This document shows positions 1 to 64,000 of a stretch of 64,000 bases of DNA, piece by piece. How positions within the stretch are numbered: the stretch's first letter is position 1; the number at the start of each line of letters is the position of its first letter. The DNA is taken from assembly GCF_027947535.2 (NCBI RefSeq), contig NZ_JAAGKO020000014.1, forward strand, positions 85,634 to 149,633, read 5' to 3'. The stretch comes from Streptantibioticus silvisoli. GTDB taxonomy: Bacteria; Actinomycetota; Actinomycetes; Streptomycetales; Streptomycetaceae. A model generated the notes under the pieces. The model ran no database searches, was not told the DNA's origin, and saw only the letters and a program-made list of their open reading frames with translations. The position numbers were made by a program, and so were the translations under genes.

Positions 1-3000
1 GTGGACTGGTCGCTGGAGCAGGCGCTCGGTGACGAGGTGGCGTTGGGGCGGGTGGATGTGGTGCAGCCGGTGTTGTGGGCGGTGATGGTGTCGCTGGCGG
101 CGGTGTGGCGGTCGTTCGGTGTCGAGCCGGCGGCGGTGGTGGGGCATTCGCAGGGTGAGATCGCCGCCGCGTGTGTCGCCGGTGGTCTGTCGTTGGCGGA
201 CGGGGCGCGGGTGGTGGCGTTGCGCAGCCGCGCGATCGCCGAACAGCTCACCGGCGGCGGGATGGTCGCGCTGCCGATGCCGGCCGGACAGGTGCGCGAT
301 CTGCTCGCGGATCACCCGGAGGTGTCGCTGGCCGCGATCAACGGGCCGTCGTCGACCGTCGTCGCGGGCGAGGCCGGCGCCCTGGAGCGGCTGCTGGCCG
401 ACTGCCGCGAGCGGGAGATCCAGCCGCGCAGGATCGCCGTGGACTACGCGTCGCACTCCCGGCTGGTGGAGCGGATCGAGGAGCGGCTGCTGACCGACCT
501 GGCGCCGATCACGCCGCGGCCCGCGGCGATCCCGGTCTTCTCGTCCGTGACGGGGGAGCGGGCGGACACCGCGTCGTGGGACGCGCGGTACTGGTACCGC
601 AATCTGCGGACAACCGTGCGGTTCGAGGACGCGCTCACGGCCGCCCTCGACTCGGGAGCGGACACGGTGCTCGAGGTCGGCCCGCACCCGGTGCTGGCGC
701 CCGCCGTCCAGGACATCGTCGACGGTCGCGAATCCGCCGTCGTGATGGGCACCCTGCGCCGCGGTGAAGGCGGCTTCCCCCGGATGGTGCTGGCGCTCGC
801 GCAGGCGTACGCGCACGGCGTCCCGGTGGACTGGGCGGCGCTGTTCGCCGGTTGCGACGCCCGGCGCGTCGCGTTGCCGACGTATGCGTTCCAGCACGAA
901 CGCTTCTGGCCGGAACCGGCCACCGCGCCCGCCGACGTGACCGCGGCCGGTCTGAGCTCCGCGCAGCATCCGTTATTGGGCGCGACGGTGCAGCTGCCGC
1001 AGACGGACGGCGTGCTGTTCACCAGCCGGCTGGCCCTGCGCACCCACCCCTGGCTCGCCGACTACACCGTGTGCGGCGTCGCGGTGCTGCCCGGGACCGC
1101 GTACGTCGAGATGGCTGTCCGCGCGGCCGACAGCGTGGGCTGCGACCGGCTGGAGGAACTGGTCCTGGAGGCACCGCTGGTGCTGCCCGGCCAGGGCGGC
1201 GTGCAGACGCAGGTCGTGGTCGGCGACGCCGATCCCGGGACACGCCGGCGGCACGTGGCGGTGTACGCGCGTCCCGACGGGCAGGAGGAGTGGGTCCGGC
1301 ACGCCAGCGGCCAGTTGAGCGCCGGTGGCCGGGGCCTCACCGGGACGGCGTTCGACCCGGTCACCCAGGCATGGCCGCCGCCCGGGGCGACACCGCTCGA
1401 CACCGCGGGCTTCTACGAGCGACTCGGTGACGACGGGTTCGCCTACGGCCCGGTGTTCCGGGGGCTGACCCGGGCCTGGCGGGACGGCGACCGGATCCTC
1501 GCCGAGATCGAGCTGCCCGAGGCCGGCCGCGGCCTTGCGCAGTCGTTCGGCATCCACCCCGCGTTGCTGGACGCCGCGCTGCAGATATCGGCGTTCGCCG
1601 GGCTGGACGGGCTCCAGTTCAGCTTCACCGACGTGGTGCTCCAGGCCTCCGGTGCCTCCCGGGTGCGGGTCGCGCTCACCCGGGTCGGCCCGGACGCGGC
1701 CGCCCTCGTGGTCGCGGACTCGACCGGGCTTCCCGTGCTGTCGATCGGCTCCCTGGTCATGCGGCCGCTGACGGTCGGCGGTTTGAGCGCGGCCACCGGC
1801 GACGGCGCGGTGCTCGAACTGCGGTGGAGTGCCGTGCCCGCGACCGCCGCGACCCCGGTGGACCGGTGGCGTCTCGCCCTGCCCGATGACGCGGTGCTCG
1901 CGGCACTCGACGGTGAGCCGACGCCGGCCGCGGTGGTGCTGCCGGTGTCCGCGGGCCCGGGCACGGTGCCGGACGCCGCGCACGAGGTCGCGGGCCGGGT
2001 GCTGAGCCGGCTGCGGGACTGGCTGGCCGACGGGCGCTCGGCGGATGTCGCGCTGGTCGTGGTGACGACCGGGGCCGTGAGCACCGGCCAGGACGAACTG
2101 GTGACCGATCCGGCCGCCGCCGCGGTGCACGCTCTGGTGCGCTCGGCGCAGGCCGAGTACCCGGGCCGGATCGTCCTGCTCGACACCGACACCGAACTGG
2201 ACGCCGCCGGACTGGGCCTGGTGCTGGCCACCGGCGAGCCGTACCTCGCCCTGCGCGCCGGGCAGCTCCACGCCGCCCGGCTGAACCGCGTCACCGGCGC
2301 CGCCGCAGCCGCCCCGGCGCTGGATCCCGCGGGGACGGTCGTGATCACCGGCGGCACCGGCCGCCGCGGTGGCGTGCTCGCCCGGCACCTCGTCGCCGGG
2401 TACGGGGTACGGCACCTGCTGCTGGTCGACCGGCGCGGCCCTGCCACGCCCGAGGCCGAGGCGGTGGTCGCGGATCTGGCGGAGCGCGGCGCCACCGTGT
2501 CGGTCGTGGCGTGCGACGTGACCGACCGGGCGGCGCTGGCCGACGTGCTCGCGTCCGTGGCCGTGCAGCACCCGGTGACCGGGGTCGTGCACGCCGCGGA
2601 CGCGGACGACGACTTCGCGGTGGAGACGCTGTCCCAGCAGGAGCTCGACGGGGCGCTGGCGCCGCGGGTCGAGGGCGCCTGGAATGTGCACCAGCTGACC
2701 GGGGACCTCGATCTCGCGTTCTTCGTGCTGTTCTCGTCGCTCGACGGCGTCACCGGAACCGCGTTCGCCGACGCGCTGGCGCGGCAGCGCCGCCGCGACG
2801 GACTCCCCGGTCTGTCGCTGGCCTGGGGATCGTGGGACGGCGAGCGCGGGTTGTCGGCGCAACAGAGCATGGATCTGTTCGACCGGGCCTTGCGCTCACA
2901 GCACCCGGCGCTCGTGCTGACCCGGCTGAACCTGCCGGCGCTGCGGGCCCAGGCCGAGATGCCCGCGGTGTGGCGCTCGCTCGCCGGCACCACGGTCCGG

Positions 3001-3309
3001 CGCGCGGCCGACAACTCGCGCGGTGGCGGGGACGGACTGTCGCGGCGGCTCGCCGGACTGTCCGCCGCGGAACGTGACCGCCTGCTGGTGGAGCTGGTGC
3101 GCGAGTCGGCCGCCGCGGTGCTCGGCCACCCGTCCGGTGCGCAGATCGGCACGGACCAGCCGTTCCGCGAGCTGGGTTTCGACTCCGTGACGGCGGTTGA
3201 CCTGCGCAACTCGTTGCAGGCCGGCGTCGGCGCCACCTTGCCGGCGACCCTGGTGTTCGACTACCCGACCGTCACCCGCCTCGCCGCGCACCTGGCCGAG
3301 GAGTTCGGG
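1..3309 (+). other. PKS module 1 (partial): AT(methylmalonyl)-DH(inactive)-KR(inactive)-ACP
   Basis: The KS lies outside the window. The AT has GHSQGE (nucleophile Ser50) and YASH (149-152), the methylmalonyl signature. The DH (about 958-1770) has Tyr355 where HxxxGxxxxP needs the catalytic His. The KR (about 2332-2860) has GTGRRG instead of GTGGLG, Arg889 for the catalytic Lys, and has lost the GQxNYAAxN segment with the catalytic Tyr and Asn just after Ser913. Both reductive domains should be dead, leaving a beta-ketone. The ACP carries the phosphopantetheine Ser1062 in LGFDS. Confidence 0.9.
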
Positions 3310-6300
3310 GACACGGCTCCCGCCCCGGCGGCCGACGGCGTGACGCGGCCTGTGGCGGCGGCCCCGGTGGCCGATGATCCGGTCGTGCTGGTGGGCATGG
3401 CCTGCCGGTACCCCGGCGGAGTGACCGATCCGGACGGTCTTTGGCGGCTGGTGGCCGGCGGGACCGACGGCATCACCGCGTTCCCCGCCGACCGCGGCTG
3501 GGACCTGGAGGCACTGCGGGGCACCGAAGGGCCCGGCACCGGGACGTCGGCCACCGGCCGCGGTGGTTTCCTCGACGGGGCCGGTGAGTTCGACGCGGCG
3601 TTCTTCCGGATCTCGCCGCGGGAGGCGGTGGCGACCGATCCGCAGCAGCGGTTGCTGCTGGAGGTGTCGTGGGAAGCCCTGGAGCAGGCGGGAATCGATC
3701 CGACCTCGCTGGCGGGCAGCTCGACCGGGGTGTTCGCGGGCGTCTACTCCTCGAACTACGCCAACCTGGTCGCCCGCGGTGGTGAGCACTTGCAGGGGCA
3801 CCAGATCACGGGCGGGGCGGCCAGTGTGATCTCCGGCCGGGTGTCCTACACGCTGGGGCTGGAAGGCCCCGCGGTGAGCGTGGACACCGCGTGCTCGTCG
3901 TCGCTGGTGGCGATGCACCTGGCCGCGCAGGCGTTGCGGGCGGGTGAGTGCTCGCTGGCGCTGGCCGGCGGCGTCACGGTGATGGCCACCGCTGACGCGT
4001 TCGTCTGGTTCACCGCGCAGGGCGGACTGTCGCAGGACGGCCGGTGCCGGTCCTTCTCCGACTCGGCCGACGGGACCGGGTGGTCGGAGGGGGTCGGTGT
4101 CGTCGTGCTGGAGCGGATGTCGGACGCGCGCCGCAACGGCCACGAGGTGCTCGCGGTGCTGCGGTCCAGTGCGGTCAACCAGGACGGCGCCTCCAACGGC
4201 TTGACGGCACCCAACGGTCCGTCCCAGCAACGCGTGATCCGGCAGGCCCTCGCCGCGGCCGGGCTGTCCGCTTCGGACGTCGACGCGGTCGAGGCGCACG
4301 GCACCGGTACGAAGCTCGGCGATCCGATCGAGGCGCAGGCGTTGCTGGCGACCTACGGCCGGGACCGCGTGGACGGGCAACCGCTGTGGCTGGGTTCGTT
4401 GAAGTCGAACATCGGGCACCCCCAGGCCGCGGCCGGCGTGGGTGGTGTGATCAAGATGGTGCTCGCGTTGCGCCACGGAATCCTGCCCAGGACCCTGCAC
4501 GTGGACGAGCCCTCGACGCAGATCGACTGGACGCAGGGCGACGTACGGCTGCTGACCGAGGCGATCCCGTGGCCGGAGACCGGCCGTCCGCGCCGGGCCG
4601 GGGTGTCGTCGTTCGGCGTCAGCGGCACGAACGCCCACGTCATCCTTGAGGCGGCGGCTGGCGACGAGCGCCGTGGTGCCCCGGAAACGCCCGCCGTGCT
4701 CACGGCGGCGGTGCCGTGGGCGCTGTCGGGCCGGACGGAGGAGGCCCTGCGGGCGCAGGCCGCGCGGCTGCTGGACCTCGTGGAGGCGGACCCGGCGCCG
4801 CGACCGGCCGACATCGGCTGGTCGCTGGCCGTCTCGCGTACCGCGTTCGACCACCGGGCCGTGGTGGTGGGCGGCGACCGGGAGGAGCTGATCAGCGGGT
4901 TGCGTGCGCTCGCGGCCGGTGAGCCCGGCGCCGGGACCGTCTCGGGCGCCGCGCAGGCCGACGCGCGGCTCGGGGTGTTGTTCACGGGGCAGGGTGCGCA
5001 GCGGGTGGGGATGGCGCGTGGGCTTTATGCGGAGTCGCCGGTGTTCGCGGCGGCGTTGGACGGGGTTCTCGCGGTGTTGGATCCGTTGCTGGACCGGCCG
5101 TTGTGCGAGGTGATGTGGGGTCAGGACGCGGAGTTGGTCGATGAGACGGGGTGGGCGCAGCCGGCGTTGTTCGCGGTCGGGGCGGCGTTGTTCGAGGTGT
5201 TGCGGGCGTTCGGGGTGGCTCCGGACTACCTGCTGGGGCATTCGATCGGTGAGGTGACGGCGGCTTATGTGGCGGGGGTGTGGTCGCTGGGTGATGCGTG
5301 TCGGGTGGTGGCGGCGCGGGCGCGGTTGATGCAGGCGTTGCCGTCGGGTGGGGCGATGGCCGCGGTCGGGATGTCCGAGGCCGAGGTCGCGGATCTGCTC
5401 CCCGGCGGGGTGTCGGTCGCGGCGGTGAACACCGCCGACTCGGTCGTCCTTTCCGGTCCGCGAGAAGACGTCGAGCGGGTGACCGCCGTGGCGGCCGGGC
5501 GTGGTGCGAAGGTGACGCGGTTGCGGGTGTCGCACGCGTTCCACTCGTCGTTGATGGAACCGATGCTGGACGAGTTCGCCACGGTCCTGGAGTCGGTGGA
5601 GTTCCGGCCGCCGCGGATCCCGATCGTGTCGAACCTGACCGGTGGGATCGCGGCCGCGCAGGAGCTGTGCTCCCCGCGGTACTGGACGGAGCAGGTCCGC
5701 GGCACGGTGCGATTCGCCGACGGCGTGCGCCTGCTCGCCGACCAGGGTGTGACCGCGCTGGTGGAACTGGGTCCTGACGGTGTGCTTTCCGGTGCGGCGC
5801 ACCACAGTTGCGCACCGGGCACGGTCGTGGCGCCGGTGTTGCGCCACGAGCAGGACGACGCGTCGGCGGTGCTGTCCGCGGTGGCGCGCCTGTTCGTGCA
5901 CGGTGTGGCGGTGGACTGGAGCGCGGTGTTCGCGGGCCGGGGCGCGGTGCGGGTGGCGCTGCCGACCTACGCGTTCCAGCACCAGCGCTTCTGGCCCGAC
6001 ACGGTCGCCGTTGTCGCCGACGTGACCTCGGCCGGGTTGAACCCGGCGCAGCACCCGCTGCTCGGCGCCGTGGTGCCTTCGCCCACGGACGACGCGATCG
6101 TGTTCACCAGCCTGCTCTCGCTGCGCACGCACCCGTGGCTGGCCGACCACACCGTGGGCGGCGCCGCGGTCCTGCCCGGCACCGCCGGCGTCGAGTTGGC
6201 CATCCGCGCCGGCGACAGCGTGGGCTGCGACCGGGTCGAGGAGCTGGTGCTTCGGACGCCGCTGGCGCTGCCGGCCACGGGAGTCGTCCAGGTCCAGGTC

Positions 6301-9300
6301 CTGGTCGGTGCGGCCGACGAGGACGCGCGGCGGAGCTTCGCCCTGTACGCGCGGGTGGACGGCGCACAGGAGTGGACCCAACACGCCACCGGTCGGCTGG
6401 GCACGTCCGCCCGCAGGGCCGGCCCGGACCCGTTCGGCCCGCTGGGCCAGGTCTGGCCCGCGCCGGAAGCCGAGGAGATCGACGTGTCCCGGTTCTACGA
6501 GCAGCGCGCCGAGTACGGCCCGGTGTTCCAGGGGCTGACCAAGGCGTGGCGCCACGGCGACCGGATCCTCGCGGAGGTCGAACTGCCCGAGTCCGGCCGT
6601 GACGCGGCGCAGTCGTTCGGGCTGCACCCCGCGCTGCTGGACGCGGCACTGCAGACGAGGGCGCTCGCGGGCGGGGAGGGCGTGGCGTGCGGGTTCCGCG
6701 ACGTGGATCTGCTCGCTTCCGGCGCGGCCCGGCTCCGGGTCGCACTGACCCCGCAGGGGCCGGACGAGGTGTCGCTCGCGGTCGCCGATTCGACCGGCTC
6801 ACCCGTGCTGTCGATCGGCTCCGTGACGCTGCGACCGCCCGAGGCACTCGGCACCGTGGCGGACACCGGGGACCGTTCGCTGCTCGAGGTCAGCTGGGTG
6901 CCGACTCCTGGCGGCGCCGCCCCGGTGGACCGCTGGACCGTCGTCGGACCCGCGGACCCCGTGCCCGCTCCCGAGGAGGGCGCGGTGGCGCTGCTGCGGG
7001 CGTCCGGGGACCCGGCCCCGGTGGTGGACAGCACGCATGAGCTGACCGCCGAGGTTCTCCGGCGACTTCAGCAGTGGCCGACGGACCCCGCCGGCTCGCC
7101 GCTGATCGTGTGGACCCGGGGCGCGGTCACCACCGCACCCGGTGACCCGGTCACGGATCTGGCCGCGGCGGCCGTGTGGGGCCTGGTCCGGTCGGCGCAG
7201 ACGGAGGACCCGGGCCGGTTCGTACTGCTCGACACCGACACCGACTCCGGCCCACTCGACGCGACGGTGCTCGGCGACGTACTGGCCGCGGGTGAGCCGC
7301 AACTGGCGCTGCGCGGCGGCCGGCTCCTCGCGGCCCGCCTGATCCGGGCCGGCGCGGGTGACGGACCGGCGCCGGTGCTGGACCCCGAGGGCACCGTCGT
7401 CGTCACCGGTGGCACCGGCGGGCTGGGCGCCCTGGCGGCGCGGCACCTGGTGACCGGGCACGGCGCGCGGAACCTCCTGCTGGTCAGCCGACGCGGTGCG
7501 ACCGCCCCGGGCGCGCAGGAACTGCTGGCGGAGCTCGGCGCGTTCGGCGCCACGGTGGTGGTGGCGGCCTGCGACGCGGCCGACCGGCAGGCGCTCGCCG
7601 AGGTGCTCGCCGAGGTCCCGCCGGAGCACCCCGTGACCGGGGTCGTGCACGTCGCGGGCGTCGTCGACGACGGTGTGCTCGCGTCGCTGTCGCGCGAACA
7701 GCTCGACCGGGTGCTCGCCCCGAAGGTGGACGCGGCCTGGAACCTGCACTCGCTCACCCGGGACCTGTCGTTCTTCGTGGCCTTCTCGTCGCTCGGCGGC
7801 CTGCTGGGCGGCGGTGGCCAGGCCAACTACGCCGCGGGCAACACGTTCCTCGACGCACTGATGCAGCAGCGCCGCCAACAGGGGCAGCCGGGCATGTCGC
7901 TGGCCTGGGGACCGTGGTCGACGGAGCACGGCATGGTGAGCTCCCTGTCCGGCACCGACCGGCGCCGGATCGCGCGCTCGGCCACCCCGCCGATGTCGGT
8001 GGAGCAGGGCATGGAGCTGTTCGACCGGGCGTTGCGCGCGGACCGCCCGCTGCTGGCGCCGACCCGGCTGGACATGGCGACGCTGCGGGCCCAGCGGGAC
8101 ATCACGCCGCTGTGGCGTTCCCTGGCCGGGGCCGCGGCGCGGCGCGTGGCGGACAACACCGACGGCGGCGGGGACGGCCTGGGCCGTCGGCTGGCCGGAC
8201 TGTCCGGTGCGGACCGGCTGGAGGCGCTGGCCGACCTGGTCCGCGAGGCCGCCGTGACGGTGCTGGGACACGCCCCGGGCGAGCGGTTCGACATCGCGCA
8301 GCCGTTCCGCGAGCTGGGCTTCGACTCGCTGACCGCGGTCGAGCTGCGCAACCTGCTGCAAGCCAGAACCGGCGTCGCCCTGGCGGCCAGCCTGGTGTTC
8401 GACCACCCGACCGTCGGTCACGTCGCGAGGTACCTGGCAGCCGAGTTCGGCACGCAACCGGCCGAGGCCGTCGTGGCGCCGGCTCTCGTGTCCGTCACCG
8501 ACGATCCGATCGTGCTGGTGGGCATGGGGTGCCGGTTCCCGGGCGGCGTCTCGGGCCCGGACGACCTGTGGCGGCTGGTCGCCGAGGGGACCGACGGGGT
8601 CACGCCGTTCCCGGTCGACCGCGGCTGGGATCTGGACTCGCTGCTGGGCAGCGGCGGCCCGGGCACCGGGACGTCCGCGACCGGCGAGGGCGGCTTCCTC
8701 CCGGAGAGCGGCGAGTTCGACGCGGCGTTCTTCCGGATCTCCCCGCGGGAGGCGCTGGCCACCGACCCGCAGCAGCGGCTGCTGCTGGAGGTGTCGTGGG
8801 AGGCGTTGGAACACGCGGGCATCGACCCGAGTTCGCTGGCGGGCAGTGCGACCGGCGTGTTCACGGGCGTCTACCAGACCGGTTACGCCGAACTGGTCGC
8901 GCGGGGCGAGGAGCAGCTGCAAGGCCATCTGCTCACCGGCGCGGCCGGAAGCGTGGTGTCGGGGCGCGTGGCGTACACGTTCGGCTTCGAAGGTCCTGCG
9001 GTGAGTGTGGACACGGCGTGTTCGTCGTCGTTGGTGTCGATGCACCTGGCGGCGCAGGCGTTGCGGTCGGGGGAGTGCTCGCTCGCCCTCGCCGGCGGTG
9101 TCACGGTGATGGCCGCGGCGGACATGTTCGTCCGGTTCACGATGCAGGGTGGTCTGGCTGCGGATGGTCGGTGCCGGTCGTTCTCGGATGATGCGGGTGG
9201 GACCGGGTGGGCCGAGGGTGTGGGTGTGGTGGTGCTGGAGCGGTTGTCGGACGCCCGGCGCAACGGCCATGAGGTGTTGGCCGTATTGCGGTCGAGTGCG

Positions 9301-12300
9301 GTGAATCAGGATGGTGCGTCGAACGGTTTGACGGCGCCGAATGGTCCGTCGCAGCAGCGGGTGATCCGGCAGGCGTTGGCGGCGGCGGGTCTGGCCACGT
9401 CGGACGTGGACGTGGTCGAGGCGCACGGTACGGGTACGCGGCTGGGTGATCCGATCGAGGCGCAGGCGGTGCTGGCGACGTACGGTCAGGACCGGCCGGC
9501 GGATCGGCCGTTGTGGCTGGGCTCGTTGAAGTCGAACATCGGGCACGCGCAGGCCGCGGCGGGGGTCGGTGGCGTGATCAAGATGGTGATGGCGTTGCGG
9601 CACGGGGTGCTGCCGAAGACGCTGCACGTGGCGGAGCCGACCACGCAGGTCGACTGGTCCCAGGGCAACGTGCGGCTGCTCGCCGAGGCGATGCCGTGGC
9701 CGGAGACCGATCACCCGCGCCGGGCGGGGGTGTCGGCGTTCGGCGTGAGCGGGACCAACGCGCACGTGATCCTCGAGGCACCTGCCGAAGCCTGCGCGGA
9801 CGAACCCCCGGCTGTCGAACCCCTGGCTGTCGAACCCCCGGCTGTCCAAACCCCGGCTGTCGGAACCGTGGCGGGGGAGGAAGCGGCCGAGGCCGATCGC
9901 GTGGTGCCGTTGGTGGTGTCGGGTAAGTCGGAGGGTGCGGTGCGGGCTCAGGCGGCGCGGTTGGTGGAGTTCTGGGAGGGGTGTCCGTTGGTGGGTGGGG
10001 TGGATGTGGGGTGGTCGTTGGTGGGTTCGCGGGCGGTGTTCGATCATCGGTTGGTGGTGGTGGGTGCTGGTCGGGGTGAGTTGTTGGCGGGGTTGGGTGT
10101 GGGTGCTGTTGGTGGGTCGGGTGTGGGGGTGGTGCGGGGTGTGGCGGGGGTGGGGTGCAGGCCGGTGTTCGTGTTTCCGGGTCAGGGTGCGCAGTGGGTG
10201 GGGATGGGTCGGGAGTTGTTGGTGTCGTCGCCGGTGTTCGCGGGTGCGATGCGTGAGTGCGGGGAGGCGTTGGCGCCGTTCGTGGATTGGTCGTTGGAGC
10301 AGGTGTTGGGTGATGAGGTGGCGTTGGGGCGGGTGGATGTGGTGCAGCCGGTGTTGTGGGCGGTGATGGTGTCGTTGGCGGTGTTGTGGCGGTCGTTCGG
10401 TGTTGAGCCGGCGGCGGTGGTGGGGCATTCGCAGGGTGAGATTGCGGCGGTGTGTGTTGCTGGTGGTTTGTCGTTGGGTGATGGGGCGCGGGTGGTGGCG
10501 TTGCGTAGTCGGGTGATTGCTGAGGAGCTTGCCGGTGGTGGGGGGATGGTGGCTTTGCCGTTGTCGGTGGGTCGGGTTGAGGAGTTGTTGGTGGGGCGGG
10601 TGGGGGTTTCGGTGGCGGCGGTGAATGGGCCGGGGTCGGTGGTGGTGTCGGGTGAGTCGGGTGCGTTGGACTGTCTGGTTGCTGATTGTGAGGGGTTGGG
10701 GGTTCGGGTGCGGCGTATTGCGGTTGATTATGCGTCGCATTCGAGTGTGGTGGAGGGGGTCGAGGGGCGGTTGTTGGCGGATTTGGCTGTGGTTGTTCCG
10801 CGGTCGTCGGTTGTTCCGGTGTTTTCTTCGGTGACGGGTGGGGTGGTGGATACCGGGGAGTGGGATGCCGGTTATTGGTATCGGAATCTGCGGGAGACGG
10901 TGCGGTTCGAGGAGGCGTTGTCGGCCGCGTTGGATGTGGGTGATCGTGTAGTGGTCGAGGTGAGTCCGCATCCGGTTCTGGTGCCGGCCATGCAGGACGT
11001 GGTCGACGGCCGTGAGGGCGCGGTGCCGGTCGTGGGCACGCTGCGGCGCGGTGAGGGGTCTTTGCACCGCATGATCACCGCGGCCGGCCAGGTATACGCC
11101 CATGGCGTGGCCGTGGACTGGACGACCATGTTTGCGGACTCCGGCGCGCGGCGCGTCCAGCTCCCGACCTACGCCTTCCAGCATCAGCGCTTCTGGCCGC
11201 AGAGCGCCGGCGGGACGACCGACGTCGGCGCCGCCGGGCTCACGGCGGCGGAGCATCCGTTGCTGGGGGCGATGCTGTCGTTGCCGCAGAACGACGAGGT
11301 GGTCTTCACCAGCAGGCTGTCGGTGCGGACGCATCCCTGGCTGGCGGACCACACCGTGCGCGATGCGGTGCTCTTCCCCGGCGCCGGGTACGTGGAGCTG
11401 GCGATCCGCGCGGCCGACAGCGTCGGCTGCGACCGGCTCGACGAGCTCGTCCTTGAGGCGCCGCTCGTGCTGCCTGCCTCAGGCGGCGCGCAGGTGCAGG
11501 TGGTGGCCGGGGCGGACGACGCGGAACGGTGCGGTGTCACGGTGTACGCGCGGGTCGACGGCGAGGAGACCTGGACCCGCCACGCGACCGGTGTCGTCAG
11601 CGCGTCCGCCGCCGGCGACGGGGCCGACGACGCGTTCGAACCCTTCACCCGGGAGTGGCCCGCTGCGGACGCCGTACCGCTGGAGACCGAGCAGTTCTAC
11701 CAGCAGCTGGCCGACGGCGGGTTCCTGCGCTACGGCCCGGTGTTCCAGGGGCTGCGCAAGGCATGGCGGAGCGGGGAGCGGATCCTTGCCGAGGTCGAGC
11801 TGCCGGAGTCCGCCCGTGCTTCGGCGGAGTCGTTCGGCATTCATCCGGCGCTGCTGGACGCGGCACTGCACACCACGGTCTTCGCCGGTCTCGACGCGGC
11901 CGAGCAGGGCGGGCTGCCGTTCAGCTTCACCGACGTACGGCTGCGCGCCTCGGGTGCGTCGCGGCTGCGGGTCGTACTCACCCGGACCGGCCCGGACCAG
12001 GTCGCCATCGCGGTCGCGGACAGCGCCGGCGCTCCCGTGCTGTCGATCGGGTCGCTGGCCGTGCGGGCGTTCGCCTCGGACGGTTTGACGGCCGGCGCCG
12101 GCGACGGGGCCGTGTTGCGGACGCAGTGGCTCGAGACCGGGCCCGGCGCGGGCGACCCGACGGTTGACTGGGTCACCGTCGCCCCCCGTGGCGCGGACCA
12201 CCCCGACCTGAGCGCGGTCGGTGCCGCGCTCGACGCGGGAAGGCCGGCGCCGGGAGCGGTCGTGCTGGCCGTGGCCGGCGGACCGGACCCGGTGGTTCGC

Positions 12301-15300
12301 TCCACGCACGAGCTCACCGGCTGGGTGCTGCGGCAGTTGCAACACTGGCTGGGCGAGGCGAGGTTCGCGTCGATCCCGCTGGTGGTGTCGACCCGGGGCG
12401 CGGTGTCCGTGCACACGGGCGAGCCGGTGACCGACCTGGCCGCGGCCGCGGTGTGGGGTCTCGTGCGGTCGGCGCAGTCGGAGAACCCGGACCGGATCGT
12501 GCTGGTCGACATCGGCACGGGCACGGGCTCCGGCTCCGGCACCGGCGCGGACACGGACACGGACACCGGCACCGGCGCGGACACCGGCACCGGCACAGGC
12601 ACGGACACGGACACCGGCACCGGCACGGACACCGGCACCGGGCTCGACGCCGGTGCGCTGGGCGCGATCCTGGCGTCCGGCGAGCCGCAGTGGGCGGTAC
12701 GCGGCGGGCGGTTCCACACCGCACGGCTCGTCCGGGTCCGGCCGGCCGACGAACTGGTCGCACCGGCAGACGTGCCCTGGCGGCTGGACTCCACGGACAA
12801 GGGCATGCTCGAGAACCTGGTGCTCGCACCGGCTCCGGAGTCGGCCGATCCGCTGGCACACGGGCAGGTTCGCGTCCAGGTCCACGCGGCGGGCCTCAAC
12901 TTCCGCGACGTGCTCAACGCGCTCGACATGGTCAGCGACGTGCGCGCGGCGGGCCCGCTGGGCAGTGAGGTCGCCGGTGTCGTCACGGAGGTCGGTCCCG
13001 GTGTGCCGGACCTGCGGCCCGGCGACCGGGTCATGGGCCTGGCGTTCGGCGCGTTCGGTCCGGTGGCGGTGACCGACCACCGGCTGCTGGCGAGGATCCC
13101 CGAGGGCTGGTCGTTCGCCACCGCGGCGTCGGTTCCCGTCGTGTTCCTGACCGCCTACTACGGGCTGCTGGATCTCGCCGGGCTGGAGCCCGGCGAGTCG
13201 GTGGTGGTCCACGCCGGCGCCGGCGGTGTCGGACTCGCGGCGATCCAGCTGGCACGCCACCGGGGCGCGGAGGTCTACGCCACGGCGAGCGAGGGCAAGT
13301 GGGGTGTTCTACGGGAATGGGGAGTCCCGGCCGAGCGGCTGGCGTCGTCCCGGGATCTCACCTTCCGGGAGCGTTTCCGGGCCGCTACCGCGGATCGGGG
13401 TGTGGACGTGGTCCTGAACTCCCTCGCGGGGGAGTTCGTGGACGCGTCGGTGGATCTGCTGGCTGCGGGCGGGCGGTTCCTGGAGATGGGCAAGACCGAC
13501 ATCCGATCGCCGGAGGACTTCCGTGACCGGCCGTCGAGCTACCGGGCCTTCGACCTGATGGAGGCCGGCGCCGACCGGATCCAGCAGATGCTGCGGGAGC
13601 TGGTGGCGCTGTTCGAGGCCGGCGTGATCCGGCCGCTGCCGGTGGCGGCGTGGGATGTGCGCCGGGCACCGGAGGCGTTCCGGTTCATGAGCCAGGCCAG
13701 GCACGTCGGCAAGCTGGTGCTGACGGTCCCGCAGCCCCTGGCGCAGGCCGGCACCGTGCTGATCACCGGCGCCGGTGGTCTCGGTGGCGTGGTGGCGCGG
13801 CACCTGGTGACCGAGCACGGGGTGCGGAACCTGCTGCTCGTCAGCCGCCGCGGCGCCGCCGCGCCGGGCGCCGCGGAGCTGACCGCCGAACTGGCGGGAC
13901 AAGGGGCCCGGGCGACGTTCGCCGCCTGCGATCTGACCGACAGGCGGGCGCTGGCCGCGGTGGTCGACGCCGTGGGACCGGAGCATCCGCTGACCGCCGT
14001 CGTGCACACAGCCGGGATCTTGGAGGACGGGATCATCGGCTCGCTGTCGCAGGAGCAGCTCGATCGGGTGCTGGCGCCGAAGGTCGACGCGGTCTGGAAC
14101 CTGCACGAACTGACCCGCGCGCACGGCCTGTCCCGGTTCGTGGTGTTCTCCTCGCTGGCCGGACAGGTCGGGAACAGCGGGCAGGGCAACTACGCGGCGG
14201 GCAATGTGTTCCTCGACAGCCTGATGGCGCGCCGCCGCGCCGAGGGGCTGCCCGGGCAGTCGATGGCCTGGGGCGCCTGGACGACCGACGTCGGCCTGGT
14301 GGGGACCCTGTCCGATACGGATCTGCGCCGCATCGCCCGGTCGGCCATGCCGCCGCTGGGTGTGGAGCAGGGCATGAACCTGTTCGACCGGGCGTGGGAC
14401 TCGGGCGCCGCGGTGCTGGGGCTGGCCCGGCTCGACGTCCGGGCGCTGCGCGCCCAGCGGGACATCGCGCCGCTGTGGCGGTCGCTGGCCGGCCACGCGG
14501 CGCGGCGCTCCGCCGACAACACGCAGGGTGGCCGCGACGACTTGGCGCGGCAGCTCACCGGGATGTCCACCGCGGACGGGCTGGCGACCCTCGTCGAGCT
14601 GGTCCGCGAGGCCGCGGCAGCGGTGCTCGGCCACGCGTCGGGCACGCAGATCGATACCGCGCAGCCGTTCACCGAGCTGGGCTTCGACTCGCTGACCGCG
14701 GTCGAGCTGCGCAACCTGCTGCGGGCCAGGACCGGAGCGAGCCTGCCCGCGAGCCTGGTGTTCGACTACCCGACCGTCGGTCACGTCGCGAGGTATCTGG
14801 CGGGCGGGTTCGACGACACCCGCCCGGCCGGCCCGGCTCCGCTGCCGCTACCGGTCCCCGTCACCGACGACCCGATCGTCTTCGTCGGGATGGCGTGCCG
14901 CTTCCCCGGTGGGGTGGCGGATCCGGACGACCTGTGGCAGCTGGTCGCCGACGGAGCCGAGGGCATCACGCCGTTCCCCGCCGACCGCGGCTGGGACCTC
15001 GACGCGGCGCTCGGCGCCTCGGCGACGGGCGAAGGCGGCTTCCTGGCCGGCGTCGGCGAGTTCGACGCGGCGTTCTTCCGGATCTCCCCGCGGGAGGCGC
15101 TGGCCACCGACCCGCAGCAGCGGCTGCTGCTCGAGACCTCCTGGGAGGCGCTGGAACGTGCCGGGATCGACCCGAACTCGCTGGCGGGCAGCCGGACGGG
15201 GGTGTACGTCGGCGCGTATCACATGGGGTACAGCGAACTGGTCGCCCGCGGCGGTGAACAACTGCAGGGCCACCAGATCACCGGTGCCGCGACCAGCGTC

Positions 15301-18300
15301 ATCTCGGGCCGGGTGTCCTACACCCTTGGGCTGGAAGGTCCTGCGGTGAGTGTGGACACGGCGTGTTCGTCGTCGTTGGTGTCGATGCACCTGGCGGCGC
15401 AGGCGTTGCGGTCGGGGGAGTGCTCGCTCGCCCTCGCCGGCGGCGTGTCCGTGATGGCGTCGGCCGACGCGTTCGCCTTGTTCACGATGCAGGGTGGCTT
15501 GGCGGCGGACGGTCGGTGCCGGTCGTTCTCGGATGATGCGGGTGGGACCGGGTGGGCCGAGGGTGTGGGCGTGGTGGTGCTGGAGCGGTTGTCGGACGCC
15601 CGGCGCAACGGCCATGAGGTGTTGGCCGTGTTGCGGTCCAGTGCGGTGAATCAGGATGGTGCGTCGAACGGTTTGACGGCGCCGAATGGTCCGTCGCAGC
15701 AGCGGGTGATCCGGCAGGCGTTGGCGGCGGCGGGTCTGGCCACGTCGGACGTGGACGTGGTGGAGGCGCACGGTACGGGGACGAAGCTCGGTGATCCGAT
15801 CGAGGCGCAGGCGGTGCTGGCGACCTACGGTCAGGATCGGCCGGCGGATCGGCCGTTGTGGCTGGGGTCGTTGAAGTCGAACATCGGGCACGCCCAGGCC
15901 GCCGCCGGCGTGGCGAGCGTGATCAAGATGGTGATGGCCTTGCGGCACGGGGTGCTGCCGAAGACGCTGCACGTGGCCGAGCCGACCACGCAGGTCGACT
16001 GGAGCCAGGGCGAGGTGCGGCTGCTGACCGAGTCCGTCCCGTGGCCGGAGACCGATCACCCGCGACGGGCCGGGGTGTCCGCGTTCGGCGTCAGCGGCAC
16101 CAACGCGCACCTCATCCTCGAAGCGCCCGCCGGCGACGGATCCGGACCGGGCGCCCCGCCCGCGGAGCCGTCCGGTGTCGGCGACTTCGCCGCGGACCCT
16201 GTCGTGCCGTTGGTGGTGTCGGGTAAGTCGGAGGGTGCGGTGCGGGCTCAGGCGGCGCGGTTGGTGGAGTTCTGGGAGGGGTGTCCGTTGGTGGGTGGGG
16301 TGGATGTGGGGTGGTCGTTGGTGGGTTCGCGGGCGGTGTTCGATCATCGGTTGGTGGTGGTGGGTGCTGGTCGGGGTGAGTTGTTGGCGGGGTTGGGTGT
16401 GGGTGCTGTTGGTGGGTCGGGTGTGGGTGTGGTGCGGGGTGTGGCGGGGGTGGGGTGCAGGCCGGTGTTCGTGTTTCCGGGTCAGGGTGCGCAGTGGGTG
16501 GGGATGGGTCGGGAGTTGTTGGTGTCGTCGCCGGTGTTCGCGGGTGCGATGCGTGAGTGCGGTGAGGCGTTGGCGCCGTTCGTGGATTGGTCGTTGGAGC
16601 AGGTGTTGGGTGATGAGGTGGCGTTGGGGCGGGTGGATGTGGTGCAGCCGGTGTTGTGGGCGGTGATGGTGTCGTTGGCGGTGTTGTGGCGGTCGTTCGG
16701 TGTTGAGCCGGCGGCGGTGGTGGGGCATTCGCAGGGTGAGATCGCGGCGGTGTGTGTTGCTGGTGGTTTGTCGTTGGGTGATGGGGCGCGGGTGGTGGCG
16801 TTGCGCAGTCGGGTGATTGCTGAGGAGCTTGCCGGTGGTGGGGGGATGGTGGCTTTGCCGTTGTCGGTGGGTCGGGTTGAGGAGTTGTTGGTGGGGAGGG
16901 TGGGGGTTTCGGTGGCGGCGGTGAATGGGCCGGGGTCGGTGGTGGTGTCGGGTGAGTCGGGTGCGTTGGATTGTCTGGTTGCTGATTGTGAGGGGTTGGG
17001 GGTTCGGGTGCGGCGTATTGCGGTTGATTATGCGTCGCATTCGAGTGTGGTGGAGGGGGTTGAGGAGCGGTTGTTGGCGGATTTGGCTTTGGTTGTTCCG
17101 CGGTCGTCGGTTGTTCCGGTGTTTTCTTCGGTGACGGGTGGGGTGGTGGATACCGGGGAGTGGGATGCGGGTTATTGGTATCGGAATTTGCGGGAGACGG
17201 TGCGGTTCGAGGAGGCGTTGTCGGCTGCGTTGGATGTGGGTGATCGTGTGGTGGTGGAGGTGAGTCCGCATCCGGTTCTGGTGCCGGCCATGCAGGACGT
17301 GGTCGACGGCCGTGAGGGCGCGGTACCCGTCGTGGGTACGCTGCGGCGCGGTGAGGGGTCTTTGCACCGCATGATCACCGCGGCCGGCCAGGTATTCGCC
17401 CATGGCGTGGCCGTGGACTGGACCAAGGTGTTCGCGGGCCGGGACGCCGTGCGGGTACCGCTGCCCACGTACGCGTTTCAGCACGAGCGCTACTGGCCCG
17501 ACCCCGAACCGCTCGCCGCGCAGGTCGCGGTGGATCCGGCCGACGAGCGGTTCTGGGCCTCGGTGGAGCAGCAGGACCTGCGGTCGGTGGCCGAGACGCT
17601 CGGGCTGGACAGCACCGTGGTCGCGGCCATGGTGCCGGCGCTGGCGTCGTGGCGTGCCCGCCGCCGGGACGAGAACGCGGCCGACGGCTGGCGCTACCGG
17701 GAGGCGTGGAAACCACTCGGTGGCAACCACTTCCCGGTGATCTCCGGACGCCGGCTGGTCGTGGTCCCGGCCGGCAAGAGCGACGACGCCTGGGCGAGCC
17801 ACGTGGCCGCCGCGCTCGGCACGGACACCGTCGTGGTGGAGCACGGCGACGACGCGGCGTTGAGCGGCGGGCTGCGGGCCGCGCTCGACGCCGACGTCCC
17901 GGTGACCGCCGTGCTGTCCCTCACCGCGGCGCTGGAACCGGATCCGACCACCGCGCTCGCGGACACCATCGCCCTCCTGCGGGCACTGCGCGACACCGGT
18001 GCGCCGCCACTGTGGGTGGCGACCCGCGGTGCGATCTCGGTCGGCAGCCAGGATCCGGTGACGGCCCCGGGGCAGGGCGCCGCGTGGGGCCTGGGCCGCG
18101 TCGCCGCGCTGGACCAGCCCGGTCTGTGGGGCGGTCTGGTCGACCTGCCCGAGATCCTGGACAAGCGAAGCGCGCGCCTGGCCACCGCGGTGGTGTCGGG
18201 CACCTCGGGTGAGGACCAGGTGGCCGTGCGCCCGTCGGGGTTGTTCGGCCGACGGCTGGTCCACGCGCCGGCGCCCCGGCCCCGTGCCGAGGCGTGGACG

Positions 18301-19506
18301 ACCTCGGGGACGGCGCTGATCACCGGTGGCACCGGCGGGCTGGGCGCGTACGTGGCCCGGTGGCTGGTGGAGCGGGGCAGCGACCACCTGGTGCTGGTGA
18401 GCCGGCGCGGCCCCGACGCCGAGGGCGTGGAACAACTACGGCTGGAACTGGAGGTCGCCGGCGCCGACGTGACGGTGGTGGCGTGCGACGTGACCGACCG
18501 GGCGGCGCTGGCCGACGTGCTCGCCGCCATTCCCGAGGACCGTCCCCTGCGGACAGTCGTGCACGCCGCGGGTGTCGTGGGCGCAACGGCGCCGCTGCCG
18601 TCGATGACCCGGGACCAGCTCGAGTGGCCGGTGCGGGTCAAGGTGGACGGTGCACGGCATCTGGACGAGCTGACCGGTGACCTGGACCTCGACGCGTTCG
18701 TGCTGTTCTCCTCCGGCGCGGCGGCGTGGGGCAGCGGAGGGCAGGCGGGTTACGCCGCGGGCAACGCCTTCCTCGACGCGCTGGCGCAGCACCGCCGTTC
18801 GCAGGGCCGGACCGCGACATCGATCGCCTGGGGGTCGTGGGACGAGGTCGGCATGCTGAGCGGTTCGGGTGTGGCGCAACGGGACCGGCTGGCCGCACTG
18901 GGCGTGCTGCCGATGCGGCCCGAGCTCGCCGTCACCGCGTTGGCGCACGCCGTGCGGGAGGGCGAGACCTCGCTCGTGGTCACGGACATGGACTGGGCGC
19001 GGTTCGCGCCGGTGTTCACCGCGATGCGACCGAGCGCGCTCCTGTCGGACCTGCCGGAGGTCCGGGCGGCGTTGAACGGTGGCGGGCAGCACGCCGAAGC
19101 ACCCGGCGGGTTGCGGGGCCGGCTGACCGGTCTGTCCGGGGCGGACCGTGAACGGGCGGTGCTCGAGCTGGTTCGCGCTTCCGCCGCGGTCGTGCTCGGA
19201 CACGGCTCGGGCACGCGGATTCCGCGGGAGAAACCCTTCAGCGAGCTGGGCTTCGACTCGCTGACCGCGGTCGAGCTGCGGAACCTGCTGCAATCGGAAT
19301 CGGCAGCCGCGCTGCCCGCCAGTGTGGTCTTCGACTATCCGACGGCGGCCCGGCTGGCCCACTACCTCAGCGGCGCCCTGGGACTGGGTACGGCCGGGGA
19401 GGCCGAAGCCGTCGCGGAGCCGCCGACCCTGCCGGACGAAGACGAGAAGGCCCTGCTCACCGCGAACGCGGACGACCTCATCGACCTCGCACTGCGCGAG
19501 GACTGA
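1..19506 (+). CDS. Modular type I polyketide synthase PKS-A (5' partial; modules 1-4)
   Basis: A 6501-residue fragment of a cytosolic assembly-line PKS that extends an acyl chain with malonyl or methylmalonyl units. The frame is open from base 1. The first codon (GTG) is not a start, because the same AT sequence in module 7 continues upstream, so the gene begins left of the window. Domain order is AT-DH-KR-ACP (module 1, broken), KS-AT-DH-KR-ACP (2), KS-AT-DH-ER-KR-ACP (3) and KS-AT-KR-ACP (4). It ends in an acidic C-terminal docking tail ([16 protein letters not shown]) closely resembling that of PKS-B, which should pair with the N-terminal coiled coil of the next protein. The stop is 19 bp before PKS-B, implying co-transcription. 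KS-AT parts of modules 3 and 4 are near-identical copies. Confidence 0.97.
3376..8460 (+). other. PKS module 2: KS-AT(malonyl)-DH-KR-ACP
   Basis: KS with Cys1298 in DTACSSS, plus EAHGTGT and KSNIGH. The AT has GHSIGE (Ser1748) and HAFH (1845-1848), so malonyl. The DH keeps His2050 in an intact HxxxGxxxxP motif and Asp2214. The KR (about 7390-7950) has an intact NADPH site, the VVDD motif of B-type KRs, and [12 protein letters not shown] Ser2776. Expected outcome: an alpha,beta-double bond without a methyl branch. Confidence 0.93.
9802..9861 (+). repeat. Four tandem 15-bp repeats in the module 3 KS-AT linker
   Basis: Four consecutive copies of GAACCCCCGGCTGTC and close variants (9802, 9817, 9832, 9847), encoding [15 protein letters not shown] and QTPAV. 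They lengthen the Pro/Ala-rich hinge after the KS. In-frame slippage in a flexible linker is the simplest origin. Confidence 0.9.
9905..11123 (+). repeat. AT segment near-identical to 16205-17423 (copy 1)
   Basis: This 1.2-kb block covers the KS-AT linker and AT of module 3. It matches the block 6300 bp downstream base for base, with only scattered differences. Wobble positions are unusually rich in T and G (GGT, GTT, TTG) compared with the C-ending codons on either side, so the block looks like a transplanted AT patch later copied between modules. Confidence 0.9.
12514..12642 (+). repeat. Gly-Thr/Asp-Thr coding repeat (43 residues)
   Basis: A 129-bp run of ACG/ACC, GGC and GAC codons gives residues 4172-4214 consisting only of Gly, Thr, Asp, Ser and Ala, mostly GT and DT dipeptides. 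Sister modules have just a few residues here (for example DTDTDSG in module 2, DTGTGTE in module 9). This is an expanded surface loop of the structural KR half between DH and ER; frame is kept. Confidence 0.95.
14863..19380 (+). other. PKS module 4: KS-AT(methylmalonyl)-KR(A-type)-ACP
   Basis: KS Cys5122; the segment before [12 protein letters not shown] sequence is shorter than in other modules. AT Ser5577 and YASH from Tyr5677, nearly identical to module 3. No DH: AT is followed by an [10 protein letters not shown] dimerisation element and then the KR (about 18307-18860). The KR has Trp6243 and no LDD motif, the A-type pattern, with catalytic Tyr6251 in [11 protein letters not shown] Ser6420. 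Expected outcome: an L-configured beta-hydroxyl next to a methyl branch. Confidence 0.92.
16205..17423 (+). repeat. AT segment near-identical to 9905-11123 (copy 2)
   Basis: Second copy of the duplicated AT patch, in module 4, at a constant offset of 6300 bp. Identity decays abruptly after GTGGACTGGAC near 17423. The preceding KS regions of modules 3 and 4 (about 8990-9770 and 15340-16130) are also very similar, so a larger KS-AT tract may have been converted. Confidence 0.9.
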
Positions 19507-19515
19507 CCGGAACCT

Positions 19516-19519
19516 GGAG
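19516..19519 (+). promoter_or_regulatory. Ribosome binding site that sets the PKS-B start
   Basis: GGAG lies 6 nt before ATG 19526. The reading frame is open further upstream to 19322, inside PKS-A, but the protein from 19526 begins with a typical PKS N-terminal docking coiled coil. That fixes the start and rejects the longer frame. Confidence 0.9.
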
Positions 19520-19525
19520 TTCACG

Positions 19526-22500
19526 ATGACCGCGTCTGTGGAGAAACTGACGGAGGCCCTGCGTGCTTCACTGCTGGCCAACAAACGGCTGAAGCAGGAG
19601 AACAAAACCCTGACCGGGGTGGCGCACGACCCGGTCGTCCTCGTCGGGATGGCGTGCCGGTTCCCGGGCGGTGTGCGGGGGCCGGAGGACCTGTGGCGGC
19701 TGGTCGCCAACGGAGCCGAGGGCATCGGCCCGTTCCCCCGGGACCGAAGCTGGGACCTCGACGCCCTGCTGGGCACCGACGGCCCCGGCTCCGGGATCTC
19801 GGCGACGGGCGAGGGCGGGTTCCTCGACGGGCCGGGTGACTTCGACGCGGCGTTCTTCCGGATGTCGCCGCGGGAGGCGCTGGCGACCGATCCGCAGCAG
19901 CGGCTGCTGCTGGAGGTCTCGTGGGAGGCGCTGGAACACGCCGGGATCGATCCCTTGTCGCTGGCCGGGAGCCGGACCGGGGTGTTCGCCGGCGTCTACC
20001 AGTCCGGCTACAACGAACTGCTCTCGCGTGCCGACGAGCAACTGCGCGGTCACCAGATCACCGGTGGCGCGCCGAGCGTGATCTCCGGCCGGGTCTCCTA
20101 CACCCTCGGGCTGGAGGGCCCCGCGGTCAGCGTGGACACCGGCTGCTCCTCGTCCCTGGTCTCGATGCACCTGGCCGCCCAGGCACTGCGGGCGGGGGAG
20201 TGCACACTGGCGCTGGCCGGCGGGGTCGCGGTGATGGCCGCCTCCGACGCGTTCGTCGGGTTCACGGCGCAGGGCGGCCTCGCCACCGACGGCCGGTGCA
20301 AGTCCTTCGCCGACGCCGCCGACGGAACGGGATGGTCCGAGGGCGTCGGGATCGTGGTGATGGAGCGGCTGTCCGACGCCCGCCGCCACGGCCACGAGGT
20401 GCTGGCGGTGTTGCGTTCGAGCGCGACCAACCAGGACGGCGCCTCCAACGGCCTGACCGCGCCGAACGGTCCGTCGCAGCAACGCGTGATCCGGCAGGCG
20501 CTGACCGCCGCCGGTCTGTCCACCTCGGACATCGACGCGGTGGAGGCCCACGGCACGGGAACGAGACTGGGTGACCCGATCGAGGCGCAGGCGCTGCTGG
20601 CGACCTACGGTCAGGACCGCCCCGAGGGCCGGCCGCTGTGGCTCGGCTCGCTGAAGTCCAACATCGGCCACACCCAGGCGGCCGCCGGTGTCGGTGGCGT
20701 GATCAAGATGGTCATGGCGCTGCGGCACGCAGTGCTGCCGAAGACGCTGCACGTGGACGCGCCGACCACCCAGGTCGACTGGACCCAGGGCGACGTGCGC
20801 CTGCTGACCGAATCCCGGCCCTGGCCCGAAAGCGGCCACCCCCGGCGGGTCGGGGTGTCGTCGTTCGGCGTCAGCGGAACGAACGCGCACGTGATCCTCG
20901 AAGCGCCCGCCGGCGCCGGCCCGTCCGCCGCCGCCCCGGTTGGCCCCGGTGTTTTCGGCGCCGCGGGCGTGGTGCCCTGGATCGTGTCGGGGAAGACCGA
21001 GGACGCGTTGCGCGCTCAGGCGGCGAAACTGCTGGCGCATCTGACAGCGGATCCGGCGCCGGATCCGGTCGACGTGGGCTGGTCGTTGCTCACCGCACGG
21101 GCGAGGTTCGAGCACCGCGCCGTGCTGCTGGGCACCGAGCGCGACACATTGCTGACCGGGCTGAGGGCTGTCGCGGCCGGTGAATCCGCTCCGGGGGTGA
21201 CGGTCGGCATCGCGGCCGAGGACAACCGGCTGGGCGTGCTGTTCACGGGGCAGGGTGCGCAGCGGGTGGGGATGGCCCGTGAGTTGTACGACGGTTCGCC
21301 GGTGTTCGCGGGAGCGTTGGACGAGGTTCTCGCCGCGCTGGATCCGTTGCTGGACCGGCCGTTGCGTGAGGTGATGTGGGGCCGGGACGCGGAGCTGATC
21401 CATGAGACGGGGTGGGCGCAGCCGGCGTTGTTCGCGGTCGAGGCGGCGTTGTTCGAGGTGCTGCGCGCCGTCGGCGTGACCCCGGATTTTCTGCTCGGGC
21501 ATTCGATCGGTGAGGTGACGGCCGCCTACGTCGCCGGGGTGTGGTCGCTCGGTGACGCGTGCCGGGTGGTCGCGGCGCGGGCGCGGTTGATGCAAGCGCT
21601 GCCGTCGGGTGGGGCGATGGCGGCGATGTCGCTGCCGGAGGCCGAAGTCGTCGGGCTGCTGCCGGAGAGCGTGTCGGTCGCGGCGGTCAACACCGCGGAT
21701 TCGGTGGTGGTCTCCGGGCCGCGCGAAGCCGTGGACGGTGTCGTCGAGGTCGTGTCCGGGCAGGGGCACCGGGTGTCGCGGCTGCGGGTGTCGCACGCGT
21801 TCCATTCGTCGTTGATGGAGCCGATGCTGGCGCAGTTCCAGCAGGTTCTGGAGTCGGTGAGCTTCGCGCCGCCGCGGATCGCGGTGGTGTCGAACCTGAC
21901 CGGGGTCCGGGCGACGGACGGCGAGTTGTGTTCCCCGCAGTACTGGACCCGTCAGGTGCGGTCGGCGGTGCGGTTCGCCGATGGCGTGCGCTGGTTGGGC
22001 GAACAAGGTGTCACGGCGCTGGTCGAGCTCGGGCCGGACGCGGTGCTGTCGGGCCTGGCACGGCAGAGCTGCCCGCCGCAGACCGTCGTCGTGCCGTTGC
22101 TGCGCCGCGAACAGGACGACGTGCCGGCCCTGGCGTCGGCGTTGGCTCGGCTGTGCGCGCAGGGCGTCGAGGTGGACTGGACCACGCTGTTCGCCGGCCG
22201 TGCCGTCACGCGGGTGCCGCTGCCGACCTACGCCTTCCGGCACCAGCGGTACTGGCGCACCTCCGGCGGTTCGGCCGACGTCCCGGCGGCCGGCCTGACG
22301 GCGGCGGAGCATCCGCTGCTGGGCGCGATGCTGTCGTTGCCGCAGACGGACGGGCTGGTGTTCACCAGCCGGCTCTCGGTGCGCGCCCACCCCTGGCTCG
22401 CGGATCACGCGGTGCGCGGCGCCGTGGTGTTCCCCGGCGCCGGTCTCGTGGAGCTGGTGATCCGCGCCGGCGACAGCGCCGGCTGCGACCGGCTCGACGA

Positions 22501-25500
22501 GCTGGTGCTGGAGACCCCGCTCGTCCTGCCCGCGCACGGCGGAGCCCAGCTTCAGGTCGTCGTCGGCGAGGACGACGCGCACCGGCGCGCTGTCGCGGTG
22601 TACGCCCGGCCGGACGGCGAAGAGACCTGGACCCGGCACGCCACAGGCACCGTGAGCCCGGCCGCGACCGGGCCCGCGGACCACGCGCTGTTCGACGGCC
22701 TCGGTCGGCAGTGGCCCCCGGCGGGCGCGGCGCCACTGGACACCGAGCGGTTCTACGAGCGGCTCGGCGGCGGTGAGTTCGCCTACGGACCGGCGTTCCG
22801 GGGGCTGCGCGAGGCATGGCGGGACGGCGACCGGATCCTCGCCGAGATCGAGCTGCCCGAGCCCGGCCGCGGTGCGGCGGAGTCGTTCGGCATCCACCCT
22901 GCCCTGCTGGACGCGGCGTTGCACGCCATGGTCTTCGCGGACCTGGCGTCGGCCGGGGCGGGCTGGCTGCCGTTCAGCTTCGCCGACGTCGTGCTGCGGG
23001 CCTCGGGCGCCTCGCGGTTACGGGTGGCGCTGACCCGGACGGGTCCGGACGAGGTCACCCTCGCGGTCGCGGACGACACCGGGGCGCCCGTGCTGTCCAT
23101 CGGCTCGCTCGCCGTGCGGCCGCTGGCCGGCGGCAGCCTCACCGCCGGCGAAGGCGGCACCTTGCTGAAGCCGGAGTGGATCGCGATCACCGCTGCCGCC
23201 GCCGCGGTGGACGAGTGGCTGGTCGCGGATCCCGCCGACGTGACCGCGACAGCGGCCGGCGCCGAACCCCGGGCGGTGGTGCTGGCGGTTTCCGGCGACC
23301 CGCAGGCGGTGGTCGCCTCCACACACGAGCTGACGGGCCACGTGCTGCGGCAGTTGCGACAGTGGCTGTCGGACGACCGGTTCACCTCGGTCCCGCTGGT
23401 GATCGCGACCTCGGGTGCGGTCGCGGCGGAGCGGGAGCCGGTACGCGACCTGGCCGCCGCGGCGGTGTGGGGCCTGGTGCGGTCGGCGCAGACGGAGCAC
23501 CCGGGACGCTTCGTCCTGCTCGACGCCGACCGTGCCGTGGACGCCGACGTGCTGGGGCAGGTCCTGGCCGCCGACGAGCCGCAACTGGCGGTGCGCGAAG
23601 GGCGGCTCCTCGCGGCCCGGCTGGCGAGAACCGGACCGGCCGACGAGCTGGCCGCCCCGCAGGACACGCCGTGGCGGCTGGCGTCCACCGGGAAGGGCCT
23701 GCTGGACAACCTCGCGTTGCTGCCGTGCCCCGAAGTCGCCGAGCCGCTGGAGCGCGGGCAGGTCAGGATCCGGGTGCACGCGGCCGGCCTGAACTTTCGC
23801 GATGTGCTCAACGCGCTGGACCTGTACCCCGGCGAGGCGGGACCGCTGGGCGGCGAGGCGGCGGGCGTGGTCACCGGGACCGGCCCCGGTGTGACCGGTC
23901 TGCGCGTGGGCGACCGCGTGATGGGCCTGGTCCCCGGCGGGTTCGGGCCCGTCGCGGTGACCGATCACCGGCTCCTGGCGGTGGCGCCGGACGGATGGTC
24001 GTTCACCACGGCCGCCTCCGTGCCGATCGCGTTCCTCACCGCCTACTACGGCCTGGCCGACCTCGCAGGTCTTCGCACCGGGGAGTCGGTCCTGGTCCAC
24101 GCGGGCGCAGGCGGTGTGGGTCTGGCCGCCATCCAGGTCGCGCGGCATCTCGGCGCGGAGGTCTACACCACTGCGAGCGAAGGCAAGTGGGACGCCCTGC
24201 GTGCGTGGGGTGTTCGGCCGGACCGCCTCGCGTCCTCGCGGGATCTGGGCTTTCGCGAGGCATTCCGCACCGCCACCGCCGGACGGGGCGTCGATGTCGT
24301 GCTCAACTCCCTGGCGGGGGAGTTCGTCGACGCCTCGCTGGACGTGCTGGCGTCCGGCGGCCGGTTCGTGGAGATGGGCAAGACCGACGTCCGCTCGGCC
24401 GAGAGCCTCACCGACCGCTACCCCGGCCTGAGCTACTGCGCCTTCGACCTGACCGACGCCGGCGCCGAGCGCGTCCAGCGCATGCTGCGCGAGCTCGTCG
24501 ACCTGTTCGAAGCCGGCGTCCTGCGGCCGCTGCCGGTGACCACGTGGGACGTACGGCAGGCGCCGCAGGCGTTCCGGTTCATGAGCCAGGCCAGGCACGT
24601 CGGCAAGCTGGTACTGACCGTCCCGCACGAGCCGGACGCCGCGGGCACCGTGCTGATCACCGGTGGTACCGGCGCTCTGGGCGCGGTGGTGGCGCGGCAT
24701 CTGGCCGGCGAGCACGGTGTCCGGCACCTGATGCTGCTGAGCCGCCGCGGCCCCGATGCCCCGGGGGCGGCGGAACTGGTCGCCGAGCTGGCCCGCCACG
24801 GCGCCGAGGTCACGGTGGCCGCGTGCGACGTGACGGATCGGCGGGCGTTGGCGGACGCGCTCGCATCCGTGGCCCCGGAGCATCCGCTGACCGGGGTGGT
24901 GCACACCGCGGGTGTGATCGACGACGGGGTGATCGGCTCCTTGTCGCAGGACCAGCTGGACCGGGTGCTGGCGCCGAAGGTGGACGCGGCCTGGCACCTG
25001 CACGAGCTGACCCGGGACCTGGACCTCTCGCTGTTCGCGGTGTTCTCGTCGCTCAGCGGCGTGCTCGGCAGCGCCGGCCAGGCGAACTACGCGGCCGGCA
25101 ACGTGTTCCTGGACGCGCTGATGCAGCGGCGGCGGAACCTCGCACTGCCCGGAGTGTCGATGGCGTGGGGCCCGTGGACCACCGAGATCGGTATGGCCGG
25201 CGCCTTGTCGCGGACCGACCTCCAGCGGCTCGCGCGGTCGGCCGTGCCACCGCTGACCACGCGGCAGGGCATGGACCTGTTCGACCGGGCGGCGCGTTCC
25301 GCGCAGCCGGTACTGGGACTCGCCCGCCTGAACCTGCCGGCCCTGCGCAAGCAGCAGGACCTGCCCGTGTGGCGCACGCTGACGGGCAGGCGCCGGCCCG
25401 CCGCGAACCGCCGCCTCGCCGGCGGGGGACCGGGCGGGCGGCTCGCTTCGATGTCCACGGTGGACCGGGAGCGGGCGCTGGCCGAGCTGGTCCGCGAATC

Positions 25501-28500
25501 CGCCGCCGCGGTGCTGGGGCACAGCTCGGGCGCCGGGATCGATCCGGCCCGGCTCTTCAGCGACCTGGGGTTCGACTCGCTGACCGCCGTCGAGCTGCGG
25601 AACCTGCTCCAGGCCAGGACCGGGATCGCCCTGGCGGCAGGCGTGGTGTTCGACTACCCGACCGTCACCCGGCTCGCCGGGCACCTGGCCGACCGGTTCG
25701 GCGACCCGCCCACGACGGGGACGACCGCCGTGCCGGAGCCGGTGTCGGTGGCCGACGACCCGATCGTGCTGGTCGGGATGGCGTGCCGGCTCCCGGGCGG
25801 GGTCATGGGGCCGGACGATCTCTGGCGGCTCGTCAGTGAGGCGGGGGACGGGATCGGCCCGTTCCCGGTCGATCGCGGCTGGGACCTGGACGAGCTGGTG
25901 GGCCCGGCCGGGACCGGCAGGTCGGCCACCGGCGAGGGCGGCTTCCTCGCGGGCGCCGACGAGTTCGACGCGCCGTTCTTCCGCATCTCGCCCCGCGAGG
26001 CGGTGGCGTCGGACCCGCAGCAGCGGTTGCTGCTGGAGGTGTCGTGGGAGGCGCTCGAGCAAGCGGGCATCCTCCCCGAAACGCTGGCGGGCAGCCGGAC
26101 GGGGGTGTACACCGGCGCCTACCAGATGGGCTACGGCGAACTGGTCGCCCGGTCCGACGACCAGCTGCGAGGACACCAGATCACCGGCGGCGCGACCAGC
26201 GTGATCTCGGGCCGGGTCGCCTACACGCTCGGCCTGGAGGGGCCGGCGGTGAGCGTGGACACGGCGTGTTCGTCGTCGCTGGTCGCCATGCACCTGGCGG
26301 CGCAGGCGCTGCGCGCCGGTGAGTGCTCGCTGGCTCTCGCCGGCGGTGTCACGGTGATGGCCACCCCGGAGGCGTTCGTCGGGTTCACGATGCAGGGCGG
26401 GCTGTCCGCGGACGGCCGGTGCAAGTCGTTCTCGGACGACGCCGACGGGACCGGCTGGTCCGAAGGCGTGGGCGTGGTGGTGCTGGAGCGGATGTCGGAC
26501 GCCCGGCGCAACGGCCACGAGGTGCTGGCGGTCCTCCGGTCGAGTGCGGTGAACCAGGACGGTGCGTCGAACGGTCTGACGGCGCCGAACGGTCCGTCCC
26601 AGCAGCGGGTGATCCGGCAGGCCCTCGCCGCGGCGGGGCTGTCCACCTCGGACGTCGACGTGGTCGAAGCGCACGGCACCGGTACGCGGCTGGGTGATCC
26701 GATCGAGGCCGACGCGCTGCTGGCGACGTACGGCCAGGACCGGCCGGAAGACCGCCCGTTGTGGCTGGGCTCGCTGAAGTCCAACATCGGGCACGCGCAG
26801 GCGGCCGCCGGTGTCGCGGGCGTGATCAAGATGGTCCAGGCGATGCGGCACGCGGTACTGCCGAAGACCCTGCACGCCGAGCGGCCGACCACGCGGGTGG
26901 ACTGGACGCGGGGCGAGGTGCGGCTGCTGACCGAGGCGATCCCGTGGCCGGAGACCGGGCGTCCGCGCCGGGCCGGGGTGTCGTCGTTCGGCGTCAGCGG
27001 CACGAACGCCCACGTCATCCTTGAGGCCCCGCCCGCAACCGACACGCCGCACGAGACCGCGCCGGGTACCGGTGTGGTCGGCGCCGGCGGTGTGGTGCCG
27101 TGGGCGCTGTCGGGCCGGTCGGACGAGGCGGTGCGGGCGCAGGCCGCCCGGTTGCTGGAGTACGTGGAGGGCGCCCCCGCGCTGCGTCCCGTCGACGTGG
27201 GCTGGTCGCTGGCCGTCTCGCGTACCGCGTTCGACCACCGGGCCGTGGTGGTGGGCGGCGACCGGGAGGAGCTGATCAGCGCACTGCGTGCGGTCGCCGG
27301 CGGTGCGCCCGGTGTCGTGCGGGGCCCGGCTCGCAGCGGGGAGCGACTGGGCGTGTTGTTCACGGGGCAGGGTGCGCAGCGGGTGGGGATGGCGCGTGGG
27401 CTTTATGCGGAGTCGCCGGTGTTCGCGGCGGCGTTGGACGGGGTTCTCGCGGTGTTGGATCCGTTGCTGGACCGGCCGTTGTGCGAGGTGATGTGGGGTC
27501 AGGACACGGAGTCGATCGATGAGACGGGTTGGGCGCAGCCGGCGTTGTTCGCCGTGGAAGCGGCGTTGTTCGCGGTGCTGCGGGCGTTCGGTGTGACTCC
27601 GGACTACCTGCTGGGGCATTCGATCGGTGAGGTGACGGCTGCGTACGTGGCGGGGGTGTGGTCGCTGGGTGATGCGTGCCGGGTGGTGGCGGCGCGGGCC
27701 CGGTTGATGCAGGCGTTGCCGTCGGGTGGGGCGATGGCCGCGGTCGGGATGTCCGAGGCCGAGGTCGCGGACCTGCTCCCCGGCGGGGTCTCGGTCGCGG
27801 CGGTGAACACCGCGGACTCGGTGGTGGTCTCGGGGCCCCGGGACGAGGTCGACCGGGTGGCCGAGGTGGCGGTCGAGCGCGGTGCGAAGGTGACGCGGTT
27901 GCGGGTCTCGCACGCGTTCCACTCGTCGTTGATGGAACCGATGCTCGACGAGTTCGCCACGGTCCTGGAGTCGGTGGAGTTCCGGCCGCCGCGGATCCCG
28001 ATCGTGTCGAACCTGACGGGGATGCGGGCGTCCGACGAAGAGTTGTGTTCGCCGGAGTACTGGGTGCGGCAGGTGCGGTCGGCGGTGCGCTTCGCCGACG
28101 GCGTGCGCTGGCTGGGCGAGCAGGGCGTCACCACGATGGTCGAGCTGGGTCCGGACGGAGCGCTCTGCGCATTGGCGCAGCACAGTTCGACCGTGGCCGC
28201 CGTGCCGCTGCTGCGCCGGCAGAAGGCCGGCGGGCAGTGCGACTCGGGCCTGGTGCTGTCGGCGATCGGGCAGTTGTCCGCCCACGGCGTGGCAGTGGAC
28301 TGGACCACGGCGTTCGCCGGTCGTGGCGCGGTCCGGGTCCCGCTGCCGACGTACGCCTTTCAACACCAGCGGTACTGGCCCGACAGGGCGCAGGCCGCCC
28401 CGCGACCGGCCGAGGACCGGACGGACCGGCGGTTCTGGGCTTCGGTCGAACACCAGGACGTGCCGGATCTGGCCACGATGCTGGGACTCGACGGCGGTGT

Positions 28501-31500
28501 CGTGGCGCCGGTCGTGTCCGCGCTGGCTTCATGGCGGGCCCGCCGGCACGAACAGTCCCTGGTGAACGGCTGGCGCTACCGCGAGGCGTGGAAACGGCTG
28601 GCCGTCACGGGAGCGCCGCAAGCCGGACGGTGGCTGGTCGTGGTCCCGGAAGGCGCGCGCGACGACGCCTGGGCGGCGCAGGTGGCCGACGCCCTGGGCG
28701 CGGGCACACTCGTGCTCGACCACGGCGGGGCCGAGCTGGCCGAGCAGCTGAAGCAGGCCGGTGAGTCCGGTGCCGACGTGACCGGTGTGGTGTCGCTGGC
28801 CGCCGCCCTGGAGCCGGGCATCACCGCCGGACTGGCGGCGACGGCCTCGTTGCTGCGAGCCGTGCCGGACAGCGGCCTCGCCGCCCGGACCTGGGTGGTG
28901 ACCCGCGGCGCGATGTCCGTCGGGCCCCACGACCCGGTGACCGCCCCGGCACAGGGCGGGGTGTGGGGCCTGGGCCGGGTCGCCGCACTCGAACTGCCCG
29001 CGCTGTGGGGCGGGCTGGCCGACCTGCCCGAGGTGCTCGACCCGCGCAGCGCGCGCCGGCTGGCCGCCGCGCTGCCCGGGGCGACCGGCGAGGACCAGAT
29101 CGCGGTGCGCCCGTCAGGTGTCTTCGGTCGCCGACTCGTCCACGCGCCGGTGACCGGATCCGATGCGCCGTCGTGGACGACGTCCGGGACGGCGCTGGTC
29201 ACCGGAGGCACCGGTGAGCTGGGTGCGTACGCGGCGCGATGGCTGGTCGAGCGCGGCGCGGAGCACGTCGTGCTCGTGAGCCGCCGTGGTCTCGACGCCG
29301 AGGGCGCGGACGCGCTGCGGCTGGAACTGGAGGTCGCCGGCGCCCGCGTCACCGTAGCCGCTTGCGACGTGACGGACCGGCAGGCGCTGGCCGAGGTGGT
29401 GGCGGACATCCCGGAGGAGTGGCCACTGCGGACCGTCGTGCACGCGGCCGGTGTCGTGAGCGAGGACCGCGCGCTCACCTCGGTGACCGCCGACGACCTC
29501 GACCAGCAGGTACGGGCCAAGGCCCACGGCGCGCACTACCTGGACGAACTCACCCGCGAGCTGGAGCTCGACGCGTTCGTGCTGTTCTGCTCCGGTGCGG
29601 GCGCCTGGGGCAGCGGCGGGCAGGCCGGATTCGCGGCGGCCAACGCGTACCTGGACTCGCTGGCCCGCCACCGCAGGGCGGCGGGGCGCACCGCGACCGC
29701 GATCGGGTGGGGTTCGTGGGACCAGGTCGGGGCGCTGAGCGATCCGGGCGCCGCGCAACGCGAGCAGCTTCGCCTGCTCGGAGTCGTGCCGATGCGGCCC
29801 GAGCTGGCGATCGCCGCGTTGCAGCGTGCGGTGCACGACGACGAGACCGCGATCGTCGTCGCGGACCTGGACTGGGCGCGGTTCGCACCCGTGTTCACCG
29901 CGGCGCGGTCGAGCGCCCTGCTGTCCGGGCTCCCGGAGGCCGAAGCGGCACTGACCGCGACGCGGGACGACACCGCGATCGGCGCAGAACTGCGGGACCG
30001 GCTCGCCGGACTGTCCGAAGCGGACCGCCGCCAGGCGCTGCTCGGCCTCGTCCGTGACTCGTCCGCGGCCGTACTGGGCCACGGGTCGAGCGCGCAGATC
30101 GAGAGCGACCAGCCGTTCAGCGAGTTGGGCTTCGACTCACTGACGGCGGTGGAGCTGCGCAACCGGTTGCAGGCGGCGACCGGGGTCGCGCTGCCCGCGA
30201 GCCTGGTGTTCGACCACCCCACCGCGCATCGCCTCATGGACCACCTCGCCGGCCGATTCGGCGTGACGGAACCGGCCGAGCCGTCGATCGGGCCGGCGGC
30301 GGTGCCGGTCGCCGACGATCCGATCGTGCTGGTGGGCATGGGCTGCCGGTTCCCGGCCGGGGTGTCGAGCCCGGAGGCACTCTGGCGGCTGGTGGCCGAC
30401 GGGGCGGACGGCATCACACCGTTCCCGGCCGACCGTGGCTGGGACCTGGAGACGCTGGTGGGCACGGACGGACCGGGCTCCGGGACGTCGGCGACCGGTG
30501 AGGGCGGGTTCCTCGACGAGGTCGCCGACTTCGACGCGGCGTTCTTCCGGATCTCGCCGCGCGAGGCGCTGGCCACCGACCCGCAGCAGCGGCTGCTGCT
30601 CGAAGTGTCCTGGGAGGCGCTGGAGCAGGCGGGAATCGACCCGACCTCGCTGGCGGGCAGCTCGACCGGCGTGTTCGCCGGCGCCTACCAGTCCGGGTAT
30701 CTCGAACTGGTCTCGCGGGCCGACGAGCAACTGCGGGGCCACGCGCTCACCGGTGGCGCGGGCAGTGTGATCTCCGGCCGGGTCTCCTACGCGCTGGGCC
30801 TGGAGGGTCCGGCGGTGAGTGTGGACACCGCGTGTTCGTCGTCGCTGGTGGCGATGCACCTGGCGGCGCAGGCACTGCGCGCCGGCGAGTGCTCACTGGC
30901 GCTGGCCGGCGGGGTGACGGTCATGGCGGCGGCGGACACCTTCGTCGGGTTCAGTATCCAGGGCGGCCTGGCCGCGGACGGCCGGTGCAAGTCGTTCTCG
31001 GACGACGCCGACGGGACCGGCTGGTCCGAAGGCGTGGGCGTGGTGGTGCTGGAGCGGATGTCGGACGCCCGGCGCAACGGCCACGAGGTGCTGGCGGTCC
31101 TCCGGTCGAGTGCGGTCAATCAGGACGGTGCGTCGAACGGTCTGACGGCGCCGAACGGTCCGTCCCAGCAGCGCGTGATCCGGCAGGCCCTCGCGGCGGC
31201 GGGTCTGTCCGCTTCGGACGTCGACGCGGTCGAAGCGCACGGCACGGGGACGAAACTGGGCGATCCGATCGAGGCGCAGGCGGTGCTGGCGACCTACGGT
31301 CAGGACCGGCCCGAGGACCAGCCGTTGTGGCTGGGCTCGTTGAAGTCGAACCTCGGGCACATGCAGGCCGCCGCGGGCGTCGGCGGCGTGATCAAGATGG
31401 TGCTGGCGCTGCGGCACGGGGTGCTGCCGAAGACGCTCCACCTGGCCGAACCCACCAGCCAGGTCGACTGGTCCGAAGGCAACGTGCGGCTGCTCGCCGA

Positions 31501-34500
31501 GATGACGCCGTGGCCGGAACACGATCGTCCGCGCCGGGCCGGGGTGTCGTCGTTCGGCGTGAGCGGCACCAACGCGCACGTGATCCTCGAAGCCCCCGCC
31601 GACCCGCCCGCGCACCCGGCCGCCGCAGACGACGACGGGGTGGTGCCGTGGGTGCTCACGGGCAGGACCGAGGAAGCGGTGCGGGCACAGGCGGCGCGAC
31701 TGCTGGAACGCGTCGAGGCGCAACCGGCGCCGCGTGCGGTGGACATCGGGCACTCGCTCGTCGGCTCGCGGGCCGCGTTCGACCACCGGGTCGTCGTGGT
31801 GGGCGGCGACCGGGACGAACTGGTCGCCGGGCTGCGCGCCGCCGCCGCGGGTGAGCCCGCCCAAGCCGTGGTGCGGGGGACCGCGCGGACCGGCAACCAG
31901 GCCGTGTTCGTCTTCCCCGGCCAAGGCGCCCAATGGGTCGGGATGGCGCAGGACCTGTACACGCGGTCCCCGGTGTTCGCCGAGTCGATGTGGCAGTGCG
32001 CGCGGGCCCTGGATCCGTTCGTGGACTGGTCGCTGGAGCAGGCGCTCGGTGACGAGGTGGCGTTGGAGCGGGTGGATGTGGTGCAGCCGGTGTTGTGGGC
32101 GGTGATGGTGTCGCTGGCCGCGGTGTGGCGGTCGTTCGGCGTCGAGCCCGCGGCCGTGGTGGGCCACTCCCAGGGCGAGATCGCCGCCGCGTGCGTCGCC
32201 GGCGGCCTGTCACTCGAAGACGGGGCCCGCGTCGTGGCGTTGCGCAGCCGGGCGATCGCGGACACCCTCGCCGGGGACGGCGCGATGGTGGCCCTGCCGT
32301 TGTCCGCCGCCCGGGCCGAGGAGTTGCTCGCGCAGCGGCCGGGAATCTCGGTGGCCGCGGTCAACGGGCCCGCCTCCGTGGTCGTCGCCGGAGCCACCGA
32401 GGCCGTGGACCGACTGCTGGCCGACTGCCGGGACCAGGAGATCCAGGCGCGCAGGATCGCCGTCGACTACGCCTCGCACTCGCCGTCGGTGGAGCGGATC
32501 GAGCAGCGGTTGCTGACCGATCTCGCGTCGATCACGCCGAAATCCTCCGCGATCGCGGTCTACTCCTCGGTGACCGGTGAGGTGATGGACACCGCGCGGT
32601 GGGACGCCGGGTACTGGTACCGGAACCTGCGCAACACCGTGCGGTTCGAGGAGGCGCTCCGCGCGGCGCTGGCGGCCGGGACCGGCGCGGTGGTCGAGGT
32701 GAGTCCGCATCCGGTGCTGGTGCCCGCGGTGCGCGACATCGTCGAGGAGCGCGGGGCCGCGGTGGCCGTGGTGGGCACGCTGCGCCGCGACGAAGGGACC
32801 GCGCAGCGGATGGTGCTCGCGGTGGCCCAGGCGTATGCGCACGGTGTGGCGGTGGACTGGACTGTCGCGTTCGCCGGCCGGGGCGCGGCGCGGGTCGCGC
32901 TGCCCACGTACGCCTTCCAGCATCAGCGGTACTGGCCCGAACCCGGCAGCGGCCCGGCCGACGTGTCGGCGGCGGGGCTGACCGCCGCGGAGCATCCACT
33001 GCTGGGCGCGGTGGTGCCCTCGCCCGCCTCGGACGCGGTGGTGTTCACCAGCCGCCTGTCGCTGCGGACGCATCCGTGGCTGGCCGACCATGCGGTGCGG
33101 GAGTCGGTGGTGTTCCCGGGAACCGGTTTTGTGGAGCTCGCCGTCCTGGCCGGCGACAGCGTCGGGTGCGACCGCCTCGACGAACTGATCCTGGAGGCGC
33201 CGCTGGTGCTGCCCGCCCACGGCGGAGTGCAGATGCACGTGGCGGTCGGCGACAGCGAGGACGAGACGCCACGGCGCAGTGTGGCCGTCTACGCGCGCCC
33301 CGACGGAGAGGACGCCTGGACCCGCCACGCCACCGGATTCGTGGGCACCGTCCCGCCGGGAGGCGGCGGGCACGACCTGTTCGGCGTCCTCGCGCGGGCC
33401 TGGCCGCCGGCCGGCGTGACGCACGTGGACACCGAAGGGTTCTACGAGCAGCTGCGCGAAGGCGGATTCCTCCGCTACGGCCCGGTCTTCCAAGGGCTGC
33501 GCAAGGTCTGGCGCGGCGACGACCAGATCTTCGCCGAGGTCGAACTGCCCGAGTCCGTACGCGATTCGGCCGGGTCCTTCGGGATCCACCCGGCGCTGCT
33601 CGACGCCGCGCAGCACGCGACGGCCTTCGCGGAGCTGGGCTCGGCCGGGACCGGCGGGCTGCCGTTCAGCTTCGGCGACGTCGTGCTGCGCGCCTCGGGT
33701 GCGGCGCAGTTGCGGGTGGCGCTGACCCGGACGGGCCCGGACGAGGTCACGATCGCGGTCGCCGACAGCGCCGGAGCCCCGGTGCTGTCGGTCGGCTCGC
33801 TGGCGGTGCGGCCGGTATCGGCCGGCGAGCTCGGCGCCGGCGCCGGCGACCGGACACTGCTGAGGACGCAGTGGGCCGACGCCGCCTTCTCGGCCCAGGC
33901 GGCGCCGGCGCAGTGGCTGGCCGTCGACCGGACCGGGGAGGACCACACCGCACTGGAAGCGGCCGCCGCGGTTCTCGACGACGGCCGGCCGGCGCCGGAC
34001 GCGGTCGTGCTGGCCGTTTCCGGTGACGCGGACCGGGTGGTCGAATCCACGCACGAGCTGACCGGTTGGGTGCTGCGCCAACTGCAGTTCTGGCTGAGCC
34101 AGGACCGCTTCGGGTCGATCCCGCTGGTGGTGGCGACGCGGGGCGCGATCGCCGCGCAGCCCGGCGAAACGGTGCCGGACCTGGCTGCCGCGGCGGCGTG
34201 GGGACTGGTGCGCTCGGCGCAGACCGAGAACCCCGGCCGGATCGTCCTGCTCGACACCGGCCCGGGCGCCGCGCTCGACGCCGGCATGCTGGGCCGGGTC
34301 CTGGCGGCGGACGAGCCGCAACTGGCGCTGCGCGACGGACAGCTCCTCGCGGGCCGGCTCACCAGGGTCGGCCCGGCCGACGAGCTCGCGATGCCGCCGG
34401 ACACCCCGTGGCGGCTCGACTCGACCGGCAAGGGTGTACTGGAGAACCTGGCCCTGCTGCCGTGCCCCGAGATCGAGGACCCCTTGGCCTGCGGGCAGGT

Positions 34501-36658
34501 TCGCATCCGGGTGCGTGCCGCGGGACTGAACTTCCGGGACGTGCTCAACGCGCTGGACATGGTGCACGACGTGCGCGCGGAGGGCCCGCTGGGCGGTGAG
34601 GTCGCGGGTGTGGTCACGCAGGTCGGCCCCGGCGTGCCCGATCTGCGGCCCGGCGACCGGGTCATGGGCCTCGTCCCGGGGGCGTTCGGCCCGACGGCCG
34701 TCACCGACCGGCGGTTCCTGACCGAGGCACCGGCGGGCTGGTCCTTCGCGACCGCGGCGTCGGTGCCGATCGTGTTCCTGACCGCCTTCTACGGCCTGGT
34801 GGACCTGGCCGGGCTGGGCTCCGGCGAGTCGGTCCTGGTGCACGCCGGCGCCGGCGGTGTCGGCCTGGCGGCGATCCAACTCGCGCGGCACCTGGGTGCG
34901 GAGGTCTACGCCACGGCGAGCGAGGGCAAGTGGAATGTCCTGCGCGAGTGGGGAGTTCGGGCGGAGCGGCTGGCCTCTTCACGCGACCTGGGTTTCCACG
35001 AGACCTTCAGGGACGCGGGTGTCAACGTCGTCCTGAACTCGCTCGCGGGGGAGTTCGTGGACGCGTCGCTCGACCTTCTGGCTCCGGGCGGGCGGTTCCT
35101 GGAGATGGGCAAGACCGATATCCGTTCTCCGCAGGACTTCCGCGACCGCCCGGTCGATTACCGGGCATTCGACCTGATGGACGCCGGCGCCGACCGGATC
35201 CAGCAGATGCTGCGGGAACTGGTGGCGCTGTTCGAGGCCGGCGTGATCCGGCCGCTGCCGGTGACGGCGTGGGATGTGCGCCGGGCACCGGAGGCGTTCC
35301 GGTTCATGAGCCAGGCCAAGCACGTCGGCAAGCTCGTCCTGACCGTCCCGCAGGACCTCGACGGCGCGGGCACCGTCCTGCTGACCGGCGGGACCGGCGG
35401 CCTGGGCAGCGTCCTTGCCCGGCACCTGGTCGCCGAGCGCGGCGTGCGGCATCTGCTGCTGGTCAGCCGCCGCGGCGCGGACGCCCCCGGGGCCGCGGAC
35501 CTGGTCGGGGAGTTGACGGCGCAGGGCGCGCGGGTGACCGTCGCGGCGTGCGACGTGACCGATCGGCAGGCACTGGCCGAAGTGCTCGCCTCGGTGCCGC
35601 CGGAGCATCCGCTCACCGGTGTGGTGCACACCGCCGGCGTCCTGGACGACGGAGTGCTCGGGTCGCAGTCGCAGGACCGGCTGGACCGGGTACTGGCACC
35701 GAAGGTGGACGCGGCCTGGCACCTGCACGAGCTGACCCGGGACCTGGATTTGTCGCTGTTCGCGGTCTTCTCCTCCATCGCCGGGCAGTTGGGCAACCCG
35801 GGGCAGGCCAACTACGTCGCCGCCAACACGTTCCTGGACGCCCTGATGCAGCGCCGCCGCCGCGAGGGCCTGCCCGGGCTCTCGATGGCCTGGGGCGCCT
35901 GGACCACCGAGATCGGCATGGTCGGTTCGCTGTCGAAGACCGACCTGCGCCGCATCGCGCGGTCGCCGATGCCGCCGTTGTCGGCTCCGCAGGGCATGGA
36001 CCTGTTCGACCGGGCCGTCGCCACCGGTTTCCCGCTGCTCGTGCTGACCCGGCTGAACATGCGCGCGCTGCGGGCCCAGCGCGACCTCGCGCCCCTGTGG
36101 CGGTCGCTGGCGGGCGGAGCGCTGCGGCGAGCCGCCGACAACACCGGTCACGGGCGGGACGAACTGCGGCAGCGGCTGGCGGCACTGTCCGGCGCGGACC
36201 GTCAGGAGCTGCTGACCGAACTGGTCGGCGAAACCGCCGCAGCCGTGCTGGGCCACGGCCCGGGTGTGCGGATCGACGTGGACCAGCCCTTCAGCGAGCT
36301 GGGCTTCGACTCACTGACAGCCGTCGAACTGCGCAACCTGCTGCAGGCCAAGTCCGGCGCCGTGCTGCCGGCCAGCGTCGTTTTCGACTATCCGACCGTC
36401 GCGCGGCTGGCGCGCTGCGTCGGCACGTTCTTCGGTGAGGTCGACGTTCCCGAACCGACGGAGGTCTCGGAGGCGGCGGTGCGCGCGGCGCTCGGCTCGA
36501 TCCCGCTGGCGAAGCTGCGCAAGGCCCGGCTGCTGGACGCGTTGCTCGAACTGGCCCGCGACGGCGGCGAGCCCGCGGTCGACCGGCGGGAAGAGGAAGA
36601 ACTCCTGCTCGCGGCGGATGCCGGCGATCTCGTCGACATCGCGCTGCGGGCCGAATGA
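19526..36658 (+). CDS. Modular type I polyketide synthase PKS-B (modules 5-7)
   Basis: A 5710-residue PKS that receives the chain from PKS-A and adds three units. The N-terminus ([20 protein letters not shown]) is a charged coiled-coil docking helix nearly matching that of PKS-C. Domains are KS-AT-DH-ER-KR-ACP, KS-AT-KR-ACP and KS-AT-DH-ER-KR-ACP. The C-terminal about 65 residues form a docking region (helix around [17 protein letters not shown], then an acidic tail). All KS and ACP active sites are present. The KR of module 6 has Phe3369 in place of the catalytic Tyr. The gene lies in an operon with its neighbours (19 bp after PKS-A, 12 bp before PKS-C). Confidence 0.98.
19628..25705 (+). 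other. PKS module 5: KS-AT(malonyl)-DH-ER-KR-ACP
   Basis: KS Cys207 sits in DTGCSSS, where the other modules have DTACSSS. AT Ser660 in GHSIGE and HAFH (757-760), so malonyl. DH His961 in an intact [10 protein letters not shown] motif. The ER (about 23654-24630) has Tyr1434 in the stereo-diagnostic position, though no methyl is set here. The KR is B-type (VIDD) with [12 protein letters not shown] Ser2018. Expected outcome: an unbranched, fully reduced two-carbon unit. Confidence 0.92.
25751..30265 (+). other. PKS module 6: KS-AT(malonyl)-KR(Tyr to Phe)-ACP
   Basis: KS Cys2248. AT Ser2699 and HAFH (2796-2799), so malonyl, nearly identical to the AT of module 2. No DH. The KR (about 29177-29760) has an intact cofactor site (GGTGELG), A-type Trp3361, Ser3356 and Asn3373, but the catalytic Tyr is Phe3369 (TTC). 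Module 4 has Tyr in the same context. Loss of this hydroxyl normally abolishes ketoreduction, so a ketone is expected. ACP Ser3538. Confidence 0.9.
30311..36425 (+). other. PKS module 7: KS-AT(methylmalonyl)-DH-ER-KR-ACP
   Basis: KS Cys3770. AT Ser4215 and YASH from Tyr4315, so methylmalonyl. DH His4522, with the HxxxG glycine replaced by Glu ([10 protein letters not shown]). The ER has Val5013 (2R-methyl type) and a short deletion before VNVVLNSL relative to the other ERs. The KR is B-type with the classic LDD and [12 protein letters not shown] Ser5596. Expected outcome: fully reduced, methyl-branched unit. Confidence 0.92.
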
Positions 36659-36670
36659 CCGGAGGTCACG

Positions 36671-39600
36671 ATGACGGTGCCCGTGGACAGATTGACCGAG
36701 GCGCTCCGTGCTTCGCTGCTGGCCAACAGCCGGCTGCGCCAGGACAACCGGGCACTGGTGGACGCCGCGAACGAGCCGATCGCGCTGGTGGGAATGGCGT
36801 GCCGGTTCCCGGGCGGGGTGCGCGGGCCGGAGGATCTGTGGCGGCTGGTCGCCGGCGGCGTGGACGGCGTCGGCCCGTTCCCCGCCGATCGCGGCTGGGA
36901 CCTGGACACCCTGCTGGGCCCGGACGGCCCCGGTTCGGGGACCTCGGCGACCGGCGAGGGCGGGTTCCTGGACGAGCCGGGCGAGTTCGACGCCGCGTTC
37001 TTCCGGATCTCGCCCCGCGAGGCGCTGGCGACCGACCCGCAGCAGCGGTTGCTGCTGGAGGTGTCGTGGGAAGCCCTGGAGCAGGCGGGAATCGACCCGG
37101 CGTCGCTGGCCGGCAGCCCGACCGGGGTGTTCACCGGCGCCTACCAGTCCGGCTACGCCGAGCTGGTCGCCCGGGCCGGCGAGCAGTTGCAGGCCCACCA
37201 GATCACCGGCGGTGCGGGCAGCGTGATCTCGGGCCGGGTCGCCTACACGCTCGGTCTGGAAGGTCCGGCGGTGAGCGTGGACACGGCGTGCTCGTCGTCG
37301 CTGGTGGCGATGCACCTGGCGGCGCAGGCGCTGCGGGCCGGTGAATGCACGCTGGCTCTCGCCGGCGGGGTCACGGTGATGGCGTCCCCCGGCATGTTCC
37401 TGGGTTTCACCGCACAGGGCGGGCTCGCCGCGGACGGCCGGTGCAAGTCCTTCTCCGACCGTGCCGACGGCACCGGGTGGGCCGAGGGCGTCGGCGTGGT
37501 GGTGCTGGAGCGGTTGTCGGATGCGCGCCGCAACGGCCATCAGCCGCTGGCCCTGCTGCGGTCCAGCGCGGTGAACCAGGACGGTGCGTCGAACGGGTTG
37601 ACGGCGCCGAACGGTCCGTCGCAGCAACGGGTGATCCGCCAGGCGCTGGCGGCGGCCGGTCTGTCCGCGTCGGATGTCGACGTGGTCGAGGCGCACGGCA
37701 CGGGGACGAAGCTCGGTGATCCGATCGAGGCGCAGGCGGTGCTGGCGACGTACGGTCAGGACCGGCCCGAGGGCCGGCCGTTGTGGCTGGGGTCGTTGAA
37801 GTCGAACATCGGCCACGCCCAGGCCGCCGCCGGCATCGGCGGCGTGATCAAGACGGTGCTGGCGCTGCGCCACGGGTTACTGCCCAAGACGCTGCACGTG
37901 GACGAGCCGTCGTCGCAGGTGGACTGGTCCCAGGGCGACGTGCGCCTGCTCACGGAGGCGATGCCGTGGCCGGAGACCGGCCGCCCCCGCCGGGCCGGGG
38001 TGTCGTCGTTCGGCGTCAGCGGCACGAACGCCCACGTCATCCTCGAAGCCGCGGGCGAAGGCGTAGTTCCCGCCGGACCGCCTTCCGGGCCGCCTGCCGT
38101 CGAGGGCGTGCTGCCGTGGATGTTGTCGGGCAAGTCGGCCGACGCGGTGCGGGACCAGGCGGCCCGGTTGCTCGAACGGCTCGGGGCGCAGCCGGTGCTG
38201 AGCCCGGCCGACGTGGGCTGGTCGTTGCTCACCTCGCGCGCGGCCTTCGACCACCGCGCCGTGGTGACGGGCGGCGACCGGACCGAGCTGATGGCGGGCC
38301 TGCGCGCCACGGCGGACGGCGAACCCGCCGCGAACGTGGTCCTGGGTACTGCCAGGAGCGGGACCAAACTCGGCGTGCTGTTCACGGGCCAGGGCGCTCA
38401 GCGGGTGGGGATGGCCCGTGAGTTGTACGACGGTTCGCCGGTGTTCGCGGGGGCGTTGGACGAGGTTCTCGCCGCGCTGGATCCGTTGCTGGACCGGCCG
38501 TTGCGTGAGGTGATGTGGGGCCGGGACGCGGAGCTGATCCACGAGACGGGGTGGGCGCAGCCGGCGCTGTTCGCGGTCGAGGCGGCGTTGTTCGAGGTGC
38601 TGCGCGCCTTCGGGGTGACCCCGCACTACCTGCTGGGCCATTCGATCGGTGAGGCCACCGCCGCGTACGTGGCCGGGGTGTGGTCGCTCGGTGACGCGTG
38701 CCGCGTGGTGGCCGCGCGGGCGCGGTTGATGCAGGCGCTGCCGTCCGGCGGAGCGATGGCCGCCGTCGGACTGCCTGAGGCAGAGATCGCCGGGGTGCTG
38801 CCCGAAACCGTGTCGATCGCCGCGGTCAACACCGCGGATTCGGTGGTGATCTCCGGGCCGCGCGAAGCCGTGGAGGCAGTCGTCGCGGTCACGTCCGCCC
38901 GTGGTGCGAAGGTGACGCGGTTGCGGGTGTCGCACGCGTTCCACTCGTCCTTGATGGATCCGATGCTGGCGGACTTCCGGCAGGTGGTGGAATCGGTGCG
39001 GTTCGCGCCGCCGCGCATTCCCGTGGTGTCCAACCTGACCGGGCAGCGGGCGTCCGACGAACAGTTGTGTTCGCCGGAGTACTGGGTGCGGCAGGTGCGG
39101 TCGGCGGTGCGGTTCGCCGACGGTGTGCGGTGGCTGGCCGGCCACGGCGTGGCGGCGATGGTCGAGCTGGGCCCGGACGGTGTCCTGTCGGGCCTGGCGC
39201 GGCACAGCTGCTCCTTCGTCGCCGTACCGATGCTGCGCCGGCCGGGAACCTCCGAACGCGGCGAGGCCGCGACGGTGGTGACGGCCCTCGCGCAGTTGCA
39301 CGCGCAGGGCGTGCCGGTGGACTGGACCGCTCTCTTCGCCGGGCAGGCCGCCGCGCGGATCGCGTTGCCGACGTACGCCTTCCAGCATCAGCGCTACTGG
39401 CTCGACGGCTCGAACCGGGCGGCCGACGTGTCCTCGGCCGGGCTGACCGCCGCGGAGCACCCGTTGCTGGGGGCGATGCTGACGCTTGCGCGGACCGACG
39501 GGTTCGTGTTCACCAGCCGGTTGTCCCGGCGCACGCATCCCTGGCTGGCCGAGCACCCGGTGGCAGGCTCGGCGGTGCTGCCGGCCACCGCCTACCTCGA

Positions 39601-42600
39601 GCTGGCCGTACGCGTCGGTGACAGCGCCGGGTGCGACCGGCTGGACGAGCTGGTGGTGCGGACCCCGCTGGCGCTGCCCGCCCACGGCGCCGTCCAGCTG
39701 CAGGTGGTGGTCGGCGACCGCGTGGACGGGCGCCGCGAGGTGACGGTGTACGCCCGGCCGGACGGTGAGGAGACCTGGACCCGGCACGCCACGGGGACGC
39801 TGAGCACCGGACCGTCCGATGCGGACGGCGACGACGACCCCGCTGCCGTGCTGGGCCGCGAATGGCCGGTGCCCGGTGCGACGGCCGTGGACCTCGGCGA
39901 CACCTCCGGGCGCGGCCCGCTCGCCCCCGGCGTGACAGGGGTCTGGAAGCGCGGCGAGCAGGTGTTCGCCGAAGTCGAGCTGCCGCAGTCCGAGCGCGAG
40001 CTGGCGGCGTCCTTCGGTATCCACCCCGCACTGCTGGACGCGGCTTTGCGGACGGCGGCCTTCTCGCAGCCGGCGCAGAGCGCGCCCGACCCGGCCGCCT
40101 TCGGCGACGTGGTGTTGCGCGCGTCCGGCGCGGCGCGGCTCCGGGTGGCCCTGACCCGGACCGGCCCGGACGAGATCTCGGTCGCCGCGGCGGACGGTGC
40201 GGGACTGCCGGTGCTGTCGATCGGCTCGGTGATCGCGCGGCGGACGGACCGTGCGCCCACCGCTACCGGCGACCGGTCCGTCCTCGCCATGGAGTGGGTC
40301 GGGATTCCTGCGGCCGCCGGCGTGGACCTGCGCGACTGGCTGCTGGCCGGCCCGGACGACGCCCGCTTCGCGGACCTGACCGCGGCCGGCGGGGAGCGGC
40401 CGGTCCCGCAGGCGGTGGTGCTGGCCGTGTCCGGCGCCGCGGACGCGGTGGTGGAGTCGACGCACGAGCTGACCGGACGCGTCCTGCGGCACGTGCAGCG
40501 CTGGCTGGCCGACGTCCGGTTGACGGCGGTCCCGCTGGTGCTGCTGACCTCGGCAGCCGTCGCCGCCGGGCCGGACGAACCGGTGCGGGACCTGGCCGCA
40601 GCCGCGGTGTGGGGCCTGGTGAGGTCGGCCCAGACGGAGAACCCCGGCCGGTTCGTGCTGCTCGACTCGGACACCGAGCCGGACACCGCCACCGTGAGCC
40701 GGGTCCTGGCCTCGGGCGAACCGCAGGTGGTGATCCGCGAGGGCCGGATGCACGCGGCCCGCCTCGTCCGCACCGAGCCCGGCGAACACGCCTTCGCGCT
40801 GCCCGGGCCGGGCACCGTGGTGATCACCGGTGGGACCGGCGCCCTGGGCGGTGTCGTGGCCCGCCACCTGGTCGCCGAACGCGGCGTGCGGCATCTGCTG
40901 CTGGTCAGCCGCCGCGGCGCGGACGCCCCCGGGGCCGCGGACCTGGTCGGAGAGTTGACGGCGCAGGGCGCGCGGGTGACCGTCGCGGCGTGCGACGTGA
41001 CGGACCGGCAGGCCCTCGCGGCGGTACTGGGGGCGGTTCCGCCGGAGCGGCCGGTGACCGGTGTCGTCCACACGGCCGGCGTGGTCGACGACGGCGTGCT
41101 CAATTCCTTGTCGCAGGAGCAGCTCGACCGGGTGCTGGCGCCGAAGGTGGACGCGGCGTGGCACCTGCACGAGCTGACCCGGGACCTGGATCTGTCGCTG
41201 TTCGCGGTCTTCTCCTCCATCGGCGGCTCGCTCGGCAGCGGCGGGCAGGCGAACTACGCGGCGGGCAACGTGTTCCTGGACGCGTTGATGCAGCAGCGCC
41301 GGCACGCCGGGCTGCCGGGGCTGTCGATGGCGTGGGGTCCGTGGACCGCGGAGATCGGCATGACCGGCACGCTGTCCGACGGGGACCGCCGGCGCATCGC
41401 CCGCTCGGCGATCCCGCCGCTGACGCCCGCGCAGGGCATGGAGCTGTTCGAGCGCGCACTGGCCACCGATCGGCCCGTGCTGGTGCTGACCCGGTTGAAC
41501 CTGGCCGCGTTGCGCGCCCAGACGGAGATCGCGCCCGTATGGCGTTCGCTCGCCGGCGGCGGGCGCCGCCGGCGGGCGGACGAGGCGACCGGCGGCCGGG
41601 ACGGCCTGCGACAGCGGCTCGCCGCACTGTCCGCGGCGGACGGACTGCGGCTGCTGATCGGTCTCGTCCGGGACAGCGCCGCAGCCGTGCTGGGCCACGC
41701 GCCGGGCGCGCGGATCGCGGCGGACCAGCCGTTCGGCGAGCTGGGCTTCGACTCGCTGACGGCGGTCGAGTTGCGCAACCTGGTGCAGGCCAGGACCGGG
41801 CTGGCGATGCCCGCGAGCCTGGTGTTCGACCACCCGACCGTCGGCCACGTGGCGCGTCACCTGGCGGCCGCGTTCGATGACGCGCGCCCGCAGGCGCCGT
41901 TCTCCGGGCCGGTGTTGGTGCCGGTCGCCGACGATCCGGTCGTGCTGGTGGGGATGGCGTGCCGGTTCCCGGGCGGGGTGTCGGGTCCGGAGGACCTGTG
42001 GCGCCTGGTCGCCGAGGGCACCGACGGCATCACGCCGTTCCCGGCCGATCGCGGCTGGAACCTGGACGCGTTGCTGGGACTCGACGGCTCCGGATCATCC
42101 GTGACCGGCGAAGGCGGGTTCGTCGACGAGGTCGGCGGCTTCGACGCGGCGTTCTTCCGGATCTCGCCGCGGGAGGCGCTGGCCACCGACCCGCAGCAGC
42201 GGTTGCTGCTGGAGGTGTCGTGGGAAGCCCTGGAGCAGGCCGGGATCAGGCCCGCGACCCTGGCCGGCAGCTCGACCGGCGTGTACGTCGGCGCGTATCA
42301 GTCCGGGTACGCCGAGCTGGTCTCCCGCTCCGACAGGCAGTTGCTGGGCCACGCTCTCACCGGCGGCGCGGGCAGTGTGATCTCCGGCCGGATCGCCTAC
42401 ACACTGGGCCTGGAAGGCCCCGCGGTGAGCGTGGACACGGCCTGTTCGTCGTCGTTGGTGGCCATGCACCTGGCGGCTCAGGCACTGCGGGCGGGGGAGT
42501 GCTCGCTCGCGCTGGCCGGCGGAGTCACGCTCATGGCCGCACCGGACACGTTCGTCGGCTTCAGCGTGCAAGGTGGCCTGGCCGCCGACGGGCGGTGCAA

Positions 42601-45600
42601 GTCGTTCGCGGACGCGGCCGACGGCACCGGCTGGGCCGAGGGCGTCGGGATGGTGGTGCTGGAGCGGCTCTCCGACGCCCGGCGCAACGGCCACGAAGTC
42701 CTGGCCGTGCTGCGCTCGAGCGCGGTGAACCAGGACGGTGCGTCGAACGGTCTGACCGCGCCGAACGGGCCGTCGCAGCAACGGGTGATCCGCCAGGCGC
42801 TGGCCGCGGCCGGACTGTCCACGGCGGACATCGATGCCGTGGAAGCCCACGGCACGGGTACGAAGCTCGGTGATCCGATCGAGGCGCAGGCGTTGCTGGC
42901 GACCTACGGTCAGGACCGGCCCGACGGCCGGCCGTTGTGGTTGGGCTCGCTGAAGTCGAACATCGGCCACACGCAGGCGGCGGCCGGTGTCGGTGGGGTG
43001 ATCAAGATGATCATGGCGCTGCGGCGCGGTGTGCTGCCGAAGACGCTGCACGTGGACGCGCCGTCGACGCAGGTGGATTGGGAGCAGGGCGACGTCCGGC
43101 TGCTGACGGAGTCGGTGCCGTGGCCGGAAACGGACCGCCCTCGGCGGGCCGGGGTGTCCTCGTTCGGCGTCAGCGGCACCAATGCGCACGTCATCCTCGA
43201 AGCGGCAGCCGGCGTCACCGCCCCACCCGGCGCCGACCCCGGCGGTGTCGTGCCGTGGGTGCTGTCCGGCAAGACGGAACAGGCGCTGCGGGCACAGGCG
43301 GCACGCTTGCTGGCGCACCTGGACCGCGACGCGCCGTGGCGGCCGGTGGACGTGGGCTGGTCGCTGATCGACTCGCGGACGGTGTTCGAGCACCGGGCTG
43401 TCGTCGTGGGCACCGATCAGGACGAGCTGCTGACCGCGGTGCGCGCCGTCGCCGCCGGCGAACCCGCCGCGGGTCTCGCCGAAGGCGTCGCCCGGGCCGG
43501 TGACGCGGTGGTGTTCGTCTTCCCGGGCCAAGGCGCCCAATGGGTGGGGATGGCTCAGGACCTGCTGGCCGAGTCGCCGGTCTTCGCCGAGTCGCTGCGC
43601 GAGTGCGCGGCGGCGTTGGCACCGTTCACCGACTGGTCGCTGGAGCAGGCGCTCGGTGACGCGGCCGCGTTGGCGCGAGTCGACGTCGTGCAACCGGTGT
43701 TGTGGGCGGTGATGGTGTCGCTGGCGGCGGTGTGGCGGTCGTTCGGGGTCGAGCCGGCCGCGGTGGTGGGGCACTCGCAGGGTGAGATCGCGGCCGCGTG
43801 CGTGGCCGGCGCCCTGTCCTTGTCCGACGGTGCCCGTGTGGTCGTCCTCCGCAGCCGCGCCATCGCCGACACCCTGGCCGGTGGCGGGGGCATGGTGGCC
43901 TTGCCGATGGCGGTCGCCGAGGTCGAGGAGCTGATCGCGCAGCGGCCGGCGGTTTCGGTGGCCGCGATCAACGGCCCGGCCTCCGTGGTGGTCGCCGGGG
44001 AGCCGCACGCCCTGGACCGATTGCTGGCCGACTGCGAGGACGACGGGATCCAGGCACGCCGGATCGCGGTGGACTACGCCTCGCACTCGCCGTCGGTGCA
44101 GCGGATCGAGGACCGGCTGCTGACGGACCTGGCCCCGGTCAGCCCCCGCTCGTCGACGGTTGCGGTCTACTCGTCGGTGACCGGACAGCTCGCGGACACC
44201 GCGTCGTGGGACGCCCGGTACTGGTACGACAACCTGCGCAACCCGGTCCTGTTCGAAACGGCGCTCACGGCCGCTCTCGACGCCGGCCCCGACGTGGTGA
44301 TCGAGGTCGGTCCCCATCCGGTGCTGGTCCCCGCGGTGCACGACATCGCGCGGCAGCGGGAAATGCCCGTGGCGGCGGTGGGAACACTGCGCCGCGACGA
44401 GGGAACCCTGCGGCGAATGGCCTTGTCGGTGGCCCACGCGTGCGCCCTGGGCGTCGAGGTGGACTGGGCGCGAATGTTCGCCGCCCGCGGTGCGCAGCGG
44501 GTCCCGTTGCCGACGTACGCCTTCCAACGCCGCAATTTCTGGCCGGACACGACCGGCGCCCGGGCCGATGTGTCCGCGGCCGGGCTGACAGCCGCGGACC
44601 ACCCGCTGCTGGGGGCGATGCTGCCGTTGCCGCAGACCGACGGGATGGTGTTCACCAGCCGGCTCTCCCTGCGGACGCATCCGTGGCTGGCGGACCACGC
44701 GGTGCGGGACGCGGTGGTCTTCCCCGGCACCGGGTACGTGGAACTGGCGATCCGGGCCGGCGACAGCGTCGGCTGCGACCACCTCGACGAACTCGTGCTG
44801 GAGGCGCCGCTCGTCCTGCCCGCGCACGCCGGGGTCCAGCTGCAGGTGGTCGTGGGGGACCTCGAGGCTCCCGCCGCGGCCGAAGCGCGCAGCGTCGCGG
44901 TGTACGCCCGAGTGGACGGCGAAGAGCTCTGGACCCGCCATGCCACGGGCGTGGTGAGCGCGGGCACGGGCGCGGCAGCCGACACCGGGCTGTTCGACCC
45001 GGTCAGCCGCGACTGGCCCGGGCCGGACGCGACGGCACTCGACACCGACCACTTCTACGACCGGCTCGCCGACGAGGGCTTCCTCCGGTACGGCCCGGTG
45101 TTCCGGGGGCTCACCCGGGCCTGGCAGCGCGGGGACCGGGTGCTGGCCGAGGTCGAACTGCCGGGGTCCGGGCGTGGCCCGGCCGAGTCGTTCGGGATCC
45201 ATCCGGCGCTGCTGGACGCGGCGTTGCACGCCTCGGTCTTCGCGGGACTGCGAGCGCGAGGAGCGTTGCCGTTCAGCTTCACCGGCGTGGCACTGCGCGC
45301 CTCGGGTGCGTCCCGGCTCCGGGTGGCGTTGACCCGGACCGGACCCGACGAGGTCGGCGTCGTGGTCGCCGACAGCAGCGGCGCGCCGGTGCTGTCGATC
45401 GGCTCGCTGGCCGTGCGGGCCGTGGCGAGCGGCAGCCTCGCCGCCGGCCCGGGCGACGGCGCCGCGCTGAAGGTCGGCTGGATCGCCGCCGACGGCCCGG
45501 CGGCGCCGGTGACGGACTGGCTCCTGGTCGATCGCGCCGGTTCGACCGGCGCCGCGTACACCGACCTCGTCGAGGCCGGTGCCGTACTTGCGGACGGCGC

Positions 45601-48600
45601 TCGTCCGCAGGCGGTGGTCCTGGCTGTGGCCGGCGACCGGGACGCGGTGGTGGACTCCGTTCACGAACTGACCGCCTGGGTGCTGGGGCAGTTGCAGCAC
45701 TGGCTGGCCGAGGACCGCTTCGCCCCGATCCCGCTGGTGGTGGCGACGCGGGGCGCGGTCACGGTCGACGCCGGCGAGCCGGTACGGGACCTGGCCGCGG
45801 CGGCGGTGTGGGGGCTGGTGCGCTCGGCGCAGACCGAGAACCCCGGCCGGATCGTCCTGCTCGACACCGGGACCGGCACCGAGCTGGACGAGGACGTCCT
45901 GGGCCGGGTGCTGAACACCGGAGAGCCGCAACTCGCATGGCGCGGCACCCAGTTGCACGCCGCCCGGCTGACGAGGGCCCGGCCGGCGGACGACCTGGTC
46001 GCACCGCGGACGGGACCGTGGCGGCTGGAGTCGAAGGAGAAGGGCACGCTGGAGAATCTCGCGTTGGTGCCGTGCCCCGAGGTGGCAAGTGCCCTGCGGC
46101 CCGGGCAGGTCAGGATCGAGGTGCGCGTGGCCGGCCTGAACTTCCGCGACGTGCTCAACGCCCTCGGCATGTATCGCGGTCAGGCCGGCCCGCTGGGCAG
46201 TGAGGTCGCCGGAGTGGTCACCGAGGTCGGCCCGCAGGTGACCGGGCTGGCCATCGGTGACCGGGTGATGGGCCTGGCCTTCGGCGGCTTCGGCCCGGTG
46301 GCCGTGACCGACCGGCGGCTGGTGACGGTGATCCCGGCCGGCTGGTCGTTCGCCGTCGCCGCGTCGGTGCCGATCGTGTTCCTGACGGCGTACTACGGCT
46401 TGGTGGACCTCGCGGATCTGCGGGCGGGCGAGTCGCTGCTCGTGCACGCCGGCACCGGTGGCGTGGGGCTGGCGGCCATCCAGCTCGGCCGGCATCTCGG
46501 CGCGGAGATCTACGCCACCGCGAGCGAAGGCAAATGGGGCGTCCTGCACCAATGGGGCATCGACGAAAGCCGGGTGGCTTCGTCGCGGACCCTGGACTTC
46601 AAGGAGCGCTTCCGCGCTGCCACCGACCGGCGCGGCGTCGACGTGGTGCTCAACTCGCTGGCCGGCGAGTTCGTGGACGCCTCGCTGGACCTGCTCGCAC
46701 CGGCCGGCCGCTTCGTCGAGATGGGCACGTCCGACATCCGCTCGGCCGAGGACCTGCGCGACCGCTACGCCGACGTGAGCTACCAGACGTTCGAACTGAC
46801 CGACGCCGGGTTCGACCGCATCCAGCAGATGCTGGCAGAACTCGTGAACCTGTTCGAAGCCGGTGAGCTGCGGCCGCTGCCGGTGCGCGGCTGGGACGTG
46901 CGCCAGGCCCAGGACGCCTTCCGGTTCATGAGCCAGGCCAAGCACGTCGGCAAGCTGGTGCTCACCGTCCCACGGGCACCTGACGCTTCGGGCACGGTCG
47001 TGATCACCGGCGCCGGCGCCCTGGGCGGCGCCCTGGCCCGCCACCTGGCCGGAGAGCACGGCATCCGGCACCTGCTGCTCGTCAGCCGACGCGGACCGGC
47101 CGCGCCGGGTGCCGCGGAGTTGGTCACCGAGCTGGCGGCGCGGGGCGCGACCGCGACGTTCGCGGCGTGCGACCTGACGGATCGGCAAGCTCTGGCCGCG
47201 GTGCTGGCCGGGGTTTCGGCGCAGCACCCGGTGACCGGGGTGGTGCACACCGCCGGGATCCTCGAGGACGGCGTCATCAGCTCGCTCTCGCCGCACCAGC
47301 TCGATCGCGTGCTGGCGCCGAAGGTCGACGCTGCATGGCACCTCCACGAGCTGACGCGGAATCTGGACCTGTCGTTCTTCGTGGTGTTCTCCTCCCTCGC
47401 CGGGTTGCTCGGCAGCGGCGGCCAGGCCAACTACGCCGCGGGCAACGCGTTCCTCGACGCTCTGGTGCGGCGCCGTCGTGAGCAGGGGCTGCCGGGCTCG
47501 TCGATGGCCTGGGGCGCCTGGACGACCGAGCTCGGGCTGGTGGGCACCTTGTCCCCGGCCGACCTTCGCCGCATCGAACGGTCCGCCCTGCCGCCGTTCT
47601 CGGTGGCCCAGGGCATGGACATGTTCGACCAGGCGATGCGCTCCAGCCAGCCGGTGCTCGGACTGGCCCGGCTGAACGCACGGGCGTTGCGGGCCCAGCA
47701 GGACGTGCCGGCCCTGTGGCGGTCGCTCGCCGGCGCCGCGCCGCGCCGCACCGCCGACAACACCCGCGACGGTCGCGGCGGGCCGGGGCAGCGATTGGCG
47801 GAGCTGTCCGTCGGGGAGCGTGAGCAGGCGCTGGCGGAGCTGGTCAGGGAGTCCGCCGCGGCGGTGCTGGGCCACGGCTCGGGGGCGCAGATCGACCCGG
47901 ACCGACCGTTTCGGGAACTGGGCTTCGACTCGCTGACGTCGGTGGAGCTGCGGAATCTGCTGCAGGCCAAGGCGGGTGCGGTGCTGGCGGCGAGCGTGGT
48001 GTTCGACTACCCGACGGTCACGCGGCTGGCGAGGCATCTGGCTGCCGGGTACGGCGCCGGGCAGCCGGCGGAGCCGCCCGCGGCGCCCGCGGTGGTGCCG
48101 GTTTCCGACGACCCGATCGTGCTGGTCGGCATGGCGTGCCGGTTCCCGGGCGGTGTCGCGGGTCCGGACGACTTGTGGCGGCTGGTCGCCGAGGGCGCCG
48201 ACGGCGTCACCCCGTTCCCGGCCGACCGCGGCTGGAACCTCGACGCCCTGATCGGGCGTGCGGGACCCGGTTCCGGAACCTCGGCGACCGGTGAGGGCGG
48301 GTTCCTCGCCGACGCCGACGCGTTCGACGCGGCGTTCTTCCGGATCTCGCCGCGCGAGGCGCTCGCCATGGATCCGCAGCAGCGGCTGCTGCTGGAGGTG
48401 TCGTGGGAAGCCCTGGAACAGGCGGGAATCGATCCGGGCTCGCTGGCGGGCAGCCCGACCGGCGTGTTCGCCGGCGCGTACGGTTCCGGTTACGGCGAAT
48501 TGGTCGCCCGCGGCAGCGACCAACTGCTGGGCCACCGGATGACGGGCGGCGCGACCAGCGTGATCTCCGGCCGGGTGTCCTACACGCTCGGCCTGGAGGG

Positions 48601-51600
48601 CCCGGCGGTGAGCGTGGACACGGCGTGCTCGTCGTCGCTGGTGGCGATGCACCTGGCGGCGCAGGCGCTGCGGGCCGGCGAGTGCACGCTGGCACTGGCC
48701 GGCGGGGTGACCGTGATGGCCTCGCCGGACACCTTCGTCGGCTTCACCGTGCAGGGCGGAATGGCCGCGGACGGCCGCTGCAAGTCCTTCTCCGACGCCG
48801 CCGACGGCGCCGGCTGGGCCGAGGGCGTCGGTGTCGTCGTGATGGAACGGCTGTCGGAGGCCCGTCGCAACGGTCACGACATCCTCGCTGTCCTCCGGTC
48901 GAGCGCGGTGAACCAGGACGGTGCGTCGAACGGGTTGACGGCGCCGAACGGTCCGTCGCAGCAACGGGTGATCCGGCAGGCGTTGGCGGCGGCGGGTCTG
49001 GCCACGTCGGACGTGGACGTGGTCGAGGCGCACGGTACGGGGACGAAGCTCGGTGATCCGATCGAGGCGCAGGCGGTGCTGGCGACGTACGGTCAGGACC
49101 GGCCCGAGGGCCGGCCGTTGTGGCTGGGATCGTTGAAGTCGAACATCGGCCACGCCCAGGCCGCCGCCGGAATCGGCGGCGTGATCAAGACGGTGATGGC
49201 GCTGCGCCACGGGGTGCTGCCCGCGACGTTGCACGTGGACCGGCCCTCCACCCAGGTCGACTGGACCCGGGGCAACGTGCGGCTGCTGACCGAAGCGGTA
49301 CCGTGGCCCGAAACCGGCCGCCCGCGGCGGGCCGGGGTGTCCTCGTTCGGGATCAGCGGCACCAACGCGCACGTGATCCTGGAGGCTCCCGCAGACACCG
49401 GCGTCGCCCCCGCCACCGACACCGGCGCTGTGGTGCCGTGGGTGCTGTCCGGCAAGTCGGCCGAGGCGGTACGGGCTCAGGCGGCCAAATTGCTGGGGTT
49501 CGTGGCGGCGGACCCGGCCTTGCGCCCGGTGGATGTGGGGTGGTCGCTGGCCGGTTCGCGGGCGGTGTTCGACCACCGCGCCGTGGTCGTGGGCGGCGAG
49601 CGGGCCGAGCTGCTGGCGGGTCTGCGTGCGGTCGCGGCTGGTGAATCCGTGCCCGATACGGTTCGACCGGGCACCCGGCTGGGTGTGCTGTTCACGGGGC
49701 AGGGTGCGCAGCGGGTGGGGATGGCCCGCGAGTTGTACGGCGGTTCGCCGGTGTTCGCGGGGGCGTTGGACGAGGTTCTCGCCGTGCTGGATCCGTTGCT
49801 GGATCGGCCGTTGCGTGAGGTGATGTGGGGCCGGGACGCGGAGCTGATCCATGAGACGGGGTGGGCGCAGCCGGCGCTGTTCGCGGTCGAGGCGGCGTTG
49901 TTCGAGGTGCTGCGCGCCTTCGGGGTGACCCCGCACTACCTGCTGGGGCATTCGATCGGTGAGGTGACAGCGGCGTACGTGTCGGGTGTGTGGTCGCTGG
50001 CGGATGCGTGCCGGGTGGTGGCGGCGCGGGCACGGTTGATGCAGGCGCTGCCTTCCGGCGGCGCGATGGCCGCACTGGAGATGTCCGAGGCCGAGATCGC
50101 CGACCTGCTGCCGGCCGGCGTGTCGGTGGCCGCGGTGAACACCGACGATTCGGTGGTGGTCTCGGGTTCTCGGGCCGGGGTGGACCAGGTGGTGGCGGCT
50201 GCGGGCGAGCGCGGCCGCCGGGTGTCGCGGTTGCGGGTGTCGCACGCGTTCCATTCGGCGTTGCTCGACCCGATGCTGGACGCGTTCACCCGGGTGCTGG
50301 AATCGGTGCGGTTCACAAAGCCGCGGATACCGGTGGTGTCCGATATGACCGGTCGTGTGGCGACGGCCGAGCAGTTGTGCTCGCCGCAGTACTGGGCCCG
50401 CCAGGTCCGGGAGCCGGTGCGGTTCGCCGACGGTGTGCGGTGGCTGGCCGAGCAAGGTGTGACGGCGATGGTCGAGCTGGGCCCGGACGGCGTGCTGTCC
50501 GCGCTGGCGCAGCGCAGCTGCGCTCCGGGGACGGTGGTGACACCGGTCCTGCGGCGTGAGCACGGCGACACGTCGACGCTGTTGTCGGCGATCGGCCAGC
50601 TGTACGCGCGAGGCGTGCCCGTGGACTGGACCCCGGCGTTCGCCGGTCGAGGAGGCACCCGGATCAGCCTGCCGACCTACGCCTTCCAACGGCAGCGCTT
50701 CTGGCCCGACGCGGCCGGCGGCCGGACCGAGGTCTCCGCCGGATTGCGGTCCGCGGACCACCCGCTGCTCGGCGCGGTGCTGTCGTTGCCGCAGTTCGAC
50801 GGCGTGGTCTTCACCAGCCGCCTGTCCCTGCGCACCCATCCGTGGCTCGCCGACCACGCGGTGCTCGACGAGGTGGTGCTGCCCGGTGCGGCGTACGTCG
50901 AGCTGGCGATCCGGGCCGGCGACAGCGTGGGCTGCGGCCGGCTGGACGGACTGGCGCTGGAAGCGCCACTGGTACTGCCCGCTCGAGGCGGCATGGAACT
51001 TCAGGTCGTGGTCGGCGGCGCCGACACCCCCGAACCCGAGGGGCGGCGGAGCGTCACGATCCACGCCCGCCCGGACGGTGCGGAGACCTGGACCCGGCAC
51101 GCCACCGCAGTGGTGAGCGCGGCTTCGCTGCCCGCCCGGACCGACGAATTGCTCCAAGCCGTCGGCGGGACCTGGCCGGTGCCCGGTGCGACGCCGGTGG
51201 ACATCGAGCGGGTCTACGACCGACTCGCCGACCTCGGGCTCGCATACGGGCCGGTGTTCCGGGGCCTGACCAAAGCCTGGCAGAGCGGGGACCGGATCTT
51301 CGCCGAGGTGGATCTGCCCGAGCCCGCCCGCGCGACGGCGGGTTCGTTCGGGATCCATCCGGCTCTGCTGGACGCCGCTTCACATCCGTTCGCCGTCGCG
51401 GGCGCCACCGCGGGCGCCACCGCGGGCGCGGACTCGGCCGGTTCCGGCCGGTTGCCGTTCCGGTTCACCGACGTGGTGCTGCGAGCCTCGGGTGCGGCCC
51501 GGCTCCGGGTGGCGCTGACGCCTCTCGGGCCGGACGAGGTGGCGCTGGCCGCCGCGGACAGCACCGGCAAGCCGGTGCTGTCGATCGGCTCGCTGGCCGT

Positions 51601-54007
51601 ACGGGCCCCGGCCGCCGGCAGCCGCACCGCCGGCGATCAGGTGCTGCTGCGGATGGAGTGGCTCGAGACCACCGGCGCCGCGGCTGCGGTGAGCGAGTGG
51701 CTGACGGTCGACGCCGCCTTCGAACGAGGGACGGCGCCGCAGGCTGCCGTGCTCAGCGTGTCCGGTGACCCGGACGCCGTCGTGGCGTCCACCCACGACG
51801 TGACCGGCCGGGTCAGGGGCCGGCTGCGGCGCTGGCTGGACGAGGAGCGGTTCGCCGCCGTCCCGCTGGTCGTGGTCACGCGGGGCGCCGTCGCGGTCGG
51901 GCCCGGTGAGCCGGTGACCGACGTGGCCGCAGCCGCCGTGTGGGGTCTGGTGCGTTCGGTGCAGGCCGATAACCCGGGCCGGGTCATCCTGCTCGACACG
52001 GACGCCGACCTCGACGCCGACGCGCTGGGGCGGGTCGTGGCCGCCGACGAGCCGCAGTTGGCCCTGCGCCGGGGCCGACTCCACGCCGCCCGGCTCACCC
52101 GGACCGGCGACGCCGGCGGACCGGTCACGTCACTGGTGCCCGGCACGGTCGCGATCACCGACGGTGAGCGGGCCCACGTGGTCGCACGGCACCTGGTCGC
52201 CGAGCACGGTGTCCGGCGTGTGCTGCTGCTCGGCCGACGCGGTCCGGACGAGCCGGAAACGGCGCAGCTGGTGGCGCAATTGGCTCAGCAGGGCGCCGAC
52301 GTCACGGTCACCGCGTGCGACGTGACCGATCGGCGAGCCCTGGCCGAGGTGTTGGCCTCGGTTCCCGCGGACCAGCCGCTCATCGGCGTCGTGCACACCG
52401 CCGAGGCTCACTCGTTGCCCGAGGAGGACTCCGACCCGGTACCGGGTCCGACGGTCGACGCGGCTTGGCATCTGCACGAACTGACCCGGGACCGGGATCT
52501 GGCGCTGTTCATGGTGTTCTCGTCGCTGGCCGGCCTTGAGGGCAGCGGCGGCCGGGGCGCCGACGCCGCGTTCCTGGCCGCACTGGCGTGGCACCGCCGC
52601 GATCAGGGCTTGCCGGGCGTGTCGATCGCCTGGGACGACCGGGTGGGCGAGCCGGCGTTGTCCGCGGCGCAGGAGATGGCGCTCTTCGACCGGGCGCTGG
52701 GCACCGGCGACGCGGTCTTTGCGGCGACCCGGCTGGATGTGCGGGCGCTGCGGGCCCGGCCGGACATCCCGGCGGTGTGGCGGTCTTTGGCCGGTGGTCC
52801 ACGCCGGCGGGCGGCCGACGACAGCCGGCCCGATCGCGAGGGGCTCAGGCAGCGGCTCGCCGGGCTGTCCGCAAGAGATCGCGAGGAGGTGCTGATCGAC
52901 GTGGTCCGCGAAGCGGTGGCGGCGGTACTGGGCCACACCTCGGGTGCGCCGATCGAACCGGACCGGCTCCTGGGTGAACTGGGTTTCGACTCGTTGACCG
53001 CGGTCGAACTGCGCAACTCGCTGCAGGCCAAAACCGGCGTGCAGCTGGCCGCGACCCTGGTGTTCGACCACCCGGACCTGCGGAGCCTCGCCACGGAACT
53101 GGACACGATATTGTCCGAACTGCCACGGGCCGGCGACCGGGGTGGTCCGCTTGCGGAACACCACGACTTGTTCGCTGAGCTCTATCTCGCGGCGATCGAG
53201 AACGGCCGGCCGGAACTCGGCGAAGAACTCATGATAAAAGCCGCGCGGTTGCGCGAGAAATTCGACGACCCGGCACAGGTGAAGGCGAAACCGGCCGTGG
53301 TCCGCATTTCCCCGGCGGGAGAGGGACCGCACCTGATCTGCGTGTGCCCGACGATCATGACCACCGGGCCACAGGTCTACCTCCGGTTCGCAGCCGAGCT
53401 CACGGGCCGGGGAAACCAGGTGTCGGCCCTGGTGCCTCCGGGGTTTGCCGCCGGCGAGCTCCTGCCCGCGACCCGGGCCGCGTTGGTGACCGGTCTGGCC
53501 GACACGGTCGAGGAATTCGTGGGTGGGACGGAGTTCTCCCTGGCCGGGCACTCCTCCGGTGGGGTGGTGGCGTACGAGCTCGCCCAGGAGCTGCACACCC
53601 GCGGCCTGGCTCCCGCCGGCCTGGTGCTGCTCGACACCTACACCTTGAACCTCAAGGGCGAGCGGGGCGTGTTCGACGACGAAAACCTGCAGCGCGCGTT
53701 GAGCACCAGGCTGGTCGAGTACGTGCGCCGGATGGGCTTCGACACGCTGTCCGAACGGATCACCGCGCAGCTGTGGAACCTCGATCTGCTCAGGGGCTGG
53801 CGGCCTGAGGGGATTTCGGTGCCGTCGCTGTACATCCGCTCGACGCAGGCCCTCGCGCACGGCGGCGGGGGCGAATGGCGTGATGAAGTGGCCGCCGCGG
53901 CGGCCACGGTCGTCGAAGTGCCCGGTGACCACTTCACCATGCTGGAAGCCGAGCACGTGAGCTCGACGGCCAGGGCCGTCGGGGAATGGCTGGAGACCGT
54001 GCGGTGA
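36671..54007 (+). CDS. Modular type I polyketide synthase PKS-C (modules 8-10 plus thioesterase)
   Basis: A 5778-residue terminal PKS protein. ATG 36671 follows GGAGG (36661-36665) with ideal spacing. The N-terminal docking helix resembles that of PKS-B. Domains are KS-AT-DH-KR-ACP (module 8), KS-AT-DH-ER-KR-ACP (9), KS-AT-DH-KR-ACP (10) and a type I thioesterase. Presence of the thioesterase marks the end of the assembly line: it releases the finished chain as a macrolactone or acid. The KR of module 10 is extensively decayed, and the DH of module 8 lacks its YGPxF segment. Last gene of the PKS operon; the next 165 bp hold no gene. Confidence 0.98.
36773..41880 (+). other. PKS module 8: KS-AT(malonyl)-DH(doubtful)-KR-ACP
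   Basis: KS Cys207. AT Ser658 (GHSIGE) and HAFH (755-758), so malonyl. DH keeps His962 ([10 protein letters not shown]) and HPALLDAA, but the conserved FYERL...YGPxFxGL stretch is replaced by a short unrelated sequence near residues 1073-1090 ([14 protein letters not shown]). The KR (about 40811-41400) is B-type (VVDD) with GQANYAAGN and looks active. ACP Ser1695. Product: a double bond if the DH works, otherwise a hydroxyl. Confidence 0.88.
41930..48050 (+). other. PKS module 9: KS-AT(methylmalonyl)-DH-ER-KR-ACP
   Basis: KS Cys1925. AT Ser2369 (GHSQGE) and YASH from Tyr2469, so methylmalonyl. DH His2676 with Asp in place of the HxxxG glycine. The ER has Tyr3168, the 2S-methyl type, in contrast to modules 3 and 7. 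The KR has a cofactor loop one residue short (GAGALGG) but keeps ILED and [12 protein letters not shown] Ser3754. Expected outcome: fully reduced, methyl-branched unit. Confidence 0.92.
48110..53110 (+). other. PKS module 10: KS-AT(malonyl)-DH-KR(inactive)-ACP
   Basis: KS Cys3986. AT Ser4428 and HAFH (4525-4528), so malonyl. DH His4729 is present, followed by a 12-bp triplication giving GATAGATAGA near 51398-51433. The KR remnant (about 52136-52660) has lost the GTGGLG cofactor motif, has Thr5261 for the catalytic Lys, and lacks the NYAAxN catalytic segment. No hydroxyl can form, so the DH has no substrate and the chain should leave as a 3-ketoacyl thioester. ACP Ser5441. Confidence 0.9.
53300..54004 (+). 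other. Terminal thioesterase domain (chain release)
   Basis: An alpha/beta-hydrolase domain after the last ACP and a linker of about 60 residues. The nucleophile elbow is GHSSGG with Ser5628. The other predicted triad members are Asp5655 (LLDTYT) and His5754 (GDHFTML). Length and motif order fit macrolactone-forming PKS thioesterases. Whether it cyclises or hydrolyses cannot be read from the sequence. Confidence 0.95.
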
Positions 54008-54171
54008 AAGCGGCGGCGGCGCGGGTATCCGCCCTCGCGAACCGCGACCGGTCGACTCCTGGGGGGCCGTCGGCGGTGATGCCCCGGACCGGGCGGTGGG
54101 CACCTACGTGGCCGACCGGCGCCGCGTGGCCGCGTGGCGCCGGGCCGCCCCCCGACCTGGCCGATCCGGCC

Positions 54172-54423
54172 GCCGCACTCCGCGGTCACTGGACAGCCTA
54201 GGCCCAACACCACATCAGGGACGTCACCTTCGCCGAGGACGCCTCACCGTCCCCACCGGGCCGGCGCCCGCGCCATGGCCACTTTCCGCGACCTCTCCAC
54301 CGGCCCGCTCGAACCCTCGGAGCCGACGACCCGGCCAGGACCCACCCGGGCGATCCGCCACGAACCGAACGCGCACCCCCACTCCCGGGTACCACCAACA
54401 ACCCGGACACCCACGGAACTTGA
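54172..54423 (+). pseudogene. C-terminal remnant of an ISAs1-like (DDE) transposase
   Basis: Three pieces in shifting frames spell a typical transposase C-terminus: RGHWTA, a stop, then HHIRDVTFAEDAS in frame 1; RAMATFRDLSTGPL and AIRHEP in frame 2; and TTNNPDTHGT ending at TGA 54421 in frame 1. At least one in-frame stop (54199) and two frameshifts make it non-functional. The order and wording fit the end of ISAs1-family transposases as I know them. It sits directly after the PKS and marks an old insertion or recombination boundary. Confidence 0.65.
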
Positions 54424-54509
54424 ACAAACCCTGCGGCGAGTACGGTCGGGCAGAATCGGGGAACCGGTTTTTCTTTACCTGCGGCCGAATTGCCTTTACC
54501 ATTTAAGAT

Positions 54510-55040
54510 ATGGCACGCGTTCCTTATCTTACTTCCTCCACCGCTTCCGAAACCATCGCCGAACCGCTGTCAAAGCTGCCCTCGCTCCACGTTTTCGGAT
54601 TGATGGCCCACGCCGAGACCGCGTTCCGGCCGTGGCTGCGCTTCAGCGGAGCGCTGCTCAACCACCTCGCCCTGGACCCGGTGCTGCGCGAGCTGGCGAT
54701 TTTGCGGGTCGGGCAGCTCACCGCCCGCTACGAGTGGGACCAGCACGTGCCCGTCGCGCTGGCGGTGGGCGCGACCCAATACCAGATAGACGCGCTGGAC
54801 CGAGGTGACCTCGACGCGCTGGAGCCGTTGTCGCGCGCCGTGGTCGACTTCGTGACGGGTGTCGTGCGCGACGAGGTCGACGACGCGACCTATGCGTCGG
54901 TCAGCGCGTTTCTCGACGACCGGGAAGTCGTGGAACTCACGCTCGTCGCGGGCCACTACCTGATGATTGCCCGGATGATGACGACCTTGCGCATCGACCC
55001 CGACCCGGCGGCCGGAGCGGACGCGCTGCTGCTCGGCTGA
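54510..55040 (+). CDS. Carboxymuconolactone decarboxylase (CMD/AhpD-fold) family protein
   Basis: A 176-residue all-helical protein. Residues 61-80 (ELAILRVGQL, then ARYEWDQH) form the CMD-family core, with Glu75 and His79 in the E-W-x-x-H pattern of the cysteine-free branch. There is no Cys in the whole protein, so an AhpD-type CxxC redox centre is excluded. Members of this branch are common next to actinomycete gene clusters, mostly without a proven reaction. ATG 54510 is preceded by an AT-rich stretch unusual for this window and has only a weak Shine-Dalgarno. The gene converges on the LuxR gene across a hairpin terminator. A role in modifying the polyketide is possible but not shown. Confidence 0.85.
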   Translation: MARVPYLTSSTASETIAEPLSKLPSLHVFGLMAHAETAFRPWLRFSGALLNHLALDPVLRELAILRVGQLTARYEWDQHVPVALAVGATQYQIDALDRGDLDALEPLSRAVVDFVTGVVRDEVDDATYASVSAFLDDREVVELTLVAGHYLMIARMMTTLRIDPDPAAGADALLLG

Positions 55041-55050
55041 TCCGGACCCC

Positions 55051-55083
55051 GATCGCGGGCGCGGCTGATCCGCACCCGCGATC
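55051..55083. terminator. Bidirectional hairpin terminator between convergent genes
   Basis: A 14-bp stem with one mismatch (GATCGCGGGCGCGG at 55051-55064 with CCGCACCCGCGATC at 55070-55083) and a 5-nt loop lies between the CMD gene stop (55040) and the LuxR gene stop (55104). No U-tract follows, as is common in actinomycetes. Confidence 0.8.
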
Positions 55084-55103
55084 AGGGCTGTGGACGTCGG
55101 CCG

Positions 55104-56408
55104 TCAGCCGGCAGTTCGCTGATCCGAGGTGAGGTTCACCCACGTGCAGGCCAGTTCCACTCGCGAAGAGACCTCCATCTTGCGGAAGATCTTCTTCAGA
55201 TGGAACGCCACGGTGTGCGCGGAGATGTAGAGCTGACGGCCGACCTGCACGTTCGTCAGGCCCCGGCTCACCAGGTTGGCCACCGCGAACTCGGTGTCGG
55301 TGAGGGAGCCGGTGCGGTGTCCGTCGTGGCGCATCGGCCGCCGCACGCGGCCCGATCGCACGCCGAGATCACGAAGCTTGCTCGCGACCCGAGCGAGGTC
55401 GCGGGCCGCGCCGGCCCGCTCGTAATCGGCGGCCGCGCGTTTCAACTGTTCGACGGCACGATCCTGGCCCAGACGCAGCGAGGACCACGTCCGGGCCAGG
55501 TCTTCGGCGGCCGACGCCGACGCCCAGCCGTCCGAATACAGCTCGCAAGCGGCGCGCAGTTTATCGGGATCCTTTTCGAACAGCCCTTCGGCGTGCAGCG
55601 CCGCCGCATGGGGCGAACGAAAACCCCACGACTTCACGGTGAGCGACTCGGCCTGCACGACACACTTGAAGGCCAGTCGCTCGTCCCCCATGCTTCGCGC
55701 GAGGCGGACGTGCCACGCCGCGGCGGCGGGCTGAGACGCGAAGAGCTCCCGCGTCAGCTGGTCGTCGGCGATCAGGCGCTCGACGAGGTGACTGACGCCG
55801 GCCGGACCGCCGTCGGCCTCGAACGCCTGGGCGGCGGCCCACACGCACTGCCCGGGCACGTGCGCGGTACGGCCGAGCAGGGCGTCATCGCCCAGGTTGC
55901 GCGCGAATCGCAGGCCGGTCGACGTGTCGGACTGCCGGACGGCGCTCAGCGCCAGGACGACATGCAGGTCCGGCAGCAAGGTGTAGGCGCCGGCCCCTTC
56001 GGCCAGCCCGAGGCCGATGTTCGCCTCGGCGAACGCACTGCCGGCGTCACCCGACGCGAGTGCGAACTCGGCGCGGCAGGTGGTCAACGCGGCTGAAACA
56101 CCGGCGTCGTCGGCGACATCGCACGAGGTGGTCAACTCGTCGAGCAGCCGCGTGGCCTCCGGAAGTTCGCGGACGCGGGTCAGGAGCCGGGCGTGCCAGA
56201 TCTTGGCGAGCCTTGGGTCGTGCTCGTCACCGCCGGGTGCGGCGGCCAGCTCGATGGCCCGGCGGACCTCACCGGCGAGCCAGGCGGACAGGGAGCGTGC
56301 GAGCGGGTTGTCCAGGCGGTCGTCGGCCGCGTTGGCGGTAGGACCTTCAGACGGTGTGTGGGGCAGCTGGGTGGGTAACTGGCACCGGCCATCACGCATG
56401 ACGCCCAT
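55104..56408 (-). CDS. LuxR-family transcriptional regulator with helical repeats, no ATPase domain
   Basis: A 434-residue protein. The C-terminal 60-odd residues (about 370-430: LTDTEFAVANLVSRGLTNVQ onward) form a NarL/LuxR helix-turn-helix. The upstream part is helical, TPR-like and Ala-rich, resembling the C-terminal half of the large LAL regulators that control PKS clusters. No Walker A or B motif is visible, and the protein is less than half the usual LAL length. Next to the PKS operon it is a good candidate pathway regulator. ATG 56408 has AAAGG very close upstream; ATG 56399 is an alternative start with wider spacing. The start could therefore be 3 residues shorter. Confidence 0.85.
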   Translation of the reverse strand: MGVMRDGRCQLPTQLPHTPSEGPTANAADDRLDNPLARSLSAWLAGEVRRAIELAAAPGGDEHDPRLAKIWHARLLTRVRELPEATRLLDELTTSCDVADDAGVSAALTTCRAEFALASGDAGSAFAEANIGLGLAEGAGAYTLLPDLHVVLALSAVRQSDTSTGLRFARNLGDDALLGRTAHVPGQCVWAAAQAFEADGGPAGVSHLVERLIADDQLTRELFASQPAAAAWHVRLARSMGDERLAFKCVVQAESLTVKSWGFRSPHAAALHAEGLFEKDPDKLRAACELYSDGWASASAAEDLARTWSSLRLGQDRAVEQLKRAAADYERAGAARDLARVASKLRDLGVRSGRVRRPMRHDGHRTGSLTDTEFAVANLVSRGLTNVQVGRQLYISAHTVAFHLKKIFRKMEVSSRVELACTWVNLTSDQRTAG

Positions 56409-56629
56409 TCACCTTTCGCTGAAACTTCGGAACCGTGCGCGTGAGTGCTTTCGCGTAGTCTTTTTACTCACCTGAAACTCTCGATCCACGGTTCTCGTCA
56501 ATCGCCACTTCGTTGCTGCGGGCGCCATTGCCCAACTGGGCCGGCCATGATTTCCGGCGACCTGCCAGCGTGTTTACTCGCGGGTCGTGGTGCCGAGCCA
56601 CGACAGACGTCGTCCGAACAGAAGGGTGA

Positions 56630-56757
56630 GGCGGGGGCGGGACGACGCCGAAGCCATCCTCCTCCTGCGCGCCGTCAGCAACAACGGCGACTTTGAGAGC
56701 TGCTGGCGCTTTTGCGCCCACCGCGACTACCAACGTACCCGTGTGGCCGGGTAACGC
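56630..56757 (+). pseudogene. Transposase C-terminal remnant (ISKra4-like)
   Basis: One frame reads DDAEAILLLRAVSNNGDFES then CWRFCAHRDYQRTRVAG and a stop at 56755-56757. The pattern AEAxLxLRAxxxNGDFxxYW followed by a QEHQR-like end is characteristic of the C-terminus of ISKra4-type transposases in actinomycetes. No upstream transposase domain is recognisable, so only this tail survives. Confidence 0.5.
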
Positions 56758-57496
56758 GACCAACTCGCCCTCACAGTATGATTATCAGCACGCAGATCCC
56801 GCGCGATCAAACGCACCCTCATCGAGAAGCGGTCCTTCTCCGGAATGGCTATCGATCCCGCCGGCGAATAGACCGACCGCCCCATCGCATCGAGAGGCAC
56901 CCCGCTGACGTGGGCATCCCCGCCGAGGGCCGCCGCAACCACGCGGTTTTCTCCGAAATCGCGGTGCTGGCGAACCTGATCCTCGACCCTCCCGCCCACA
57001 CCGTCGATCCCAAGGAGCTTTCCCTCGCCACGGTAGGGGAATTGAGCCGAGGATTCGCCTGGATCTGTACCACCTGCGGAACGCAGGAGCCGCTCCGCCA
57101 GTGCTTCTGTAAACATTTCGCAGCCCGGACACCCGATTGACCAGCCTTCGGACCGGCGGCAAGTTCGCTGCCAACTTCACCCCATAGGTTCACAGTCTGC
57201 GAGCCTATGGCGAGCGTTCAGGACCGCCATCTTGCCGGGCGCCGAGATCTACTGGAGATCCCCTCACCGCAGAGCCGGAACGGCACCAAGTGACCATGCC
57301 GATAAGATAGCTGGTCGGGCCATCCTCCTCAATGGCGCCTCCCGCGCATAGTCCTTTATCCACCAAGATCTTCCAGGCTTGCTGATGGCCTTGAGGCTCT
57401 CGGGGCGTTGGACGGTTATGCCGACGTCATAGCGGGGTTGAACGTGTGATGTCGTTGGGGCTGACGAGCTGTTGATGGATCGGATATCACGGTGCG
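56758..57496. other. No confident gene (739 bp between transposase remnants)
   Basis: Short open frames exist on both strands (for example 56712-57140 plus, ending in CTTCGTQEPLRQCFCKHF), but none has a convincing start or a family I recognise. With IS remnants on both sides, this is probably degraded mobile DNA. The last 60 bp resemble the leader upstream of IS630-type transposase genes. Confidence 0.5.
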
Positions 57497-58170
57497 ATGC
57501 GGTATCCACAAGGAGGCGGCCTGACCGTCGCACGTCAGCGGTTCCGGGAGCAGTTACGGATGCGGGCGGCCGAGCGGTTCGCATCCGGCGAGGCCGCTTC
57601 GGTGATCGCCGAGGACGTGAGGGTGAGTGTCGGGTCGGTGCAGCGGTGGCGACTGGCCCGGGAGGCCGGCGGGTCCGGCGCGCTGCGGCCCAGTGGTCCG
57701 ATGTCGCTGCCTCGGCTGGGCAACGCGCGAGTCGCGCAGTTGGAGGCCGGAGCCGGCCGAGGGGCCGGCCGCGCACGGGTGGGAGGAGCAGCGCCGGACT
57801 CTCTCCTGGGTCAGGACCGTGACCCAGATGCGGGGGGCGACGGCGTCATGGAGAAGCCGGCTTCGTCCTCGAGGACGAGCCAGGCTCCACGGGCCGCCGC
57901 GAGCCGTCCGCGCACGACCACACCTCCGCCCCCCGGCCACCGCCCCCACCGCCTCCTCGTCCCGCCCAGGGCCCGGCGCGTCGGCATCCGGCAGTCACCC
58001 CGTGGCCGCACTCCGGGCGTCCGGGGCCGCGGCCGTTCCCGTTGCCGGATCCCGAGCGCCGCGCTGACCTGCTGCAAACCCGGGCAATGCCCCCGCCCGA
58101 TCTACCGCCCCCGTCCGACGACGGCCGGCGCGACGGACGCAAGAGGTTTTCCTGACGCGACTGCCGCGAC
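57497..58170 (+). pseudogene. IS630-family transposase, rearranged pseudogene
   Basis: It begins with MRYPQGGGLT and a helix-turn-helix (SVIAEDVRVSVGSVQRWR), shifts frame to AEGPAAHGWEEQRRTLSW, then loses the expected order. The piece with the first catalytic Asp region, WLVLEDEAGFSMTP, is encoded on the minus strand (about 57840-57961), so about 130 bp is inverted. The plus strand resumes with GRTPGVRGRGRSRCRI and ALTCCKPGQCPRPIYRPR, then DGRKRFS and a stop where intact copies have Trp. The rest of the DDE domain is missing. Clearly inactive. Confidence 0.8.
57806..57827. repeat. 8-bp inverted repeat at the inversion junction
   Basis: CTGGGTCA (57806-57813) and TGACCCAG (57820-57827), separated by 6 nt, lie at the left edge of the inverted segment in the IS630 remnant. 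Such a fold-back is the kind of structure that can prime a template-switch inversion. Confidence 0.7.
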
Positions 58171-58554
58171 CCGGAGCCCCGTGCTGAACATCATGGGACT
58201 GCCTGGCGACGGACACGACTGCACCATGAAGCGCCGTCAGGACTCGTGAACATCCACCGTGCCATTGGTCGCTGACTGCTGCTCAACTCATCGACCAACG
58301 CTGTCGTCGAAGATGAACGAAGCCGGGGTGCGGGGTGCCGGCCGGTGGTGTGTTGTCGGCAGGGTGTTCGTCGTCGTGTCATCACTGCGGCGAACCCGTG
58401 CGTTCACGCCCTGGAAGGCAGTGCACGGCCGTGGGGGACCCCGCCGTGCAGCTCGAGGCCGTCCTGCGGGTCGGGGACTGTGGGCGACGATGGCGGCTGG
58501 GGGCGGCAGCCTGTCTGCGGGGGCCTTCACGTCCAGAGAAAGCGGTGCGTCGTC
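58171..58554. other. No gene seen (384 bp upstream of the methyltransferase)
   Basis: The methyltransferase frame is open back to 58345, but residues before 58555 are rich in Cys, Arg and Gly and unlike the family. This stretch probably holds the methyltransferase promoter, which I cannot locate, plus the end of the IS remnant. Confidence 0.5.
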
Positions 58555-59439
58555 ATGAGTTCGTTCAACCAGTGGGACATCGTGTCCGGGGTCGGTGTCA
58601 CCGCGCTCGGGGTCGCTGCGGCCCGGGCACTGGAGACGCACCGTTCCGGCGCGCTCGTCACAGATCCCTACGCCTCGGCGTTCGTCGAGGCCGCCGATGC
58701 GCCTGTTCCTCTGCCTTCGCATCCGAGGGATCTTGACAGCCAGGCGTGGAAGGGCGACACGGTGTGGATGTCGATGGCCACCTACGTGGCCGTGAGGTCG
58801 CGTTTCTTCGACGACTTCTTCGCGCGGGCTACTGCCGACGGTATAGGCCAGGCCGTTCTTCTGGCGGCCGGGCTGGACACCCGGGCGTTCCGGCTGGATT
58901 GGCCGGCTGGCTGCCGGCTGTTCGAGGTCGATCAGCCGAGGGTGCTGGAGTTCAAGGACACCGTGCTCGGCGAGCAGCAGGCACAGGCCCGGTGCGATCG
59001 GCGGGCGGTCGCGGTGGACCTGAGGGACGACTGGGCGGCCGCCCTGCACGACGCGGGCTTCGATACCACCCGACCGACCGCGTGGCTCGCCGAGGGACTG
59101 CTGCCCTACCTGCCGGCCGATGCGGAAAACAACCTGTTCGCCACCATCCACCGCCTCTCGGCCCCCGGCAGCCGGATCGCCGTCGAGCACGTGGACACCC
59201 AGTCTCTGGGGATGTTCGACGAGGAGGAGATGACGCAGGCGGGCCAGCAGATGGGAGTCGACATCTCCACACTCCTGCACAACGAGGACAAAGAGCACCC
59301 CGAGCGTGTGCTGACCGGCCTGGGATGGACAGCACGCTCCGACACGGCACAGCAGACCGCACGCCGGTACGGCCGGGAACTGGACGGGACGATGGGTCGC
59401 AACGGCGGAAAGCTGGAGTACATCACAGCAAGCCGGTGA
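58555..59439 (+). CDS. SAM-dependent methyltransferase (LCMT / TIGR00027 family)
   Basis: A 294-residue class I methyltransferase. Motif I is VLLAAGLDTR (101-110), the acidic ribose-binding loop is FEVDQP (123-128), and the family signature WLAEGLLPYLPAD spans 177-189. Length and motifs match the actinobacterial TIGR00027 group related to leucine carboxyl methyltransferases, which often methylate carboxylates or hydroxyls of small molecules. ATG 58555 gives the standard N-terminus (MSSFNQWDIVSGVGVTAL); the frame upstream does not look coding. It is separated from the PKS by IS debris and stands alone on the plus strand, so a link to the polyketide is uncertain. Confidence 0.9.
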   Translation: MSSFNQWDIVSGVGVTALGVAAARALETHRSGALVTDPYASAFVEAADAPVPLPSHPRDLDSQAWKGDTVWMSMATYVAVRSRFFDDFFARATADGIGQAVLLAAGLDTRAFRLDWPAGCRLFEVDQPRVLEFKDTVLGEQQAQARCDRRAVAVDLRDDWAAALHDAGFDTTRPTAWLAEGLLPYLPADAENNLFATIHRLSAPGSRIAVEHVDTQSLGMFDEEEMTQAGQQMGVDISTLLHNEDKEHPERVLTGLGWTARSDTAQQTARRYGRELDGTMGRNGGKLEYITASR

Positions 59440-59826
59440 CCGCCGCGGTCGGCCCCACCAGGGCCCACCACGCCAAGAGCCCGCCGAACGGACCGCAGCG
59501 CTTGGCGCGGTGAAGGCACCCGACATTCCCGCGCCCCCCGCGCGTCCTTGCCTCCCGGCATGTACACCCGCCTGGTCAGTGGATGCGGGACAGGTGCCCG
59601 GAGCGGGACGAACGGCGACGGCGCCGGCCCGGCCGACCCCGCTGAAGGCGGCACGGCGGGCCGGCTGCCGTCGCAGGGGGTCCTCTCGCTGATGGTTCCT
59701 GTGCGTAGGGGACGCCGGATGGACGTCGCCGGTTGGACGGCGGCGGTCGGACGTGTCTCCTCAGGGAGTTGGGTGGCAGCCTGCTGTTGGATGAGGTCGG
59801 GGGAGTAGGGGTCGGCGCCGCCCGCC
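59440..59826. other. No confident gene (387 bp upstream of the telomere operon)
   Basis: Only shadow frames are visible. GGGGGAGTAGGGG at about 59800-59813 could serve as a ribosome binding site for the GTG at 59827 with somewhat long spacing. A long minus-strand frame crossing this region has low-complexity Ala/Gly/Thr/Ser composition and no family resemblance. Confidence 0.5.
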
Positions 59827-59876
59827 GTGCCGGCAGTTGACGCCGCGCTGCCCGCCGTGCCAGCAACCGACGCCGC
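59821..59876 (+). repeat. Two 30-bp-period repeats encoding PAVPAVDAA-like units
   Basis: CCCGCCGTGCC followed by a GACGCCGC end recurs at 59821 and 59851. The units encode the Pro/Ala/Val-rich start of the telomere-associated protein and suggest that its first 60-75 residues are a variable, probably disordered tail. Confidence 0.8.
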
Positions 59877-61020
59877 CCCGGCGCTCACCGTCCTGGCGCC
59901 GGGGGCCGCGATTCCCCCCGAACTGCCCGCCGTTGATGCGGTTGAGGTTCCCGCAGTCCCGACCACGGTGGTGGAACCCACCACGGCGCTCGCTTCGCCG
60001 GTACGGCGTTCACCGGTAGCCGGGAGCGCGGCGGGGAGTGCCACCGGGCCGGAGGTGCTGACCGCCCGGATCCGCGCTAACGTCTCCGCTGCTCTGGAAG
60101 CGCATGGCGGGGACGTCGAAGCCGCGACGAAGTTCCTGGACAAGAAGCGTGCCCTGGTGGACGTCATGGAGCTGTTCAAGCTGTCCCGCGTCGGGGGCCG
60201 TTACGAACACTCGGAGTTTCCCCCGACCGCCGACATCCTCAAGAAGCGGACGCAGAAGGGCCCGGACGAAATCTGGGAAGGTCGCCCGAAGTGGCGTAAC
60301 TCTGCTCTCGTCGAGGCGGTGAAGGGGGCTGCTGAGCCGATCGAGGTGGTCGCGCTCGATATGAATGCGGCGTTCCTGTCCGCGCTGAAGGCGCATCTGC
60401 CGATCGGCCGGCTGGAGCCCGACACCACCGGTGTCCACAATCGTAAGCGTTCCGGTGTCCATCGCATCACTCCACCCGGCTGGGACCACCAGGACCTGCC
60501 CAACCCCCTGGGTGCCCGTCAGGAGCCGGGTCCGTTGTGGGTTGCCGAGCCCACACTCCGTCTGCTGTTCGAGGCCTCCCGGCTCGGCTTGTGCGACGTA
60601 CCGGTCATCCACGAGTCCTTGACTTCGGGTGCGACCGAGGGTCTGGTGGAGAAGCTCCGGCGTGCTCTCGTCGCGGCCCGCCGTGAGGCGATCGAGACCG
60701 ACGACGATGTGATGTACGAGTATGTGAAGTCGATGTATTCCAAGTTTGTGTCCACGATTGGGGAGTCGACGACCAACCGGGAGCTGCGCCGTCCGGACTG
60801 GGTGCACATCTTCCGCGCTCAGGCGTTCGCGAATCTTTGGCGTAAGGCGTACAAGCTGCGTCAGGCCGGCCTGGCCGCGCCCGAGTCCGGCTTGGCTGTG
60901 TATGAGATGTCGGGCACGGACGAGCTCCATGTACGTGGCGACTGGCGCCAGGTGTTCACCGAGGGTCGCGCTCCGGATCAGGTTAAGCTCAAGCGTGCCT
61001 ACATGATCGGGGGCCGCTGA
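59827..61020 (+). CDS. Putative telomere-associated replication protein with DNA-polymerase-like motifs
   Basis: A 397-residue protein from GTG 59827; the first 75 or so residues are Ala/Pro/Val-rich, so the true start may lie later, for example GTG 60055. Three motifs occur in the order and spacing of a family-B polymerase palm: VVALDMNAAFLSAL (Asp178; compare motif A DxxSxYPS), YVKSMYSKFVSTIG (Lys301-Gly312; compare motif B), and VYEMSGTDEL (Asp365; compare motif C YGDTDS, keeping the second Asp). No exonuclease domain is visible. It lies 1 bp upstream of a Tpg-like gene, as tap lies before tpg in Streptomyces, near a palindromic end. It is about half the length of archetypal Tap. A compact protein-primed polymerase, or a Tac/GtpB-type partner of the terminal protein, is my inference. 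The protein could instead be a non-catalytic telomere-binding factor. Confidence 0.6.
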   Translation: MPAVDAALPAVPATDAAPALTVLAPGAAIPPELPAVDAVEVPAVPTTVVEPTTALASPVRRSPVAGSAAGSATGPEVLTARIRANVSAALEAHGGDVEAATKFLDKKRALVDVMELFKLSRVGGRYEHSEFPPTADILKKRTQKGPDEIWEGRPKWRNSALVEAVKGAAEPIEVVALDMNAAFLSALKAHLPIGRLEPDTTGVHNRKRSGVHRITPPGWDHQDLPNPLGARQEPGPLWVAEPTLRLLFEASRLGLCDVPVIHESLTSGATEGLVEKLRRALVAARREAIETDDDVMYEYVKSMYSKFVSTIGESTTNRELRRPDWVHIFRAQAFANLWRKAYKLRQAGLAAPESGLAVYEMSGTDELHVRGDWRQVFTEGRAPDQVKLKRAYMIGGR

Positions 61021-61021
61021 A

Positions 61022-61606
61022 GTGGCGGGTCGCTGGCGGGACTTCGGCCTCTACGGTGCCCAGGGCATGCCCGGTAGCGCGGCACTGGCCCAGCAGTTGC
61101 AGGAGGTGGTGCGCGCGACCGGGATCGCCTCCCCGATCACTACACGCCGCGGCCTGTCGGCCCGCCTGCGCTACCTGGCCTCCAAACCGGGCCGCGCGGC
61201 ACTCACCGAGGCCGGGGTCACGGTCCGCCCGTCTGTGTTGCGTGCCTACGCCGACGGTACCCGCGCTCCCCGTCCTGCCACTCTCGGCAAGATCGAGCGG
61301 GCCTACTTCGAACGCCGTGCGGAGAACATGATCCGCTCCGGTGCCCTGCAAAAGCATTTCGAGCAGGACGGCGCCGGCACGCGTATGGAGATCTACCCTG
61401 TTGACCAGTCCCAGGTCAGCGATCCCCGCCGACGGGTCCTCGGCGACAGGACCGTCACGGTCCGGTACGTGTGGGGTGATCTGGTCCACGCCTGGGACGA
61501 GGGCGACGACGCGACCATGGACGACATCTGGGACAGCATCATCAACGACCTGATCGGTTCCGACTACGATGCCTACTCCTACGTCACCGGCGTCGGATTC
61601 GCCTGA
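61022..61606 (+). CDS. Putative telomere terminal protein (Tpg-like)
   Basis: A 194-residue protein, close to the usual size of Tpg (about 185). The layout follows Tpg: a basic N-terminus with GLSARLRYLASKPG (44-57), a helix-turn-helix (about 59-92, ending RAPRPATLGKIERAY), a middle segment, and an acidic C-terminus (DDATMDDIWDSIINDLIGSD). Tpg caps 5' ends of linear actinomycete replicons and primes end patching through a covalently bound Thr. Thr120 is a speculative equivalent. GTG 61022 starts 1 bp after the upstream stop, so translation is probably coupled. Similarity to archetypal Tpg is in architecture rather than clear identity, so this may be a divergent class. An ordinary XRE-type regulator is the alternative. 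Confidence 0.62.
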   Translation: MAGRWRDFGLYGAQGMPGSAALAQQLQEVVRATGIASPITTRRGLSARLRYLASKPGRAALTEAGVTVRPSVLRAYADGTRAPRPATLGKIERAYFERRAENMIRSGALQKHFEQDGAGTRMEIYPVDQSQVSDPRRRVLGDRTVTVRYVWGDLVHAWDEGDDATMDDIWDSIINDLIGSDYDAYSYVTGVGFA

Positions 61607-61836
61607 CCTGACACCACCCCGCCGAAAGCCGCCGCTAACCGCCCACCGCTAACCGCTCACATCGACGTCGCCCCTCGCCGTTGCGCGCGGTCCGCACAGG
61701 CGCTGCGCCGGCTGGAGCAGTCCCGGGGCTCCGCCCGTCAGCCGGAGCCTGGGAGGGCTTGGCACAGGTTTTGATGTCGGCCCGTCAGGCCGCCGGTGTG
61801 CTGCCCGTGATGCTGCTGCCAGAGGTGAGGTGAGGC

Positions 61837-61866
61837 CACCCCCGGGATCAAGAGGCGCCGGGGGTG
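61837..61866. terminator. GC-rich hairpin, probable terminator
   Basis: A perfect 9-bp stem (CACCCCCGG at 61837-61845, CCGGGGGTG at 61858-61866) with a 12-nt loop lies between the telomere operon (ends 61606) and the convergent secreted-protein gene (ends 61949). It could stop transcription from either side. Confidence 0.6.
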
Positions 61867-61888
61867 CCGGGGGTGGCGGGCGTGGCGG

Positions 61889-61943
61889 GGTGGTGTGGTG
61901 GTGTGGTGTGGTGGTGTGGTGTGGTGGTGTGGTGTGGTGTGGT
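61889..61943 (+). repeat. GT-rich simple-sequence tract (GGTGT/GGT units)
   Basis: About 55 bp built only of GGTGT and GGT units, ending a few bases past the stop codon of the minus-strand gene. The rest of the 343-bp gap between 61607 and 61948 holds a duplicated CCGCTAACCGC near 61632 and the hairpin above, but no gene. Confidence 0.9.
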
Positions 61944-61948
61944 CGGGG

Positions 61949-62209
61949 TCAGGGGCAGCGCATGGTGAGGTTGGCTTCCCAGTCGAAGGGGTTGTTGTCG
62001 TAGGTGATCAGGTAGTTGATGGTCTGGACGTAGCAGCCGGGGAACTGGGCCTCGGCGTTGGCCATGGCGGCTTGTGAGCTGGTGCCGAACCCGATGGCCT
62101 GGTAGGTGCCGGCGGGCGGCGTGGCGGGCCGTACGGCGGCGGAGGCGGGCGCGGCAATGCCGAGGGCGAGGGCCGCAACGGCGGCGGCGGTGAGTGCGAG
62201 TCGTCTCAT
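61949..62209 (-). CDS. Small secreted protein of unknown function
   Basis: An 86-residue protein with a clear Sec signal peptide: MRR, a hydrophobic Ala/Leu stretch, and ASA before cleavage near residue 24. The mature part of about 60 residues has two Cys (59 and 85), likely a disulfide, and motifs GTYQAIGFGTSSQAAMANAE and NPFDWEANLTMRCP. I do not recognise the family; short secreted proteins of this kind with a hypothetical label are common in Streptomyces. ATG 62209 was chosen because upstream residues are Arg/Gly/Ser-rich and not signal-like. A hairpin touches the start codon and no Shine-Dalgarno is evident. Confidence 0.8.
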   Translation of the reverse strand: MRRLALTAAAVAALALGIAAPASAAVRPATPPAGTYQAIGFGTSSQAAMANAEAQFPGCYVQTINYLITYDNNPFDWEANLTMRCP

Positions 62210-62225
62210 GGCAGGAGAGCCTGCC
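62210..62225 (-). promoter_or_regulatory. Hairpin directly upstream of the secreted-protein start codon
   Basis: In mRNA sense the sequence GGCAGG-CTCT-CCTGCC (6-bp perfect stem, 4-nt loop) ends right before the ATG. It covers the place where a ribosome binding site should be, so it may restrain translation or indicate a leaderless or otherwise controlled start. Confidence 0.55.
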
Positions 62226-63096
62226 GGGTGTCGTGCCGAGGGGGGAATCGGCACGGACGGGTTCCGGATGCCGTTACCGCGATCCGGCCCCGGAACTCGC
62301 CCCGCAGTGCTGCACATGTGCCACGGAGTAAGACAGTGGCCAAGGGAAAACTGGGCTGATTTCCGCAGCTGCCCCGTGAGACCGGGGACCGTGTGGCTCT
62401 CGGGGCACCGGCATGGCCTCCGCCGAGGGCCAGAATCCGACAGAGCCACTACGCCGGCCGACGCACACCTCGACCGACGCGCCCCCACCCGACATCCGTC
62501 CGGACAGACTGCGGCAGTGCCGCCCGACGACGTCCTCGTCGACCACCTCATGCCCCCGCCGCGCCGCGCTCCGCGACCGGCCTTGACCACACCGCCACCC
62601 GCCTCCGGCACACTGCCGGGTGATGAACGCGACGCTCTCCGAACGGTGTTGGTGCTGCCCACCGTCCGCTATGAAGCCCGCGCCGAAACGCCGACCGCGC
62701 CACGCCGCCGGCCCGGTCCGTTACCGTCGTCGGCCCGGTAACGTGCTCGTCGTTGGGGCCACCGAGATGGGTTTGGCCGTCGGTGTGACTGCGCCCGGAT
62801 CAGCGAGTGCCCCGGTAACTCCGTCAGCGCGTAAACCATCCGACCCGTCGACCCGGGCGACAGTGGCGGGGGAGTGATGACGGAACGCCGACCAGGCGGC
62901 CGGGCCGCTCGCACCGACCAGCTCGTCGTCCAGCGGGCCAGCTGCCGCAAGCCCGAGCAGCACGTCCGCCCACCGCAACGCCCGTCCCTTCACCGCCTAT
63001 TGGGCCCGTCCGACGGCGCACTGGGCCTGTCACGTGGTCGGCTCGATCCGGTCGAGGTCGGCAACCGCAGCGACGACCTCCGGCTCCTCGGCCGGG
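62226..63096. other. Subtelomeric stretch with no confident gene
   Basis: Several open frames overlap here, as expected at this base composition, but none has a recognisable domain. The least unlikely is 62721-62993 on the minus strand (starting MKGRALRWADVLLGLAAAGP). One clear structure is a perfect 8-bp inverted repeat, CGTTACCG (62719-62726) with CGGTAACG (62736-62743), around a 9-nt loop. Confidence 0.5.
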
Positions 63097-63100
63097 GCAT

Positions 63101-63621
63101 ATTGCGGTTTCTGCATATTGGATGCGAGGGAGAACTTACTCAGGCAGAGGCCGAGTTGCGGTTTGTGCATACGCGCCACAGCGCCGGCCTCCCGTGCCTG
63201 CCTGCCGCTGCGGAACGCCCCCAACATCTCGTGGAGGAGCCAACTGCCGCGCCGCACAACGTCTTCCAGCGCCGTGGGAGCCACACAACGCCACCAGTGG
63301 GGAATCGCCGGCTGCGACCGTGGTTCCCCACTGGCCCCACTCTCTGGTGGACCCGCCGGTCAACTTTTCAGCATCAGGCATGCCTTCACCTCGCCGACGA
63401 CGTCCACCCCCTGACGCCGTCCGCCCGACTCCTGTACGTCCCGCGTAGGTGTCACCCACTCCGCGCGAAGGACGAATTGCGGTTTCTGCATGCCGCACAG
63501 CGGTCAGGAAGCGCATCGGGCGACCGTCGCGTTTATCCGGAAGTCCCTGTAAAAGGGGTGGACTTGTTCGTCCGGCCGCCGAAATCGCAAGTTCAACAGA
63601 GCGAGATTGCGAATACTGCAT
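63101..63621 (+). repeat. Four spaced copies of a 16-bp element (iteron-like)
   Basis: ATTGCGGTTTCTGCAT occurs exactly at 63101-63116 and 63476-63491. A 14-of-16 copy lies at 63155-63170 (GTTGCGGTTTGTGCAT) and a 13-of-16 copy at 63606-63621 (ATTGCGAATACTGCAT). All are in the same orientation. The ATTGC and GCAT ends resemble imperfect half-sites. A binding site for the telomere-associated protein is a reasonable guess. Confidence 0.75.
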
Positions 63622-63758
63622 TCCCATCCATGGCTATCGGCTGACGAAGAGTCAGGAAATAGAGTCAAGAGGTATAGACCACATAACCATGCCAATAAAA
63701 CTAGCGCAAAGTAGCGCCTACCTTCACTTGACAAAACGTCAGAGGAGACTCCTCCCAT
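63504..63758 (-). CDS. Possible small membrane protein
   Basis: An 84-residue frame starting ATG 63758, with GGGGAG 7 nt upstream. Residues 16-34 (YFALVLLAWLCGLYLLTLF) could be one transmembrane helix, followed by a polar tail containing SIRNLALLNLRFRR. The N-terminal pattern slightly recalls VanZ-type proteins, but it is too short to assign. The region is notably AT-richer than the rest of the window, and one 16-bp repeat lies within the frame, so it may not be coding. Confidence 0.3.
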   Translation of the reverse strand: MGGVSSDVLSSEGRRYFALVLLAWLCGLYLLTLFPDSSSADSHGWECSIRNLALLNLRFRRPDEQVHPFYRDFRINATVARCAS

Positions 63759-63856
63759 ATGAGATCTCCCCATCGGGCCTCTGAGGGACACTCACTTGGA
63801 ATCCGCGCCCAGCTTGCGCCCCCATCCGAGCAGCTGAAATGGGAGAGTTGACTCGA

Positions 63857-63933
63857 TGGCCAGCAGTGCGACGGATCGCCGGCCAGTCGCCGAAGGCGAT
63901 TGGCCCCCACCGCTCACCCCGCACTGCTGGCCA
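63857..63933. repeat. Nested telomeric palindrome (cruciform-like)
   Basis: The outer arms TGGCCAGCAGTGCG (63857-63870) and CGCACTGCTGGCCA (63920-63933) pair perfectly over 14 bp. Between them is a second hairpin, GGCCAGTCGCC (63881-63891), loop GAA, GGCGATTGGCC (63895-63905), with one G-T wobble. Together they form a stem carrying an inner stem-loop. Confidence 0.9.
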
Positions 63934-63950
63934 GCGGCGCGAAGCGCCGC
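63934..63950. repeat. Telomeric hairpin GCGGCGC-GAA-GCGCCGC
   Basis: A perfect 7-bp stem with a GAA triloop. The centre, GCGAAGC, is known as an exceptionally stable DNA mini-hairpin. It abuts the nested palindrome to its left. Confidence 0.92.
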
Positions 63951-63959
63951 AGCGTCTTT

Positions 63960-63978
63960 GGTGTCGCGTAGTGACACC
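63960..63978. repeat. Telomeric hairpin with GTA loop
   Basis: GGTGTCGC (63960-63967), loop GTA, GTGACACC (63971-63978): an 8-bp stem with one mismatch, again leaving a C-GNA-G type apex. Confidence 0.85.
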
Positions 63979-63985
63979 GCGTCGT

Positions 63986-64000
63986 GTCTCCGAAGGAGAC
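63986..64000. repeat. Terminal hairpin ending on the last base
   Basis: GTCTCC (63986-63991), loop GAA, GGAGAC (63995-64000): a perfect 6-bp stem whose last base is the last base of the window. In canonical Streptomyces telomeres the first palindrome also reaches the terminal nucleotide. This suggests that the window end is the replicon end. Confidence 0.9.

Follow-up and report, generated by a model that had tools for sequence, protein, structure and literature searches.

The 64,000-nt stretch of Streptantibioticus silvisoli DNA analysed here, hereafter the window, closes in a tight cluster of inverted repeats, which raises the question of whether its last base lies at the physical end of a linear replicon and, if so, to which telomere class that end belongs and which proteins would fill it in. 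The original prediction, made from the letters alone, was that the window ends at a non-canonical linear-replicon telomere that would represent an atypical or new class. Among the telomere types already in the literature is the Sg2247 type, of which pSCAT, pSGZL, S. rimosus, and S. albidoflavus J1074 are named as members in passages of PMC8743542. The same passages of that 2021 study state that no Tap, Tpg, Tac, or Tpc homologues were found in genomes with Sg2247 telomeres, and the authors of the J1074 work, in the portion of text drawn on here, assumed a novel Tap/Tpg pair that was then unidentified (PMC3937824).

Terminal hairpins

When the last 144 nt (63857-64000, + strand) were folded with DNA parameters, five stems were predicted at −50.0 kcal/mol against a mean of −31.7 (sd 3.1) in dinucleotide shuffles (z −5.9), and none of 200 shuffles folded as well; the minus strand of the same segment gave a z of −7.0. 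In order of position along the + strand, the fold consists of the outermost telomere stem with one nested hairpin (63857..63933), hairpin III with a GAA loop (63934..63950), a 9-nt spacer (63951-63959), hairpin II with a GTA loop closed by a C-G pair (63960..63978), the 7-nt spacer GCGTCGT (63979..63985), of which GCGTC is common to 14 aligned tips, and hairpin I, again with a GAA loop, which takes up the final bases of the contig (63986..64000). The earlier description of five stem-loops, one nested within another, with spacers of 9 and 7 nt between the last three, was exact to the base. The three-base loops GAA, GTA, and GAA of the last three hairpins lie on the strand that would form a 3′ overhang.

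Evolutionary evidence for the two final helices was obtained from a covariance model that spans hairpins II and I with the spacer between them and was built from 14 tips, that of the window included. In these tips, two-sided changes were counted in 25 cells (6.6 in shuffles), and in 27 matches from 24 loci in genomes that had donated no tip they were counted in 38 cells (against 6.9); the latter alignment was fitted to the model and has internal copies in a few of its rows. In both sets the helix of hairpin II covaries and hairpin I is supported by covariation. The archetypal Streptomyces telomere palindrome I, represented by the tip string GGTACCCGCTCCGCGG, was found at no site on the forward strand and at none on the reverse strand of the whole draft genome, as expected from the prediction that the sequence is not the canonical one.

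Class of the end

When 72,556 plasmid records were searched by BLASTN with the last 600 bases as query (E ≤ 10), 50 records matched. Among the 20 matches listed, eight lie no more than 10 bp from a record end (NZ_CP134204, NZ_CP108520, NZ_CP109451, NZ_CP108091, NZ_CP108620, NZ_CP108555, NZ_CP108254, and NZ_CP041652), one lies 110 bp from an end (NZ_CP108296), and the other 11 are internal. The left end of pSCAT and both record ends of pSGZL carry, as the window tip does, hairpin II, GCGTCGT, and hairpin I, followed by CGCGC, and the window end matches bases 8-43 of pSCAT over 36 bp (E 0.01). The window tip is not shared by the pSCAT right end or by the left end of SAP1, which is archetypal, nor, in the deposited records, by the opposite ends of NZ_CP041652, NZ_CP108620, and NZ_CP108520.

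Comparison with known atypical ends thus places the tip with the published Sg2247 type, and the tightly packed stem-loops with GGA/GAA/GTA-type hairpins that characterise this type are present in the fold. By its shared tip sequence, the terminal 144 nt is a Sg2247-type telomere and hence of a known class. The end is atypical, as had been proposed, but the suggestion of a new class did not hold, because hairpin II, GCGTCGT, and hairpin I are common to pSCAT and pSGZL, both published Sg2247 members; even with the sequence inward of hairpins I and II being unlike that of the fetched relatives, which would speak for a separate class, we find a new class scarcely credible. The likeness to Sg2247 telomeres comprises the tip order of hairpin II, GCGTCRT, and hairpin I, the GNA loops, and the likely position at a replicon end, whereas the window differs in the sequence of its inner stem-loops, in the putative terminal-protein gene pair that is attached to its end, and in that its contig ends as much as 9 nt short of the longest tips. 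Counted from the start of GCGTC, the window tip measures 22 nt, as does that of NZ_CP041652, which stops at the same base, and the tips of seven fetched relatives measure 27-31 nt and run 5-9 nt further (CGCGC...). Since the tip is shorter than in these seven relatives, up to 9 nt of it may be missing, and the contig may stop a few nucleotides short of the true tip.

The contig end and its probable terminal repeat

The window corresponds to bases 85634-149633 of contig C37, which is 149,633 bases long, so that the window end is also the contig end, in a draft genome of 8.70 Mb and 130 contigs. The genes of the pair treated in the next section are present a second time on another contig (C113, 24,846 bp), the last 127 bases of which are identical to window positions 61155-61281, an exact overlap that closes 1,364 aligned bases at 93.8% identity to the window. 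A perfect overlap of 127 bases where a contig stops is the trace that an assembler run at k = 127 leaves at a graph junction. The two arms therefore seem to converge on one terminal segment of 2.85 kb, and the sequence entered by both contigs (61155..64000, no strand assigned) probably forms a terminal inverted repeat no shorter than 2.85 kb; judged from this junction, the window end appears to be a terminal repeat. A string search located three same-orientation copies of TTGCGGTTTSTGCAT in the last 0.9 kb (63102-63116, 63156-63170, and 63477-63491, + strand) and, with one mismatch permitted, nowhere else in the 8.7-Mb genome, which marks it as a telomere-linked element. A run of TGGTG/TGTGG units was seen by eye at 61880-61945, between the terminal-protein gene and the last kilobases.

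A contig may also simply break at a strong cluster of inverted repeats, in which case the window would stop at an internal pseudo-telomere and position 64000 would not be a DNA end. The draft assembly has short contigs, and copies of the telomere tip do lie inside contigs of other genomes, at 1853-1898 of G331:C41 and about 3.1 kb from both ends of G361:C1, where they run into other sequence; these copies are either pseudo-telomeres or traces of end-to-end joins. However, they continue past the tip, whereas the window stops where terminal copies do, and in addition two contigs meet at the same terminal sequence and the genes for a putative terminal protein (TP) and a putative telomere-associated protein (TAP) lie 2.4 kb inside the contig end. 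We therefore regard a break at an internal pseudo-telomere as very improbable. The window end is likely the end of a linear replicon, and the plasmid record-end matches, the two-contig junction, and the TP-like pair together lend good support to the non-canonical linear-replicon telomere that was originally proposed.

A putative TAP/TP gene pair

The first gene of the pair is a 397-aa open frame that begins at GTG (59827..61020, + strand) and encodes the putative TAP, directly upstream of the 194-aa putative TP (61022..61606, + strand), whose designation follows from the position of its family near replicon ends and from its co-occurrence with the telomere. The TP has 106 homologues at E ≤ 1e-3 that, where named, are nearly all from Streptomycetaceae, with one from Nocardia. 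Its family occurs in 155 plasmid records, 60 of them listed, and 13 of the best 15 genes are no more than 5 kb away from a record end, the two exceptions being H31 and H33. A family member with 47.6% identity is present at 78149-78697 of NZ_CP041652.2 (pRLB1-9.2); this strain's plasmid, written pRLB1-9.1 in the passages of PMC7205883 concerned, is said there to be without a Tap or Tpg homologue at the 50% identity cut-off used. The serine of PVDQS was considered as the TP priming residue but is not conserved in all rows of the alignment.

A partner gene is present at 77 of 80 named TP-family loci, and at 72 of the 80 it is nearly full-length, free of stops, and adjoins the TP gene. The TAP relatives are mostly longer than the window copy and begin with an HTH-type domain; BetR scored above its cut-off in the N-termini of P0108 and P0114 and below it in that of P0109. 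The window TAP starts inside the linker and lacks the N-terminal HTH, which was not found upstream of the frame by tblastn with six longer relatives, and the C113 copy keeps the HTH region. Between the window and C113 copies of TAP, 59 of 83 differences fall at third codon positions (62 codons silent, 16 not), a pattern that points to purifying selection over some or all of the period after the two copies diverged.

Pfam and NCBIfam returned no usable domain for the window pair, only transposase-like and DUF matches far below cut-off. The canonical Tpg and Tap HMMs (NF047541 and NF047542) gave no match to either window gene, and their best scores in the draft genome, neither of them on C37, were below cut-off at 12.9 of 90 and 24.7 of 600 bits, respectively. 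Profile comparison did recover remote similarity between TP and canonical Tpg (probability 40%, E 2.9e-4) and between TAP and canonical Tap (probability 68%, E 4.7e-5).

Farther inside the window, a 5,778-aa open reading frame (36671-54007), which by eye resembles a modular polyketide synthase, stops 10 kb short of the telomere and is followed by a LuxR-type gene (55104-56408) and then a methyltransferase-like gene (58345-59439).

Co-occurrence of telomere and gene pair

The survey comprised 394 Streptomycetaceae genomes, with the TP gene present at E ≤ 1e-5 in 120 and absent by that cut-off in 274. At E ≤ 0.01 the telomere model matched 81 of the 394 genomes, 62 of which are TP-positive. The stricter threshold of E ≤ 1e-4 left 74 matches, and 57 of these, in 45 genomes, face outward at no more than 40 nt from a contig end; the TP gene is present in all 45 of these genomes, and no such terminal match occurs in the 274 TP-negative ones (Fisher 6e-27), an association that persisted at 35 of 35 TP-positive genomes once the ten tip donors, G292 among them, were removed (p 1e-21), with both p-values overstating it because genomes share ancestry. 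One of the other 17 matches (G292:C1, in a genome already counted) is terminal and 16 are not terminal by the rule; five TP-negative genomes have only non-terminal matches at this threshold. The TP-negative genome G154 has a weak terminal match (E 9.7e-4) without GCGTCRT. In this genome, which lacks the TP family, the contig end at bases 1-160 of G154:C4 is rich in palindromes but has another tip, and it may represent a further telomere type. Where tip and TP gene share a contig, which is the case at 42 ends among the listed matches down to E 0.01, they are mostly close together (36 within 12 kb, median 6.3 kb).

Of the 394 genomes, 44 contain the archetypal tip string, and four of these are TP-positive; in 12 genomes, every one of which is TP-negative, the string sits at contig bases 2-17, so that the ends of TP-negative genomes were captured as well. 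A search for canonical Tap covered 61 relatives; among 37 Streptomycetaceae genomes, 4 have both TP and a canonical Tap above its cut-off, 11 have TP alone, 17 have Tap alone, and 5 have neither (p 0.006). No terminal telomere match was obtained in 75 of the 120 TP-positive genomes, and among 33 ends fetched from TP-positive genomes, which were hand-picked and many of which are perhaps incomplete, the motif is present in 14, cut off or variant in 3, and absent from 16. None of four control ends has the motif.

The TP-positive genomes without a terminal match, the few that carry the archetypal string, and the four in which TP and canonical Tap coexist would all suit a gene pair that is subtelomeric cargo, travelling along with a real telomere whose end is primed by another system. 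We consider such cargo improbable, given the restriction of terminal matches to TP-positive genomes (45 of 45, against none of the TP-negative ones), the below-cut-off scores of canonical Tap and Tpg in the draft genome, and the remote similarity of both window proteins to that canonical pair.

Predicted polymerase fold of TAP

The part of TAP encoded by 60046..61017 (+ strand) was modelled by AlphaFold2 with a pLDDT of 93.3 and matched the polymerisation domain of phi29 DNA polymerase in Foldseek and VIA-align; TAP is thus predicted, with high confidence, to have the palm-fingers fold of that enzyme. In addition to the predicted fold, it shares three aligned motifs with the phi29-type protein-primed polymerase, the TAP segments DMNAAF, MYSKF, and TDELH aligning with DVNSLY, LYGKF, and TDSIH of phi29. 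By the correspondence taken from hhalign against phi29, D105 (the motif A Asp) and D292 (the second motif C Asp) are kept in 79 of 79 TAP sequences, and motif B YSKF and TDELH remain conserved in the family. TAP differs from phi29 polymerase in that the first Asp of the DTD of motif C is replaced by Gly in 76 of the 79 sequences and by His in the other 3, leaving DTD incomplete, in having no exonuclease domain in its modelled part, in the HTH domain carried by its full-length relatives, and in that it would patch an end rather than copy a whole replicon. The TAP sequence profile was not significantly similar to the single phi29 polymerase sequence (hhalign probability 0.6%, E 0.098) and had no match in the PDB. 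Database names of TAP relatives, ‘acyltransferase’ and ‘dihydrolipoamide S-succinyltransferase’, were set aside because the predicted fold is that of a polymerase palm; our guess is that they stem from the Ala/Pro-rich linker.

Canonical Tap (P0246, S. venezuelae) is also predicted, less confidently, to resemble phi29 DNA polymerase. In 2015 it was reported to polymerise on Tpg without an added polymerase and to have no polymerase motif; Tap and Tac were both described as making DNA on terminal proteins while lacking such a motif, and Streptomyces were reported to encode no B-family polymerase (PMC4513846). The replaced Asp of motif C, the modelled part without an exonuclease domain, and the non-significant comparison with phi29 would also be expected if TAP had a polymerase fold without catalysis and were a docking scaffold at which another polymerase, such as DinB, adds nucleotides to TP. 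This carries some weight but is in our judgement unlikely, as the two Asp, YSKF of motif B, and TDELH are conserved and as polymerisation without an added polymerase has been reported for canonical Tap, which has the same predicted fold (PMC4513846).

Discussion

The window-type pair resembles canonical Tap/Tpg in having, in its full-length relatives, an HTH-bearing TAP upstream of a TP of about 190 aa and in the predicted polymerase fold of TAP; it differs in being missed by both canonical HMMs, with only remote profile similarity, and in its telomere. Another possible counterpart is known from S. griseus. The TP family has members in S. anulatus, S. californicus, and S. cyaneofuscatus, which are relatives of S. 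griseus, and this favours the reading that the window pair belongs to the same family as GtpA/GtpB of that species. The GtpB-GtpA operon (SGR_RS00470 and SGR_RS00475) is presented in passages of PMC7205883 as an atypical TAP/TP pair, with GtpA 18% identical to Tpg and with homologues in all strains of a Streptomyces population. In description the window pair resembles it, each being an atypical TAP/TP operon with a non-archetypal telomere. The parts of PMC8743542 drawn on here list the Sg13350 telomere and the Sg2247 telomere in different classes, which argues against a single family, and we hold the two outcomes to be evenly balanced. Membership in the GtpA/GtpB family would be compatible with the explanation preferred below; the genes would then be known, and only the tie to the Sg2247 telomere and the polymerase fold would be new. 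As the statement in PMC8743542, in the passages drawn on here, names only Tap, Tpg, Tac, and Tpc as missing, the tie of the pair to this telomere would be new even if the pair is GtpA/GtpB. The telomere class itself is known, and what is new here is the tie of a putative TAP/TP gene pair, which may be of the GtpA/GtpB family, to the Sg2247 telomere.

Five computed results, namely the class match, the meeting of two contigs in the terminal sequence, the operon arrangement, the co-occurrence of gene and telomere, and the modelled fold of TAP, lead us to consider it probable that the window end is a Sg2247-type linear-replicon end whose 3′ overhang would be filled by TP acting as primer for a TAP partner with a predicted phi29-like fold, a full-length copy of which is on C113. 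Forks from an internal origin, as known from Streptomyces biology, would leave the + strand single-stranded at the window end, and the overhang would fold into the predicted GNA-loop hairpins, the last two helices of which have covariation support. An HTH-bearing TAP with its TP would then dock on the hairpins, and the TAP palm would add the first nucleotides to a hydroxyl of TP; a host polymerase would complete the fill-in, with TP staying on the 5′ end.

We also lean, somewhat less firmly, towards a broader interpretation in which the Streptomyces TAPs, canonical Tap and the Sg2247-class TAP alike, would be one lineage of cell-encoded phi29-type polymerases, each with its own terminal protein and telomere hairpins, that have been pared down to synthesising no more than a short initial stretch at the end; each telomere class would be a co-inherited set of polymerase, primer, and template. 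Two gaps in the published record are touched by these findings, namely DNA synthesis by Tap and Tac without a polymerase motif (PMC4513846) and, as given in excerpts of the literature on this class, Sg2247 telomeres without end-patching proteins (PMC8743542). With a predicted phi29-type fold, conserved aspartates, and a gene pair present in all 45 genomes that have this telomere at a contig end, both gaps become open to point mutation and in vitro labelling.
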